This document shows, piece after piece, positions 1-55,338 of a stretch of 55,338 bases of DNA. Within the stretch, counting starts at the first letter, position 1. Each line of letters begins with the position of its first letter. The position numbers and the translations under genes are program-made. Origin of the DNA: Vulcanimicrobiota bacterium (GTDB taxonomy: Bacteria > Vulcanimicrobiota > Vulcanimicrobiia > Vulcanimicrobiales > Vulcanimicrobiaceae); assembly GCA_003161435.1 (NCBI GenBank), contig PMOS01000022.1, forward strand, positions 28,018-83,355, given 5' to 3'. The notes under the pieces were generated by a model that was not told the DNA's origin, did not search any database, and saw only the letters and a list, made by a program, of their open reading frames with translations.

Positions 1-212
1 CGTACTTCTACAGCCGCGACATCGGACGCGTGTGGCGCGTCGCCGAAGCGATCGAGACCGGCATGGTCGGCATCAACACGCCGCTCATCGCCAACGAGTC
101 GATCCCGTTCGGCGGCATCAAAGAATCCGGCATCGGCCGCGAGGGCTCGAAGTACGGCATCGACGAGTGGCTCGAGATCAAGTACCTATGCTTCGGCGGT
201 CTCGACAAGTAG
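1..212 (+). CDS. Aldehyde dehydrogenase, C-terminal end (partial)
   Basis: The gene runs in from the left edge; reading starts at base 3. The about 69 visible residues contain [23 protein letters not shown] and a final YLCFGG, the typical end of NAD(P)-dependent aldehyde dehydrogenases of the succinate-semialdehyde dehydrogenase type. The catalytic Cys and Glu lie outside the window, so the substrate cannot be told. Its last 27 bases overlap the end of the convergent protease gene. The dehydratase and acid-sugar genes nearby suggest a carbon-catabolic role, which is inference. Confidence 0.9.
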
Positions 213-1025
213 GAGCGCAATCGGGGCGCGCTCGCGGCGAATCACCACGAACGCGAATACTGCGCTCGCTGCCAAACAGACGAGCACCGCGACGAATGAG
301 GCTTCGGGTCCGAAGCTGCCACCGGTGAGCGCGGCCGGGCCATGCAGTTCGCCGCGTACGAGGCCCTGCGACATCGTGTGGCCGGAGACTGCTGTGCCGA
401 AGATCGCCCCCTCGGCGAAGTTCCAGCCCGCGTGCAATCCGATCGGCAGCCACAGGCGGTCCGTCGTCGCGTAGCTGAGCGCGAGCAAGACGCCGGCCTC
501 GAGCGCGATCGCGAGCGTGCTGACCACCGACGCACCTGGGTTGAACGCGTGCAGCGCCCCGAACACGACAGCCGACACCGCGACCGCGATCCAGGTGCCG
601 CCGACGTCGCGGATCGTCCGGAACAAGAACCCGCGGAACAACACCTCCTCGACGACGGCGCCGCCGAGCATGGTGGCGAATCCCGCGGCGACGCCGGACC
701 AACCGCCGAAACCGCGAATCGCGTATGCGCCGGTGCCGGCCAGAAGAGCCATCGTCACGGCGAACAACAGCAAGCCGATCGCGACGCCCAGCGCGCCCTG
801 CGGTAGCGCGGCGGACAGCGCCAGCTCGTTAGGGCGTCGGCGCTCGACGAGCCGAACCCAGCCGACGTAGAAACCCAGGCCGAGGGCGCCAATGACCAGT
901 ACGCCCGCGACGTTCGGGACGTGCGCGAGATGCATCGGAAGCTGAACCAGCTGCAAGAAGACGACGAAGGTAACCATCCCGAGCAGCATCAGCCCGAGGC
1001 GAACGAAACGCGTCTTGGTCGTCAC
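186..1025 (-). CDS. CPBP-family intramembrane metalloprotease (CAAX protease-like)
   Basis: An integral membrane protein of about 279 residues with several hydrophobic segments. The CPBP (Abi) signature is intact: EEVLFR (E126, E127, R131), a first His in FGALHAFN (H159) and HAGWN (H198, N202), the metal-binding and catalytic positions of this family. I chose the GTG at 1025 because it forms a GTGA overlap with the stop of the upstream dehydratase gene; a TTG at 1031 is also possible. Family members process prenylated proteins or bacteriocin-like peptides, but many have no known substrate. Translational coupling to the IlvD-like gene is likely, though the functional link is unclear. Confidence 0.85.
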
Positions 1026-2746
1026 GGCCAAGCACGCCCTGTTCCGAGCGTGCGCCGGCCGGGGTCACGAGTCAAAAAATCGAAGTCGCAACCCGACTCG
1101 GCGCCCAGGATGTGCTCGGCGTAGAGCTTCGCGTAGCCGCGTGACGGGACCGGCGGTTGCGCGAAGCCGCGCAGCCGCTCGGCGATCTCGGCGCCGGTCA
1201 GCACGACATCGAGGCGTTTTTCGCGCAAGCTCAGGCGGATGCGATCGCCGCTGCGGACCGCGGCGAGTGGTCCGCCGATCGCGGCCTCGGGCGAGATGTG
1301 CAGCACGACCGCGCCGTAAGCGGTCCCGCTCATCCGCGCGTCGCTGATGCGCAGCATGTCGCGCACGCCGCGCGCGAGCAGCTTCTTGGGGATCGGCAAA
1401 TATCCGGCCTCGGGCATCCCCGCGCCGATCGGTCCCGCGTTCTGCAACACCAGCACGTCGTCGGGCTCGACATCGAGCCCGGGGTCGTCGATGCGCGCGG
1501 CCAAGTCGGCGAGATCGGCGAAGACGACCGCACGTCCTTCGTGTTCCATCAGCCGCTCGTCGGCCGCGGCCGCCTTGAGGATCGCGCCGTTCGGCGCGAG
1601 GTTGCCGAACAGCGCGACGAGCGCGTCGCGCTCGACCAGCGGTTCGGTCGCGCTGCGGATCACGTCGCGGCCGACGTACGCCGGGACGCGCTCGAGCCGC
1701 TCACCGAGCGTCTCGCCGGCGACCGATACCGTGTCGCGATGCAGCAGCGGCGCGAGCTCGCGCAGCAGCGCGCCGACGCCGCCCGCGGCGTGGAAGTGCT
1801 CCATGTAGGCGCTACCGACCGGCTTGAGGTTCACCAGCACCGGCGTGGTCGCGCTGATCGCGTTGAAATACTCGAGCGTCAGCGGGATGCCCAGGCGCCC
1901 GGCGATCGCGGTCAGATGAATGACGCCGTTGGTCGATCCGCCGATCGCGAACAGCACCCGCAGCGCGTTCTCGACGCTCTCGCGCGTCACGATTCGATCC
2001 GGGGTGAGCCCGTCGTGCGCGAGCGCGACGGCCCGCGCGCCGGTCGCTTCGGCGATGCGCAGTCGTTCGGCGTGCACGGCGGGCGGCGTCGCCGCGCCCG
2101 GCAGGCTCATCCCGAGCGCCTCGGTGACGCAGGCCATCGTGCTGGCCGTCCCCATCACGGCGCACGTCCCGGCGGTCGTCGCGAGGTTTGACTCGAGCGC
2201 GCGGATGCGTTCGTCAGACAGCTCGCCCGCGCGGTAGCGCGCCCACCACGCGCGGCAATCGGTGCACGCGCCGAGCCGTTCGCCTTCGAAACTGCCGGTC
2301 ATCATCGGTCCGACGACGAGCGAGATCGCCGGCTTACCCGCCGACAACGCGCCCATCAGCTGCGCGGGCAACGTCTTGTCGCAGCCGCCGATCAGTACGA
2401 CCGCATCCATCGGCTGCGCGCGGATCATCTCCTCGACGTCCATCGCCATGAGGTTGCGGAACACCAGGCTCGTCGGCGTGAGAAACGGCTCGCCGAGCGA
2501 GATCGTCGGAAACTCGAGCGGCAGCCCGCCCGCGGCGAGAACGCCGCGCGACACGGCGGTCACCAACTCGGGCGTCGTGCGGTGACAGTTGTTGAACCCG
2601 CCGCCGGCCGTCGCGATCCCGACGATCGGCCGCTCGAGCATCGCATCCGAAAATCCCATCGACTGGGCGAACGCGCGCCGCAAATACAACGAGAACGCGC
2701 GATCCCCGTAATTGGTCAACCCACGCGACAACCCGACGTCCGCCAT
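1022..2746 (-). CDS. IlvD/Edd-family dehydratase (sugar-acid or dihydroxy-acid dehydratase)
   Basis: 574 residues, the usual family length. Three cysteines expected to hold the Fe-S cluster are at C54 (FNNCHRT), C122 (GGCDKT) and C195 (GTCAVMGTAS). GPIGAGMPE, SDARMSGTAYG and HISPEAAIGGPL in the C-terminal half are family motifs. The enzymes dehydrate 2,3-dihydroxy acids (IlvD) or aldonic acids (arabinonate, xylonate, gluconate). The nearby aldehyde dehydrogenase and C4 acid-sugar genes favour a sugar acid over branched-chain amino acid synthesis; this is inference. The ATG at 2746 is preferred to the TTG just before it. The 3' end overlaps the CPBP gene. Confidence 0.9.
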   Translation of the reverse strand: MADVGLSRGLTNYGDRAFSLYLRRAFAQSMGFSDAMLERPIVGIATAGGGFNNCHRTTPELVTAVSRGVLAAGGLPLEFPTISLGEPFLTPTSLVFRNLMAMDVEEMIRAQPMDAVVLIGGCDKTLPAQLMGALSAGKPAISLVVGPMMTGSFEGERLGACTDCRAWWARYRAGELSDERIRALESNLATTAGTCAVMGTASTMACVTEALGMSLPGAATPPAVHAERLRIAEATGARAVALAHDGLTPDRIVTRESVENALRVLFAIGGSTNGVIHLTAIAGRLGIPLTLEYFNAISATTPVLVNLKPVGSAYMEHFHAAGGVGALLRELAPLLHRDTVSVAGETLGERLERVPAYVGRDVIRSATEPLVERDALVALFGNLAPNGAILKAAAADERLMEHEGRAVVFADLADLAARIDDPGLDVEPDDVLVLQNAGPIGAGMPEAGYLPIPKKLLARGVRDMLRISDARMSGTAYGAVVLHISPEAAIGGPLAAVRSGDRIRLSLREKRLDVVLTGAEIAERLRGFAQPPVPSRGYAKLYAEHILGAESGCDFDFLTRDPGRRTLGTGRAWP

Positions 2747-2767
2747 CAACCGCCGCTTCGCTCGCTG

Positions 2768-2826
2768 TCATCCTGAGCCTGTCGAAGGACGACTACCCCG
2801 GGTCGTGTTTCGCCTCCGCTCACCAT
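2768..2826. repeat. REP-like repeat pair
   Basis: Between the dehydratase and the RES gene lie TCATCCTGAGCCTGTCGAAG (2768-2787) and, in inverted orientation, TTCGCCTCCGCTCACCATGA about 20 bases further on. Related copies sit at 10487-10588, and a weaker one overlaps the stop of the gene ending at 9754. The common core is TTCG-N8-CTCAGNATGAC. This looks like a dispersed intergenic palindromic repeat; similar units occur in many high-GC genomes. Confidence 0.6.
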
Positions 2827-3356
2827 GACGGGGCGACTTTTCGGCGAGACGACTGTGCCGACGCTTGGGCTCGCGCCCGGACGAGCCGCTTGTCATAGGC
2901 GAAATCATCCAAGCTCATGACGACGCGAACGAAATTCCGATGCGCGGGATTGATCAGCACGTTGCGCTCGGGCGTTGCGATAGGGATGTGAACGGACGGT
3001 ACGACCAGCGCGAGCGAAGTGCCGCTGCGAATCCATTCGTCGCCGACTACGGCATCATTGTCGGGTGCCGGCACGAGATCCCAACCGGATGGCAACTCGA
3101 CGCCGATCTGTTCGAGCGTGCGGATCGAACTGTCCGGAATAGTCGCGGTCAGATAGAAGAGAGACGGCGGTGTATCCGCGTCGAAGTCGTCGACATTCAC
3201 GTGCGCGAGAAACTCCGCCATTGCCAGGGAGAGCGTCGTCGACGTATACGCCATGCGGGTGCCGACGCTCGACCATCGACCGCCGAACAAGAACGAACCC
3301 TCTCCGTCGAGAGGGTTCGTCGCGTACAGTCGATAGCCGATACGATACACGTCCAT
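2820..3356 (-). CDS. RES-domain toxin (NAD+-degrading)
   Basis: 178 residues matching the RES fold: YRIGYRLY near the N-terminus, GGRWSSVGTRMAYTS with the Arg of the R-E-S triad, and SLAMAEFLAHV with the Glu. RES toxins such as MbcT and ParT attack NAD+ and are neutralised by an Xre/MbcA-type partner. The upstream gene encodes such a partner and its stop overlaps this ATG (TGATG), so translation is coupled. A longer reading frame exists upstream, but the conserved fold starts at the ATG at 3356. Confidence 0.88.
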   Translation of the reverse strand: MDVYRIGYRLYATNPLDGEGSFLFGGRWSSVGTRMAYTSTTLSLAMAEFLAHVNVDDFDADTPPSLFYLTATIPDSSIRTLEQIGVELPSGWDLVPAPDNDAVVGDEWIRSGTSLALVVPSVHIPIATPERNVLINPAHRNFVRVVMSLDDFAYDKRLVRARAQASAQSSRRKVAPSW

Positions 3357-3802
3357 CAGCTGTAACCGCCGAGCAACGCCCTCCCGAGCACCGCTTCGAC
3401 TTGCCTTGCGCCGACATCGGTCTGCAATAAGCCGATCGGCACGGCGCCGCCCAGCGCCGCGTTCGGCTTGAGCAGCCACCGGCCGGCGGCGGCCGTCGAC
3501 CCGAGCGCCGCTTTGCCCAGCGCTATGACCGTCCCGAGCCGGACCGCGCGCTCGGAATCAACGAAACCCAAGCGACCGGATCGCTTGCGGCGGCTGAGCG
3601 TCGTCCGCGAGATGCCGATCCCCTCGACGACCGTCTTTTCGGACTGGCCGAGCGACTCGACGGCGTGGCGAAAAGCCGGAACCGGCATACCTTCGTGGAT
3701 GACCCGATCGAAGTCGAAGAACGACGTCAGCGAGCCCGGGCCAAGACCCTCCCGGCCGCCGAAGACCTCAATGACCTCTTCCAGGGGCGCACGCTGTACC
3801 AT
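3356..3802 (-). CDS. Xre/MbcA/ParS-type antitoxin of the RES module
   Basis: About 148 residues. It has an N-terminal helical region, a helix-turn-helix-like stretch (EGIGISRTTLSRRKRSGRL) and a C-terminal toxin-binding domain of the DUF2384 type (ALGSTAAAGRWLLKPNAALGG). The last part is the piece that plugs the RES active site. Start choice: an ATG at 3814 also exists, but a consensus -10 box lies at 3813-3818 on this strand, so the ATG at 3802 is the first one inside the predicted transcript, which would then be leaderless or nearly so. It probably represses its own promoter through the flanking inverted repeat. Confidence 0.85.
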   Translation of the reverse strand: MVQRAPLEEVIEVFGGREGLGPGSLTSFFDFDRVIHEGMPVPAFRHAVESLGQSEKTVVEGIGISRTTLSRRKRSGRLGFVDSERAVRLGTVIALGKAALGSTAAAGRWLLKPNAALGGAVPIGLLQTDVGARQVEAVLGRALLGGYS

Positions 3803-3842
3803 TTGGAGCCCCATTATAGCCCATTTGGTACAACCGCGGCAA
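3795..3842 (-). promoter_or_regulatory. Promoter and autoregulatory operator of the Xre-RES module
   Basis: On the minus strand a TATAAT box (3818-3813) follows TTGCCG (3842-3837) with an 18-base spacer. The -10 box is bracketed by TGTACCATTTGG (3795-3806) and CCATTTGGTACA (3821-3832), an inverted repeat in the outer seven bases. An antitoxin dimer bound there would cover the promoter. The site also lies 60-100 bases upstream of the divergent MFS gene. Confidence 0.65.
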
Positions 3843-3892
3843 GCCAACCCTCGGGATGCGCCTGCCGTGACCGTGCGGAAGAGGGGGCGGCG

Positions 3893-5173
3893 ATGAATCG
3901 TTGGGTGCAGATTGGGCTTGGGATCGTGTGCATGTTCATGATCGCCAACCTGCAGTTCGGCTGGACGGTGTTCGTCGATCCGCTCAACCGCGCCATGGGC
4001 TGGTCGCTCGCGGCGATCCAGGTTTCGTTCACCATCTTCGTGCTGGTCGAGACGTGGCTGGTGCCCTTCGAGGCGGCGCTCGTCGACCGCTTCGGGCCGC
4101 GCATCATGGTCATCTGCGGCGGGATCATCGCCGGGCTAGGCTGGGTCTGCGACGGCACGATCCACACGCTACCGGGCTTGTACGCGGGTGGCGTGCTGGC
4201 CGGGATCGGCGCCGGGATGATCTACGGCACCTGCGTTCCCAACGCGGTGAAATGGTTCTCGCGCAATCGCGGCCTCGCCGTCGGATTGACGGTCGCGGGC
4301 TTCGGCGCCGGCGCCGCGCTGACGGTGACCCCATTGGTGATGATGATCGAACGCTCGGGCCCGTTTCACACCTTCACCTTCTTCGGGATCGCGCAGGGCG
4401 CGGTCATCGTGCTGTGCGGTTTGTTTCTGGTGAGCCCGCCGCGCACGACGACGCACGACATGCTCGTCGGCGTCCGTTGTCTCCAAGGGATCGGCGACTC
4501 GACACCTGCGCAAACGCTGCGCTCACCGGTGTTCTGGGTGATGTACGCGACGTTCACGCTCGTCGCCGCGGGCGGTCTCATGGCGGTCGCGCAGTTGGCG
4601 CCGATCGCCAAGGCGTTCCACATCGCGAAAGCGCCGGTGCACGTCCTGTTCTGGACCGCGCCCGCACTGCTACTGACGCTTCAGCTCAACAACATCGTCG
4701 GCGGGATCGCGCGCCCGCTGCTGGGCTGGATCTCCGACCACGCCGGCCGCGAGAAGACGCTTGCCGTCGCGTTCGCCGTCGAAGGCGTGGGCGTGTGGGC
4801 CTTCAGCCGCTACGGCCACACGCCGGTCTCGTTCATCCTGCTCGCGGCACTCGTCTTCTTCGCCTGGGGCGAGATCTACAGCATCTTCCCATCGCTGATG
4901 CGCGACCACTTCGGTCAGCGCTACGCGGCGACGAACTACGGCGCGCTCTACACGGCCAAGGGCGTCGCGTCGCTGCTCGTCCCGATCTCGGCGGTCATTA
5001 CGGCCGCGACCGGCAGCTGGAGCGCCGCGCTGTACCTCGCTGCCGCGATGAATATCGTCGCAGCGATCTTGGCGATCGGCGTGTTATGGCCGATGCGCGT
5101 GCGCGAGATCGCGCGCTCGCGGGTACGAGATCCCGACCTGTCCATCGCAATCGAAAGCGCACTTCCGTCGTAA
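3893..5173 (+). CDS. MFS transporter, probable acid-sugar/organic-acid importer
   Basis: 426 residues with about twelve hydrophobic segments. DRFGPRIM after the second segment and GWISDHAGREKTLA in the second half are the MFS loop motifs; the layout resembles oxalate/formate antiporter-type carriers. Start: ATG at 3893 behind a purine-rich GAGGGGGCGG. It is the first gene of the operon that runs to 9754, so it likely imports the four-carbon acid sugar or a precursor that the downstream enzymes degrade. The substrate is inferred only from the neighbours. Confidence 0.88.
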   Translation: MNRWVQIGLGIVCMFMIANLQFGWTVFVDPLNRAMGWSLAAIQVSFTIFVLVETWLVPFEAALVDRFGPRIMVICGGIIAGLGWVCDGTIHTLPGLYAGGVLAGIGAGMIYGTCVPNAVKWFSRNRGLAVGLTVAGFGAGAALTVTPLVMMIERSGPFHTFTFFGIAQGAVIVLCGLFLVSPPRTTTHDMLVGVRCLQGIGDSTPAQTLRSPVFWVMYATFTLVAAGGLMAVAQLAPIAKAFHIAKAPVHVLFWTAPALLLTLQLNNIVGGIARPLLGWISDHAGREKTLAVAFAVEGVGVWAFSRYGHTPVSFILLAALVFFAWGEIYSIFPSLMRDHFGQRYAATNYGALYTAKGVASLLVPISAVITAATGSWSAALYLAAAMNIVAAILAIGVLWPMRVREIARSRVRDPDLSIAIESALPS

Positions 5174-5194
5174 GCACCCTCGAGGAGACCCTAC

Positions 5195-6307
5195 GTGGCC
5201 GTCACGTCCCCGGGCATCGTTGCAGCATCCGACATCCCGTCGTCCATCCCGAACAGCATGCGCGCCGCGGTGCTGGTCGCGCCGAGCGAGTTTCGCATCA
5301 TGGAGAAGCCCGTTCCCGAACCAGGACCGGGCGAAGTGCTGGTCAAGATCGCGATGTGCGGAACGTGCGGCACCGACCTGAAGATCCAGGTGCACCCGTT
5401 CCCCGGTCAGCCGCCGTTCGGAACGTTCACGCCGGGGCACGAATGGACCGGGACCGTGGTCGCGCTGGGCGATGCGGTCGACGAGTTCAAGGTCGGCGAT
5501 CGCGTCGCGATCGAAGCGCACAGCGGCTGCGGGCGCTGCGAGAACTGCGTGCTCGGCATGTACACGGCGTGCCTGAACTACGGCAACGTGCACAAGGGGC
5601 ATCGTACCAGCGGTTTCACCGCCGACGGCGGGTTCGCCGAGTACGCGATCCATCACGCCAAAGCGCTCTACAAGATGCCGGCCAACGTGTCGTGGGAAGA
5701 CGCAGTGCTCGTCACCACCGCCGGCACCGGCTTGTACGGAATCGACGCGACCGGCGGCTTCATCGCGGGTCAATCGGTCGTGATCATCGGCCCCGGTCCG
5801 GTCGGGTTGATGACGGTGCAGCTGGCGAAGGCGCTCGGCGCCGCGCAGGTGATCCTGGTCGGGACGCGCGCGAGCCGGCTCGAGTTCGGGACGCGGCTGG
5901 GCGCCGACGCGGTCGTCAGCTCGCGCGACGAGGATCCGGTGGCGGCCGTGCGGCGGCTCACCGACGGGCTCGGCGCCGATCTGGTGATCGAAGCATCCGG
6001 CGCGCTGGACACGCCGCAGCAGTGCGTCGAGATGGTGAAGCTGGGCGGAAAGATCCTGTTCCTCGCGTTCTACAAGGAGCCGGTCACCTTCGACCTGAGC
6101 CGCGCGATCCGTTCGGACGTGACGCTGTACACGACGCGCGGCGAAGGCGGCGGGAACGTCGGGCGCGCGCTCTCGCTGGCGGCGCAGGGGAAGATTCGCG
6201 GCGCCGAGCTGGTGACGCATCGCTTCCAGCTCGACGACATCATGGAAGGCTTCCGCGTCGTGCGCGAGCGCGACGGCGATCCGATCAAAGCCGTCTTCAT
6301 CCCGTAA
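5195..6307 (+). CDS. Zinc-dependent medium-chain alcohol/polyol dehydrogenase
   Basis: 370 residues. Catalytic zinc ligands are visible in MCGTCGTD and GHEW, the structural zinc site in CGRCENCVLGMYTAC, and the NAD(P)-binding loop in GPGPVG. GTG start at 5195 with GAGGAG seven bases upstream. It belongs to the threonine/sorbitol dehydrogenase type. In known C4 acid-sugar pathways the first oxidation is done by a beta-hydroxyacid dehydrogenase (LtnD/DenD); none is present here, so this MDR enzyme may fill that step or supply the acid from a sugar alcohol. That assignment is inference. Confidence 0.88.
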   Translation: MAVTSPGIVAASDIPSSIPNSMRAAVLVAPSEFRIMEKPVPEPGPGEVLVKIAMCGTCGTDLKIQVHPFPGQPPFGTFTPGHEWTGTVVALGDAVDEFKVGDRVAIEAHSGCGRCENCVLGMYTACLNYGNVHKGHRTSGFTADGGFAEYAIHHAKALYKMPANVSWEDAVLVTTAGTGLYGIDATGGFIAGQSVVIIGPGPVGLMTVQLAKALGAAQVILVGTRASRLEFGTRLGADAVVSSRDEDPVAAVRRLTDGLGADLVIEASGALDTPQQCVEMVKLGGKILFLAFYKEPVTFDLSRAIRSDVTLYTTRGEGGGNVGRALSLAAQGKIRGAELVTHRFQLDDIMEGFRVVRERDGDPIKAVFIP

Positions 6308-6312
6308 CGCAG

Positions 6313-7014
6313 ATGACACCCGAACCGACGACGCAGCCGCCGACCGTGACGCTGGTGCACGCCGTGTTGCCGGCGCTCGCGCCGATGCAGGCCGCGCTCG
6401 CGCAGGCGATCCCCGGCGTCCACATCCGGCATCTGCTCGACGAGGGGCTCAGCACCGAAGCCGAGCGTTACGGCGGCGTCACGCGCGCGTGCACCGAACG
6501 GATGCTGACGATCCTGGGCTTGGCGGTCGAAGCGCGCACCGATGCGGTGCTGCTGACGTGCACGGCGTACTCGACGATGGTACCGGAAGCGCGCACGCGC
6601 TTTCCCGGAACACCGTTGTACGCCGTCGATCAGGTGATGGTCGAACGGGCCGTCGCGCGGGCGACGCGGATCGGTGTGCTGGCGACGTTCGCCGCGGGTT
6701 TGCAGCAGCAGCAAGAGATGCTCGAGCGCGAAGCGGCGCTGCACGGGAAGCCGATCGAGATCGTACCGAGCTTGCACCCCGACGCGATGGCGGCGCTCCG
6801 CCGCGGCGATACGGCGGAGCACGATCGAATCGTGCTGGCGGCGCTGCCGGCGCTGATCGAGACGGCCGAGATCGTGCTGCTCGCGCAGGTGAGCATGGCC
6901 CGCGTCGCCGATCGCGTCCCGGCCGAGTACCGCGACCGCGTGCTGAGCAGCCCGCAGCTGGCCGCCGAGGCACTGCGTGACGCGCTCGGCATGGGCGTGC
7001 GCGCCGGCGCCTAA
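6313..7014 (+). CDS. Asp/Glu/hydantoin racemase-superfamily protein
   Basis: 233 residues with the racemase-like layout: a Cys in VLLTCTAYS (C83), GVLATF in the middle, and a second half-site at LLAQVSMARV, where the second catalytic Cys of true racemases is replaced by Gln (Q192). That rules out a standard two-base racemase mechanism. Members with this Q variant are found in acid-sugar operons, but I know of no established reaction. It could be an isomerase or lyase. It starts six bases after the dehydrogenase gene and ends nine bases before the isomerase gene. Confidence 0.7.
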   Translation: MTPEPTTQPPTVTLVHAVLPALAPMQAALAQAIPGVHIRHLLDEGLSTEAERYGGVTRACTERMLTILGLAVEARTDAVLLTCTAYSTMVPEARTRFPGTPLYAVDQVMVERAVARATRIGVLATFAAGLQQQQEMLEREAALHGKPIEIVPSLHPDAMAALRRGDTAEHDRIVLAALPALIETAEIVLLAQVSMARVADRVPAEYRDRVLSSPQLAAEALRDALGMGVRAGA

Positions 7015-7023
7015 GGACTCTGC

Positions 7024-7851
7024 ATGAAGCTCGCCTACATGATGACCACGCCGGAAGCCGGTCCGATGCCGCTGTGCTGGCACGGCGATGCGGCGCACGT
7101 CATGCGCCGCGTCGGCGAGATCGGTTACGAAGGGATCGAGCTGCAGGTCCGCGATCCCGACGCCTTCGACCACGCCGCGATCGCCAAGCTGGCGGCCGAT
7201 TCAGGGCTGGCGATCACCGCGGTCAGCACGGGGACGATCGGCGCGGCCGACAACCTCTACCTCACCTCGCCCGAACCCGAGACGCGGCGCCGCGCGATCG
7301 ACCGCTTCAAGGCCGTCGTGCGGCTGGGCGCCGAGTACGGCGTCGACGCGAGCATCGGGCGCTTCCGCGGAAGCACCAAGTTCGCGCCGGACCGGGCGAC
7401 CGCGTACGCCTGGCTGCGCGAGGCGCTCGACGAGGCGCTGCCGCTGGCGGAGTCGCTCGGCATACGCATCGTGCTCGAACCTCAAACGCGGTACATCGGC
7501 GACATGCTCAACACGATAGGCGAGACGATCGACTTCATCCGCACGTTCGACACGACGTCGCTCACGTACGAGGCCGACTTTCACCATCAGGCGCTCGAAG
7601 AACGCAGCCTCATCGCGTCGCTCGTCGAGGGACAGCGGAGCGGTTTGATGAGCTACGTGCAGATCAGCGACTCGAACCGTTCGGCGCCGGGCTCGGGAAG
7701 TTTCAACTGGGTCGATATCCTCTCGACGCTGCACGCGGCCGGCTACGACGGGTGGCTCGCGATGGAGTTCGCGCAGCACGGTGACAGCGACCGCGCCGCG
7801 CAGCAGGCGTACACGGTGGTGAAGGGCGCGCTGACGAACTGCGGGCTATGA
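7024..7851 (+). CDS. TIM-barrel sugar isomerase/epimerase (OtnI-like)
   Basis: 275 residues of the xylose-isomerase-like TIM-barrel (AP-endonuclease 2) superfamily. Metal ligands are recognisable in IVLEPQTR (Glu), YEADFHHQ (Asp, His), QISDSNR (Asp) and AMEFAQ (Glu). In DUF1537-type acid-sugar operons a hydroxypyruvate-isomerase-like protein, OtnI, interconverts 2-oxo- and 3-oxo-tetronate before phosphorylation by OtnK; this gene's position fits that role. Its stop overlaps the kinase start (ATGA). D-psicose/tagatose-epimerase-type activity is the alternative. Confidence 0.8.
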   Translation: MKLAYMMTTPEAGPMPLCWHGDAAHVMRRVGEIGYEGIELQVRDPDAFDHAAIAKLAADSGLAITAVSTGTIGAADNLYLTSPEPETRRRAIDRFKAVVRLGAEYGVDASIGRFRGSTKFAPDRATAYAWLREALDEALPLAESLGIRIVLEPQTRYIGDMLNTIGETIDFIRTFDTTSLTYEADFHHQALEERSLIASLVEGQRSGLMSYVQISDSNRSAPGSGSFNWVDILSTLHAAGYDGWLAMEFAQHGDSDRAAQQAYTVVKGALTNCGL

Positions 7852-9131
7852 GCGCGAACGAGCTGCTCGTCGGCGTGATCGCCGACGACTTCACCGGCGC
7901 GAGCGACATCGCGAATACGCTCGTGCGCCAAGGGATGCGCACCGTGCTGACCATCGGCGAGCCGCACGCGGACCGCGATTACGGTTCGCCCGACGCGTTG
8001 GTGGTCGCCCTCAAGACGCGCTCGATCGAGCCGGCGAGCGCAGCCGCGCAGTCGGTCGCGGCGCTCGACGCGCTGCGGTCGCGCGGCGCGCGCTGGGTCA
8101 TCTTCAAGTATTGCTCGACCTTCGACTCGACGCCCGCCGGCAACATCGGGCCGGTCGCCGACGCATTGCTCGAACGCCTGGGCGCGCCGTTCACCATCCA
8201 TTGTCCGGCGTTTCCGGCGAACGGACGGCGATTGTTCGGCGGGTACTTGTTCGTCGGCGACGTCCTGCTGTCGGAGTCCGGGATGCGCGATCACCCGATC
8301 ACGCCGATGCGCGACGCCAACCTGGTCCGCGTGCTGCAGGCGCAGACACCGCATCGCGTCGGCCGGATCGACTTTGACGTCGTACGGAACGGTCGCGTTG
8401 CGGTGGCGTCGGCGATGCGCGCGTCGGTCGACGCGGGGGTGCGGCACGCGATCGCCGATGCGGTATCCGACAACGACTTGCTCGCGCTCGGAGCAGGTGC
8501 GGTCGACGCGGAGCTGCCGCTGATCTGCGGCGGTTCGGGGATCGCGCTCGGGCTGCCGGCGATCGCGCGCGAACAGGGTCTGCTCGATGCGAACGCGAGT
8601 GCCGATGCGCTGCCCGACACGCCCGGAGCGGCAGCGATACTGGCCGGATCGTGCTCGACGGCGACGCGCGCGCAGATCGCGTTCGCGCACGACGCGCTGC
8701 CGGTGTTCGATTTGAGCGCCGGATCGTTCGACGAGCCGCGCGAGCGCGTCGCCGAAGCGCTCGCCTGGGCCGACGGAGCGCTGGGCGATCGGCCGATCTT
8801 GATCGTCGCTTCGGACTCACCCGAGCGGGTGAGCGAGAACCAGCGGCGGTACGGCGCCGCCGACGCGGCCACGCGCGTCGAGGGCGTGCTGGCGGCGATC
8901 GCACGCGGCCTGCGCGAACGCGGCGTGCGACGGTTCGTCGTCGCCGGCGGCGAGACGTCCGGCGCGGTGGTCGAGGGGCTCTCAGTCGACGCGCTGCAGA
9001 TCGGGCCGCAGATCGATCCGGGCGTTCCGTGGACGGCGACGCTCGACGATCCGCCGCTCGCGCTCGCGCTCAAGTCGGGCAACTTCGGCGGCGACGACTT
9101 CTTCATCCGCGCCTTTGCGAGCCACTCGTGA
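7848..9131 (+). CDS. otnK: Four-carbon acid-sugar kinase (DUF1537), 3-oxo-tetronate kinase
   Basis: 427 residues. The N-terminal substrate domain shows GVIADDFTGASDIAN, FKYCSTFDSTPAGNIGP and HCPAFPANGR, hallmarks of OtnK/DtnK/LerK kinases. The C-terminal nucleotide-binding half has AGSCSTATRAQI and VVAGGETSGAVVEGL. The family phosphorylates a 3-oxo-tetronate at the 4-position with ATP. It overlaps the isomerase (ATGA) and the aldolase gene (GTGA), so the three are translationally coupled. Choosing OtnK over DtnK rests on the adjacent class II aldolase gene. Confidence 0.9.
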   Translation: MSANELLVGVIADDFTGASDIANTLVRQGMRTVLTIGEPHADRDYGSPDALVVALKTRSIEPASAAAQSVAALDALRSRGARWVIFKYCSTFDSTPAGNIGPVADALLERLGAPFTIHCPAFPANGRRLFGGYLFVGDVLLSESGMRDHPITPMRDANLVRVLQAQTPHRVGRIDFDVVRNGRVAVASAMRASVDAGVRHAIADAVSDNDLLALGAGAVDAELPLICGGSGIALGLPAIAREQGLLDANASADALPDTPGAAAILAGSCSTATRAQIAFAHDALPVFDLSAGSFDEPRERVAEALAWADGALGDRPILIVASDSPERVSENQRRYGAADAATRVEGVLAAIARGLRERGVRRFVVAGGETSGAVVEGLSVDALQIGPQIDPGVPWTATLDDPPLALALKSGNFGGDDFFIRAFASHS

Positions 9132-9754
9132 AAGGCCGACACCGTGCCGCGGTGCGCGAGCTGTGCAAGGCGGGCCGAACGCTGAGCGCTCACGGGCTCA
9201 CGCCGGGAACCTCGGGCAACATCTCCGTGCGCGTGGAGCGCGGGTACGCGATGAGCCCGACGAACGCGTTCCTCGGTAGCCTAGAGCCCGAGGACGTTTC
9301 GCTGCTCGACGAGAGCGGCGAACAAATCGGCGGCCTCGAGCCGACCAAGGAGCGCGCGCTTCATCTAGCGTTCTACGAGCAGCAGCCTGAAGTGCGCGCG
9401 GTCGTGCACGTGCACTCGACCTACGCTGTCGCGCTGTCGTGCCTCGAGCACGACGACCCGGACAACGTGCTGCGACCGCTGACCCCGTACGCGATCATGC
9501 GCGTCGGCCGCCTCGCGCTCGCCCCGTACGCACGTCCAGGCTCGCCCGAACTCGTCGCAGCCGTAGCATCGCGCGCAGCCAACCACCGCGCAGTGCTGCT
9601 CGCCAATCACGGCCCGATCTTCGCCGCCGAAACGCTCGCGCAAGCGATCGCCGCAATCGAAGAAATCGAACAAGCCGCCAAGCTCCAACTCCTACTCGAA
9701 GGTCGCCCCATCCGCACCCTCACCCCCAACGAGATCGCCAACCTGTCACCCTGA
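9128..9754 (+). CDS. otnC: Class II aldolase/adducin protein, 3-oxo-tetronate 4-phosphate decarboxylase
   Basis: 208 residues. Zinc ligands of the class II aldolase fold are H94 and H96 (VVHVHSTYA) and H161 (LANHGP). TPGTSGNIS at residues 25-33 binds phosphate, and an acidic LEPTKE lies at 70-75. OtnC splits CO2 from 3-oxo-tetronate 4-phosphate to give dihydroxyacetone phosphate, so the operon ends in glycolysis. The GTG start at 9128 overlaps the kinase stop. L-fuculose-phosphate aldolase-type activity is possible, but the OtnK partner favours OtnC. Confidence 0.88.
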   Translation: MKGRHRAAVRELCKAGRTLSAHGLTPGTSGNISVRVERGYAMSPTNAFLGSLEPEDVSLLDESGEQIGGLEPTKERALHLAFYEQQPEVRAVVHVHSTYAVALSCLEHDDPDNVLRPLTPYAIMRVGRLALAPYARPGSPELVAAVASRAANHRAVLLANHGPIFAAETLAQAIAAIEEIEQAAKLQLLLEGRPIRTLTPNEIANLSP

Positions 9755-9780
9755 TCCTGTCGACCGCCGCAGTCGTTGCT

Positions 9781-10419
9781 TCAGCGAGCAGCATCCGCAT
9801 CGAGCGCGGCGGCGAGCGCTTCGAAGTCCGTGAACGGCCGGTACGGCACGTTCACATCGTCGAGGTACTGCGCAAGGGTGTCGCGCGCGAATACGTGCTC
9901 GGCTGCGAGCGCGGCGCATCGATCGGAGTACCCGTCGCCGACGTAGACGAAGGCGCCTTTCGGCAACGAACCGCGCTTGCAAGGTTCACCGCAGACGTCG
10001 CACTCCGAGTCCGACACCCAGCGGATCCGCCACCCGTCACGCGTCGCATCGGCGTGGTTCGCGCGAACGCGCGCCGTCACGCCTTCGCGCGCAAGAACGG
10101 GCCCGATCGTCTCGTGAGAGCTCGAAGACAGGATCAGCGGATCGAACCGCTCGACAAACGCCGCGAAGCCCGGCCGCACGCGAGCGTGCTCGACCAGAAA
10201 CGCCACGACATCGTCGAGCGGCACGGTCAGCATCGCGAACTCACGCTCCATCACTTCTCGATGCGTGATCGTCCCCGCCGCAAGCCCAGCATCCAACTCC
10301 GCCTCGAGCGGCTCGAGCACCGTCGCCAAAACGAAGTGCCGCAACGTGAGCATCAGCGTGTCCCGCTCGGTAACCGTCCCATCCCAATCTACGACGACTT
10401 GCACACCGACAAGTGACAC
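9781..10419 (-). CDS. HAD-superfamily phosphatase with CxxC-GEPC zinc-knuckle insert (MtnX-like)
   Basis: 212 residues. HAD motif I is VVDWDGT, motif II the Ser in ILSSSSHE, and motif IV GDGYSD. Between them CDVCGEPCKR looks like a four-Cys zinc site, as in MtnX-type and phosphoserine-phosphatase-like HAD-IB proteins. It is convergent with the acid-sugar operon and only 26 bases from it, so a shared pathway is not implied. The GTG start at 10419 is favoured; a second GTG at 10404 is possible. Substrate unknown. Confidence 0.82.
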   Translation of the reverse strand: MSLVGVQVVVDWDGTVTERDTLMLTLRHFVLATVLEPLEAELDAGLAAGTITHREVMEREFAMLTVPLDDVVAFLVEHARVRPGFAAFVERFDPLILSSSSHETIGPVLAREGVTARVRANHADATRDGWRIRWVSDSECDVCGEPCKRGSLPKGAFVYVGDGYSDRCAALAAEHVFARDTLAQYLDDVNVPYRPFTDFEALAAALDADAAR

Positions 10420-10701
10420 ACCCCACGGCCGAAATCCTCGATCCCGACGTCATCGTGAACGACTCACAATAGGATGACTGTGGCGGTCGGGCTTCGCCTG
10501 CGCTCAGCATGACTTCCGCAGAACGGAAGGGCGCGCTTGGCGATCGTCATTGCGCGATGGTTCGCCCTTCGACAAGCTCAGGATGACATGGGGAAGGGGG
10601 CGACGAACGGCCGCGATATGAGACGATGCCGTCTATTCGCGGCGGTCTTTCTGCCGTTGCTCGTGACGGCGTAGTCGCGGCCCGGCGCGATTGCTGGATT
10701 C
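10420..10701. repeat. Intergenic region with two REP-like repeat copies
   Basis: No convincing gene. GGGCTTCGCCTGCGCTCAGC at 10489-10508 and CCCTTCGACAAGCTCAGGAT at 10565-10584 are two same-direction variants of the unit seen at 2768-2826 (core TTCG-N8-CTCAGNATGAC). The remainder should hold the promoter of the lipoprotein gene at 10702. Confidence 0.55.
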
Positions 10702-12153
10702 GTGCGGATCGTCTTCGCGCGGCAGGCCGCACTGCTCGGTATGACGCTGCTCGCGGGGTGTGGCGGAGGCGGCGGAGGATCCGCGAGCTCGGCGACGCCC
10801 CGAACCGTCGCGACTCCGGCGCCGAGCACCCATGCCGATTGGACGATGTTCGGGTACGACGCGACGCGCAGCGGAAAGAACCCCAACGAAACGACGCTGG
10901 GGCGCAGCAATGTCGGCTCGCTCCACCTGCATTGGACCTTTCAAACGGGCGGCGCGATCGTCGCGCAGCCGGTCGTCGCGGCGAACGTGCCGCTATCGAG
11001 CGGCGCCGCCGACGTCGTGTACATCGCCGACGAGGCCGGTAACGTGTACGCGCTCAACGCCGCGAACGGCGCGACGATCTGGACGCAAAACTTCGGCACG
11101 TCGCAGAACTCCTGCGGCGACCTTCCCCAATGGGGGAACACGTCGACGCCGGTGATCGACCGCGCGCTCAACGCGCTCTACCTCGTCGACGGGCGCGGCT
11201 CGGCGCACGCCCTCAACCTCGCGACGGGCGCGTCGATCGCGAATTGGCCCGCCGCCGTGCCGGTGGTGCACGATGCCTCGGTGGAGTACGTGTACAGCGG
11301 CTTGGCGCTCGCGGCGGCAGGCACGTTGTATGCGGCCGCCGCGGGATACTGCGATAACGGCACGTATTTCGGTTCGATCGCGGCGCTGAACGCGACCACC
11401 GGAACGCAAACGGCGACCTGGCTCCCGCAGACCACGCCCAACTACGGTAACGGCATCTGGGGTGCGGGCGGTGTCGCCGCCGATCCACGACCGGGCGTTA
11501 CCGACGTGTACGTCGCAACGGGAAACGCGTTCCCTGAAAGCGCGCTCTACAGCGACAGCGTGGTCCGGTTGACGTCCGCGCTCGTTCCCGTCGCGACAAA
11601 CTCGCAGTTCGCCGCGAGCGTTCCCAACGACGACGACTTCGGCACGAATCCGGTGACGTTCGCCGCACTGGGCTGTCCGCCGCAGCTCGCCGCGGAACAG
11701 AAGAACGGATTGCTCGATCTCTACGACCTCGACGCGATCGCGGCCGGACCCGTCCAGCGCGTCTCGATCGGCGCGCCGACGATCATCGGCACGAACGTCG
11801 ACTCCGCGTCGTACGACGCGGCCACGAACATGCTGTACATTGCGAACGCGACGGCGAACGCACCGTACGGTGAAGGGCTTTTGGCGTTCTCGTTCCTCAA
11901 CTGCGCGCTGGTGCTCGCCTGGCAGCATGGCGGAACGTCGGCGTCACCCTTGTCGCAGCCGGTGATCGCAAACGGCGTCGTGTACTACGCCACCGGCAGC
12001 ACGAAGACGATCGCGGCGTTCGATGCGGTGACCGGCACGCCGCTGTGGACGTCGGCGCCGTTCGGCGCCCCGTCGTACACGGCGCCCACCGTCGTCAACG
12101 CGAGTCTCTATGCCGTGTCGTTCGACAAGCACGTCTACGCGTACGGCCTCTGA
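10702..12153 (+). CDS. PQQ-type beta-propeller lipoprotein
   Basis: 483 residues. The N-terminus has a charged start, a hydrophobic core and the lipobox LLAGC followed by GGGGGG, so it should be lipidated and surface-exposed. WTMFGYDATRSG and repeats such as VVYIADEAGNVYALNAANG, TPLWTSAPFG and DKHVYAYG are typical blades of quinoprotein/outer-membrane-assembly-type propellers (PQQ repeats). There is no clear PQQ or metal site, so a binding or structural role is more likely than dehydrogenase activity. GTG start at 10702. The next gene begins directly at its stop. Confidence 0.82.
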   Translation: MRIVFARQAALLGMTLLAGCGGGGGGSASSATPRTVATPAPSTHADWTMFGYDATRSGKNPNETTLGRSNVGSLHLHWTFQTGGAIVAQPVVAANVPLSSGAADVVYIADEAGNVYALNAANGATIWTQNFGTSQNSCGDLPQWGNTSTPVIDRALNALYLVDGRGSAHALNLATGASIANWPAAVPVVHDASVEYVYSGLALAAAGTLYAAAAGYCDNGTYFGSIAALNATTGTQTATWLPQTTPNYGNGIWGAGGVAADPRPGVTDVYVATGNAFPESALYSDSVVRLTSALVPVATNSQFAASVPNDDDFGTNPVTFAALGCPPQLAAEQKNGLLDLYDLDAIAAGPVQRVSIGAPTIIGTNVDSASYDAATNMLYIANATANAPYGEGLLAFSFLNCALVLAWQHGGTSASPLSQPVIANGVVYYATGSTKTIAAFDAVTGTPLWTSAPFGAPSYTAPTVVNASLYAVSFDKHVYAYGL

Positions 12154-12744
12154 ATGCAAGCACGAAGCCGCATTCTTTGGCCCGACGACGATGAGCGCGA
12201 CGCAGATCCGGCTCCGGCGCGGCATCAACTCTACGAGCGTCTCCTCGGCGCGTCGTTCGCGCGTCTGCCCGCGCAGCTGCGGCGCTTTCACGCGCGACCG
12301 GGCGGCACCGCGGAGTTCGCGATGGAGGTCACCTACGAGCCGGGCGTCTTGCGTTCCGCGCTCTCGGCGCTGCTGCGCCTGCCGGCACCGTGTGCGCGCG
12401 CGCCCGGACGGCTCGTCGTGACCGTGCGCGACGACCGTGAGGTGTGGGAACGGATCTTTCCCGACACGAAGCTGCGAACGGTGCACTGGATCGACGGGGA
12501 CCGTCTCGTCGAGGAGACGGGGCCGCTCCAATTCGTCTTCGACGTCGATGCGAACGAGCGCGGCCTGCGCTTCTCGTCGATCGCGTGTCGCTTCTTCGGC
12601 TGTACGTTGCCGCAATGGCTGGTGCCGCGCATCGAAGCCGCCGCGCGCGCCGACGAGCGCGGCTGGAACTTGCTCGTCTCGATCGCCGTCCCGGTGCTGG
12701 GGCGGCTCGCGACCTACGGCGGCCCGGTGACGCCGCTCCCATGA
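12154..12744 (+). CDS. DUF4166-type protein
   Basis: 196 residues. LYERLLGASFARLPAQLRRFH, VRDDREVWERIFPD and a C-terminal PQWLVPR match what I recall of DUF4166, a family without a known reaction often found beside membrane proteins or SDR enzymes. The ATG directly abuts the stop of the propeller gene (TGAATG), and the 3' end overlaps the following membrane-protein gene (ATGA). The three genes likely form one transcript. Confidence 0.7.
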   Translation: MQARSRILWPDDDERDADPAPARHQLYERLLGASFARLPAQLRRFHARPGGTAEFAMEVTYEPGVLRSALSALLRLPAPCARAPGRLVVTVRDDREVWERIFPDTKLRTVHWIDGDRLVEETGPLQFVFDVDANERGLRFSSIACRFFGCTLPQWLVPRIEAAARADERGWNLLVSIAVPVLGRLATYGGPVTPLP

Positions 12745-13244
12745 CCGCCGCGCTGTGCGTGTTGTTCGTCCTCGCGCTCATGGGTGCGTTCGACACGATC
12801 GTGTACCACGAGCTCGTCGCGCGGCTGCCGGCGACGCCGACCGCGTGGCGCGAGCTGCGCCTGCACGCCTGGCGTGACTTCGTCTACTGCGTCCTGTTTG
12901 CATCGCTCGCGTGGCTCGAACCGCACGGCTGGCTCGTGCTGCCGCTCGTGGTATTACTGGCGACCGAGATCACGATAACCCTGTCGGATTTTATCGTCGA
13001 GGACGGCACGCGCAAGTTGCCGTCCGGTGAACGCTCGATGCACGCGATCATGGGGATCACCTACGGGATCTTCGTCGCCCTGCTCTTCCCGCAGGCACTC
13101 GGCTGGGTGCAACAGCCGACCGGCTTCGCGAGCGCATCGTACGGCTGGCTGTCATGGGCGCTCACGCTCTTCGCGCTCGGCGTGGTGAGCTCGGGCGTCC
13201 GCGACTTCGTCGCAGCGAACGCGCTGCACCGTACGGCGCGCTAA
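12741..13244 (+). CDS. Small integral membrane protein
   Basis: 167 residues with about five hydrophobic segments (residues 1-20, 45-60, 66-80, 103-118, 138-155). LSDFIVEDGTRKLPSGER sits in a soluble loop and is the only distinctive motif. I do not recognise a named family. It is coupled to the DUF4166 gene by an ATGA overlap, so the two products probably act together at the membrane. It ends convergent to the serine hydrolase gene with a four-base overlap. Confidence 0.75.
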   Translation: MTAALCVLFVLALMGAFDTIVYHELVARLPATPTAWRELRLHAWRDFVYCVLFASLAWLEPHGWLVLPLVVLLATEITITLSDFIVEDGTRKLPSGERSMHAIMGITYGIFVALLFPQALGWVQQPTGFASASYGWLSWALTLFALGVVSSGVRDFVAANALHRTAR

Positions 13245-14395
13245 CCGTCGGCTTCAGGCTGTTCGGTGAGCCGATCGAGGAGCGGTGCGCTCGACGGATG
13301 GAGCTCGCTGAGGATCTCGCGCGCGACGGCGGTCGGGCTCGTTCCCGACGGCCGGCTGCCGCCGCAGTAGACCTGATTGGTCAGCACCGAAACCCCGACC
13401 GTGATATCGGGGAGCAGACAGATCGCGCAGCTCTGACCACCTAACCCGCACGCGCCGTTCTTGGTGAGCATCCTGCGGCCGTCGAGCTCGACGATCTGCC
13501 AGCCGAGACCCATCTTCATCTCGGGCGCCTTAGGCTTCCCACATTTCGGGAATTCACCGTGGTAATCTTGGGTCGCCGAGATGGCGCGCTGGATAACGGG
13601 GTTGGGAGCGGGGTCGAGCTGGTTCAGCTGTGCTTTGATGAAGGTGAGCATGTCGTGACCGCTCGACTTGAGGTCGGCCGCGATCCCGCTCGCCGGCTCG
13701 GTCTGATCCTTGTCGCGGACGTAGCCCTTCGCCGGCATCCAGTCGTCCTGGACGATCGCGCCGGTGTGCGGCATGCGGAGCAGATCCGGCTTCATCCCGG
13801 TGAAGTACCGCTCGAGGATGGCGTTGTACTTGCCCTTTTCGGGTTCGCCGTACATCTGCGTCACCGCGTAGCCGAGCGTGACGAAACCGAGGCTCGAATA
13901 GAGCCAGCACTCCCCGATCGGGTTCACCGGCGCGAACGTCGTCCAGTAGTTGATGAGTGCGGCCGACGGGTCGAGATCGTGGAAGAGATTGTAGCTCGCC
14001 TTCCCCGTGCTCTTGTCCTCGTCGGGCATCCCCGACGTGTGCGTCGCGAGCTGCAGCAGCGTGATCTGCTGAAACGCGCTCGTTCCGGTGAAGTTGTACT
14101 GCGCTTGAAGATAGTCGGCGACGGGCTCGTTCAAGCCGAGGTAGTTCAATGCGAACGGGAAGGCAAGCATCATGCTCGTGAAGAGCTTCGTCTCGGAGCC
14201 CAGCTCGAACACCGTCTGATCGTTCGTTCCGATCAGCGGCTTCACGACCGCCAGGCCGAACGGCGACACGAGCTCGATCGGCGCCGCCGGGTTGCTCGCG
14301 TCGAAGTACGAAACGCACATCGCCGGGACGGTCGTGGCAAGCTGATTCTTGTGCCACGCGGCTTCAATGACCGTCGCGGGATCCGGATTCGGCAT
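13241..14395 (-). CDS. Serine hydrolase, class C beta-lactamase/penicillin-binding-protein-like
   Basis: 384 residues. The SxxK nucleophile motif is FELGSETKLFTS; the Tyr motif is WLYSSLGF (YSS instead of YAN); LLQLATHTSGMP is typical of the family. The third box appears as KNGACG rather than KTG or HxG. These proteins are D-aminopeptidases, esterases or beta-lactamase relatives. No clear signal peptide follows the ATG at 14395, which has GGGAG upstream. A longer frame reaches 14491 but that part lacks family features. Its own promoter probably lies at 14400-14500. Confidence 0.85.
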   Translation of the reverse strand: MPNPDPATVIEAAWHKNQLATTVPAMCVSYFDASNPAAPIELVSPFGLAVVKPLIGTNDQTVFELGSETKLFTSMMLAFPFALNYLGLNEPVADYLQAQYNFTGTSAFQQITLLQLATHTSGMPDEDKSTGKASYNLFHDLDPSAALINYWTTFAPVNPIGECWLYSSLGFVTLGYAVTQMYGEPEKGKYNAILERYFTGMKPDLLRMPHTGAIVQDDWMPAKGYVRDKDQTEPASGIAADLKSSGHDMLTFIKAQLNQLDPAPNPVIQRAISATQDYHGEFPKCGKPKAPEMKMGLGWQIVELDGRRMLTKNGACGLGGQSCAICLLPDITVGVSVLTNQVYCGGSRPSGTSPTAVAREILSELHPSSAPLLDRLTEQPEADG

Positions 14396-14500
14396 CGCTT
14401 CACTCCCATACCTAGGCTCAGCATCTTCCGAGAATACGGCGCTATAGCTTATGACGTCACACCGGCCGCCAATCGTCCGGTGTGACGCCATTTCACGCAG

Positions 14501-14710
14501 CTACCAGATCTGGCAGCTTTCCGTGCGGACCATCTTGTCGCCGGCGACGCAGTGGAACGCTGCGCGGAACTCGGGCATGTTCGATAGCGTACCGATCACG
14601 CGCAGCCGCGGGTTCGGGTGCGGATCGGTGAGCGCGGCCTGGCGGATCGAGGCCTCGGTCTGCGAGCCGCGCACGGCAAGACGAATGCATGCACCTCCGT
14701 AGCATTGCGG
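14501..14710 (-). pseudogene. Remnant of an M13-family (neprilysin-like) metallopeptidase, C-terminus only
   Basis: The minus-strand frame ends with RQAALTDPHPNPRLRVIG, TLSNMPEFRAAF and a terminal ESCQIW. These match the last 55-60 residues of M13 peptidases (TDPHxPxxFRVNG, LSNxPEFxxAF, C-x-IW). The zinc motifs HExxH and ExxxD are absent, and the frame loses similarity above about 14710. No other M13 part is visible in the window, so only the tail of a deleted gene remains. Confidence 0.7.
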
Positions 14711-14820
14711 AGATACGTGTCGAATTACTGCCAACCAAGCCGACGTGCGACGGGGGCCGGTCGACGCCGCTCCCGCCGTGCGACGGGACGCGGCCCGGCG
14801 TCCTAAGGACCTCTTATCGT

Positions 14821-14850
14821 TTGACGATATTATCGCTATATGATAATATG
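14821..14850 (+). promoter_or_regulatory. Promoter/operator of higBA
   Basis: TTGACG at 14821-14826 is followed by an AT-rich -10 region (GATAAT 14842-14847 or TAATAT 14844-14849). GATATTATC (14826-14834) and GATAATATG (14842-14850) form an inverted repeat covering the promoter. The toxin GTG follows six bases later, so the message may be leaderless. The TumE module at 27964-27993 has nearly the same arrangement. Confidence 0.65.
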
Positions 14851-14855
14851 GGCGG

Positions 14856-15143
14856 GTGGACTTCGCCGACCGCGCGACTGCCGATCTCTACAACGGCGTC
14901 GATTCGAAGGGCGCACGGCGCATCATACCAAGAGATCTTCAGCAAAAGGCGCTTGACAAGCTGACTCTTCTGGATGCCGCCGTCAGTCTCGATCAATTAC
15001 GCGTCCCACCAGGAAACCGTCTCGAACAACTCCGAGGCGACCGGGCCGGACAACACTCGATTCGGATCAACGATCAGTATCGAATCTGCTTCCGTTGGAC
15101 CACCGCCGGCCCGTGCGAGGTTGAAATTGTCGCCTATCACTAG
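14856..15143 (+). CDS. higB: HigB-type mRNA interferase toxin
   Basis: 95 residues with the RelE/HigB fold signature: RDLQQKALDKLTLLDAA, LRVPPGNRLEQLRGDRAGQHS and IRINDQYRICFRW, ending EIVAYH. HigB cleaves mRNA on the ribosome. The GTG at 14856 is chosen because the conserved part begins DFADRATADLYNG and a strong promoter lies just upstream. The antitoxin gene follows after nine bases in toxin-first order, normal for higBA. Confidence 0.9.
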   Translation: MDFADRATADLYNGVDSKGARRIIPRDLQQKALDKLTLLDAAVSLDQLRVPPGNRLEQLRGDRAGQHSIRINDQYRICFRWTTAGPCEVEIVAYH

Positions 15144-15152
15144 GAGCTTGAG

Positions 15153-15512
15153 ATGAATCGCCCGTTGAACATCCCTACGCATCGCCGCCCCATCCCCCCC
15201 GGGGAGATCCTTCTGCGCGAATTTCTCGAGCCATTGCAGATCACGCAAGTGGCCTTCGCTAAGCGGATCGGCGTCACGGCGGCGCGATTGTCGGAGATCA
15301 TCCACGGGAAGCGCCCCGTTACGATGGACACTGCGCTGCGCCTCGAACGGGCGCTCGGAATGAAGGCGGAATCATGGTTGCGTATGCAACTCACCGTTGA
15401 CATGTTCGATGCGCTGCACGGCCCGGCTGCGCGAGGAGTAGCCAGCATCAAGCCAATCGTTCCCGCAGTGGGACGTCGGGTGGTCAGCAGACCGCGCGCG
15501 GCGACTCGATAG
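15153..15512 (+). CDS. higA: HigA-type antitoxin, Xre-family regulator
   Basis: 119 residues: HRRPIPPGEILLREFLEPL, then a helix-turn-helix (TQVAFAKRIGVTAARLSEIIHGKRPVT) and the helix MDTALRLERALGMKAESWL, all standard for HigA. It neutralises HigB and should repress the promoter through the inverted repeat at 14826-14850. The 20-residue C-terminal extension is basic and not part of the core family. It ends convergent to the SDR gene with a 16-base gap. Confidence 0.9.
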   Translation: MNRPLNIPTHRRPIPPGEILLREFLEPLQITQVAFAKRIGVTAARLSEIIHGKRPVTMDTALRLERALGMKAESWLRMQLTVDMFDALHGPAARGVASIKPIVPAVGRRVVSRPRAATR

Positions 15513-15528
15513 CGTTTTAGGCGCGCAG

Positions 15529-16506
15529 TTACTGCCTTGTAGCCGGTACCTTCCCGTGGGTGCCGGGCGGCGGGTTCGCGCGCATCCAGGCGATCGTGGC
15601 GGCGATGCCGGCGGATAGGGGCGTCGGTGGGAAAGCGCCGATGCGTTGGTGCAGCTTCGTGCCGTCGAGCACCATGCCGCTGTCGTAGAGATAGTACATC
15701 TCGGCGATCTCGCGCATCATCGGGTTGAAGATGCCCATCGCTTGCAGCAGCAGCTTGGGCGCGTGACGCATCTTGAGGCCGGGGAGCGCTTCGGATGCGA
15801 TCTTGACGACGCTCGCCGCGGTGGTCGGCGTGCCGGGAATGTTCCAGCCCTCGCCGTATGCGTCGTCGTGCTCCGCGAGCGCGATGAGCGGCGCGGCCAC
15901 GTCGGGGACGTAGAGGAACTCACGCGCTGCGTTCGGCACGCCGACGAAGGTCGCGGTCTTGCCCGCCACCGCGTCGCGCAAGAACACGTTGACGAAGCTG
16001 TTCTCGGCGTCGGGGCCGTAGAAGTCGGGAAGGTGGGCGATCGTCGTCGACATCCCGTCGGCGCCATGCGCGGCTTCGACGAGTTGCTCTTGTTCCAACC
16101 GCCAACGGCCCTTGCGCGTGTTCGGAACGCGCGGTTGCGTCTCCGCAACGGGATGGGACAACGGCAGACCATAGGCATAGACCGGCGCGATGTGCACGAA
16201 TCGCTTGACGCCCGCGCTTTGCGCCGCCGCAAGTGCGTTGCGCGTCATGATCGGATGCTGCTCGAAATGCGTGTACGGCGCACCCGCCAGATAGAAGATC
16301 GTGTCGATCCCCGCCACGGCGTCGTCGAGCCCCTCACCGGTCAGGAAGTCGGCCGGCCGGGCCTCCACGTTCGGAAACTCGCGCTCGAGCTTCTTTTGGT
16401 CACGGCCGACGACGCGCGTCGGGATGCCGGCAGCTCCGAGTGCAGGGACGAAGGCGTGGCCGACCGCACCGGCGGCGCCTAGCAGGGCAGTGTTGCCGAG
16501 ATCCAT
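15529..16506 (-). CDS. NAD(P)-dependent epimerase/dehydratase-family (extended SDR) protein
   Basis: 325 residues. The Rossmann glycine motif is GAAGAVG (residues 10-16), followed by DTIFYLAGAPY and REFLYVPDVAAPLIAL. The normal YxxxK catalytic pair is not seen: the region reads TRKGRWRLEQEQLV, as in a subgroup of atypical SDRs, so epimerase activity should not be assumed. It stands alone between higA and the propeller operon. Substrate unknown. Confidence 0.85.
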   Translation of the reverse strand: MDLGNTALLGAAGAVGHAFVPALGAAGIPTRVVGRDQKKLEREFPNVEARPADFLTGEGLDDAVAGIDTIFYLAGAPYTHFEQHPIMTRNALAAAQSAGVKRFVHIAPVYAYGLPLSHPVAETQPRVPNTRKGRWRLEQEQLVEAAHGADGMSTTIAHLPDFYGPDAENSFVNVFLRDAVAGKTATFVGVPNAAREFLYVPDVAAPLIALAEHDDAYGEGWNIPGTPTTAASVVKIASEALPGLKMRHAPKLLLQAMGIFNPMMREIAEMYYLYDSGMVLDGTKLHQRIGAFPPTPLSAGIAATIAWMRANPPPGTHGKVPATRQ

Positions 16507-16597
16507 CCCATCCGACTATCGACGCGGTCGCCGCCATCCCTGGGTGGTCAATGCTGCGCACGTGAAGAACGAGCGGCACGGGGGGACGGCCGTGTCC

Positions 16598-17869
16598 ATG
16601 AAGATCGAGAGATACCGGGCTGCGTGCGTAACAGCAGTGATGATGTCGGTGCTGCCCCTTCCCGCGGGCGCGGCCGACACGCCGGTGAACCCGACCTGGA
16701 GTCGTACGCTGCCGGCGATCTCGACCGAACAGTCCGTGACGATCTTGCAGCCGTTGCCGGCCGGCGGCGTGCTCGTCCGTGACGGCTCGGGCGCGATTGC
16801 CATCGATGCGGTCGGACGGACATTGTGGTCGATGCCGAACGTCGACGACGCGATCCTCAGCGGCAGCAACGTCGTGTTCTGGCGATCGAACGTGGTGTTT
16901 GCCGTGCGCAGCCGCGACGCGGGCGTCGTGTGGAAGCGTCCGTGCAATACGCCTCCGTATGTCGTAGCTGCCGGAGATCGTCTCGTCACGCTTTGCGGAA
17001 CCCTGAGCACCGTGCTGCGCGCTCGAGACGGAAGCGTGCTAGCTACCCGAACGCCGTCGCTCGGGACGGGCTCGCCGCGGCTGCAAGGCGCGCGTGGGCT
17101 CAACGCCGACTACGTGTTAGCCTCGAACTTCTTCGAGGGCGCGTACATGGGGAACGCGTACTTCGTCGTCGACGCGCACACCGGAGCGTTCCTCTGGTCG
17201 CAGACCGACTTCGAAGTGCTCGACGTTACGGCGACCACCGTTTCGATCAGCCAAGTCCCGAGCATGATGCCGTGGGCTGCGAGCGGAGTCGTCCAGACGC
17301 GACGCCTCACCGACGGCGGAGTCGTCGGTTCGAAAACGTTCGCGATCCCGCAGAAGGACGATCCGCAAGGCAAAGGCACGGTCAGCGTCTCGAGCGCAGC
17401 CACGTACGTCACGCCGATGTCCGGCACGTCCTATCGCTTCGCCGGCGGCGATCCAGCGAAGCCGCAGCCCATTCGGGCCGGATGGACCTTCGACGTGGTC
17501 ACCCTCGGCAGCGCGGCGTTTCTCATCGCCGCCGGCCCGGAGGGGAAACCGGGGACGCTCTACCTCGACCGTCGCTCGGCCGCGGGTGCGTTCGTACCTC
17601 GCTCACTCGGACAATACCAGGGATCGCTCGCGCAGCGCGGCTTCGCGAACCAATCGCTGCAGGTCGTCGACGGCGAGCGGATCGACGACCGCGTAGCGAT
17701 CGCCGACGGTCCGGTCGTGCGGCTCTACGACGAATCGGGCAACGTCGAGCTCAGCGCGAAGGTCGGCTGCGACCAACCGCAACTCGCGGGCACGGACGAC
17801 ATGCTGTTCGCACTGTGCACTCCCGGGCAGAAGCCGACAACCGTTCTGGCGTTCCGGAGGCGACAATGA
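16598..17869 (+). CDS. Secreted propeller-type protein, paralog A
   Basis: 423 residues with a signal peptide ending near PAGAADT. Repeating WS/WK blades (GRTLWSMPNVDD, AGVVWKRPCNTPP, TGAFLWSQTD) indicate a PQQ-like beta-propeller. Paralog B at 19776 is alignable over its whole length, and both keep the Cys positions WKRPC and LVTxCG. A GTG six bases upstream of the ATG is an alternative start. The stop overlaps the next gene (ATGA). No enzyme motif is seen; a carbohydrate- or cell-envelope-related role is a guess from the membrane gene between the paralogs. Confidence 0.75.
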   Translation: MKIERYRAACVTAVMMSVLPLPAGAADTPVNPTWSRTLPAISTEQSVTILQPLPAGGVLVRDGSGAIAIDAVGRTLWSMPNVDDAILSGSNVVFWRSNVVFAVRSRDAGVVWKRPCNTPPYVVAAGDRLVTLCGTLSTVLRARDGSVLATRTPSLGTGSPRLQGARGLNADYVLASNFFEGAYMGNAYFVVDAHTGAFLWSQTDFEVLDVTATTVSISQVPSMMPWAASGVVQTRRLTDGGVVGSKTFAIPQKDDPQGKGTVSVSSAATYVTPMSGTSYRFAGGDPAKPQPIRAGWTFDVVTLGSAAFLIAAGPEGKPGTLYLDRRSAAGAFVPRSLGQYQGSLAQRGFANQSLQVVDGERIDDRVAIADGPVVRLYDESGNVELSAKVGCDQPQLAGTDDMLFALCTPGQKPTTVLAFRRRQ

Positions 17870-19779
17870 CCCTCGATCGCGCGCGGGCCGGCGCGAGCGG
17901 CGCGCTCCCGCGACTAGCGTGGCTCGTCGGCGTCGTCGCGCTGTCCGCGCCCTTGGCTCTCGCGCTGATCCCGCTGGATCCGGCCGGTACCGGACTCGAC
18001 CAATCATGGCGCATCGGCTTAACGACGGCGACGCTCGACCACCTGGTGTTCGGTCGCGACATCATCTTCACGTACGGCCCGCTCGGTTACGTGCTCGAGG
18101 GCGCCCCGGTTCCGGCGTTGGCTGCAATGGCAGTCTACACGCGATTGTTGCTGCTCCTGGTCGCGGTCTGCGGCGCGTGGAGCGCCTGCTCGGGACGTTC
18201 GCCGCTGCTGATGCGGCTCGCGTTCCTCGGCGCGCTGCTCGCGACGGCTGCGACGCTCGGTATCGACTATGTCGCGTTCGCCGGCGTCCTTGCGTTGCTC
18301 GCGCGAGCGGCGCGGTATCCGCGGCTGCAACCGTTCGTCTTCGCGGTCGCCGCAGCGGTCGGGACGTTCGGGCTGCTCGCGAAGCAGACGCTCGGGCTCG
18401 ACGTGTTGGGATGCGCCGGCGCCTACCTCGTCGTGCAGTTGATCGTCGGGCCGCGTCGTCGTAGGCGTGCGGCGCTCGCATCCCTGGCAATCGTCGCGGT
18501 AGTAACAGTCGCCGGCATGCTGTGGGCGTTCGGCGGCTCGATGACCGCGACCGCAACGTATCTGCTGAACTCCGCCGAGATCGTCGGCGGCTTCTCGAGC
18601 GCGATGGCGTTACCTGGTTCGAAGCTGCTCGCGCTCGGCGCGTTCGCGATCGGCGTAACCGTCGCGACGAGTGCGATCTTGCTGGCGCGCGAAGGGAAGG
18701 CACCGTTTGCCGCTGCTGCCATCGTCGCCGTCTTTCTCGCATGGAAACACGGCTTCGCGCGCGAGGATCTCGGGCACACGCTCTATTTCTTCGCCGTCGC
18801 GGCGTTGGTGGCGCCGCTGGCGGCAATCGTCGCACGCCGGCAGAGCACGAGCGTCGTCGCCGCGTTCGCAACAATGCTCGCATATGCGGGTGGCGTTTGG
18901 ATGCTCGCCGCTACGCATTCGAATGTGCTCGCCACCTTCACGTTCGCGCGCATCGCTGCAGGCGCATCCTACGTCTTCGACCCGGCGGCCGCCGCGCGGG
19001 GCGGCGAGGCCATTACCCGTTCGCCACTCGAGGGCGACCGGCTTGCGCCCGACGCTCGCGCGCGCATTGGGAACTCGAGCGTCGAGGTGATTCCGTCTGA
19101 GACGGCGATCGTCGCAGCGAACCAGCTGCGTTGGGATCCGGCCCCCGTCTTCCAGAGCTACAGCGCGTACACGCCGCGCCTCGACGCGTTGAACCATGCG
19201 GCGCTGGCGACCCGCGGCGCGGATGTCGAACTGCTGCGCTACGAGGACATCGACGGGCGCTATCCGTTCAGCGCCGAGCCCGCGACATTCGCCGAGCTGG
19301 TGTGCCGCTATCGGGCGGCGCGCTGGACGACCGAAACCCCCGCGAGCGGAGCGTTCCTGGTGCTGGTGCGCGTGCCCACGGCGCCGTGTTCGGCGCAGCC
19401 GCTGGGCGAGCTCGCGGCGACGCTGAACAGCGCAATCGCCGTGCCACGCCCGCCGCACGCCGCCGACGTCGTGCGCGCGGCTTTCGACCTGCGCCCCAGC
19501 CTGCTAGGATCGATCGCGAGCGCGCTGTGGCGTGCACCGGCCGTCTGGATCGAGGCGACGTATCGCGACGGCACGGTCGGGCGCTGGCGTTTCGTCGCTC
19601 CCACTGCGGCAGACGGGGTGATCGTTTCGCCCATGCCGCGCAACCAAGACGAAGCCCGTCGTTTGTTCGCCGGTGCATCGCTACCGGCTACCTCTCCCGT
19701 CTCGGTCCGCGTGATCGCGCCCGAACCGTTCTACCGCTTGCGCTCGGTGTCGTTCAGCGCGCTGCGCCGTACGCGATGA
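17866..19779 (+). CDS. Polytopic membrane protein, GT-C glycosyltransferase-like
   Basis: 637 residues. About ten hydrophobic segments fill residues 15-370, followed by a soluble C-terminal domain of about 260 residues. The first loop contains DQSWRIGL and GRDIIFTYGPLGYV, placed as in GT-C (mannosyltransferase-like) proteins whose first periplasmic loop carries an acidic catalytic residue. I cannot name the family with confidence. It overlaps both flanking propeller genes by ATGA junctions, so the three products are made together and may form one envelope complex. Confidence 0.7.
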   Translation: MTLDRARAGASGALPRLAWLVGVVALSAPLALALIPLDPAGTGLDQSWRIGLTTATLDHLVFGRDIIFTYGPLGYVLEGAPVPALAAMAVYTRLLLLLVAVCGAWSACSGRSPLLMRLAFLGALLATAATLGIDYVAFAGVLALLARAARYPRLQPFVFAVAAAVGTFGLLAKQTLGLDVLGCAGAYLVVQLIVGPRRRRRAALASLAIVAVVTVAGMLWAFGGSMTATATYLLNSAEIVGGFSSAMALPGSKLLALGAFAIGVTVATSAILLAREGKAPFAAAAIVAVFLAWKHGFAREDLGHTLYFFAVAALVAPLAAIVARRQSTSVVAAFATMLAYAGGVWMLAATHSNVLATFTFARIAAGASYVFDPAAAARGGEAITRSPLEGDRLAPDARARIGNSSVEVIPSETAIVAANQLRWDPAPVFQSYSAYTPRLDALNHAALATRGADVELLRYEDIDGRYPFSAEPATFAELVCRYRAARWTTETPASGAFLVLVRVPTAPCSAQPLGELAATLNSAIAVPRPPHAADVVRAAFDLRPSLLGSIASALWRAPAVWIEATYRDGTVGRWRFVAPTAADGVIVSPMPRNQDEARRLFAGASLPATSPVSVRVIAPEPFYRLRSVSFSALRRTR

Positions 19780-21053
19780 CGCCGCGCGGAAAGGCGATCG
19801 CGCTGGCGGCGTGTGTGGTCGCGTTGGGGATAGCGTTGCCGTCCCTTTGCGCGGTAGCAGCCGACGCACCGGCGAAAGCCGCGTGGAGCCGAACGCTTGC
19901 GGCGCCGTCGAGCGAACAACCGGTCGCGCCGATCTTGCAGCCGCTGCCCGGTGGGTCGTTGCTCGTACGCAACGGCGCGGGCGCGATCGCAATCGATGCG
20001 CGCGGGCGCACGCTGTGGTCGATGCCGAACGTCGACGATGCGATTCTCGACGGCGACACGATCGTCTTTTGGCGACCGGACGTGATCTTTGCGGTGCGCA
20101 GCCGCGACGCCGGGGTGCTGTGGAAACGCCCGTGCGAGGCGCCGCCGTACCTGGTCGCCGCCGGCGCTCGCCTGGTCACGATGTGCGGCGGGCTCAGCAC
20201 CGTGCTGCGCGCGCGAGACGGGAGCGTGCTCGCGTCACGAATGCCGAGCCTTACGACAGGCCCCGCCCACTTCCAGGGCGCGCGCCGCCTCAACGACGAC
20301 TACGTTCTGGTCACGAACTTCTTCGACGGCGCGTGGATGGGAAACGCGTACTACGTCGTCGACGCGCACACCGGCGCGTTTCTGTGGGCGCAGACGGACT
20401 GCGATATCGTCGACGTGACGCCGACAACCGTGTCGATCAGCCCGGTCCCGAGCATGCTCCCATGGGGCGGCACAGGACTGATCCGCCGGCGGCGGCTCGC
20501 CGACGGCGTGGTCGTCAGCTCGCGAACGTATGCCCTCCCGCATCGCGAAGATACCGAAGGGCGGGGTCGACTCGCGCTCTCGAGCGCCGCGGCGTACGTC
20601 GCGCCGATGTACGGTTCGATCTTCCGCTTTGCACTCGGCGATACGCACCGGCCGCAGCGCGTCCTCGACGGGACAGGGTTCGGCGTGGTCACGCTCGCCG
20701 GCGCGGCGTTCATCCTCGGCGATGCTCGGGATCGAGACGGCACGCTCTACATCGACCGCGCTTCGGGCCGGGAAGCCTTCACCACGCGGCCGCTCGGCTC
20801 GTATGCCGGAACGGTTTCGATGAGGTCGCCGCAGAGCAAGGTCCTCATCGGCGCCGGCGCGGTGCGCCTCGGAACCCGCGTCGCGGTCGCCGATCGTCAG
20901 GTGGTCCGGCTCTACGACGAGTTCGGCGCCGTCGAGATCAGCGCGGACAGCCAATGTTACAACCCGCAGATCGCCGCGTCGAGCGACGTGCTGTTCACGC
21001 TCTGCACGCAGGGGCAGATGCCCGTGATCTTGTCGGCGTTCCGGAGGCACTAG
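19776..21053 (+). CDS. Secreted propeller-type protein, paralog B
   Basis: 425 residues with a signal peptide (ACVVALGIALPSLCAVAADA). It is closely related to paralog A: SMPNVDDAIL, FAVRSRDAG, WKRPC, VVDAHTGAFLW, VPSMxPW and the final FRR occur in both at equivalent positions. The ATG at 19776 overlaps the stop of the membrane-protein gene (ATGA). Tandem duplication around the membrane gene is the simplest origin. Function unknown; a pair of related but diverged propellers suggests two similar ligands or a heterodimer. Confidence 0.75.
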   Translation: MTPRGKAIALAACVVALGIALPSLCAVAADAPAKAAWSRTLAAPSSEQPVAPILQPLPGGSLLVRNGAGAIAIDARGRTLWSMPNVDDAILDGDTIVFWRPDVIFAVRSRDAGVLWKRPCEAPPYLVAAGARLVTMCGGLSTVLRARDGSVLASRMPSLTTGPAHFQGARRLNDDYVLVTNFFDGAWMGNAYYVVDAHTGAFLWAQTDCDIVDVTPTTVSISPVPSMLPWGGTGLIRRRRLADGVVVSSRTYALPHREDTEGRGRLALSSAAAYVAPMYGSIFRFALGDTHRPQRVLDGTGFGVVTLAGAAFILGDARDRDGTLYIDRASGREAFTTRPLGSYAGTVSMRSPQSKVLIGAGAVRLGTRVAVADRQVVRLYDEFGAVEISADSQCYNPQIAASSDVLFTLCTQGQMPVILSAFRRH

Positions 21054-21066
21054 GGGTTCGGCGCGC

Positions 21067-22710
21067 TCAGATGTCCCAGGTCCACGCGTTCCACCACGGG
21101 GCCGCGACAGGCGATGGGTCGTAGCCGCGCAGATCGTCGTTCATGACGGCGGGGCGGCGCTGCTCGAAGAGCGGGATGTACGGCACGTCGGCGTGGATGC
21201 GTTGACCGGCCTCGCGATAGAAGGACGATCGCAGCAGAAGGTCGTCGGTGTCGAGCCCGTTGCGCTCGAGCACGTCGAGCCCGGGGTCGCAGAACCGGAA
21301 CTCGTTCATCCCCTTGGGCGTGAACTCGTCGCAGGTGAGCGTGTTCGAGCGGTCCGGATCGTACGGCAGCGTGTTCGCGTAGATCGCGAGGTCGTAGCGG
21401 CCGGTCACGATCGGGCCGTTGTACGCGTAGACACCCTTGTAGGGATACATCTTGATGGTGACCGTGATCCCGACGTCGTGCAGCATGCGCTGCAACTGCA
21501 CGGCGTACAACGGGCCGCTTCCCTTCGACGCAACGACCATCAGGAGCTCGAGCGGGACGCCGCCCTTCGCGCGCGTCCCGTCCGCGCGAGGACGCCAGCC
21601 CGCGGCGTCGAGCAACGCACGCGCGCGCGCCGGGTTGTAGGTGTACGGCGCATTGTCGGCATAGCCCGTCAGGCCCGGCGCGATCACATCGCTGGCGATT
21701 TGCGCGCTGTCGTAGCTGAGCTTGTGGATGAGCGCGCGATAGTCGATCGCCGAGGTGATCGCGCGCCGCACCGCCACGTCGCGAAGGATCGGCCGCGCAT
21801 CGTCGAGCGCGAGCAGCAACTGCGAGTCCCAGGGATCGAGCCGCGCCCGCAACCCCGCCGTGTGACGGAAGCGATCCCAGGCGAGCTGCGACGTCGAAAC
21901 CGGCATGTCAACGGCGTGCGTCTGCAGCTGGGTCATCAGCGTGTTCTCGTCGGGGACGATCGTGAGCACGACGCGGTCGAGCTTCGGGCGTCCCTTGAAG
22001 TAGCGGTCGTTGCGCTCGAGAACGATCCGGGTTCCGCGGTCCCAGCTCACGAAGCGGAACGGCCCGCTGCCGACCGGATGCGCGTTGTACGGCGCGTTGT
22101 CGATCGACTGAACGCCGGCGAGCAGGTGCGCGGGGACGATCGGCTTCGCGCCTTCCTGCAGCGTGGTGAAGAACTCCGTGACGAACGGCGGATAGCGCCG
22201 GCGCAGGTGAACGACGACGGTACGGTCGTCGGGCGTGGCGATCGACGTGACCTCTTCATAGCCCTCCCGATGCAGGACGTTGTTGTGCGGGCTCATGATC
22301 GCGCGCCACGAGAACGCGACATCGCGCGAGGTCAGCGGCACGCCGTCGTGCCACAGCACGCCGCGGCGCAAGTGATAGGTGTAGGTGCGCCCCGCGTTCG
22401 AGATCCCGTTGTTCGCCATCGACGGTATCTCGGTCGCCAGGTCGCCGACCATCTCACCGCTAGGGTTCGCGATGACGAGGTACGAGAAGATCAGCGACGA
22501 GAGATCGTAGCTGAGGTCCATCGTCGACAGTAGCGGGTTGAGGCTGTCGGGATCCGCGACGTCGGCGAGCCGCAGCACGTGCGGCTGCGTCCACGAATGG
22601 CGCTCGCCGGCCGGCGGCGCGCTCACCCGGGTGCAGCCGGTGGGCACGAACGCGGCGAGCGCAACGGCCAGCACCGCGAGGGCACGCGCCGCGGCGGCTT
22701 TACCGCCCAC
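21067..22710 (-). CDS. ABC-transporter substrate-binding lipoprotein, peptide/nickel type (SBP_bac_5)
   Basis: 547 residues. The signal peptide ends in the lipobox VPTGC. LRLADVADPDSLNPLLS, YTYHLRRGVLWHDGVPLTSRDVAFS and PYNAHPVGSGPFRFVSWDRG are standard blocks of DppA/OppA-type binding proteins. GTG start at 22710; it overlaps the end of the upstream gene by 11 bases, so it belongs to the GH47 operon. No permease or ATPase gene is adjacent, so it must work with components encoded elsewhere. A glycopeptide or oligosaccharide ligand would fit the mannosidase neighbour but is inference. Confidence 0.85.
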   Translation of the reverse strand: MGGKAAAARALAVLAVALAAFVPTGCTRVSAPPAGERHSWTQPHVLRLADVADPDSLNPLLSTMDLSYDLSSLIFSYLVIANPSGEMVGDLATEIPSMANNGISNAGRTYTYHLRRGVLWHDGVPLTSRDVAFSWRAIMSPHNNVLHREGYEEVTSIATPDDRTVVVHLRRRYPPFVTEFFTTLQEGAKPIVPAHLLAGVQSIDNAPYNAHPVGSGPFRFVSWDRGTRIVLERNDRYFKGRPKLDRVVLTIVPDENTLMTQLQTHAVDMPVSTSQLAWDRFRHTAGLRARLDPWDSQLLLALDDARPILRDVAVRRAITSAIDYRALIHKLSYDSAQIASDVIAPGLTGYADNAPYTYNPARARALLDAAGWRPRADGTRAKGGVPLELLMVVASKGSGPLYAVQLQRMLHDVGITVTIKMYPYKGVYAYNGPIVTGRYDLAIYANTLPYDPDRSNTLTCDEFTPKGMNEFRFCDPGLDVLERNGLDTDDLLLRSSFYREAGQRIHADVPYIPLFEQRRPAVMNDDLRGYDPSPVAAPWWNAWTWDI

Positions 22711-23413
22711 CTTGAGAGCACACTCCGAAGAACGTATACGTGCCGTTGCGATAGAGCCGATAGCACGTCCCGGCGACGTGTGGTTCCGGTTCGGGTTTGG
22801 TCGCGTGCGGCGGGGCGCCGTAGGATTTGTCCTGGAGCAGCCAGTTCGTTTGCAAGATCATCGGCTTGCCGTCGGACGTCCGCACGAAGTACTGCGCGAA
22901 ACCCTGCACGCTGCCGCCGCCGACCGCGTCGAGCTCGCGCTGGAAATGCAGCGTGCGCATCGGCTTCGCGAAATGCTGCTCGGCGGAGATCGGCTTCGCA
23001 CCGGCGCTCACGGCATCGACCGGATACAAGGGAACGCGAACCGCCGTACCGCCCCGCGCGAGCACGTAGATGTCCTCGATCGTCAAATTCCGGCCGCCTT
23101 CGGCGCTCACCGTGACGCGAAAGAGCGGGTTCGGTTCGCCCGAAACGGTGGAAAAAGCCGTCGCCGGATAGTCGGGACTCTGAAACGAGTCGGCCGCCTG
23201 CGGGTGCGTGACGAGCACCGCTTGTTGATGACCGTGCTCGGTATACGAGATCCGCACCGTCGCGGGCTCGGCCCCTGGCGCCGAGATGATGCGCGCGGCG
23301 GCCGCCGCGCCGAGGGCCTTCGCTTCGATATACGGCTGCGACGACGCGGCGAGGAGCGCGCTCAGCGACGCGAACGCGATCGCCATCAGCGGGATCGCAC
23401 CGACCGCGCGCAT
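22700..23413 (-). CDS. Secreted protein of unknown family
   Basis: 237 residues. A hydrophobic N-terminus (AIPLMAIAFASLSALLAASS) should be a signal peptide or anchor. The rest is beta-rich and ends in a Cys-containing CYRLYRNGTYTFFGVC. I do not recognise it. The ATG at 23413 overlaps the mannosidase stop by one base (TGATG) and the 3' end overlaps the binding-protein gene, so it is the middle gene of a coupled three-gene operon and probably acts outside the cytoplasm with the mannosidase. Confidence 0.7.
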   Translation of the reverse strand: MRAVGAIPLMAIAFASLSALLAASSQPYIEAKALGAAAAARIISAPGAEPATVRISYTEHGHQQAVLVTHPQAADSFQSPDYPATAFSTVSGEPNPLFRVTVSAEGGRNLTIEDIYVLARGGTAVRVPLYPVDAVSAGAKPISAEQHFAKPMRTLHFQRELDAVGGGSVQGFAQYFVRTSDGKPMILQTNWLLQDKSYGAPPHATKPEPEPHVAGTCYRLYRNGTYTFFGVCSQGGR

Positions 23414-24798
23414 CAGCGGACCAAGCCCCGCAGCAGCTTGCCTTCGGTGCTCATGTAGTAGGTGCTGGGGTCGAACCGCGGCGTCGTCGCGAACATGAGG
23501 TACAGGTACTTGAAGTTCTCGGCGAACGCGTACGCCGGGGTGTAGTCGCCCAGCGTCATGGGCCGTGTCGTGACGTCTTTGACGACGGTGTAGCCGTTCG
23601 CCACCCGGCAGTGATCGCGCATGGCGGTGAAGTACGACCAGGCGGTGTCGCGATACTTCTGGTCCTGGGTGAGGAACCACAGATCGCAAGACGCGTTGAC
23701 GTACTCGGGACGCAGCTGGTTGCCGCGATCCTCGGTCACCTCGAGCGTGCGGTAGTCGAACCCTTCGGGGATGATCCCGTACCGGCGAAGCACGGTGGTG
23801 AACGCGTCGTAATAGTCTGAACCCACCTGGCGATCACCGCCCTTCGCGACCAGCTCGGCATAGAAGGCGGCAAGCTCTGACTGCGTGTGCCCGATCTTCT
23901 CGCCGGTGCGGTAGTCGACGGTCGCGAACCACAGCTCCCCGTTGGCACGGTCGACCGAGTGGGCGAGAATCGCATCGGTCAGCATGCGGTACCAATTGTG
24001 GCACTGCTGCAGCCCGAGCATCTGCCACCCGCCCCACAGGTACTCGTAGAACGAATCGGCCGGGTCGTTGGGCGCGACGTCCTCGGGCGACGTGAACTCT
24101 CCGGTTTCGATGTCAAAGTACGTCGCCAGCAGGTTGAGCGGCGAGCGCTTCGCGATCACGGCCTCATACGCACGCAGCGAGGCGTTGAGGTATCTCGGAT
24201 CGCCGGTGAGCCGCGAGATATCGCCGAACTCGAGAATGTTGCTGCCTATTTCCGCGAGGTTCATCTTCGGCTCGCGCACCGCGCCGGTGCGCAGGTTGAC
24301 GAATCGATACGGCGCCCCGGTGGGCGACTTCGTGAAGCACGGCAACAGCCGGTCTGCCAAATCGTGCGCGATCTCCAGGAGACGCTTCTCACCGGTCGCA
24401 TAGTAGCCGGCCAACAATCCACCCACCATGCGGATGTTCGTCTCGAACATCTGCACCTCGCCGTCGACGTCGAAGCTCAGGTTGTCGACGATCCATCGCG
24501 TGCAGCGCGCGAGATCGTCGTCGAGCCCCATCACGTACAGCGTGTCGAGCGCCTCGACGATCGACAGCCCAAACGAGTGCCCCGGAATGAAGAAATCGTG
24601 CGCCGTCCCGCTGACCGGCCGCACCTCATCGCGCCCCCACGCCACGAGCTTGTAGCCGTTCCAAGCATGGAGGAACTCGGACCGAACCATCTCCGCGGCC
24701 CGGTCCGGCCGGGGCGTCATCTCAGCCGCCACGCCCACCGCAGGCGCAAGCACCGCAGCCGAAACGCCGGCCAGAAACGGAAGACGCCGCATCTCCAT
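23413..24798 (-). CDS. Glycoside hydrolase family 47 alpha-mannosidase (class I)
   Basis: 461 residues, one GH47 domain, with an N-terminal signal that contains RRLPFLAG and could be Tat-type. Family features: FLHAWNGYKLVAWGRDEVRP, SIVEALDTLYVMGL, and near the end YYMSTEGKL, where the Thr-Glu pair matches the calcium-binding Thr-Glu of GH47. These enzymes remove alpha-1,2-linked mannose by inversion and need Ca2+. The family is mostly eukaryotic, with scattered bacterial members. The ATG at 24798 was chosen over a longer frame because the signal peptide starts there. Confidence 0.88.
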   Translation of the reverse strand: MEMRRLPFLAGVSAAVLAPAVGVAAEMTPRPDRAAEMVRSEFLHAWNGYKLVAWGRDEVRPVSGTAHDFFIPGHSFGLSIVEALDTLYVMGLDDDLARCTRWIVDNLSFDVDGEVQMFETNIRMVGGLLAGYYATGEKRLLEIAHDLADRLLPCFTKSPTGAPYRFVNLRTGAVREPKMNLAEIGSNILEFGDISRLTGDPRYLNASLRAYEAVIAKRSPLNLLATYFDIETGEFTSPEDVAPNDPADSFYEYLWGGWQMLGLQQCHNWYRMLTDAILAHSVDRANGELWFATVDYRTGEKIGHTQSELAAFYAELVAKGGDRQVGSDYYDAFTTVLRRYGIIPEGFDYRTLEVTEDRGNQLRPEYVNASCDLWFLTQDQKYRDTAWSYFTAMRDHCRVANGYTVVKDVTTRPMTLGDYTPAYAFAENFKYLYLMFATTPRFDPSTYYMSTEGKLLRGLVR

Positions 24799-24940
24799 CG
24801 CCCACCCGCTTCTGCAGCACGCGCGCCCACTCCATTCTGCTGCGCGATAGACACTTCTGGCTAGGTCTGGTAAATTGATCGTGCTGAGGAGCGTCAATAC
24901 TGGACGCGACCTTTTTCAGGGGTGGGATTGTGTTGGGGTA

Positions 24941-25495
24941 ATGCGTCCGTTTGCGATCCTCGTGTCGATATTTCTCTGCATGGTGCCGGGCACCGGTTCG
25001 GGGGAGACCGCCGTTCCGAGTCCTTCACTCGAACCTACGTCCTCGGTTGCGCCGGAGCCCGCGGTGCAGCCGCAAGACGTCTCGCTGCTGACGCCGATCT
25101 TCCTCATTCAACGGAAGCATTATCGGTCTGGTGAGACCATCATGGTCCGGCTCGGCTTCCGCAACGCGTCTCGCCACGTCATCGAAATTCGAACCGGCAG
25201 TCCACCCTGGGGCTCGAGTACGATGGCCATCACCGGACCCGACGGAAAACCGATCCCCCGCGGCCTTCTCGAAATTGGCGGTGACTCCGGGAGAAGTGGC
25301 ACGTACGCCATCCCGCCGGGCGGCGTTCAATTCCTCAATTGGGGCGGCGAGTGGTATCCGCTCGACCACTGGAGCTTTCACCTGACGGAGCCCGGAACAT
25401 ACCGAATAACCGTTAAAGGTCTGGCAGCCAGCGACGCGAGCATCAACGACGACCGGGAAGGCAGCACGGTCACGACGCTGACGATCGTTCCATGA
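24941..25495 (+). CDS. Secreted Ig-like/BsuPI-like protein
   Basis: 184 residues. The signal peptide (PFAILVSIFLCMVPGTGSGE) is followed by a Ser/Pro/Glu-rich linker and a beta-sandwich domain: YRSGETIMVRLGFRNAS, IPPGGVQFLNWGG, TEPGTYRITVKG. This order resembles the intracellular-proteinase-inhibitor (BsuPI) fold; a related protein is encoded at 30465-30977. The ATG at 24941 is preferred over an upstream GTG because it begins the signal peptide. Divergent from the mannosidase operon, with a shared upstream region at 24799-24940. Confidence 0.65.
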   Translation: MRPFAILVSIFLCMVPGTGSGETAVPSPSLEPTSSVAPEPAVQPQDVSLLTPIFLIQRKHYRSGETIMVRLGFRNASRHVIEIRTGSPPWGSSTMAITGPDGKPIPRGLLEIGGDSGRSGTYAIPPGGVQFLNWGGEWYPLDHWSFHLTEPGTYRITVKGLAASDASINDDREGSTVTTLTIVP

Positions 25496-25527
25496 CTTCG
25501 CCTTTCAAAACACCCGGCGGACCTTGT

Positions 25528-25839
25528 TTACTGGAGCGGCTTCGTGAGCGTCATCGCGAGTAGCTTTTTGGAGCTGGGACCGGTCATGCAGTACACGACG
25601 TGCGTGCTATGCGTCGGGGCGAAACAGGGGTCGTAGATGTTGTTGCCTTGCATGCAGCGCCAGGCGGCGGAACTGGAGCTGATGTTCGAGCTGGTCCAGC
25701 AGTAGCCGCTGATCCGACCCGCGATCGAATACCCAGGGAGTGGCTTGCCGGAAGCAGTGGTGACCGCGTTCGGGGTCGCCGCGGCGATGCCCGACACGGC
25801 AAGAGCGAAACCTAGAGTTGCGAGCAGCGTCTTTAGCAT
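25528..25839 (-). CDS. Small secreted Cys-containing protein
   Basis: 103 residues. The signal peptide TLLATLGFALAVSGIAAA is followed by a mature part with four Cys (SGYCWTSS, AWRCMQGN, YDPCFAP, VVYCMTG), suggesting two disulphides. It is unlike any family I know. A decayed copy of its 3' half lies at 41648-41762, where two of the Cys are lost. A longer frame upstream of 25839 overlaps the hairpin region and has no signal-like start. Confidence 0.6.
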   Translation of the reverse strand: MLKTLLATLGFALAVSGIAAATPNAVTTASGKPLPGYSIAGRISGYCWTSSNISSSSAAWRCMQGNNIYDPCFAPTHSTHVVYCMTGPSSKKLLAMTLTKPLQ

Positions 25840-25934
25840 GGCTACCGTTACGCCGCAGTCCCGGCCGAACCCGCCTGCGCGCCCACGAGTCTCGCGCGCT
25901 TTGGTCGTGCGCGACTCCTGCGCCTGACGAAAGC

Positions 25935-25963
25935 AGACGGCCACCGGGTTAGGGTGGCCGTCT
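25935..25963 (-). terminator. Hairpin terminator
   Basis: AGACGGCCACC (25935-25945) pairs perfectly with GGTGGCCGTCT (25953-25963) around a seven-base loop. On the minus strand it follows the broken NHL gene (end 25990) and is followed by CTTTCG, so it most likely ended that transcript. Confidence 0.7.
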
Positions 25964-25989
25964 CCTTTCAAGGTCCTACGCAGCGGCCA

Positions 25990-26870
25990 TCATTGCGTAC
26001 GCCAGCGCCGGAACCCGCCGTAGCCTTTGCTCGTAGACGCCGTGCCACGTCCACTCGCGAGGCGGCTGAGCGGATTCGTCTTGTGCGTTCCGTCGAAGAG
26101 CACGATCTCGGTCGAACCCACCGGCTCGATCTCGGTGGCGGTGGTGCCACCCGCCGGGATGCTGAAAATCCCATCGGCACCCGTCGCTGCGCACGATGAC
26201 TGAAGCTGGGTCGCGAACGTCGAAAGGAACGCTGTACCGTCGGCCGCGACGGTGATGGGGAATCCCGAAACCGCCGAGTTTACGGTGCGCAGCAGCGTGC
26301 CGGACGGAGAATACACGGTGACGGAGTGCAAGCTATCGCCTTGGCACGTCGTGCTGGTGAGGACGGCGCTATTATCGTTGACGACGTAGATGTTGCCCGA
26401 GGCGTCGACGTCGACGCCTTGTGGACCGGCCCATTCGCATCGCGCGGCGTCGCAATGAAGCGCTCCGGCCCGTTGCGCGGGTAGATGTAGAGCCCGGCGT
26501 TCGGATCCGGCTGTTGGAACGTGTACTCCGTGACGTACAGCGTCCCGTCCTGACCGATGGCCGCATAGTTCGGCGAGAAGTTGTTGTACTGCGCCGCGGG
26601 GACGATCGTTTCGGGGATCACGCTCGACGGGGCTGCCGCGCCCGGCGGGAAGATGTCGAACTGCGGTACGCCGGCCGACGAGATGTCCGGCAGCTACAGC
26701 GTCCCGTCGTGGGTCATGGCGAAGGCCGGGGGCAAGCGCAAGATGTGCTTTTCGTCGATGCTATATGCGGTCACGCGGAGCGTCGCCTTGCCTCGGTCTC
26801 GCGGCAGCGAGGCGCCCTCAATCGAACTCCGCGGCCAATCGGGCTTGGCCTTGCCCCGGGACCTTGACGA
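25990..26870 (-). pseudogene. Broken NHL/SMP-30-like secreted propeller gene
   Basis: Three pieces of one propeller-type protein are in register on the minus strand. From about 26870 the frame reads DRGKATLRVTAYSIDEKHIL and FAMTHDGTL, then hits a TAG at 26700-26698, then continues in the same frame with PDISSAGVPQFDIFPPGA and YAAIGQDGTLYVTEY. Near 26425 the frame shifts by one base between RDANGP and QGVDVDASGNIYVVND, and runs to a stop at 25990. A nonsense codon plus a frameshift argues for a pseudogene. The 5' end and signal peptide cannot be placed. Confidence 0.65.
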
Positions 26871-26963
26871 GCACGTGTTCCGCGTGCAACCATTGCCGTC
26901 ACGTCTACCGGTTGGTGTTGGGCGTAACAGAAGGGTGTAACAAAATTAAAGCGCAACTTTTTC

Positions 26964-27164
26964 GTGCTGCTGTCAGTAGTCACGATGCCGATCACGTTTG
27001 CCTCGTGCGCGGCGGGCGGCTCACAAGCGGTGCCTAGTCAATCTCGTCAGGTATCGTCCTGCAATGTCTACGACTCCGCTAATCGGGCCACCGAGTCTAC
27101 GCGCAAAACAAACGTTGTTTACAAGACGAATTGCTACACGTCAGCACTCCCTGCGTACGCGTGA
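26964..27164 (+). CDS. Small putative lipoprotein
   Basis: 66 residues from the GTG at 26964. The hydrophobic LLSVVTMPITFASC ends in a lipobox-like FASC, and a Cys-containing mature part follows. The in-frame codons just upstream read KLKRNFF, a fitting basic n-region, but no usable start codon precedes them before a stop at 26925. The real start is therefore unclear, and the 5' end may be damaged. Its stop overlaps a GTG for the next gene (GTGA). Confidence 0.4.
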   Translation: MLLSVVTMPITFASCAAGGSQAVPSQSRQVSSCNVYDSANRATESTRKTNVVYKTNCYTSALPAYA

Positions 27165-27634
27165 CCATTCGTACATCGAGCGCCGTAATGTCGGCAGTGC
27201 TGTGCGCGCTGTCGACATTACCCGTCCCTGCGTCGGCACGGATCGGTGGCATCGCACAGCGCGGTGATAATTGCACGCCGATAAATTTATTCGCGGTTGG
27301 CTTCCCAGCGCCGGGCGGAACGCTGCCTGCCGCGACCGTCGTGGATCAAAAGGTACTCCTTGACCGCGGATGGCGCACCATCGGCTTTATCCTCACGTCG
27401 CGGGATGGCACGGTGAATTTTGCGCCATTCAACATAGCAACTAGCCACGAGGACGGGTCATATAACGTCCCGACGGTATTTCCGGTGGAGTCGCTACGGC
27501 CCGACGCAATCCTGGCGTGGTATCCGCGAATTCGGGCGACTGCGCTCGCGAACGGTTTCGCGTCTCCCGGCGACTTCGTAGCGCAGCTTCAAATCGTGAC
27601 CGTGGCGCCTTGCTATACGGCTTCACTTCCCTGA
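27161..27634 (+). CDS. Secreted protein of unknown family
   Basis: About 157 residues from the GTG at 27161, which overlaps the preceding stop; an ATG at 27188 is the alternative. The N-terminus AVLCALSTLPVPASA is a signal peptide. The mature part has two Cys, one near the start (GDNCTPINLF) and one near the end (APCYTAS), and a beta-rich middle (RTIGFILTSRDGTVNFAPFN). No known family recognised. It probably works with the small putative lipoprotein in front. Confidence 0.55.
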   Translation: MTIRTSSAVMSAVLCALSTLPVPASARIGGIAQRGDNCTPINLFAVGFPAPGGTLPAATVVDQKVLLDRGWRTIGFILTSRDGTVNFAPFNIATSHEDGSYNVPTVFPVESLRPDAILAWYPRIRATALANGFASPGDFVAQLQIVTVAPCYTASLP

Positions 27635-27679
27635 CGTCTTTTCTTCGGTGCCCTTCGCGGCATGCGACGCGCAACTCCG

Positions 27680-27910
27680 TCATGCAGCATCCTCATGGTC
27701 TTCGATGATGTGCGGGACGTCAGTCTCGATCAGCCACGCCTTGTGCATCTCGGCGCCGATGGTCCGCTCGCTTTCGGCGTGCGCCTCCCAGCGCGCAAGC
27801 CGGCGGAAATGGTTTAGCAGGCCCGCCGAGAGAACGGCGTCCTCGCAGATCGGTTCACGATCCATCGCTACGGCGTAGGTGCAAACCATTCGCTCGCGTT
27901 CGGTGAGCAA
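27680..27910 (-). CDS. Hypothetical small helical protein
   Basis: Up to 76 residues from a TTG at 27910 or 69 from the ATG at 27889. It is mostly helical and acidic (LTERERMVCTYAVAMDREP, ESERTIGAEMHKAWLIE, IIEDHEDAA). In-frame codons upstream read RFAPVAYLADL and look like coding sequence, with a TAG just before them, so it may be the end of a longer lost gene. No family recognised. It lies divergent from the TumE promoter. Confidence 0.35.
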   Translation of the reverse strand: MLTERERMVCTYAVAMDREPICEDAVLSAGLLNHFRRLARWEAHAESERTIGAEMHKAWLIETDVPHIIEDHEDAA

Positions 27911-27963
27911 GTCTGCGAGGTAGGCGACCGGCGCGAAGCGCTACCCGCAAACCAGCGGAACAG

Positions 27964-27993
27964 TTGACTATGTTATCAGGATATGATAACCTG
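27964..27993 (+). promoter_or_regulatory. Promoter/operator of the TumE-type module
   Basis: TTGACT (27964-27969), then TATGTTATC (27969-27977), seven bases, GATAACCTG (27985-27993). The core TTATC-N7-GATAA and the shared ATATGATAA match the higBA promoter base for base in position relative to the TTGAC box. An AT-rich -10 (GATAAC) lies inside the inverted repeat, so a bound repressor would block RNA polymerase. Confidence 0.6.
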
Positions 27994-27997
27994 ACTC

Positions 27998-28357
27998 TTG
28001 GGACGGATCTCTGCGCGACCACAGTCTGGACACACTCGTCGAGCTCGATGGGGACACGTATTTCGTTGACCCCGAAGGGCACTATCGTGTCAACTTCCGG
28101 ATCAAGCGCGTTCCGGTTTCCCCGACCAAGCCGCAGGCATAGACTACTCGTTGACGTTACACGATTCGAACAATCGCCGTATCGCTGGATTCGACAACGC
28201 GCATCCCGTACGCGGCGGCCTCTGGAAGAATCCCTTTGACCACTTCCACAGGAACAGAACGGTGAAAGCGTACGCATACAGCGATGCAGCCGCGCTCTTG
28301 GAAGCGTTCTGGAAGCTCGTCGATGACACGCTGGCTGCGCGAGGAGTAAGAACATGA
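27998..28357 (+). pseudogene. TumE-type (DUF6516) toxin gene with two compensating frameshifts
   Basis: Starting at TTG 27998 the frame reads GRISAR. The match continues one base out of frame with SLDTLVELDGDTYFVDPEG and RVNFRIKRVPVSPTKPQ, then returns to the first frame at about 28130-28137 with AGIDYSLTLHDSNNRRI, GFDNAHPV and AYSDAAALLEAFWKLVDD. Together these give a full-length TumE-family protein of about 120 residues. As read, the gene is broken by one +1 and one -1 shift. Either both are sequencing errors or the toxin has been inactivated while its antitoxin remains. The stop overlaps the HTH gene (ATGA). Confidence 0.65.
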
Positions 28358-28722
28358 GTACGTTGCGAGTTGGTATTGCGACCTACGAACAGATGAAGGC
28401 ACGAACAATGGCTATTGCTCGTGGCCAAGTGAAGCGATCCTCGGATGAGCCACGGGTCTGGTTCACCTCGATAGAATCATTTGCCAAGGTGTTGTCCCGC
28501 AGCAACCAAGATTTGCTGCGGTTGATTCGCGATCGCAATCCCCATTCGCTCGATGAGCTCGCGGAGATGTCTCATCGTAAGAAATCGAATTTGTCCCGCA
28601 CTCTTCGGACCATGGAGTCATACGGGATAATCGAGCTACAGCAAGGTGAGAGGCGAAGGCTTGTTCCCAGAGTCCTTTACGATCAGATCAGGTTGGACGT
28701 AACGCTCGGTGAGGCTACCTGA
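28354..28722 (+). CDS. HTH antitoxin of the TumE module (HVO_A0114/MarR-like)
   Basis: 122 residues with a winged-helix region: [69 protein letters not shown]. This protein type is the usual partner of TumE/DUF6516 toxins and represses its own operon. It starts inside the stop of the toxin gene (ATGA). The frame is intact, unlike the toxin. Confidence 0.75.
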   Translation: MSTLRVGIATYEQMKARTMAIARGQVKRSSDEPRVWFTSIESFAKVLSRSNQDLLRLIRDRNPHSLDELAEMSHRKKSNLSRTLRTMESYGIIELQQGERRRLVPRVLYDQIRLDVTLGEAT

Positions 28723-28785
28723 ACACCCTGAATAGGAGCCGACGCTAGTGTGAGTCGAGGACTTTTGCGACGGCCCGGGGCGAAA

Positions 28786-28814
28786 CGCCGGCGTCCCGTA
28801 CGGGCTCGCCGGCG
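28786..28814 (-). terminator. GC-rich hairpin, probable terminator of the GDSL gene
   Basis: CGCCGGCG at 28786-28793 and 28807-28814 are self-complementary and flank the palindrome CCCGTACGGG (28795-28804). On the minus strand it follows the GDSL stop (28823) by nine bases and is followed by TTTCG. It also lies between convergent ends. Confidence 0.55.
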
Positions 28815-28822
28815 CCTCGATG

Positions 28823-30271
28823 CTACGGGTAGCTGCCCGCTTCGAACCAGCGCTTGACGGGAGTCGCGTTCGCCATCGCGGCGTGACCGGCGGCGTTGGG
28901 GTGGATCGAATCGCTGAAGTACAGCGGGTTGTAGGTTTGCGGCACGTTGGGATCGGCGAGGACCGTCGCCCAATCGACCGTGTCGTCGCAGGTTCCGCTG
29001 TTGAGGATCCACTGGTTGAGCTGCGACCGCTCCGCACTGGTGATCTCCGCGAGGTCGGAGATCGACTCGGGCGCCCAGGTCGAGCAAAAGACGCGGATGT
29101 GGTGCGCGTGCGATTCCGAAACCGCGAGCTTGTAGTTGCTCTCGACTTGCGCCAGCGTCTGGCCGTTCTGCGGGTCCATGTCGTTGACGTCGTAGATGAT
29201 CACGCCGGTCACGCCGGTCTGCGTGAGGACATCGCGGGCGAATCGCCCTGGAAGCGCGACGTAGAGGCTGTCGCCGCCGAGCCCCTCGTTGACCAGGCCC
29301 TTGCGCTTGCCGGCCCGGATGTCGGCGTTGATGTCGGCGCCCAGCAGGTCGAGAACGTGGTCGTACTCGTCCTGCTGCGATTCGTAGCCCTGGAACGTCG
29401 AGCTGCCCAGGCCGACGACCGCGCCGTTCGCTTCGGTCGTCTGGACGTCGATCGCGGCGAGCGCGTAGGTCGAGCCCTGCTGCAGATCTTCTTGCTGGCC
29501 GGTGCCGAACGTGGCGTCGAACGTCGAGCCGCTCATGTTCGTGGTGAACGACGCGCCGCTTTCGTCGCGCGTCTCGTCACCCGCGCCGCTGGCGGTCGCG
29601 TACGACGAGTTCCACGTCGCGTTCGACGCCGTGGCCGCGGTTGTCGCTGACAGGTACATGCTCACCGCGACGATCTGTTGCGGCTTCACGGTGAACGCGA
29701 TCGTATCGCTGTAGACGTATGGCGTGTTCGGCGGCAGCGTGATGCCGGGCTTTCCGTGGTTGAAGGTGATCTGACGTGAGCTGCCCGTTACGAGCGCTGC
29801 ACCGGGGTTGGTCTTCTGCAGCCCGACGTACGCCGAGCACACGACGAGCGGGTTCGCCGTGTCGGGATTGATCAGTCGAATGCGCAGTGCCGTACCGCCG
29901 AGCGACACTTGCGCCATGTCGCGAACGCTGCCGTTGGTCGGCGCCTTCGCGGAACCGCCGACCGTCGCGCCCCACGCGGCGATCATGCGACCCGCGCCGA
30001 GCGAGCCGCCCGCCGGCACGGGTGCCGGAGTGGCGCCGGCAAGACAGGAGGCGGGCGTCCGGCTCGTGCTCGCGGTCGTCGTCGTCGTCCGCTCCGCCGT
30101 GGTGGGCACCTGCTGCTGCGCTGCGGCCGGCTGCTGGGCCGTCGACGGAAGGTAGGTCGACGGCGCGCTCATCGCCCCGCCGCCGGCGCACCCCGAAGCC
30201 GCGAGGGCAGCGACGATGCAAAACAGCCACGAAAGGGCCTCGCGGGTGATCGATTCTTGCGTGTCTTGCAT
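28823..30271 (-). CDS. SGNH/GDSL-hydrolase lipoprotein
   Basis: 482 residues. The signal peptide ends in the lipobox AASGC, followed by a Thr/Gln/Ala-rich linker to about residue 75. A beta-rich domain precedes the SGNH hydrolase half: block I VVGLGSSTFQG (GSS in place of GDS, nucleophile Ser kept), block II NEGLGGDS, block III YDVNDM, and block V DSIHPNAAGH with the Asp-His pair. It is likely a surface esterase or acetyl-hydrolase. The ATG at 30271 has GAGG upstream. Decayed pieces of a second copy lie at 41848-41990 and 47657-48035. Confidence 0.8.
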   Translation of the reverse strand: MQDTQESITREALSWLFCIVAALAASGCAGGGAMSAPSTYLPSTAQQPAAAQQQVPTTAERTTTTTASTSRTPASCLAGATPAPVPAGGSLGAGRMIAAWGATVGGSAKAPTNGSVRDMAQVSLGGTALRIRLINPDTANPLVVCSAYVGLQKTNPGAALVTGSSRQITFNHGKPGITLPPNTPYVYSDTIAFTVKPQQIVAVSMYLSATTAATASNATWNSSYATASGAGDETRDESGASFTTNMSGSTFDATFGTGQQEDLQQGSTYALAAIDVQTTEANGAVVGLGSSTFQGYESQQDEYDHVLDLLGADINADIRAGKRKGLVNEGLGGDSLYVALPGRFARDVLTQTGVTGVIIYDVNDMDPQNGQTLAQVESNYKLAVSESHAHHIRVFCSTWAPESISDLAEITSAERSQLNQWILNSGTCDDTVDWATVLADPNVPQTYNPLYFSDSIHPNAAGHAAMANATPVKRWFEAGSYP

Positions 30272-30464
30272 GGGGACCTCATGGAGCGGCGACCGGCAAC
30301 ACCCCGCATAGACCTTGTACAGCTCGCGGCGAGAGCGCCGAATACCCAAAATCAGGTACTGGCCCCGTCGCCTCTGGTCCAAGGCGGCCTCGCTAGCGGA
30401 TCGGGATCACAGATTCGATCGTTTCGCGGCCGCCGACGATCTCAGCTGGGACTGAGCCGCTTTC

Positions 30465-30977
30465 CTAACGCACGACGATGTGGATACTGTTCGAGCGCAG
30501 TCCAATTCCGGCCGGCGTGTTCGGATAACGCATCCCATAGATCGTATAGGAACCGGGCGACAAAACGTAGCCCCAAGAACTCAGCGCAACAGTTGAGGGA
30601 AGCGATTCGCCGGGACCGAGAGTAAATGCTCGGCTGTCGAGGATACCGGGGTGGAGGCGATCGTGATTCAGCGCGATGTTCGCTTGACCGTCATTCACGA
30701 CGATCTTCACGTCCACGACCGGTTGACGATGAGTGATGAAGGTGACTTCGCGCGAGGAAACGTTCTTTAGGGTTATCGTCAGTTTGGGATCGTCTCCTAC
30801 GCGATACTCCTGATGATCCGACTGAAGCGAAAACGTCGTTCCTGGGAAACTCTCACCGGTCTGAAGAGGCTCGCGAAGAACCTGTTGCGCGTTGGCGCCC
30901 CCCGCGGCTATGCAAATCAGCGCTGCAGCGAGTGCGCTACTTCTGAGCTTACTGAACCAGGTGCTCACGGTAGGCAT
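30465..30977 (-). CDS. Secreted BsuPI-like (Ig-fold) protein
   Basis: 170 residues with a signal peptide (ALAAALICIAAGGANAQ). The mature domain reads QEYRVGDDPKLTITLKNVSSREV, TLGPGESLPSTVALSSWG, LSPGSYTIYGMRY, the strand order of the BsuPI/intracellular-proteinase-inhibitor fold. It is similar in layout to the protein at 24941-25495. A role in protease inhibition is suggested only by the fold. It lies upstream of the GDSL gene on the same strand, 193 bases apart. Confidence 0.65.
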   Translation of the reverse strand: MPTVSTWFSKLRSSALAAALICIAAGGANAQQVLREPLQTGESFPGTTFSLQSDHQEYRVGDDPKLTITLKNVSSREVTFITHRQPVVDVKIVVNDGQANIALNHDRLHPGILDSRAFTLGPGESLPSTVALSSWGYVLSPGSYTIYGMRYPNTPAGIGLRSNSIHIVVR

Positions 30978-31111
30978 CTTACACCTTTACAACGGGGTCG
31001 GCGAGGGGCAAGGTTCCACCGGTGGACCAGGGGGATAAACTCCCGACCAGTGAGGCAACGAAACATTCTCACCTTGGTCGTATGCGTTGTAGCCGTTGTT
31101 TCTCTTAGGTC

Positions 31112-31397
31112 ATGATACGCCGTCTTCGCATCGCGCCAGGTCATATGGCCATCGTCGCATCGGCCGTGATCCTCGGCAATTCCGAACTACCATCAGTACC
31201 GGTCTCCGCGGACCCGACGGCAGCGCCGACCGCGGGCGCGACCACAAACCTTCCGCGACAATGGCAAGGGTATGGTCTTTTCCGCGCGGCCGACCCCGAA
31301 CGACGGCTCCGTCATCTGCACGGTTCTGTCCGCGACGTTCACCGACGGAACGACGTACACATCGCCTCTCGCGCCGACGCCTGTGCAAAGTCCCTAG
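31112..31397 (+). pseudogene. Possible secreted-protein remnant with a frameshift
   Basis: A signal-like start (HMAIVASAVILGNSELPSVP) and a Pro/Thr-rich part run in one frame to about 31270. The downstream one-base-shifted frame reads PTPNDGSVICTVLSATFTDG and ends at TAG 31395. The two parts together look like one small secreted protein of about 95 residues. Weak evidence: neither half has a recognised family. Confidence 0.3.
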
Positions 31398-31399
31398 TA

Positions 31400-32341
31400 T
31401 TAGGCCAGCACGTTGCGGTCGATGAGGTCCTGGGCGGGGAAGGCAGCTTTGAGGATGCCGTACTTCGCGGCGAGGTCGATCAGCGGCTGGATCTGCGCGG
31501 GGTCGAGGCGCTCGGCGTAGACGCTGCGCACCATCGCGTGCAAGGTCGCGGGCTCGATCTTCGTCGCTCCGGCGAGCACGTCGGCGCTCGCCGCGCCGTT
31601 CTTGTTCGCCCACGCGCCGCTCTCGCGCAGCACTGCCGCGACCTTCTTCACGAGCGCCGGGTTTGCGGCGGCCCACTTCTGCGACGTGAACCAGCCGGCG
31701 ATCAGGAAGTCCGGTGAGATCGCGTCGTACGGCTGGCCGATGATGCGCGCGCTGGCCTTCGCCTCGGTGACCGACGGCTCGGCGAGGAGCGCCGCGTCGA
31801 CGCGGTGCGATGAGAGCGCGATCGGCATGTCGGTGAACGGCATCTCGGTGAAGCTCACGGTCTTGGAGTCGCCGCCGTTCTTGTCCATCCAGGCCTGCAC
31901 TGCGAGCTGGGTGATGTTCTTGAGGCCGTTGACCGCTATCGTCTTACCGTTGAGCGCGCGCGCGTCGTGAGCCGGCGAGTCCTTGGGCACCATCAGCACC
32001 GAGGTCGGCGCCTTCGACAGATACAGACCAGCCGGTGCGATCAGCGTGATCGGGATGCCCTTCTCGTGCGCGGTCGCCAGCGAGAGGATGTTCGAGAAGC
32101 CGACCTCGATCGACCCGCCGACCACGGCGGCGGTGATCGCCGCGCCGTTGGGGATCGACTGCACGTGCGCGTCGAGCCCGGCCTTGGTGAACATGTGCTC
32201 GGCGTCGGCGAAGTAGGCTTGCGCGCCGGTGTCGATCGGGATCGTCGCGAAACGCACGGTGTCCGCGGCGCGTGCGCGCAGCGGGAGCGCCGCGGCGACG
32301 GCGGTTGCGCCCAGGACCTCCAGGGCGGTCGAACGGTTCAT
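31400..32341 (-). CDS. ABC-transporter substrate-binding protein, SsuA/NMT1 type
   Basis: 313 residues. The signal peptide ALEVLGATAVAAALPLRARA is followed by the type-2 periplasmic binding fold: VRFATIPIDTGAQAYFADAE, GSIEVGFSNILSLATAHEKG, LNGKTIAVNGLKN. This type binds sulfonates, nitrate, pyrimidine precursors or aromatic acids. It is the last gene of the seven-gene minus-strand operon and overlaps the ATPase gene by ATGA. With the Rieske dioxygenase upstream, an aromatic carboxylate is the most likely ligand; this is inference. Confidence 0.88.
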   Translation of the reverse strand: MNRSTALEVLGATAVAAALPLRARAADTVRFATIPIDTGAQAYFADAEHMFTKAGLDAHVQSIPNGAAITAAVVGGSIEVGFSNILSLATAHEKGIPITLIAPAGLYLSKAPTSVLMVPKDSPAHDARALNGKTIAVNGLKNITQLAVQAWMDKNGGDSKTVSFTEMPFTDMPIALSSHRVDAALLAEPSVTEAKASARIIGQPYDAISPDFLIAGWFTSQKWAAANPALVKKVAAVLRESGAWANKNGAASADVLAGATKIEPATLHAMVRSVYAERLDPAQIQPLIDLAAKYGILKAAFPAQDLIDRNVLA

Positions 32342-33144
32342 GGAGCGGGAGTCCTTTCGGGATGCTGGCCGATCAGGCGGTGGATCTCGTTGCGGAGCGC
32401 GAGGAACGCGGCGTCGCTGCGCGTGCGCTCCTGCTCGCGTGGCTGCGACAAGGGGACGGCGATCTCCCGGACGATCACCGACGGCGGCGGGCTGAGCACG
32501 AACACCCGGTCCGACAGGTAGACCGCTTCGTCGATGTCGTGGGTGACGAGCAGCATCGTGATGCCGAACTCGGCGCGCAGGCGCAGGGTGAGGTCTTCGA
32601 GATCGGCGCGCGTGAGCGCGTCGACCGAGGCGAACGGCTCGTCGAGCAGCAGAATCTCGGGCCGGAACGCGACGGCCCGCGCGATCGCGACGCGCTGCTG
32701 CATCCCGCCCGAGAGCTGCCACGGATAGTGCCCCGCGAACGCCGTGAGTCCGACCGCATCGATCGCCTCGAGCACGAGCGACGCTTTCTCGCCGGCGCCC
32801 AGGCGCTTCTTGCGCAGCGGAAAGGCCACGTTCGCGGTGACGGTCAGCCACGGAAACAGCGAGCGCGCATAATCCTGGAACACCAGCACCATCTCCGGCG
32901 GCGGCGCGGTGACGAGCTTGTCGTCGAGCAGCACGCGGCCCGACGTCGGCGCGAGCAGCCCGCAGATCGTCTTGAGCAGGGTCGTCTTGCCCGCGCCCGA
33001 CGGGCCGACGATCGAGACGAACTCGCCGCGGCACACGTCGAGCGAGATGCGCTCGATCGCCAGCGTCCCCGCGCCGTAGCGCTTCTGCAGATCGACGACT
33101 TCGAGCACGCGATCGCGGCGCGCCGCAACGGCGCCGTTGGTCAT
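32338..33144 (-). CDS. ABC-transporter ATPase, SsuB/TauB type
   Basis: 268 residues with all ABC motifs: Walker A GPSGAGKTT, Q-loop VFQDYARSLFPW, signature LSGGMQQR, Walker B ILLLDEPFAS and the switch His in LLVTHDIDEA. FQDY.LFPW is typical of the nitrate/sulfonate/taurine import ATPases. ATGA-type overlaps tie it to the binding protein downstream and to the permease upstream. It powers the importer of the dioxygenase operon. Confidence 0.93.
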   Translation of the reverse strand: MTNGAVAARRDRVLEVVDLQKRYGAGTLAIERISLDVCRGEFVSIVGPSGAGKTTLLKTICGLLAPTSGRVLLDDKLVTAPPPEMVLVFQDYARSLFPWLTVTANVAFPLRKKRLGAGEKASLVLEAIDAVGLTAFAGHYPWQLSGGMQQRVAIARAVAFRPEILLLDEPFASVDALTRADLEDLTLRLRAEFGITMLLVTHDIDEAVYLSDRVFVLSPPPSVIVREIAVPLSQPREQERTRSDAAFLALRNEIHRLIGQHPERTPAP

Positions 33145-33902
33145 CTGGTCACCGCGGTCGAACCGAGATGCCAAGCCAGCACGCGGCGCTCGAGCAGCGT
33201 GAAGAGCGCGTTCAGGCCGTAGCCTAGGATCGCGAGCAGCACGATCCCGGCGTACATCTCGGGGATCGAGAACGTGCGCTGCGCGGAGAGGATCGCGTAA
33301 CCCAGGCCGTTGCTGCCGCCGACCATCTCCGAGATCACGATCATGATGAAGGCCAGCGCGAGCCCGACGCGCAGCCCCGCGAAGATCTGCGGCAACGCCG
33401 ACGGGAACGTCACCGCGACGATCGTCTCCAAACGCGAGAAGCCGAAGTTGCGCGCCGTGTCGAGCCGCTCGCTGCTCACGCTGCGCGCGCCGTCGACGCT
33501 GTTGACCAAGATCGGCCAGACCGCGCCGAACACGATCACCGCGACCTTCATCGAGTCGCCGATCCCCAGCAGCAGGATGCCGACCGGGATCACGGCAGTC
33601 GGCGGCAGCGCGCGCAGCACTTGCAGCACCGGGTCGAGCGTGCGGTACAGCGCGTCCGAGACGCCGATCGCGACGCCGAGCGCGACGCCGACGATCGTGG
33701 CGATGACGAAGCCCGCCAGCAGCCGCCAGATGCTCGGCACCGCCTCCTGACCGAACTGCGGCGAGAACCATTCGTGCACGAACGTGACGGCGATCTGCGA
33801 GGGCGGCGGCACGTACACGTTGCCGCCGGCGCGCGCAGCGAGTTCCCAGGCCGCCAGCAGCACGACGATCGTCGCGAGGCCGAGCAGCCGGCGCCCGCGC
33901 AT
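33141..33902 (-). CDS. ABC-transporter permease 1, SsuC/TauC type
   Basis: 253 residues with about six membrane segments. The EAA-like loop that contacts the ATPase reads LDTARNFGFSRLETIVAVTFPSA. SIWRLLAGFVIATIVGVALG and LRALPPTAVIPV are family signatures. Its start overlaps the stop of the second permease gene by one base. Two different permease genes imply a heterodimeric channel. Confidence 0.92.
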   Translation of the reverse strand: MRGRRLLGLATIVVLLAAWELAARAGGNVYVPPPSQIAVTFVHEWFSPQFGQEAVPSIWRLLAGFVIATIVGVALGVAIGVSDALYRTLDPVLQVLRALPPTAVIPVGILLLGIGDSMKVAVIVFGAVWPILVNSVDGARSVSSERLDTARNFGFSRLETIVAVTFPSALPQIFAGLRVGLALAFIMIVISEMVGGSNGLGYAILSAQRTFSIPEMYAGIVLLAILGYGLNALFTLLERRVLAWHLGSTAVTR

Positions 33903-34681
33903 CAGCCGGCCTCCGCACTGCGGCGCACCGACGGCGACCAGAACACGACCCGGTCTTCGAGCCGCGCGAAGCCGGCGTTGATCAGCCAGCCGGTCAGCCC
34001 CGACAGCACGATCGCGGCGTACATCGGCGCGATGCGGCTGGACTGCTCGGCCTGCGCGATGTAGTGGCCGATCCCGCTGTCGCCGGCGACGAGCTCGACG
34101 GTGACCGTCACCGCGAGCGCAAGCGACGCGCTCACCCGGATGCCGGTCGCGATTCCCGGCAGCGCGGCCGGCAGCACGACGCGCGCGAGCGTGTCGATGC
34201 CCGAGGTTCCGAAGTTGCGCGCGGTGTCGAGCGTGACCGGATCGACGGACCGCACGCCGTACAGCGTGTTCACCAGCATCGGCCAGAACGCCGCGTACAC
34301 GATCATCACGATGCGCATCTCCGCGCCCAACCCGAAGAACAGGATCGCCAGCGGGATCATCGAGACCGACGGCACCGGACGCAGCAGGTCGACCAGCGTC
34401 GAGAATGCGTCGTACACGAGGGGGATCGTGCCCATCAGCAGCCCGGCGACGATCGCCAGCGCGACCGCGATCGCGAACGCGACCGCCCAGGTCCCGAGCG
34501 TCGTGGCGAGCTGCAACGTCAGCGAACCGTCGCCAAGCTCGCGCACGAGCGCAATCGCGACCGCCGACGGCGCGGGGATGTCGGGCGGCAGCACGCCGGT
34601 GCGCGACAGTACCTCCACCACCGCGAAGAGCACGACGACGAACCCGAGCGGCGGCGCCCAGCGCGCGACGGCGGCGCTCAT
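33902..34681 (-). CDS. ABC-transporter permease 2, SsuC/TauC type
   Basis: 259 residues, six membrane segments, EAA-like loop LDTARNFGTSGIDTLARVVL and LLRPVPSVSMIPLAILFFG. It is related to permease 1 but clearly diverged, so not a recent duplication. The start overlaps the end of the PdxA-like gene (34678-34681). It likely pairs with permease 1 in one transporter. Confidence 0.92.
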   Translation of the reverse strand: MSAAVARWAPPLGFVVVLFAVVEVLSRTGVLPPDIPAPSAVAIALVRELGDGSLTLQLATTLGTWAVAFAIAVALAIVAGLLMGTIPLVYDAFSTLVDLLRPVPSVSMIPLAILFFGLGAEMRIVMIVYAAFWPMLVNTLYGVRSVDPVTLDTARNFGTSGIDTLARVVLPAALPGIATGIRVSASLALAVTVTVELVAGDSGIGHYIAQAEQSSRIAPMYAAIVLSGLTGWLINAGFARLEDRVVFWSPSVRRSAEAG

Positions 34682-35679
34682 CCCACGACCGGCGCTCGCA
34701 TCGCCGGCGACGCGACCAGCTCGACCGCGCTGAGGATCGCGCCGGGATCGGCGACGCCGCGCCCGGCGATGTCGAACGCGCTGCCGTGCCCGACGCTCGC
34801 GAACAGCATCCCCGCACCGATCGAGAGCGCGACCGAGCCACGCGGCGCGAGCAGCTTCACCGGGACGTGGCCTTGGTCGTGATACATCGCGACGTAGGCG
34901 TCTCGATCGCGCCGCGCGAGCAGCGTGTCCGCACCGGTCGGCCCGTCGGCGTCGATACCGGCGGCGCGCAGACGCTGCGCGGCGGGAACGGTAATGCGGT
35001 CGTCGTCGTCGCCGAACAGCCCGCCCTCGCCGCCGTGCGGGTTGATCGCGAACACGCCGATCCGCGGCTGGTCGATGCCGAGCGCGCGCAGCGCCACGAC
35101 GGCCGCGAGCCCGGCGGCTTCGACGAGATCAGGCGAGAGCCGGTCGAGCGCGTCACGCAGCCGCTCGTGCAACGTCGCGTGCACGATGCGCAACCCACCG
35201 CCGACGAGCATCAGGAACACCCGGTCGGCCGGAACCCCGAGCAGCCGCGCGAGCAGGCTCGGATAGCCGCTGAACGGGATGCCGGCCGCGTTGACCGCGG
35301 TCTCGGAATGCGGGCACGCCACGATCGCCGACGCGACCCCGCGCCGCACCAGCTCGAGCGCCGCTTTGACGTACGCCACCGTCGCCGCGCCGGCCGCCGC
35401 GCTCACGCTGCCGGGCACGAACGCTTTCGCGGCCAGCGCGCTCACCGGCGCGATCGTGATCGCGTGAGCGGCCGGAGCGCCCGTCGTCGCCGTCAACTCG
35501 TGCAGCGGCAGTTGCGGCGCGTGCCGTTCGGCGTAGTAGCGGATCACCGCCGGGTCGCCGACGACGATCGGCGGCACGGCCCAAGCGTCGGCCAGGACCG
35601 CGGCAACCTTGACCGCGATCTCCGGCCCGATCCCGTTGGGATCGCCGATCGTGAGCGCGACTGCGCGAGCGGCGGCCAT
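34678..35679 (-). CDS. PdxA-family dehydrogenase, probably TphB-like cis-diol dehydrogenase
   Basis: 333 residues. GDPNGIGPE at the N-terminus and the three metal-binding His (H167 in RIVHATL, H215 in NPHGGE, H267 in YHDQGHVP) define the PdxA fold. The loop after CPHSE differs from vitamin-B6 PdxA. In terephthalate degradation TphB, a PdxA homolog, oxidises and decarboxylates the cis-diol made by the Rieske dioxygenase TphA2A3; here a Rieske alpha and beta pair lies directly upstream with overlapping genes. That context favours a TphB-like role over PLP synthesis or the PdxA2 acid-sugar role. Confidence 0.8.
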   Translation of the reverse strand: MAAARAVALTIGDPNGIGPEIAVKVAAVLADAWAVPPIVVGDPAVIRYYAERHAPQLPLHELTATTGAPAAHAITIAPVSALAAKAFVPGSVSAAAGAATVAYVKAALELVRRGVASAIVACPHSETAVNAAGIPFSGYPSLLARLLGVPADRVFLMLVGGGLRIVHATLHERLRDALDRLSPDLVEAAGLAAVVALRALGIDQPRIGVFAINPHGGEGGLFGDDDDRITVPAAQRLRAAGIDADGPTGADTLLARRDRDAYVAMYHDQGHVPVKLLAPRGSVALSIGAGMLFASVGHGSAFDIAGRGVADPGAILSAVELVASPAMRAPVVG

Positions 35680-36146
35680 TAGAGCGGCAGCGCCAGCAGC
35701 GTATCGATGCGCGAGCTGTCGCAAACGACGACGCGCTCGGCCAACACGGGGCCGTCCGCGCCGAAGCGCACGACGTCGACGTAGCGCCCGCTGGCGAACA
35801 GGTCGGTCGTTCCGTCGCGCATGATGCGCACCACGAGAAACGACGTCTCCGCCCGTGCGACGCCGTCGCCGTCCTCGACGATGAACGGCGACCCTAGGAT
35901 GTGCCGGTAGGCATGCCGTTCGTAGATGTTCGCTTCGGCGAGCGCCGAGACGCGGTCGACGAGCATCGCGCGCGAGTCGGCGTAGATGATCCCCGCCTCC
36001 AGGCTGTCCTTGTAGTTCTCCGCAGTGGTGACTTTGTAGAGGCAGTCCTCGGCGAAGAACGACGGCCAGTCGGCCAGCGCGCCGTCGTCGATGCAGCGCG
36101 CGTAGCGCGCGTTGAGCGCCGCGATCTGCGCGAAGGCGTCGTTCAC
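35679..36146 (-). CDS. Aromatic-ring-hydroxylating dioxygenase, beta subunit
   Basis: 155 residues of the SnoaL/NTF2-like fold of small dioxygenase subunits: [32 protein letters not shown] and [14 protein letters not shown]. It has no catalytic metal and stabilises the alpha subunit. The GTG start at 36146 overlaps the alpha-subunit stop (GTGA), and its TAA overlaps the next ATG. This tight coupling suggests a fixed alpha-beta stoichiometry. Confidence 0.88.
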
Positions 36147-37417
36147 AAGCCCATCGCGGTGCGATAGGCCTTCCAGAACCCGCGCACCGAGGCTTCGGTC
36201 GTGCGCGACTCCTGCGACTCGGTGCTCGCGCCGCCCATCTCGAGCACGGCGCGCTCATCAGCCGCGCCCGCGATGCCGCGCTGCACGAAGCCTCCGACGC
36301 AGCCGTCTTCCATCGAGACGTAACCGGCCGGTCCGACGAGGTTCGACTGCTTGTGCCGGATCGCGCGCTGCTCAGGCGTGTCCTCAGCGAACCCCAGATA
36401 CGTCCAGTTCAAGTCGGTCCGGTCGACCTCGCGCGGCAGGATCTGCCGCACCGCGATGACGTTCTGGATCTGCTGCAGCACGAAGCCGGGAAACACCGAG
36501 AGTATCTGCAAGGTCACGCCGTCGGGGAACTCCTCGAAGCCTTGCAGCAAGGTCGGATCGGCGAGCCGGTACGATTCTTTCTCGGAGCGCAGCTTCTCGC
36601 TTTTGTACTCGGCGGTGTTCTCGACGCTGCGGTCGATCGCGGAGAAACTGACGTGGTGGCCGCCGCTCTTGTCGATGATGAGCCCGCCGCGCATCCCGAG
36701 GCGATTGAGCCCGAATGTGGTGAAGAACGTGTGCAGGATGCTCGCGTGGTACGAGTCCTTCACGTTCTCGACGTAGAGCTTCCAGTTGTTCGGCAAGCTC
36801 TGCGTGAAGCGCCCGAGCACGACCGGCGTGCGCCCGGCGAGCACGCGCTCGATGCACGCAACGATCTCCTCACCGAGATACTCGCGCAGCGGCGGCGCTT
36901 CGGGCGCGAGCGTGGCGAACACGAGCCCGCCGACCGTCTCGACGCGCAGCTTGCGCGGCCCGTGGTCGGCCATGCAGAACGACGCCGGCATCCCGCCCTC
37001 GCCGCGAACGCCGTTCTTGAACGCGACCCCGGTGAGGTTGCCCTTGAGGTCGTAGCTCCAGGCGTGGTACACGCAGCTGAACGACTTCGCGCTGCCGCTG
37101 TTGTCGAGCGCGATCAGCGCGCCGCGATGAGCGCAGCGGTTCTCGAACGCGTTGATCTCACCCGCCCGATCGCGCACGACGATCACCGGCAGCTTGCCGA
37201 CGAACGTCGTGCGGTAATCGCCGGCGTTCGGCAGCTCGGCTTCTAGGCAGAGGTAGCTCCAGGACGGGCCTTCGAACACGCGCTGCTGCTCGGCGGCGTG
37301 CACGTCGGCGGCCTCGAACACCCAATACGGAACGCGCGTGAGCCCTTCGCTCGGCCACGCCCGGTTGAGCGGGGCGGTGCCGTCGGGTAGGCCGGGGTTC
37401 GCGACCGTCGTCGTCAT
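36143..37417 (-). CDS. Rieske dioxygenase, alpha subunit
   Basis: 424 residues. The Rieske [2Fe-2S] cluster is bound by C95-x-H97 (CAHRG) and C115-xx-H118 (CVYHAW). The mononuclear iron site is in [13 protein letters not shown] (D221 as bridging Asp, H224 and H229); the third ligand is further downstream. The type fits benzoate/anthranilate/terephthalate-like dioxygenases. First gene of the seven-gene operon; the ATG at 37417 follows a leader with a 13-base-pair hairpin. No ferredoxin or reductase gene is nearby, so electron donors must be encoded elsewhere. Confidence 0.92.
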
Positions 37418-37466
37418 CGTATCAGAGCCCCTGGAAGGTGGTGCATCCGCCGGACGGTATTCGAAT

Positions 37467-37504
37467 GGCGGCGAGCGCGGCTCCTGGCAAGCGCGCTCGC
37501 CGCC
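37467..37504. promoter_or_regulatory. 13-bp perfect hairpin upstream of the dioxygenase operon
   Basis: GGCGGCGAGCGCG (37467-37479) pairs with CGCGCTCGCCGCC (37492-37504) around a 12-base loop. It lies 50 bases upstream of the alpha-subunit ATG and 65 bases after the stop of the NHL gene on the same strand. No T-run follows on either strand, so a Rho-independent terminator is not obvious; it may be a terminator relic or a leader structure. Confidence 0.5.
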
Positions 37505-37568
37505 GGTCGTTTCCTGGAGCGCGCACCCACCTAGCGCGCCTCCGTGCGGGTCCCGAAGCGCGTCCGAA

Positions 37569-38537
37569 CTAGAAGCCGACGATCTCCCGGATGGTATTGC
37601 CGTTCGTATCGCTGACGAAGAGCGCGCCGCTGCTTGCGTCATACGCGATACCGCTCGGTGCATTGAATGACGCCGCTGCGAGCGTTCCGTCCGTTTCGGC
37701 CGCAGTCCCAGTGCCCGCGAAAACGGTGACCTGACCGCCCATCGTCGCGGCGATAATGCGGTTGTCGCGCGGATCGGTGAGGTAAAACGTCGAGTCGGCA
37801 GGATCGAAGGTCATCGACTGGGTCGGCTGCAGCAGTGGCGAGGAGGCGATCGTGGTTGTCCCCGCAGCGGAAATGCGTTGAAGCGCGCCGGCGCCCTGGT
37901 CCACGACGTATACGGGCCCATCCGCGGACGGAGCGACGACGCCTTGTGCCCCGGGGCCGACGGCCTGCGAGGAAACCGACCCTGCGGGCACGACCGTGAA
38001 GAGGTCGCCGGCGCGGTTGGCGGTGACGTACACGTTCCCGCTCGCGTCAGTAGTAATCTGGCCGAGCACCGTGGGAGGAATCGCTTGCGAAGTCGGGACC
38101 TGGGCGTACGCTGAAGATGCGCCGCCTCCAGTCACGCGAAGGAGCGCCGACGTTGCGGTGTTCGTGACGATGACGCTCGCATTGGCTTGGTCGAATGTCA
38201 ACGAACCGGGTGAGGACAATCCACCGGCAAGCGTCGTCACGGCACCTTGGCGGGTCACGGCGCGAATGTCTGTTGCTCCCGGTTCCAACACGTAGAGCAC
38301 GCCGCCGACGACGTCGATGGCGATACTCGTCGGTCCGGCAAACGTCGCGCTTCGCCCGGATCCGTTCGTGTTGCCTGCGGAACCGTTACCCGCGACGGTC
38401 TGCACCGTCGCGGGGATGACCGTGCCGGGCGTACCGGTTGCAATCGGTGTCGGCTGCGCGGACGGAGAAGCCGCACCCCCGCCGCCGCACGCGGCGAGAA
38501 TCAGCATGAAGGTCATCGCGACCGTTCGTAACTTCAT
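37569..38537 (-). CDS. NHL-repeat lipoprotein
   Basis: 322 residues. The lipobox LILAAC is followed by GGGG and a Ser/Pro/Thr linker. Repeats such as [58 protein letters not shown] and NGNTIREI are classic NHL blades, the last one closing the propeller. It should sit on the cell surface and bind a polymer or protein. No catalytic motif. It is the upstream neighbour of the dioxygenase operon, but nothing links the two functionally. Confidence 0.85.
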
Positions 38538-38805
38538 CGTGAACTACCGGCGCAGCGTGCGACGAATAGAGCCATTGCCGAGGCAACGCAAACGGGCCGA
38601 ACGATTTTCATTACACACCCTTCCGCCGAAAGAGCGGACGCCATCGACACTCGAACGATCCGAGGTACGGTCGCGCTCGCGCTACTTCAGGATACTGCGG
38701 CAAGTCCTCCGTTGACAATACCTCGATCTACCGGCCCGATTCAAACAACACGAGTGACCCGCGCGCCGCGGCGATGTCCGACCCTGCGAAAGCGAAACCA
38801 AGCGT

Positions 38806-38941
38806 TGTGGACCTGACCCGCTTGGTGGACACCCGAATAAGTCTGGCGAAGAACCAGGCTCAGGAGTTTTACATGGCGATCAAGCGACAACGTCACACGC
38901 GTGAATACAAGATCGAAGCGGTGCGGCTGGCTCCTCGTTGA
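38806..38941 (+). mobile_element. IS3-family remnant: left end and first codons of orfA
   Basis: TGTGGACCTGACCCGCTTGG at 38806 resembles an IS3-type terminal repeat. An ATG at 38873 then opens a 22-codon frame reading AIKRQRHTREYKIEAVRLA, the N-terminus of an IS3 OrfA (basic HTH region), before the match ends at a stop (38939). No orfB, right end or target duplication is seen nearby. A deletion has removed the rest. The flanks, 38538-38805 and 38942-38996, show no gene. Confidence 0.6.
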
Positions 38942-38996
38942 GCGAATACCACGTCCATTGATCGCGCCAAATACTTGCGCCGATTACCGAGGACGG

Positions 38997-40043
38997 CTAG
39001 CCGTGATCTAGGGGACACGGTGTCGGAATAACCGGATGGGTGCCAGGGTTCGGGTGAAGATCGATTGCCACAGCCTCGTCGCCGGTGTCATCACCGTTTG
39101 TCTTTACTCGTGAGCGGTCGTCCGGATAGCTGTCAACTCGCTGGACACTGCTCGATTGGATCGGCACCCACTTCCATAGTCCGAGATTTTTATCGAAGTG
39201 TCCGACGCGCGATTTGCTCCATTGGATCAAAGGCGTGATGTCGCCCGCGACATGTCCGAAGTACGCGCCGTCTTGATCCCATCCCGGCTGCTTCGCCTGC
39301 CAGCCGCGCCCCGTGGTATTCCGTTCAAACCAGCATGGTGGTTGGCCGATCGTAACCATGCGCTTCACGAGCGGGCCGTTCTGAGGGTAGGATTTCTTGG
39401 GATCCCAGCCGTCGCTCCAACGTGGTGCCATCGTGACGGTCTCAACGGCAGGTTCCATGGTGGCGGTACCGTTGCCGGGAACGACGACGAGCCCGGAACC
39501 GCTCAACCTGAGGAGTCCGTCCGTATCCGACTGAAATGTCAACGTGACAACTTGTCCGCAGGCGAACAAATAATTCGGAGAAGGCTCCGCCCATGGCTTG
39601 CCTTGATAGTTCATTATCAAATGATACACATCGACCCGTGGGTCGCCGCTTACGTTTGAGCCCTTCTGCAGGCCGGCATCTACTGCGAATCCAGTGGTGC
39701 TGGCGCCCCATCCACCGAGATAGATGTAGCCCATTTCGCCAGGATTGAAGTGACCAGCCGCGCACGGCACTTTGACCGCGGCCTGAATGGCGGTATCTGG
39801 ATGAACGGAATAAAGCGCGCGATATGGTCCGCTGCCGTGGTACGCCGAAGGATCGGCGAGAATAACGCGGTCGTGCTGCTCATCGTACGTCTCGGGCGGT
39901 TTATCAATGAGCAATGGTATCGCACCTCGCTCGACGCCTTGGATCGGGGCGATGGTCGTGGACGACCCGCCCGTGGCGAGGAGGACGATCATTCCAACGG
40001 TCGCTACGCAAATTGTAAACATTGCGATCTGTATCCTCCGCAT
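38997..40043 (-). CDS. Membrane-anchored or secreted protein of unknown family
   Basis: 348 residues. One N-terminal hydrophobic segment (IAMFTICVATVGMIVLLATG) is a signal anchor. The rest is soluble with Trp/Gly-rich stretches (YLGGWGASTTGF, KSYPQNGPLVKRM) and four Cys. I do not recognise a family. The ATG at 40043 lies inside the end of the metacaspase gene (40-base overlap; an ATG at 40022 also overlaps), so the two are probably co-expressed and this protein could be its substrate or regulator; that is inference. Confidence 0.6.
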   Translation of the reverse strand: MRRIQIAMFTICVATVGMIVLLATGGSSTTIAPIQGVERGAIPLLIDKPPETYDEQHDRVILADPSAYHGSGPYRALYSVHPDTAIQAAVKVPCAAGHFNPGEMGYIYLGGWGASTTGFAVDAGLQKGSNVSGDPRVDVYHLIMNYQGKPWAEPSPNYLFACGQVVTLTFQSDTDGLLRLSGSGLVVVPGNGTATMEPAVETVTMAPRWSDGWDPKKSYPQNGPLVKRMVTIGQPPCWFERNTTGRGWQAKQPGWDQDGAYFGHVAGDITPLIQWSKSRVGHFDKNLGLWKWVPIQSSSVQRVDSYPDDRSRVKTNGDDTGDEAVAIDLHPNPGTHPVIPTPCPLDHG

Positions 40044-41383
40044 GATCGTGCCGACGGAAGCCTCACGATGGACGGTGCGCCGCATTCGACGCCGAAGGCG
40101 TCTACCCACGCGCCACTACGGATGTCGAGTTGCACGACGGCTCCGGAAGCACAGTCTGTCGGCAGCATCACGGAGCTCGCCAGGGCACCCCGAACGATGC
40201 TTGTCGTCTGAGAAGCAGCGCGGTCTATTGTGGCATCGTTGTTCGCATTCAAGCTGACCTTGCTGCACATTAGTTGAACTGAGCCGGTCAGAATGCTTCC
40301 GGAATAGGTAGCAGCGGAAGCCTTAACACCCGTCAGAATGCTGTCGTCCGCGCATTGCAGCCGCCAATGCTCGATCTGTTGGTATGACTGTCCAACTGGA
40401 CCCCGTTCCGACAGCGGCTTGAAGCGCGCGGGACCCGGTCCGTTGGTGTCGAGATCGGCGCAGACCAAACCGAGTTGAACCAGGAACGCGCTCACAGTCC
40501 CGAATAATCCGACCGCCGTTTCGCCTGCACCGCAACGTAGCGTGCTGTAGCCGCCGCCGTGGCCGCCGACCAGTGACACTCCCGGCGGCGGTCCGGGCGG
40601 CGCAGGCGTTGGTGCGGCGGGCGGCCCGGCAAGGTAGTACAGCGGCAAGGGCGTGTTGGAAACCCAAGGAAGCTGCGCGCCTTCCGTCGCGTCGAAGACC
40701 ATCCTTCCGGCTTGATTGAGCATGTCGCTGACACTGAGCCCACGCGCGCCTAGGCTCGCCGAAAGTGCGGCTGCATAGGGGCTGTGATCACCGACGCCGT
40801 CGGACGCCACCTCGTCAGGAGACGTCGCAAACGCGATCACCGTGCCGACCGGTGCCGACATAAGGTGGAGCCCGGAACCTCCACGGGAGATGCTAAGAAA
40901 CGGGCTGTTGCGACACGCGTCAAGGAGCACGATGTTGAGCTTTGCCTTATCGTCGCGCATCAAAGAGAGGAGAAGCTGAGCATTCTCCGTCTGTATCCGA
41001 GCGTCGGTCGGACTCGTCGGATTAGCGTCGACAGGGAGGAGATAGTTGTCACCGTCGAGCTGCAGACCACCATGTCCCGCGTAGTAGAAGAGGGCGACAT
41101 CTGCACTGTCGAGCTCTGCACTGAACTTTTCGATGGCGTCGTCGAACTGCTGCTTGTCGAGGTTCAGCATCGGGCCACCGTTGACCAGCGTGAATCCGAG
41201 TTTAGTGAGCGTCGAGGCGATCAGGGTCGCGTCGTTTACCGGATTCCGCAGCCCCCCGACGTGAACATATTGCGCGTTTCCTACGACGAGGGCGATTCTC
41301 TTGGGCTGTGCGGGCACGCCACGCACAGTTCCGATCAACAACAAGGCGATGGTGAGAACGGCACTGACAGATGCGCGGCGCAT
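40004..41383 (-). CDS. Secreted metacaspase-like peptidase (C14) with C-terminal Cys-rich domain
   Basis: 459 residues. The signal peptide SAVLTIALLLIGTVRGVPAQ is followed by a caspase p20-like domain to about residue 250: KRIALVVGNAQY, catalytic His H104 in YYAGHGG and catalytic Cys C157 in LLDACRNS. Then comes a Pro-rich linker (GPPAAPTPAPPGPPPG). A C-terminal domain of about 180 residues has regularly spaced Cys (TLRCGAGET, LVCADL, LQCADD, QLMCSKV). Bacterial metacaspases of this build cleave after Arg/Lys. Good ribosome site GGGGGAAG before the ATG. Confidence 0.85.
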   Translation of the reverse strand: MRRASVSAVLTIALLLIGTVRGVPAQPKRIALVVGNAQYVHVGGLRNPVNDATLIASTLTKLGFTLVNGGPMLNLDKQQFDDAIEKFSAELDSADVALFYYAGHGGLQLDGDNYLLPVDANPTSPTDARIQTENAQLLLSLMRDDKAKLNIVLLDACRNSPFLSISRGGSGLHLMSAPVGTVIAFATSPDEVASDGVGDHSPYAAALSASLGARGLSVSDMLNQAGRMVFDATEGAQLPWVSNTPLPLYYLAGPPAAPTPAPPGPPPGVSLVGGHGGGYSTLRCGAGETAVGLFGTVSAFLVQLGLVCADLDTNGPGPARFKPLSERGPVGQSYQQIEHWRLQCADDSILTGVKASAATYSGSILTGSVQLMCSKVSLNANNDATIDRAASQTTSIVRGALASSVMLPTDCASGAVVQLDIRSGAWVDAFGVECGAPSIVRLPSARSCGGYRSQCLQFA

Positions 41384-41647
41384 ACTTCCCCCGGCTCGGC
41401 GCGTACGCTGCAGGGTCGCAGGCTTTCGTCCCGGAGAGCAAGCTAACCTTTCGGTGCAGGACGGTAGGGGTGGGGTTCGCCTCCTTTTCTAGGAATCGCG
41501 CTGTAAGATCGTGGGAGAAGGCTCACAGTCTGCGACAGTTTGCCGGACTCGGCGTCACGTTCGCTGCGTTCGCCGCAGCGGGAGCGACGACAACCGCAGA
41601 AGGAACCGCCAAGAACGGCTGGTGTCGGAGCATCCCGCGTCGGACGT

Positions 41648-41762
41648 TGTTACTGGAGCGGGCTTGATGAGCATCATCGCGAGGAGCTTTTTGAAGCTGG
41701 GACCGGTTATGCGGTATACGACATGCGTGCTCCGCGTCGGACGAAACACGGATCGTAGATTT
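41648..41762 (-). pseudogene. Decayed copy of the 25528-25839 secreted-protein gene
   Basis: The minus strand reads RPTRSTHVVYRITGPSFKK then LLAMMLIKPA, against the intact gene's APTHSTHVVYCMTGPSSKK then LLAMTLTKPL. DNA similarity runs from the stop region to about 41762. The Cys of VVYCMTG is Arg here and the 5' half is missing. The strand is the same as in the intact gene. The flanking 41384-41647 shows no gene. Confidence 0.6.
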
Positions 41763-41847
41763 TTATTGAACGCCGCGGTGTGGGGACACTGGTGGGTTAC
41801 GTCTTGAGGACCCCGGCCTGATCGCGGAAAGGCACCGTCCAGACAGG

Positions 41848-41990
41848 AAGCAGGCGTGCGGTCGCACTCGACGACGCGGTCGTCGTCGTCCGGTCCGTTG
41901 AGGTTGGCGCCTGCTACTGCTGGGCCGTCGAAGGAAGATAGGTCGACGGCGCACTCATCGCCCCGCCGTCGGCGCATCCCGAAACCGCGC
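41848..41990 (-). pseudogene. Decayed 5' fragment of a GDSL-lipoprotein gene copy
   Basis: The DNA matches 30035-30200, the segment encoding the lipobox region and Thr-rich linker of the intact GDSL gene. For example, GGCGCACTCATCGCCCCGCC occurs here with one difference. It has no start signal or frame continuity. It lies about 85 bases from the decayed small-protein copy, in the same orientation. Confidence 0.6.
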
Positions 41991-42070
41991 GTAATAAGAA
42001 GCTTGTCGTCGTATCATCTCGCCGTGCAACGAATTGGTCGGATGACGCAAACCTTCATTTGGCCCGCCTG

Positions 42071-44947
42071 CTAGAGCCCGTGTGACAGAAGCCCTGCGAA
42101 GAACCCGGTCAGGCCGCTGATAACCCAGCCGACGTTCATCCCGATCGTACGGTTCCAGTTGACGCCCCCGGAGGTTCGGACGACTCCGTCGTAGTCTTCG
42201 AGCCCCGCATCGTGGACGGCAACGCCTCCTTGACCGACGTTGATCTCCGCATTGACCTTGCTGTACCATGCCGTTTTCGAAGCCGCTCCCGTGACGGATA
42301 CCGGTACCGCTGCCACGTTCATCTTCGTCCGTGGGTAGACGGTGGCACGCGGTCCGCTTGCAAAATGCAATTCTCTGAGAACCACCGATGAGTTGCTCGA
42401 GACCGGAATTGTCACGGAACCGAAGACGTCGGCATAAACGCAGTTTGCTCCGACGCCGAGCGTGGTGTTCAGTGTCGAGTCGCCCGTCGTGGTCGAACTA
42501 ACGTTTCCGACAGCGGCTATACCCTGGATCGACATGGTGACTTGCCCAGTGAGTGCTGCCTTGCAAAGCAGCGGGATGTTGTTGTCGACGATGTACTGGT
42601 CTTCGACCCAGTCGTCCTGATCGTTGTCGTAGCTTAAGTCGAGGGATGTCATGGTTATCGAGCGGGCCCCGATCTTCGTAGTGATTGAGGCGGCGCTACC
42701 GTTGCCACCAAAGGATATTCGAGCGGAGTCGAGCCTCGGCGTAGGTATGAAAGTCGTCGCGCCCGTCGCGACAGCCTTTGGCGATGCCGCCGCGACGCTA
42801 CCGCCGAACTCGAACACGAATTGTGCGTTGACTAAATCGGCGGTGCCCGTTGTCGTACCAGGTGTAACATGAACGCCCGCACAAATAGCGTATCGTCCAT
42901 CACCCAGTATGCGGAAGACTTGGCTCGGGTCGCTCAGGTCGGCGCTGCTCACGGTGCTCGCGCCGACCGTCGCAGACGGCAATCCCCCCGAACGCGTTCC
43001 TGAGATGATCGCCGGGCAGACGCCGACGATCGTCCTGCCGAATAGCGAGCCGCTGAGGCTGACGCTCGGGGGCGGGGTGACCGTTACAACGCCTCCGTTG
43101 AACGGAATCGTCAGGCCGATGCCGCTCATCGTTACGTGGAGGTTGATATTAGGATCGCTGGCAACACTGCTCGGATACGTGAGTGCCGCATCCGTCGTCA
43201 CGACGAGTCCGACGGGCGCCGGTGTCGATGCCGGAACGGGGACGGCTTTCGCCGGGGCGCGCGTCGTGACGGAAGGCATCGGAGATGGCTGCGCAATTGC
43301 CAGGCCCGCTGGGGTGCAGGCGCCGGTGATCGTCGTGAGAGTTGCTTTTAGGTTGGAAAGCGTGAAAGGGCCGGCGGCGACGGCGGCCGTCGGCTGAACC
43401 TGGCCGCAAACGGCACCGTCAGCAATGCTGAACCCCAAGATTGTCACACCACCGGCGCCAAGCATACCGTTTCGCAGCGTCGCTCGCTCCGTGGTCACAA
43501 GGATATTGTGCTTCTGGTCGACGGCAAGCTTCAGTCCGATGGTGTCGAGCTCGTAGCCGTTCGGCATCTTGAGAACCAGATCTTGAGCTGTGGTTGAGAT
43601 GCCGCTATCGTCCAGAGCCGCAGTAACGGATCCGCCCAATGCTGTCAGCGTGACGGCGACGCTGCCAGTGCATGCCTTGAATCCGAGCTTCGCATCAGCG
43701 ACATCGTAGCCGCAACTTAGGTTTTGTAGGGTTGCAGTGTAACCCGGACCTTTTATTACCGCGCTAAGTCCGGCTTGCAGAGACATCCCAGTGCTCGTAA
43801 ACTGTAGCGTAATACTGTCTGAAGACAGCGATCCGTGTGGCGTTGCGAGCGTGCCGCTGAGCGTCAAATTCGGCCGAGTACCAGCTGCGATACCAAAGGT
43901 TAGGTTCTGAAGCTGCAAGCCCGACTGGAATAGGTTTAAAGTGGCATCCGTCATGGTCAATTGCGCGGCGGTTGCGCCGGATGTATCGTCGGACGCGAAT
44001 GTACCGGACACGTCGATTGGGCTTTTGCTCAAATAACCGTTCGTGATCTGCGCGTTGAGCGTGGCACTTTGCACATTGCCGTTCGCGCACGTAGAAGACA
44101 AACCATAGATGGAAAACGCTGTGTTGTCGGCCAGTGTCACCACCCACGGTTTCGATTTCGAAATGGTGTTTGAATACTGTGAAAGCAAGTCGCACGCCGA
44201 GACGCTGAAAGCGCCCCCTGGCGACCAGGTCGTGCTCATGACGGAGACCGCACCGGCCATAAGCTGAATTTTAGGGTCTGCGGTTATTTTGAACGCTTGA
44301 CCACCGTTTAGCGGCAAAGCGACGCTGGCCGATACGTCGATATGGTAAGCATTGGCATCCGGCGATGAATCGTACGCGACAGTCGCCGTGCTGAGATCTG
44401 GCGAGACCGTGGCGCTCAAAGTCCCGAGAACGCCTTTTTGCTGCGAAATGGTGATCGCGATATTACCGTTCGCCCCGTCTTCTAAGGTTGCTATGCCCCC
44501 GCCGACGCGCAAAACAGCTACGGGCGCCGATTTGCAACCAGAGCCTTCGACGTTTACGATTTGCACGGCAGCAGACGTGTCGGTCGTTCCGAATGAAACG
44601 ACCGTGGCTTTGTTCGCGATGCTCACAGCCCCGGAAACTGGCTCGCCCTGCCCGTTTGCAAAGGTGGCCGTCACCTCGGTGACTTGTTGTCCGCCGTAAT
44701 CCTCAGGAACGACGATAATATTACCGAGCGAAGGTACGGGCAGAGGCTGCGCTGAGCTTTGGGCGGCTTCGCCTGGCAGCGTCGTCGCTGTGATTTGCGC
44801 CGACGTCACCCCACCGCACGTCGGCAAAGCCGCAGCGGTCAGTGCAGCCGCCGAGGAAGCGGCTTGCGCTGCTTGTAGCGAGCCGCACGACAAGAGCGCA
44901 ATGGTAACACCGACGAGGGCGAAGCGGGCTGAACAAACGGTTAGCAT
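42071..44947 (-). CDS. Large secreted beta-rich protein of unknown family
   Basis: 958 residues. The N-terminus ALVGVTIALLSCGSLQAAQA has a signal with a possible lipobox (LLSC). The body is rich in Ser, Thr, Ala, Gly and Val with alternating strands and no long helices. A Pro-rich linker (APAKAVPVPASTPAPVG) splits it near residue 585. The C-terminus ends with a hydrophobic WVISGLTGFFAGLLSHG that could insert in a membrane. Ten or more widely spaced Cys are present. No known domain recognised; an adhesin or surface-layer-type protein is a guess. The reading frame is open over 2.9 kb, so it is a real gene. Confidence 0.75.
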   Translation of the reverse strand: MLTVCSARFALVGVTIALLSCGSLQAAQAASSAAALTAAALPTCGGVTSAQITATTLPGEAAQSSAQPLPVPSLGNIIVVPEDYGGQQVTEVTATFANGQGEPVSGAVSIANKATVVSFGTTDTSAAVQIVNVEGSGCKSAPVAVLRVGGGIATLEDGANGNIAITISQQKGVLGTLSATVSPDLSTATVAYDSSPDANAYHIDVSASVALPLNGGQAFKITADPKIQLMAGAVSVMSTTWSPGGAFSVSACDLLSQYSNTISKSKPWVVTLADNTAFSIYGLSSTCANGNVQSATLNAQITNGYLSKSPIDVSGTFASDDTSGATAAQLTMTDATLNLFQSGLQLQNLTFGIAAGTRPNLTLSGTLATPHGSLSSDSITLQFTSTGMSLQAGLSAVIKGPGYTATLQNLSCGYDVADAKLGFKACTGSVAVTLTALGGSVTAALDDSGISTTAQDLVLKMPNGYELDTIGLKLAVDQKHNILVTTERATLRNGMLGAGGVTILGFSIADGAVCGQVQPTAAVAAGPFTLSNLKATLTTITGACTPAGLAIAQPSPMPSVTTRAPAKAVPVPASTPAPVGLVVTTDAALTYPSSVASDPNINLHVTMSGIGLTIPFNGGVVTVTPPPSVSLSGSLFGRTIVGVCPAIISGTRSGGLPSATVGASTVSSADLSDPSQVFRILGDGRYAICAGVHVTPGTTTGTADLVNAQFVFEFGGSVAAASPKAVATGATTFIPTPRLDSARISFGGNGSAASITTKIGARSITMTSLDLSYDNDQDDWVEDQYIVDNNIPLLCKAALTGQVTMSIQGIAAVGNVSSTTTGDSTLNTTLGVGANCVYADVFGSVTIPVSSNSSVVLRELHFASGPRATVYPRTKMNVAAVPVSVTGAASKTAWYSKVNAEINVGQGGVAVHDAGLEDYDGVVRTSGGVNWNRTIGMNVGWVISGLTGFFAGLLSHGL

Positions 44948-45140
44948 CGCGATGTGCCGTAGGAGCCACGCACATGCCTGACCGCAATCGTTCTCATATT
45001 TACCCCCAACGTACGACTGTCGTCACTCGCGTTCTCCGATAGCATAGTGCTTCCTCCGTAGCCCTGGCCGAGCGTCGTTCGAAGCGCACATTTCGCAATG
45101 GCTTCGGCGGCATGGCTTCTGCGGTTCGGAGCGGATCGGA

Positions 45141-45968
45141 ATGGTAACTGTCCGTTTGCCTGCGCACGCGTTGTGCGTGGAGCGCGGGGGCGGCGGGGTA
45201 TCCGGCGTCGAGGGGTACCGCACGCGCCTCACGGGGCTCGATCTCGCCGAATCGGAAGCGCTCTCGCTCGCCGGATGGTCGACCGTGGCCGATGCGCTCG
45301 GGGTCGGTTCGGCTGCCGCCGGCGCGGAGCGGAAGCTGCTCGCCGCGATTCCGCCGTCCGCCGCGACCAAAGCGCGGCGCACGCGAGAGCGCATTCACTT
45401 CGATCTCGCTCGCTGGTACGATGCGACCGCAACCCCACAGCAACTTCCGCAACTCGCACGAGCGGTCTGGGATCAGCGGAGGATCCGCATCGACTACACG
45501 AGTTGGACCGCTCGCAGGAAGCGCGAGGTCGACCCCCTCGGGCTCGTGCTGAAAAATGCGACCTGGTATCTCGTCGGCCGCCACCTCGGAAAAATCCGCA
45601 CGTATCGCGTCTCCGAGATTGCGAGCCTCGAGATACTCGAAGGCACGTTTACGGTGCCGGACGATTTCGATCTGCCGGCTTACTGGGATGCATCGAAAGC
45701 GCGATTCGAGGATAGCCTCACTCGCAGCAGCGCAACGCTTCGATTATCGGAGCGAGCCGAACCTTTGCTGGCGAACCTCGGTGCACGAGCCGCGCGGCTG
45801 GTGCGGGATCCGCTCAATCCGAGCGTCGTGACCGTGCCAATCGAATCGACCGACAAAGCCGCGCGCGAGTTCCTGGCGTTCGGCGACGCGATCGAAGTGC
45901 TCGGGCCACCGGGGCTGCGCACGCGCATTGCAGACCTCGCGACCGCTACAGCAGCGCTCTACTGCTAG
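45141..45968 (+). pseudogene. WYL-domain transcription regulator lacking its N-terminal HTH
   Basis: 275 residues in frame. The WYL domain is complete: QRRIRIDYTSW, REVDPLGLVLKNATWYLVGR, RTYRVSEIASLEIL, and the C-terminal extension (WCX) follows. The expected 60-70-residue winged HTH is missing: upstream DNA (45000-45140) shows only out-of-frame traces such as ALAERRSKRTFRN, and the frame begins in the linker (ERGGGG, EGYRTRL). It could be a ligand-sensing relic or a truncated protein still made from ATG 45141. WYL regulators often control DNA-repair or defence loci, and a nuclease gene follows. Confidence 0.65.
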
Positions 45969-46110
45969 CCGGCTTTTCGTCCATGGCCGTGTCCGCTCCG
46001 GGTGATCTCGGCCAAGTGCTCGATGCTCACCGCCCACGTGGTCCCCGCGCGGCAGCGAGGCCGAGTTCCCGACCTGCGCGCGAGCCCGGCGTCTAAAACT
46101 CGTTCGCCAT

Positions 46111-46141
46111 GCCCGTCCTGGACCCGCTGGAACGGGCTTTT
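46111..46141 (+). terminator. Rho-independent terminator
   Basis: GCCCGT (46111-46116) pairs with ACGGGC (46132-46137) around a 15-base loop and is followed by TTTT. It is placed to end the WYL transcript before the nuclease gene at 46202. Confidence 0.6.
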
Positions 46142-46201
46142 CAGTTGGAACCGAAACCGCGACGTGCAGGAACTCTAGCTTTACAATACTGATTTGAGCG
46201 A

Positions 46202-47632
46202 ATGGCCGCGAAGAAATCTACGCATACGAAACACCAGAAGCCCATGCGTACCGCGACATTGTCTACCACATTCACTCATACCGCACTGAAGCCGATTCAA
46301 TTTGGCGACGAAACTTCCATCCTCGAATATGACTTGATCCTCTTCGACCCAGTTAGGTCGCACGTCAACTACGAGCATCAATACCTGGATGGTACGTACA
46401 AAGGTAAGCCACTTCTAAGCAACGATGGCTCCTTTAAATTCTTAGAAGACTTCCGACGGCGTGCGATCGAAATTCGCGAGTTTCTGGAACTCGGTCGTAT
46501 CATGATTTGCCCTACACCGGAGCCGCAAAATGTCTGGGTTTGGACCGGCCGCTATGAACATTCAGGCACCGGCCGGAATCGGCAGACAACCCGAATCGTC
46601 GAAGAGGTTGACCTCCTCGCTATATTTCCGGTGGCCATTAAAACGATAGCAGCTGCAGGCGATAGCATATCATTCGGCGGGAACAACACCGCCTTCAAAG
46701 TCTTTCTTGCGGACAATACAGGCTCGCTAAGCTATCGCGCTTACTTCAAAGACGAAGTTGGCGAACCGGTGTTGTTTCTGGATAAGACTTCACGGTCAGT
46801 GGCACTAGATATCAGCGTCGGGAAAGGTCACCTGGTTTTTGTTCCTTTCGTGAAGGCATCTCAGGAATTCGTCGACAACGCGGCCTGGCAGGGGGCAGTT
46901 AGTGCATTTATCGTATCTATCCAGAGCCTAGCCGCGACAATCACGGATCAGTCGGAAGAGGCTGAGCTCCCGGATTGGACCAATGGCTACGCGGCGGATC
47001 GCGAACGTCAATGCTTGGCGAGCCTCATTCGGGACGAAGCTAAGGCAGCAGCATTACAAAGAGATGTCGATGCCAAGAAAGCTCGCCTGGAGGAGTTCCG
47101 CAGGCCAAAGCGCCTGTTCACGACAACCGGACTGGCTCTCGAGCGGATCGTTGCAGAGGTATTTCGGAATTGGGGTATTGTCGTAAGGGAGCCAACTGGA
47201 AATCGTACCGATCTCATTATCGAACATCATAAACGCCATGCCGTCATCGAAATCAAGGGGGTCACCGGCTCGGCGGCGGAGAGCCATGCGGCGCAGTTGG
47301 AAAAATGGGTCAGCGAATATATCACCGAGCACGAAACGATTCCAAAAGCGATCTTGATTGTGAACGCATATCGAGACAAACCTATTGATGAGCGCCCAGA
47401 TATAGTGTTTCCGACACAAATGCTGGCATATGCTAGCAAGCGAGAGCAGTGTCTCGTAAGTGGCTTTCAATTGTGGGCGCTCAATGAATGGTGTGCCGGA
47501 GATCAAGAGCGGATCGCAAATGTCCTCGATCTGTTGTTTTCAACAATCGGGATTTTAGTAACTCCTAAAGACGTCGCTGACATGCTCGCGGTAAATGCTA
47601 CGACGAGCGCATCTGTCCGTACTCTGGGCTAA
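46202..47632 (+). CDS. Standalone PD-(D/E)XK nuclease-like protein, putative defence gene
   Basis: 476 residues in three parts: an N-terminal domain of about 250 residues (SILEYDLILFDP, YEHSGTGRNRQTTRIVEEVD), a coiled coil at about 275-300, and a C-terminal nuclease fold with LERIVAEVF (E314), RTDLIIE (D337) and AVIEIKG (E350, K352), the PD-(D/E)XK pattern of Mrr/RecB-type nucleases. The N-terminal family occurs sporadically in bacteria without a proven role. Base composition is visibly less GC-rich than its surroundings, which suggests transfer. No methylase gene is adjacent, so a classical restriction pair is unlikely. Confidence 0.75.
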   Translation: MAAKKSTHTKHQKPMRTATLSTTFTHTALKPIQFGDETSILEYDLILFDPVRSHVNYEHQYLDGTYKGKPLLSNDGSFKFLEDFRRRAIEIREFLELGRIMICPTPEPQNVWVWTGRYEHSGTGRNRQTTRIVEEVDLLAIFPVAIKTIAAAGDSISFGGNNTAFKVFLADNTGSLSYRAYFKDEVGEPVLFLDKTSRSVALDISVGKGHLVFVPFVKASQEFVDNAAWQGAVSAFIVSIQSLAATITDQSEEAELPDWTNGYAADRERQCLASLIRDEAKAAALQRDVDAKKARLEEFRRPKRLFTTTGLALERIVAEVFRNWGIVVREPTGNRTDLIIEHHKRHAVIEIKGVTGSAAESHAAQLEKWVSEYITEHETIPKAILIVNAYRDKPIDERPDIVFPTQMLAYASKREQCLVSGFQLWALNEWCAGDQERIANVLDLLFSTIGILVTPKDVADMLAVNATTSASVRTLG

Positions 47633-47656
47633 CAAACCACTTGAGGCCGTAGGCCT

Positions 47657-48035
47657 TGATGTGGCGAGCGTTTGCGCCTCTGAGACGGCGAGCTTGCAGT
47701 TGCTCTCGATTTGCGCCATGGTCTGGCCGTTCAGTGGTTCATGCCGTTGACGTCGTAGATGATCACGCCGGTCACACCGGCTTGTGCAAAGCCGTCGCGC
47801 GCGGGCAGCGCGACGTAGAGGCTGTCCCCGCCGAGTCCCTCGTTGACGAGGCCCATGCGCTTGTGGGGGCGGATGTCGGCGCCCAGGGGGTCGAGGACGT
47901 GGTCGTACTCGTCATGCTGCGATTCGTAACCCGGCAATGTTGAGCTGCGCAGGTTCGACGACCACGCCGGTGGCTTCGGTCGTCTGAACGTCGGTCGCGG
48001 CAAGCGCGCGGGTCGAGCCCTGCTGCGGTAGCGCG
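47657..48035 (-). pseudogene. Decayed middle fragment of a GDSL-lipoprotein gene copy
   Basis: The DNA aligns with 29105-29485 of the intact GDSL gene, with many substitutions and small deletions. On the minus strand pieces such as GLVNEGLGGDSLYVALP and TGVIIYDVN are readable in frames broken by shifts. Neither the 5' end nor the catalytic DxxH block is present. Same orientation as the intact gene, but its order relative to the 5' fragment at 41848 is reversed. Confidence 0.7.
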
Positions 48036-48044
48036 ATCAAAAGA

Positions 48045-48079
48045 AAAGCCCCACCTCACGTCGTCCGAGGCGGGGCTTT
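48045..48079 (-). terminator. Rho-independent terminator
   Basis: AAAGCCCC (48045-48052) pairs with GGGGCTTT (48072-48079), extended by CTC/GAG after a small bulge. On the minus strand the hairpin is followed by TCTTTTG. It closes the two-gene transcript that ends at 48097. Confidence 0.85.
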
Positions 48080-48096
48080 AGGTGGTGCGCACTTGC

Positions 48097-48342
48097 CTAT
48101 GCGCTATAGCGACGCCACGGGATCTGACTGGGGTGGACGTGTTCCAAGAACTGGACGATGTCGCGCCGGCCATACGTCTCGCTGCCGTCCTCAGCCATCA
48201 GGACGATCGGCATGCCCGGGAAGTACCGGACCAGCCCTCGTTGCACGTTGTCGCGATCGCTCGACCGGATCACGTGCCGCTTGACCATCGCGATGGCGAA
48301 GGTCACGCCTTGTTCGCGAATGACCGCTCCGTCGAACGTCAT
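48097..48342 (-). CDS. Small conserved-looking hypothetical protein
   Basis: 81 residues: VIREQGVTFAIAMVKRHVI, VQRGLVRYFPGMPIVLMAED, SETYGRRDIVQFLEHV. A compact alpha/beta protein without Cys or signal; family unknown. Its ATG overlaps the stop of the upstream small gene (ATGA), and a strong terminator follows, so the two form a clean two-gene operon. Confidence 0.65.
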   Translation of the reverse strand: MTFDGAVIREQGVTFAIAMVKRHVIRSSDRDNVQRGLVRYFPGMPIVLMAEDGSETYGRRDIVQFLEHVHPSQIPWRRYSA

Positions 48343-48548
48343 CCGGGGTTCATCTTGCGGAAGTCGCTGAGCGATTCCGCCCCCGTTTGGTCGAGCAGAG
48401 TTTCCAGCTTCATGTCACTGCGGCGCCCGGCGGCGAAGTCGGGGCCGTAGGTGTCGCGCAGCGTGCCGATTTGGGTGTTGCCGTTCTTGCGGCGGATTTC
48501 GCCGTCGCCGTCCCGGTGGCGGCCGTCGAGGCCTGGTTGCTTTGGCAT
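48339..48548 (-). CDS. Small basic protein, PKQPGLDGRHRD type
   Basis: 69 residues beginning PKQPGLDGRHRDGDGEIRRK then NGNTQIGTLRDTYGPDF and ending with a helical KLETLLDQTGAESL. I have the impression that proteins with this opening are widespread as short hypotheticals in proteobacteria, often near mobile or accessory genes. AGGAGA precedes the ATG at 48548. Function unknown. It overlaps the 81-residue gene. Confidence 0.65.
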   Translation of the reverse strand: MPKQPGLDGRHRDGDGEIRRKNGNTQIGTLRDTYGPDFAAGRRSDMKLETLLDQTGAESLSDFRKMNPG

Positions 48549-48790
48549 CTGATTCTCCTGAAAGTGAGCCGAACTCGCAAGGTGCAAGCTCGACTAAAAC
48601 CTAGCGGTCACTAGGCGATGTTGGGATTATATCTGGGATTTACCATGGTGTCAACACGTTAACAATGTGTGGTTTTTTGTGGTTTCGCTTGACTTGGAAG
48701 TCCCGTTATGTCTCTATCTAGAGCCAGGCTGAATGTGCCAGGGCTCTTGCGCCGGGGGTTTGCTACCTCGGCGCGTCACGAGGAGGACGC

Positions 48791-49261
48791 TTGAGTGCAA
48801 CAAAAATCGGAAGCCGCGCCGCGGGAGCCCAAAATGCGAAAGTAGGCCGCGCGCCGGAAGCGACGGACCTTGCTAAGCTCGAGCGTGCCCGTGCCGAGCG
48901 CGCTCATCGAGCTGCGGTGCAGCCGTTCCCCAAGGTCGTCGACGATCTCGTCAAGCTCGTTGGAGCTCCGCTGGTCGCCTACATCACCGGCGTAAGCGAG
49001 ACGCGGGCGGTCCGTCAGTGGATCGCCGGCGATCGCGTTCCGCACCCATCGACGCGAGCGAAGCTCCAGGTCTCACTTCACGTTGCTCGGTATCTGGCGG
49101 AAGAAGGCGAAAACGGTGCAATCGAAGCGTGGTTCCAGGGGCTGAACCCATCGCTACGCGATCGGGCGCCGGCGGAGTTGATCCGCAACGCCGAAGGAGT
49201 AGAATTCCCGTCGCTCGCTCGTCAAATCCTAGCAGCTGCGAAGGAATTCGCGAACAGCTAG
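48791..49261 (+). CDS. Xre/MbcA-type antitoxin of a second RES module
   Basis: 156 residues. An Ala/Arg-rich N-terminal tail of about 40 residues precedes an HTH-like part (LVAYITGVSETRAVRQWIAG, RVPHPSTRAKLQV) and a C-terminal helical region with ENGAIEAWFQGLNPSLRDRAPAELI, the toxin-binding part of MbcA-like antitoxins. TTG start at 48791 behind CGAGGAGG. It ends just before the RES gene. It differs strongly from the first antitoxin (3356-3802), so the two modules did not arise by recent duplication. Confidence 0.8.
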   Translation: MSATKIGSRAAGAQNAKVGRAPEATDLAKLERARAERAHRAAVQPFPKVVDDLVKLVGAPLVAYITGVSETRAVRQWIAGDRVPHPSTRAKLQVSLHVARYLAEEGENGAIEAWFQGLNPSLRDRAPAELIRNAEGVEFPSLARQILAAAKEFANS

Positions 49262-49275
49262 AGCCCGATGGACTC

Positions 49276-49959
49276 GTGGTGGTGCAACCGCCATCACGAG
49301 TCTTTCGCGTAGGGAAGTCTCCCGATGCGTGGCTGCGGAAGCCACCATCGCGTGGGTCTGATCCGACGTTGAACCGTTACGATGATCCGCTGGGCATCTA
49401 CCACACCGTCTATGCCGCGTCAACGCCGTACGGCGCGTACATGGAAACGCTCGCTTCGCTGCGCCCGGCGCCCACCATCGATCTGGCAACGAGCGTCCTG
49501 GCCAACGAACCCGGCCTACGGGGCACGCCACCGCCCGGGTTGGTTACGAATTGGATCGAGCGGCGCCATATCGGCAAAGCTCAACTCAACGGGGTGTTCG
49601 TGGATATCGGGGCCAGCGAGTCGATCGCGTTATTGCGGCGTCGCCTGGCCGACCGGTTCGCGGCGCTCGGTGTCGTCGAATTCGACCTTTCCGCACTGAC
49701 GACGGCTCGCCGAGAGGTCACGATGGAGATTTCGCGGTTCATCTTTGAGCTGGAGTACCGCGAACAGCGCCGTTTCGACGGGATTTGCTACCCGTCGCGA
49801 TTGGGGCGGAACATTCTATGTTGGGCGATCTTCGAGGACGACCATCCGGCGTGCATCACTAAGAAGCAGTCGCAGCCAGTAAATGCAACCGACCCCGAGC
49901 TTGTCGAGGTGCTCGGCCATCTGCGGATCTCGCTCGGACCAATCTCTGCAGCCAGCTGA
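49276..49959 (+). CDS. RES-family NAD+ phosphorylase-like toxin (second module)
   Basis: About 227 residues from the first of three GTG codons (49276, 49279, 49282). RES features: SRVFRVGKSPDAW with the first Arg, NRYDDPLGIYHTVYAASTPY and GAYMETLASLRP with the Glu, and a distal GICYPSRLGRNILCWAIFED. This form matches the RES phosphorylases that degrade NAD+ with phosphate. The gene begins 14 bases after the antitoxin stop. A weak hairpin at 50052-50072 may end the transcript. Confidence 0.82.
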   Translation: MVVQPPSRVFRVGKSPDAWLRKPPSRGSDPTLNRYDDPLGIYHTVYAASTPYGAYMETLASLRPAPTIDLATSVLANEPGLRGTPPPGLVTNWIERRHIGKAQLNGVFVDIGASESIALLRRRLADRFAALGVVEFDLSALTTARREVTMEISRFIFELEYREQRRFDGICYPSRLGRNILCWAIFEDDHPACITKKQSQPVNATDPELVEVLGHLRISLGPISAAS

Positions 49960-50304
49960 CGCTATGCGTTCCGTCGACCTCATACGCGATCTATCTCTTC
50001 CTTCGCGAGATTGACAACTCTATGCCGGTGCCTTGCCGGTGCTTCCGAGGGGGCGCACTCGTTTTATGCGCCAGTTTCATAATTTGCCACTAGAAGTGGC
50101 GCGGTCGGTGAATCAAAGCGCTGGCGACCGTGCGGCGAATTCTTCTGTCTTTTACTCTATGGAACTCGCGCTTCACCCAGCCAAGAACTAGGGCATGAGG
50201 TGCAAGACGTTATCGTAGGTGCGGGCGCTTGAACGTCTACACGACTAAGTTGCGACCTCGTGGCCGTGGTCGACCGGTCGAGGAGGCCTCTTCAAAGTTG
50301 TAGG
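49960..50304. other. Intergenic stretch with two small hairpins
   Basis: No gene is seen. GGCGCA (50052-50057) pairs with TGCGCC (50067-50072), and GCCACT (50086-50091) pairs with AGTGGC (50095-50100). The first could terminate the RES transcript, although no T-run follows. Confidence 0.4.
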
Positions 50305-50544
50305 TTATTGGCGCTCAGCACGACGGATGATGTCGGATAGGGGCACGCCGATCGCATGCGCGATTTGCAACATGGTAACGAATGACGGGTTGCCACGACC
50401 CGTCTCGATCATGCGAACGAAGCGCAGTGACACCGACGCCCGGTCGGCAACATCTTCCTGCGTGAGCCCAGCACTGCGGCGCAATTCAGATACTACATCT
50501 CCCAGGTGCCGTCGCTCAGTTTCCGCAGCAGCTCTACCCCGCAT
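50305..50544 (-). CDS. Xre-family regulator, minimal
   Basis: 79 residues, one HTH domain: LGDVVSELRRSAGLTQEDVA, DRASVSLRFVRMIETGRGNP, LQIAHAIGVPLSDIIRRAE. Typical Cro/C1-type repressor of controller or phage type. It starts at ATG 50544 and is divergent from a second HTH gene at 50616, with 71 bases between. GGCA-N6-TGCC at 50581-50594 is a possible operator. Confidence 0.8.
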   Translation of the reverse strand: MRGRAAAETERRHLGDVVSELRRSAGLTQEDVADRASVSLRFVRMIETGRGNPSFVTMLQIAHAIGVPLSDIIRRAERQ

Positions 50545-50615
50545 CCAACTAATCGTCTACCAAACGGCCATGAATGAACAGGCAGTTTATTGCCTCCTAG
50601 CGAAGCGTCCGTGCT

Positions 50616-50957
50616 ATGAAGATCGATGATTCGCTAGCGCGACGAATTCGGCGTCTCCGCGTGAATCGCCACATGACGGTCGCGATCCTCGCTGCCCAAT
50701 GCGACGTGTCCGTGCGTGATATCCGGGACCTGGAGGCCGGCCGGGTCACTGATCCAGACCTCACACTCGGGATGCGCCTCGCACAAATCCTGTGCGTCGA
50801 TCCAGAATATCTTGCGCTCGGCCAAGACGCTGCCCGGATCCTTCGCGAATTGTCCTCGCACGTGCCGAACCGACGCAAACATATTCGATTGATAACACTC
50901 AAAGCAGTGCGCCGCAATCGCGTAGCACGAACGACATTGAGTTCGGGCCAGGTCTAA
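50616..50957 (+). CDS. HTH regulator, divergent partner
   Basis: 113 residues with an N-terminal Xre-like HTH: RRIRRLRVNRHMTVAILAAQ, CDVSVRDIRDLEAGRV, GMRLAQILCVDPEYLALG. The C-terminal 40 residues are basic and carry no recognised domain. Together with the divergent 79-residue regulator it forms a possible mutual-repression pair. It lies upstream of and in the same direction as the 51180 gene, 222 bases apart, and could control it. Confidence 0.7.
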   Translation: MKIDDSLARRIRRLRVNRHMTVAILAAQCDVSVRDIRDLEAGRVTDPDLTLGMRLAQILCVDPEYLALGQDAARILRELSSHVPNRRKHIRLITLKAVRRNRVARTTLSSGQV

Positions 50958-51179
50958 ACAATTCTAACTCCTCACCGTAAGCTCCGGTACACTCCGATAT
51001 GTAGACCTTCGGACTAAGTCCCGACGGCGATCTACACCTCACTTCTCGGAACGGTGGAACACGTCCGAGGCCGAGGGTCGTCGACGGCTCGAACGGCGAG
51101 AAAAGCGCCGGAGGTAAGAGGCGGAATCAAGGACAACAATTACAACAGCTCGGCGCGCACGCGCTGGCGTTGGTGGTGT

Positions 51180-52094
51180 ATGGCTTCGACGAACCCGACC
51201 GGCGTTCCGATTACAATCCCTCAAGATGTGCTCGACGTGCTGCGTCGAATCTTCAGTGACGGTAACGCGGAAGTGGCGAGCATGCTCAGCCGTCAGCCGA
51301 TGAGTCGCGAGGATCATCTCGATCAGGCGCTCATCACCTATCTCGACCGACAGTCACCGGAGGTCGCGCCGCACTCCGGGTGGATCGTCGATTGCGAGAC
51401 CCACTTTCTCGGTAGCGGGCATCACTTCGGCGTGTGGGAGATCGCGGACATTGGCGTTCTCGTCATTTTGCGCCACGGCAACACGGTCATCTGGAGCAAG
51501 GTCGCGATCCTTCAATCGAAGCGGCTCTTCCCGATTGGCAATAAACACGATGAAGATGAGGAACGTGCGCGTTGGAGGTGGGGCTTCGGCCGGCTCCGCG
51601 AGGCGTACGATGTAGCAGCGACGCGGCGGACCTACGAGTTCACAGAAGACTCCCGATACGCATCGCTCGACCTCAATGCGGACCAGGCGCGGCGCATCGA
51701 CGCGTACCAGGGCGAGATGACTATACCGGTTCACTACCTTTTGTATAACCCGGTAGTGATTCCGTGGTCGCGCGCGGTTCCGGTCGCTGGCCCGACAGTG
51801 CTACCGAACAATGATGTCGGTTGCAGGATCGTCCGCGCTCGCCAGATGCTTGCACTTCACGACTCGGTCGCCGTGCCACGATACGCGGACGTGCGTGGTA
51901 TTGCACACCCACACGAACACAGCCCGTTCTGCGCCGGTTGGCGGCTCGAGGACTTCGTCGTTACCTTGCTACTTGGTTGCCACGAAGGCAAAGTGCTGGA
52001 TGCTTCGCTCGACAACGCGATGGAGCTATTGTTCTACCGTCGGACTGGCCCAATCTCGGCCGCCTTCGCGGTGAACATTCAAGTCGCCGAATAA
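51180..52094 (+). CDS. Putative QxK-type restriction-endonuclease-fold protein
   Basis: 304 residues of no family I can name. Residues 40-115 fit a PD-(D/E)XK core of the QxK variant: Glu/Asp in MSREDHLDQALITYL, WEIADIGVLVIL (E87, D90), then KVAILQSKRL (Q112, K114). The second half has Cys/His pairs (VRGIAHPHEHSPFCAGW) and ends LLFYRRTGPISAAFAV. The ATG at 51180 is chosen because the longer upstream frame is basic low-complexity sequence. It lies 15 bases before the PIN gene on the same strand. A nuclease role is inferred from motif spacing only. Confidence 0.6.
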   Translation: MASTNPTGVPITIPQDVLDVLRRIFSDGNAEVASMLSRQPMSREDHLDQALITYLDRQSPEVAPHSGWIVDCETHFLGSGHHFGVWEIADIGVLVILRHGNTVIWSKVAILQSKRLFPIGNKHDEDEERARWRWGFGRLREAYDVAATRRTYEFTEDSRYASLDLNADQARRIDAYQGEMTIPVHYLLYNPVVIPWSRAVPVAGPTVLPNNDVGCRIVRARQMLALHDSVAVPRYADVRGIAHPHEHSPFCAGWRLEDFVVTLLLGCHEGKVLDASLDNAMELLFYRRTGPISAAFAVNIQVAE

Positions 52095-52109
52095 GGTATC
52101 CAAAACAGC

Positions 52110-53238
52110 ATGAACGCCAACGATCCCGAAGACCAGACGCGGCAGTTCCTGTCTAGCATTCACCGTGACAACGCCGCCGCACCGATCGTCGGCTCTGACG
52201 CGATGGGCGCTTTCTTAGGATCGTCGCTCGACGCGCTGTTGGGCGAGGCGCTTCCGCTCGTGGTTGACGCGAACATTTTCCGCAACGACATCGGTTATGT
52301 CTGCCGTACCGGACGGCGGACAACCTTGGTCACAGCGACCAATGCGCGCATCTTTCGCCTTTATTGCGCGCAACATGTGTACGATGAAGTCGAGGAGCAC
52401 GCGGCCGAGTGGGCGACGGACATGGGACTCGATACGGACGCGTATCTTTCCGCTTGGCGCGAGAACTACGTGCCATTAGTGCGTCGCGTGTACACCGACG
52501 GCATGGATTCGTTGCTTTCGCCGGCGGAGCGTCGGCGTGTCGATCGCCTGCGCTTAATGCTGGACGTCGACGACGTCCCATCCGCGGTGCTCGCGCTCGC
52601 GACAGGGGCCTTCTTCGTCTCGGAGGACGGAGCACCTCATGAGGCAGTTTACGGGCGAACGCTCAGCGCCGCGGAGCGGCGCGCTTGGCTCCCGATCCTT
52701 CATGCGGGCGGAGATTCTGCGGAGCTGACGCGCCTCGTCGCGTTCACGGCGGCCGTTCCGGCCTTCGCTGTCATAGGAAGCGCTTACGTCGCGCGACGTC
52801 TGTGGACGTTCTCGCCTCCATTGCTTCTGGGTCTCGTGGCGCTCGCGGCGGTACTGGCGACGCGTGTTCCGTACGATCGCTATCGCGCCAGCGGAGAGGC
52901 CATCCTCACGGCAATATCCGTATTGAGCGCGCATGTGTACCAGCCGCATTACGAGGCGCTCGAGCGCTTCAGATCCGCGCTACCGCCGTTCCCGCCCTGG
53001 GAGGATCTTGTCGCGGATCTATCGCGCGATGCGGCGCTAGCGCGGGCATGCCTTTATCGCCTGGCACGTTCCCGTCGGGTCTCCACTGAAAGCCGGGGAA
53101 CTCGCAGACGAACTGCCTGCCCTCGGCATCGGCCAGGCGCCTCAGCGCGTTGGGAAGGTTCTTCGCCAGTACGAATGCTTCTTCGAGCCGTATCGTGGCA
53201 TCTGGCAACTGGGCTCGCCCATGTGCAATGTTCGGTGA
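52110..53238 (+). CDS. Membrane-anchored PIN-domain protein (frameshifted near the 3' end)
   Basis: About 375 residues if one frameshift is allowed. The PIN nuclease acidic residues are in LVVDANIF (D53), VYDEVEEHA (E93-E96), LDVDDVPSAVLAL (D152-D155) and FFVSEDG (D173). Two membrane segments follow at about 208-228 and 235-253, then a helical tail. Near 53070 the frame must shift by +1: beyond it the coherent reading is SPLKAGELADELPALGIGQA and FFEPYRGIWQLGSP, ending at TGA 53236. The unshifted frame runs on to 53453 with Arg/Thr-rich noise. A C-terminal truncation or a sequence error are both possible. Confidence 0.65.
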
Positions 53239-53561
53239 GAATGGCCGACAAGCGCGGGACCACCGACGGCCTGCGTCCGTACCGTCATACTCGTACGCCG
53301 TGGCGTATTCGCGACGCAACTGTGACCATCGACCTTGCGTCGCCATCGAGAGGTTCTTCGCCGTTGTCTTACGCGACTTGCCGACCGACGGAGCCCACAG
53401 ACCCGTCTTGCAACGAAGCAGGCCACGGCCGATGTGACGTTCACCTGTTCTAGACGGGCTCCCACGGCGTTGGCGTTCCGGTTGACGTCGCGTGATAATG
53501 CAACGAACGACTTCTCTCGCTACCGGCCGTTCTCAGTTGTAGACGGAAAGGGGTCTTTACG
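53239..53561. other. Stretch without a recognisable gene
   Basis: Only overlapping low-complexity frames are seen on both strands. The last 40 bases should hold the promoter and ribosome site (GGAAAGGGG at 53544-53552) of the membrane-protein gene that follows. Confidence 0.4.
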
Positions 53562-54884
53562 TTGAACACGACGGCTAACTTCATTGCAAAGGTGCTTGCT
53601 GTTACTTTATGGATCGCGGCTTGCACCACCATTGCATTGGAAGCCGCGATCGAGGACACCCTTCGCCCTAAGTGTCCTGGTTTGTTGCAGGGAAGCTACA
53701 TTAGTCTCGGTCCGTTGGAGCAAGCCGGTCTCACGCCCAATGCGAGGCGAAGAACCTTTGACATAGAGAGCATAGCGTGGTTAGCAATCGACCATGCGCC
53801 GAGCTGCAGATGCAAAGCGGCACCGCAGCCCGTGATCAACGAATCAGCGGCACTCGATTGTGGCGCAAAAGGCGGCGCGCCGCAGCAACCCCTTGCGGCT
53901 GAGGACGCGCGGCTTTCAATTTGGATGGCAACCATCCCGGGCCTAAACACACGCGAGACGTCACTTACCATTTGGTTGACAGTACTTACAATTTGGTTGG
54001 GATCAAAGCAAAAAGCCCGACGTTCCGTGGCGGCGTTGCTCCGCTCGGTCTTTTTCTCGGTCCTGGTGTTTCCACTGTCGTTCGCATTCGCCTACGTCGC
54101 TGCAATTACGGCCGTCTTAATGCTTGTCGGCTATTGGGAGGTTGCGATGCTCAAGACAACCGTGCTCTGGTTCTTCGGGACGGCTCTCGGAACCCTATTC
54201 AACAGGAGAGCTGGGAGCCCCGACTTTCTCCGTAAGCTCATATCGCATAACGTCGCACTCGCAGCCTTCATCGAATTCATTGTCAATCTATATACCTTCC
54301 CTCTCTTGCTCGAGCTCGTCTTCGTTCCCCTTGTTACGCTCTTAGCTTGCCTACAAGCTCTTGGCAGGACGAGCCGCGAGTTCGTCGGCAAGCCAAAGTA
54401 CGACTTGCTTCGAAATACATTGAGTGGTTGTCTCTCAGTCATCGGGCTTCTAATTCTTGCGTATACGATCACCGAAACGATTCAGCACTGGCGGGATCTG
54501 GTTCAGCCCGAGCAAGTCAAAGAGTTTTTCTTGCCACTGGTCCTCGTTGTCACATTTATCCCTTACCTTTATCTCTGGCAATACATTGCCGCGCTTCAAA
54601 CAACACTTCACATGACGAAGTACGGACTAGGCGCTGACAACCAGAAGTTATTCCAATTTGCTCGAGCCCGAATTATCGCTGCAATAGGCCTCGACATACA
54701 GAGCGCGGAGCTCTTCGAAAGGGAATTCAGATACCGTCTTTGGGGCGCAACGACCGAAGAAGAGGTCGTAGCGGTTCTCGACGCGTTTCGAGGCGAACAG
54801 AAGAAGCACCGCATTGGATGGGCCAAAGGAAGGACTGGTCATGAAGGGTCCTTCCCGCCGGACGGTGGCAGCGAAAATCCCTAG
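53562..54884 (+). CDS. Polytopic membrane protein, accessory
   Basis: 440 residues. An N-terminal hydrophobic helix (residues 8-30) is followed by an extracytoplasmic loop with three or four Cys (RPKCPG, PSCRCKA, ALDCGA). About seven further membrane segments span residues 130-350, and a charged cytoplasmic tail contains LFEREFRYRLWGATTEEEVV. TTG start with a good ribosome site. Base composition is less GC-rich than the core genes. No family named. Its place after the QxK and PIN genes suggests a membrane partner or effector of that set, which is inference. Confidence 0.65.
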   Translation: MNTTANFIAKVLAVTLWIAACTTIALEAAIEDTLRPKCPGLLQGSYISLGPLEQAGLTPNARRRTFDIESIAWLAIDHAPSCRCKAAPQPVINESAALDCGAKGGAPQQPLAAEDARLSIWMATIPGLNTRETSLTIWLTVLTIWLGSKQKARRSVAALLRSVFFSVLVFPLSFAFAYVAAITAVLMLVGYWEVAMLKTTVLWFFGTALGTLFNRRAGSPDFLRKLISHNVALAAFIEFIVNLYTFPLLLELVFVPLVTLLACLQALGRTSREFVGKPKYDLLRNTLSGCLSVIGLLILAYTITETIQHWRDLVQPEQVKEFFLPLVLVVTFIPYLYLWQYIAALQTTLHMTKYGLGADNQKLFQFARARIIAAIGLDIQSAELFEREFRYRLWGATTEEEVVAVLDAFRGEQKKHRIGWAKGRTGHEGSFPPDGGSENP

Positions 54885-55110
54885 CAGTGGCTCGGTGGCT
54901 CCCGTGTCAAGGCAGCGACCGAGGCGGTGCAATTTTATGCCGCGAACAATGTCTTTACGGGGCCGCTTAGGTATGCGTTTGAGCGCCTGCAGCAAACGTT
55001 GGGTTGCTGTGACGCCGCATATTGTAGATAGGGCCAGTTAAATTGGCGCTGGTCGCTGGACTTCGTTCACGATTCCTTGAGCTTGGGGCCCGCGTATCCG
55101 GACGTTAAAC

Positions 55111-55338
55111 GTGGTCGATGACCTCTCAGCGACTCTCGCGGATCGCATAATTGCCAAAGAATCTCTGGAAAAGATGGAGCAGTTTTTCATCACCAACAGT
55201 CGTCGGCATTACACGATCCTCGGATTCGATTTTATGGTGAACGAGGATCTTTCGAATGCGGTCAGCCGCCGTATTCGCCATGAATACCAACTCAGTTCCC
55301 TTATATTCCTTGCTCATGGAAACGGCGCGGGAGATTTG
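55111..55338 (+). CDS. Hypothetical protein, 5' part (runs off the window)
   Basis: From the GTG at 55111 the plus frame stays open to the right edge and reads VDDLSATLADRIIAKESLEK, MEQFFITNSRRHYTILGFDF, SNAVSRRIRHEYQL, IFLAHGNGAGD. It looks like a soluble helical protein and is more protein-like than the antisense frame at 55126-55317. No family recognised. The 226 bases before it (54885-55110) hold no clear gene. Confidence 0.5.
   Translation, partial: MVDDLSATLADRIIAKESLEKMEQFFITNSRRHYTILGFDFMVNEDLSNAVSRRIRHEYQLSSLIFLAHGNGAGDL

Follow-up and report, generated by a model that had tools for sequence, protein, structure and literature searches.

The window, by which we mean the whole 55,338-nucleotide stretch of DNA under analysis, forms the end of its contig in an incomplete host genome (3.83 Mb in 44 contigs, 83.4% complete). 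Three consecutive forward-strand genes are of concern here. The first, gene A (51180–52094), encodes a 304-aa predicted PD-(D/E)XK-type nuclease with a candidate active site composed of E44, E87, D90 and Q112-x-K114. A gap of 15 bp separates its stop codon from the start of gene B, the ATG of which is preceded by an AAGG stretch, and the succession of A and B is plausible as a pair forming a tight two-gene unit at this locus. Gene B is interrupted by a frameshift near 53.08–53.09 kb, where the family model matches two pieces in different frames. The first reading frame (52110–53090; model positions 2–328, together with the alignment) comprises a PIN domain, a predicted membrane hairpin and the start of the C-terminal domain; the shifted piece (53080–53238, with model positions 325–373 at 53080–53226 and the stop at 53238) encodes a predicted winged helix. 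Because of this frameshift the tail of the listed 447-aa open reading frame is spurious, and the true C-terminus of B lies in the other frame. Intact homologues measure about 375 aa. The third open reading frame, encoding a membrane protein (53562–54884), is the next gene downstream.

In a scan of the window, the Pfam cut-offs are reached by both HTH genes upstream of A, and by the RES gene there, that the first-pass annotation had noted. The additional nuclease that it placed nearby is a 476-aa protein (46202–47632, forward strand) in which a D...E-x-K-like stretch is discernible by eye only and which has no Pfam match; its gene adjoins that of a WYL-domain regulator (45141–45968, E = 1.3e-18). 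The forward-strand unit at 48791–49959 has two genes: the first encodes a 156-aa protein with a weak match to the Xre/MbcA/ParS C-terminal domain (E = 0.0067, below the cut-off), the second a RES-domain protein (E = 1.4e-9), and the two are probably a RES–Xre toxin–antitoxin pair.

Could the three consecutive genes work together as one system, as was initially proposed? The membrane gene is next in line on the same strand, which is what speaks for such an arrangement. It begins, however, 323 nt past the true end of B, and no counterpart was seen beside the relatives of B in the loci that we read. The protein appears to be an orphan: its sole match among 7,998 scored candidates was itself, and among 149 genomes of the phylum it was found in its own and in none of the 148 others. 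The eight membrane helices attributed to it are reduced to six hydrophobic windows in a crude hydropathy scan. With linkage between A and B likewise not conserved (see below), the three-gene system was rejected, and we give it next to no chance of being real. The downstream membrane gene is not part of the A–B module.

The family of A comprises 660 homologues, and no Pfam domain was found in any of the best 120 of these 660. In the alignment of those best 120, the protein of the window included, the originally noted motif E87/D90/Q112-x-K114 is invariant (each residue in 120 of 120), and a further acidic residue that had been overlooked, E44, is kept in 119. The residues E44, D90, Q112 and K114 follow the order of the PD-(D/E)XK motif; glutamine in place of an acidic residue ahead of x-K is a feature of Mrr-like nucleases. 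The AlphaFold2 model of A (pLDDT 85.8, pTM 0.87) gave a divided answer when compared with known structures: the second comparison has 48 rows, of which 31 are enzymes that we take to belong to the PD-(D/E)XK superfamily, whereas the top match is not such an enzyme. On this model, PD-(D/E)XK is the best-supported fold. A matches no PADLOC model, and all or most members of its family tested against Pfam, PADLOC and the PDB are likewise without a match. We describe A as an unlabelled and unnamed family of nuclease-like proteins, widely scattered and putatively active as nucleases, which at 660 members makes it a large family of this kind that passes unrecognised by the PADLOC models used.

In B, the acidic residues D53, E93, D155 and D173 are each conserved in 22 of 22 aligned sequences. 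D152, which with D53, E93 and D173 made up the set first proposed as PIN-like, occurs in 20 of 22, the other two having gaps. The AlphaFold2 model of an intact homologue (P0124) displays a PIN fold joined to a long helical hairpin, and structural comparison identifies the modelled PIN domain as VapC-like. Both proteins look like nucleases, as originally stated. The PIN domain (52248–52718, approximately residues 47–203 in P0124 numbering) is supported by the P0124 model and by Pfam PIN_2. To the latter the B of the window scores 18.2 bits, below the cut-off of 22.4; matches at E ≤ 1 are obtained for 17 of 18 aligned members, the best at 3.8e-6, and a relative from a pseudomonadotal genome (L090) reaches the Pfam cut-off for PIN_3 and PIN. 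The predicted membrane hairpin (52686–52979, residues ~193–290) is supported by the long helices of the P0124 model and by hydropathy, with at least one hydrophobic 19-residue window in 22 of 22 sequences and two in 12 of 22. The claim that this PIN protein carries membrane helices holds in the form of a predicted hairpin, and such a feature is indeed unusual for a PIN protein. We regard B as a predicted membrane-tethered PIN ribonuclease.

Frameshifts disrupt B at three of the 14 complete loci (the window, L037 and L086, genomes G107 and G569), each time at a different place. Recurrent disruption fits an effector that is costly to its host, and assembly error could equally account for it.

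The resemblance of the PIN domain to VapC, together with the HTH genes upstream, raises the question of whether B is the toxin of a VapBC-like toxin–antitoxin system in which A, or one of the HTH proteins encoded nearby, is the antitoxin. We recognised no small antitoxin gene beside B; the gene preceding it is A, which encodes a conserved nuclease-like protein of 304 aa and has the HTH genes on its upstream side. The hairpin and additional C-terminal domain of B, and the helicases and nucleases that accompany its relatives, also count against a toxin–antitoxin pair, which we consider improbable.

The company that B keeps elsewhere is more informative. We read 15 loci: the window, four others from the same phylum (L037–L040), five from Streptomyces (L064–L068) and five from actinobacteria and one Pseudomonadota genome (L086–L090). 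In four Streptomyces genomes (L065–L068) GajA and GajB of the Gabija system are followed by B on the same strand, with gaps of about 30–180 bp between GajB and B. The PADLOC E-values for the GajA/GajB pair are 6.7e-226 and 1.6e-177 in L065, 4.9e-204 and 2.8e-111 in L066, and 6.6e-229 and 1.4e-192 in L068; in L067 GajB is recognised at 1.6e-110 and GajA is assigned by its 83.4% identity to that of L066. In the pseudomonadotal locus (L090, genome G959) B overlaps a PDC-S18 gene (6.8e-151) by 1 nt, and this gene in turn overlaps a DRT gene of the RT_UG5-nitrilase type. The surroundings of that locus (1442–10392) are dense, containing a restriction-specificity-like gene, a 309-aa protein that is cyclase-like by eye, the DRT reverse transcriptase, PDC-S18, the PIN-hairpin gene and HipB/HipA-like genes. 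Overall, a PADLOC-recognised gene stands immediately upstream of B in 5 of the 15 loci.

The other loci are less explicit. In a genome of the same family as the host (L039), a HerA gene (6.7e-20) and a gene for a 465-aa protein precede B, the latter at a distance of 307 bp. In L037 B overlaps a gene for a 343-aa protein and a DUF2971/PDC-S31 gene lies downstream; in L086 the gene for a 320-aa protein stops at the start of B or no more than about 40 bp from it; and in L038 a gene for a 140-aa protein is found 474 bp upstream. None of these four proteins (343, 320, 140 and 465 aa) has a Pfam match at E ≤ 0.01 or a PADLOC match; by eye and position only, these neighbours look nuclease-like, the 140-aa protein being GIY-YIG-like and the 465-aa protein NurA-like. 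B of L064 stands tail-to-tail with a gene for a PDC-M54A-like protein (4.9e-21, partial). No partner is evident in L040, L087 and L088, and L089 ends at a contig edge. The genome search for relatives of B also returned G349, G449, G464 and G469, the last two of which another search had already given. In nine more distant Streptomyces loci, inspected by eye on crude open reading frame calls without PADLOC, no recognised nuclease or helicase lies directly upstream. With B of L065 as query, six plasmid genes of 26–29% identity were retrieved, none with a nuclease or helicase annotated directly upstream in the incomplete PLSDB annotation; on one of these plasmids (L101) the PIN gene is preceded, at a distance of 71 bp, by an AAA-family ATPase gene of the same orientation. 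No plasmid record was found for P0124, P0138, B of L090 or B of L039, no phage record for B of L090, and the 33 pattern matches in the viral contigs include no relative of B.

Close comparison of the Gabija-associated loci yields the strongest result of the analysis, with a scope of four loci in one genus. L066 and L068 have B proteins that agree at 85.1% of positions, whereas their GajA proteins share 29.2% and their GajB proteins 24.9% identity. The occurrence of such close B proteins behind deeply diverged GajA and GajB argues for an exchange of partners, and the presence of one B lineage behind two diverged types of Gabija suggests that its place behind GajB has been kept or regained by selection. 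The data support a recurring pattern in which the partner of B varies. The idea that the locus serves in defence survives in this other form, through relatives of B behind Gabija in four genomes and overlapping PDC-S18 in one, rather than as a three-gene system.

In an alternative interpretation, B would have a regulatory or immunity function, holding back or localising the adjacent DNA nuclease, and its PIN domain would be a scaffold. The predicted winged-helix C-terminus and membrane anchor of B are compatible with such a role, as is its position, in the Gabija cases always after a nuclease or helicase gene. A scaffold, however, would have no need of the four acidic PIN residues that all 22 aligned sequences retain, and we judge a purely regulatory role very improbable.

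What is the relationship between A and B themselves? Co-occurrence of the two in other genomes had been suggested as a check, and we found no conserved linkage, the very outcome that had been named in advance as refuting the system first proposed. A was encountered at 24 loci in one scan of one-per-species genomes, among them records from Latescibacteria, Rubrobacter, Planctomycetes, Proteobacteria, Bacteroidota, Acidobacteria-type genomes and actinobacteria. One relative of A (P0027) carries the name Candidatus Elarobacter, on which we base the tentative label Eremiobacterota-like for the group. B was near none of these 24 loci in flanks of up to 10 kb, shorter at contig ends, and in none of 20 A-bearing genomes (20 of the 24 loci were used, in a set containing no positive control). 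Within the phylum, the 149 genomes searched include two with A and six with B (one of these a weak match, E = 5.7e-4), and both are present only in the genome of the window. At most 13 candidates per genome were scored in the search of the 149 for B, and 4–6 in other genome searches, so that absence in these searches is soft. There is a hint of a second genome holding both a relative of A (P0024, 44% identical) and a relative of B (P0124, 82% identical).

Outside these genomes, A occurs in five plasmid records and three contigs of the viral collection, and a search of the phage collection found no phage record. On a Rhizobium plasmid it sits amid metabolic genes; at other loci AbiE, a methyltransferase, PglX or candidate defence genes, among the families listed, lie within 2.5 kb. 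PADLOC matches are numerous both in the 109 open reading frames within 2.5 kb of the 24 loci and in the 110 lying more than 5.5 kb away, and no contrast between near and far defence genes emerges (the families listed being the first 25 of 110 and of 86), with both samples drawn from A-bearing regions. Since the more distant genes are also defence-rich, the claim for A is limited to a tendency to occur in defence-rich regions. Two of its neighbourhoods deserve mention in their own right. In L041 (9725–10747, genome G068) the gene for a distant A-family protein (E ~1e-18) closely follows that for a 1,323-aa protein in which an NPPF methylase motif is visible by eye, and in L011 A likewise follows a long open reading frame, with an NPPY motif.

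These distributions bear on the possibility that A and B are independent stand-alone defence or selfish genes, each working alone, that happen to have become neighbours within a defence island. The solitary occurrence of A in many contexts, including the metabolic one on the Rhizobium plasmid, the richness in defence genes of its surroundings out to 10 kb, the lack of conserved linkage to B, and 15 more distant PIN-hairpin loci with no recognised partner are all in keeping with this. Independence sits poorly with the 15-bp gap between A and B, with the repeated placement of B directly behind defence genes or overlapping them, and with its retention behind two diverged types of Gabija. We regard independence as possible, if rather unlikely.

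The reading that we prefer, and to which we give an even chance, is that A and B form a two-gene unit in which B serves as a second-line effector, a membrane-tethered PIN protein that is portable and swapped among DNA-acting defence modules, with A as its partner at this locus. A, like GajAB or PDC-S18, would detect or cut invading DNA, and B would wait in the inner membrane, its PIN domain facing the cytosol. Once its DNA-acting partner has been engaged, or can no longer cope, B would become active, perhaps through its C-terminal domain. VapC toxins cut RNA, and activated B may do likewise, so that the infected cell would stop growing. More tentatively, and with the balance tilting against it, one may generalise B to a fail-safe module, a membrane-tethered PIN domain with a winged-helix reader stationed behind Gabija, PDC-S18/DRT, HerA pairs and A, from where, when defence at the DNA level fails, it would arrest growth at the RNA level from the membrane; A would itself be a new family of defence nucleases spread over many phyla. 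If true, a single effector would serve several unrelated DNA-acting defence systems, and the third gene behind some Gabija pairs would be explained. It would also permit a direct test of layered immunity, in which DNA cutting comes first and RNA destruction serves as backup. A PIN nuclease held at the membrane raises the testable question of its activating signal.

How does the putative module compare with known systems? The family of A differs from the PD-(D/E)XK nucleases Hjc, RecU, SwaI and the SPARDA nuclease in that all or most of its members lack a sequence match in Pfam, PADLOC or the PDB. B shares its PIN fold and acidic residues with the VapC toxins of VapBC systems, and differs from them in its length of about 375 aa, its predicted membrane hairpin and its C-terminal domain. 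Gabija is composed of two genes, GajA, an OLD ATPase/TOPRIM nuclease, and GajB, a UvrD-like helicase. Relative to that two-gene system the PIN gene that comes next after GajB in L065–L068 is an addition; the window, in contrast, has neither GajA nor GajB beside B, and A and eight other scanned proteins gave no GajA or GajB match in PADLOC. The placement of PDC-S18, linked to DRT, directly upstream of the relative of B in L090 parallels that of A before B in the window, and A differs in matching neither PDC-S18 nor any other PADLOC model. None of the titles and abstract openings listed from open PMC papers deals with a membrane PIN gene that follows Gabija or HerA, which is weak evidence of novelty, and no open PMC paper was found that brings PF10130 together with a PIN domain. 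In DS-3 and DS-5, PIN catalytic residues are needed for protection against phage; the portions of that report available to us mention no membrane hairpin, unlike that of B, in either DS-3, which consists of one protein whose PIN domain is split, or DS-5, which combines PIN with a DUF5830/AcrIF4-like protein (PMC13092281). The accessible part of a study of BREX loci lists PIN endoRNases among backup effectors and partners of OLD-ABC (PMC12839542), an arrangement similar to ours in that a PIN nuclease stands beside OLD-type defence ATPases. As far as that part of the study describes them, PIN takes the place of the usual TOPRIM in those modules, whereas in L065, L066 and L068 GajA keeps a TOPRIM domain of its own and the PIN protein is added to it.
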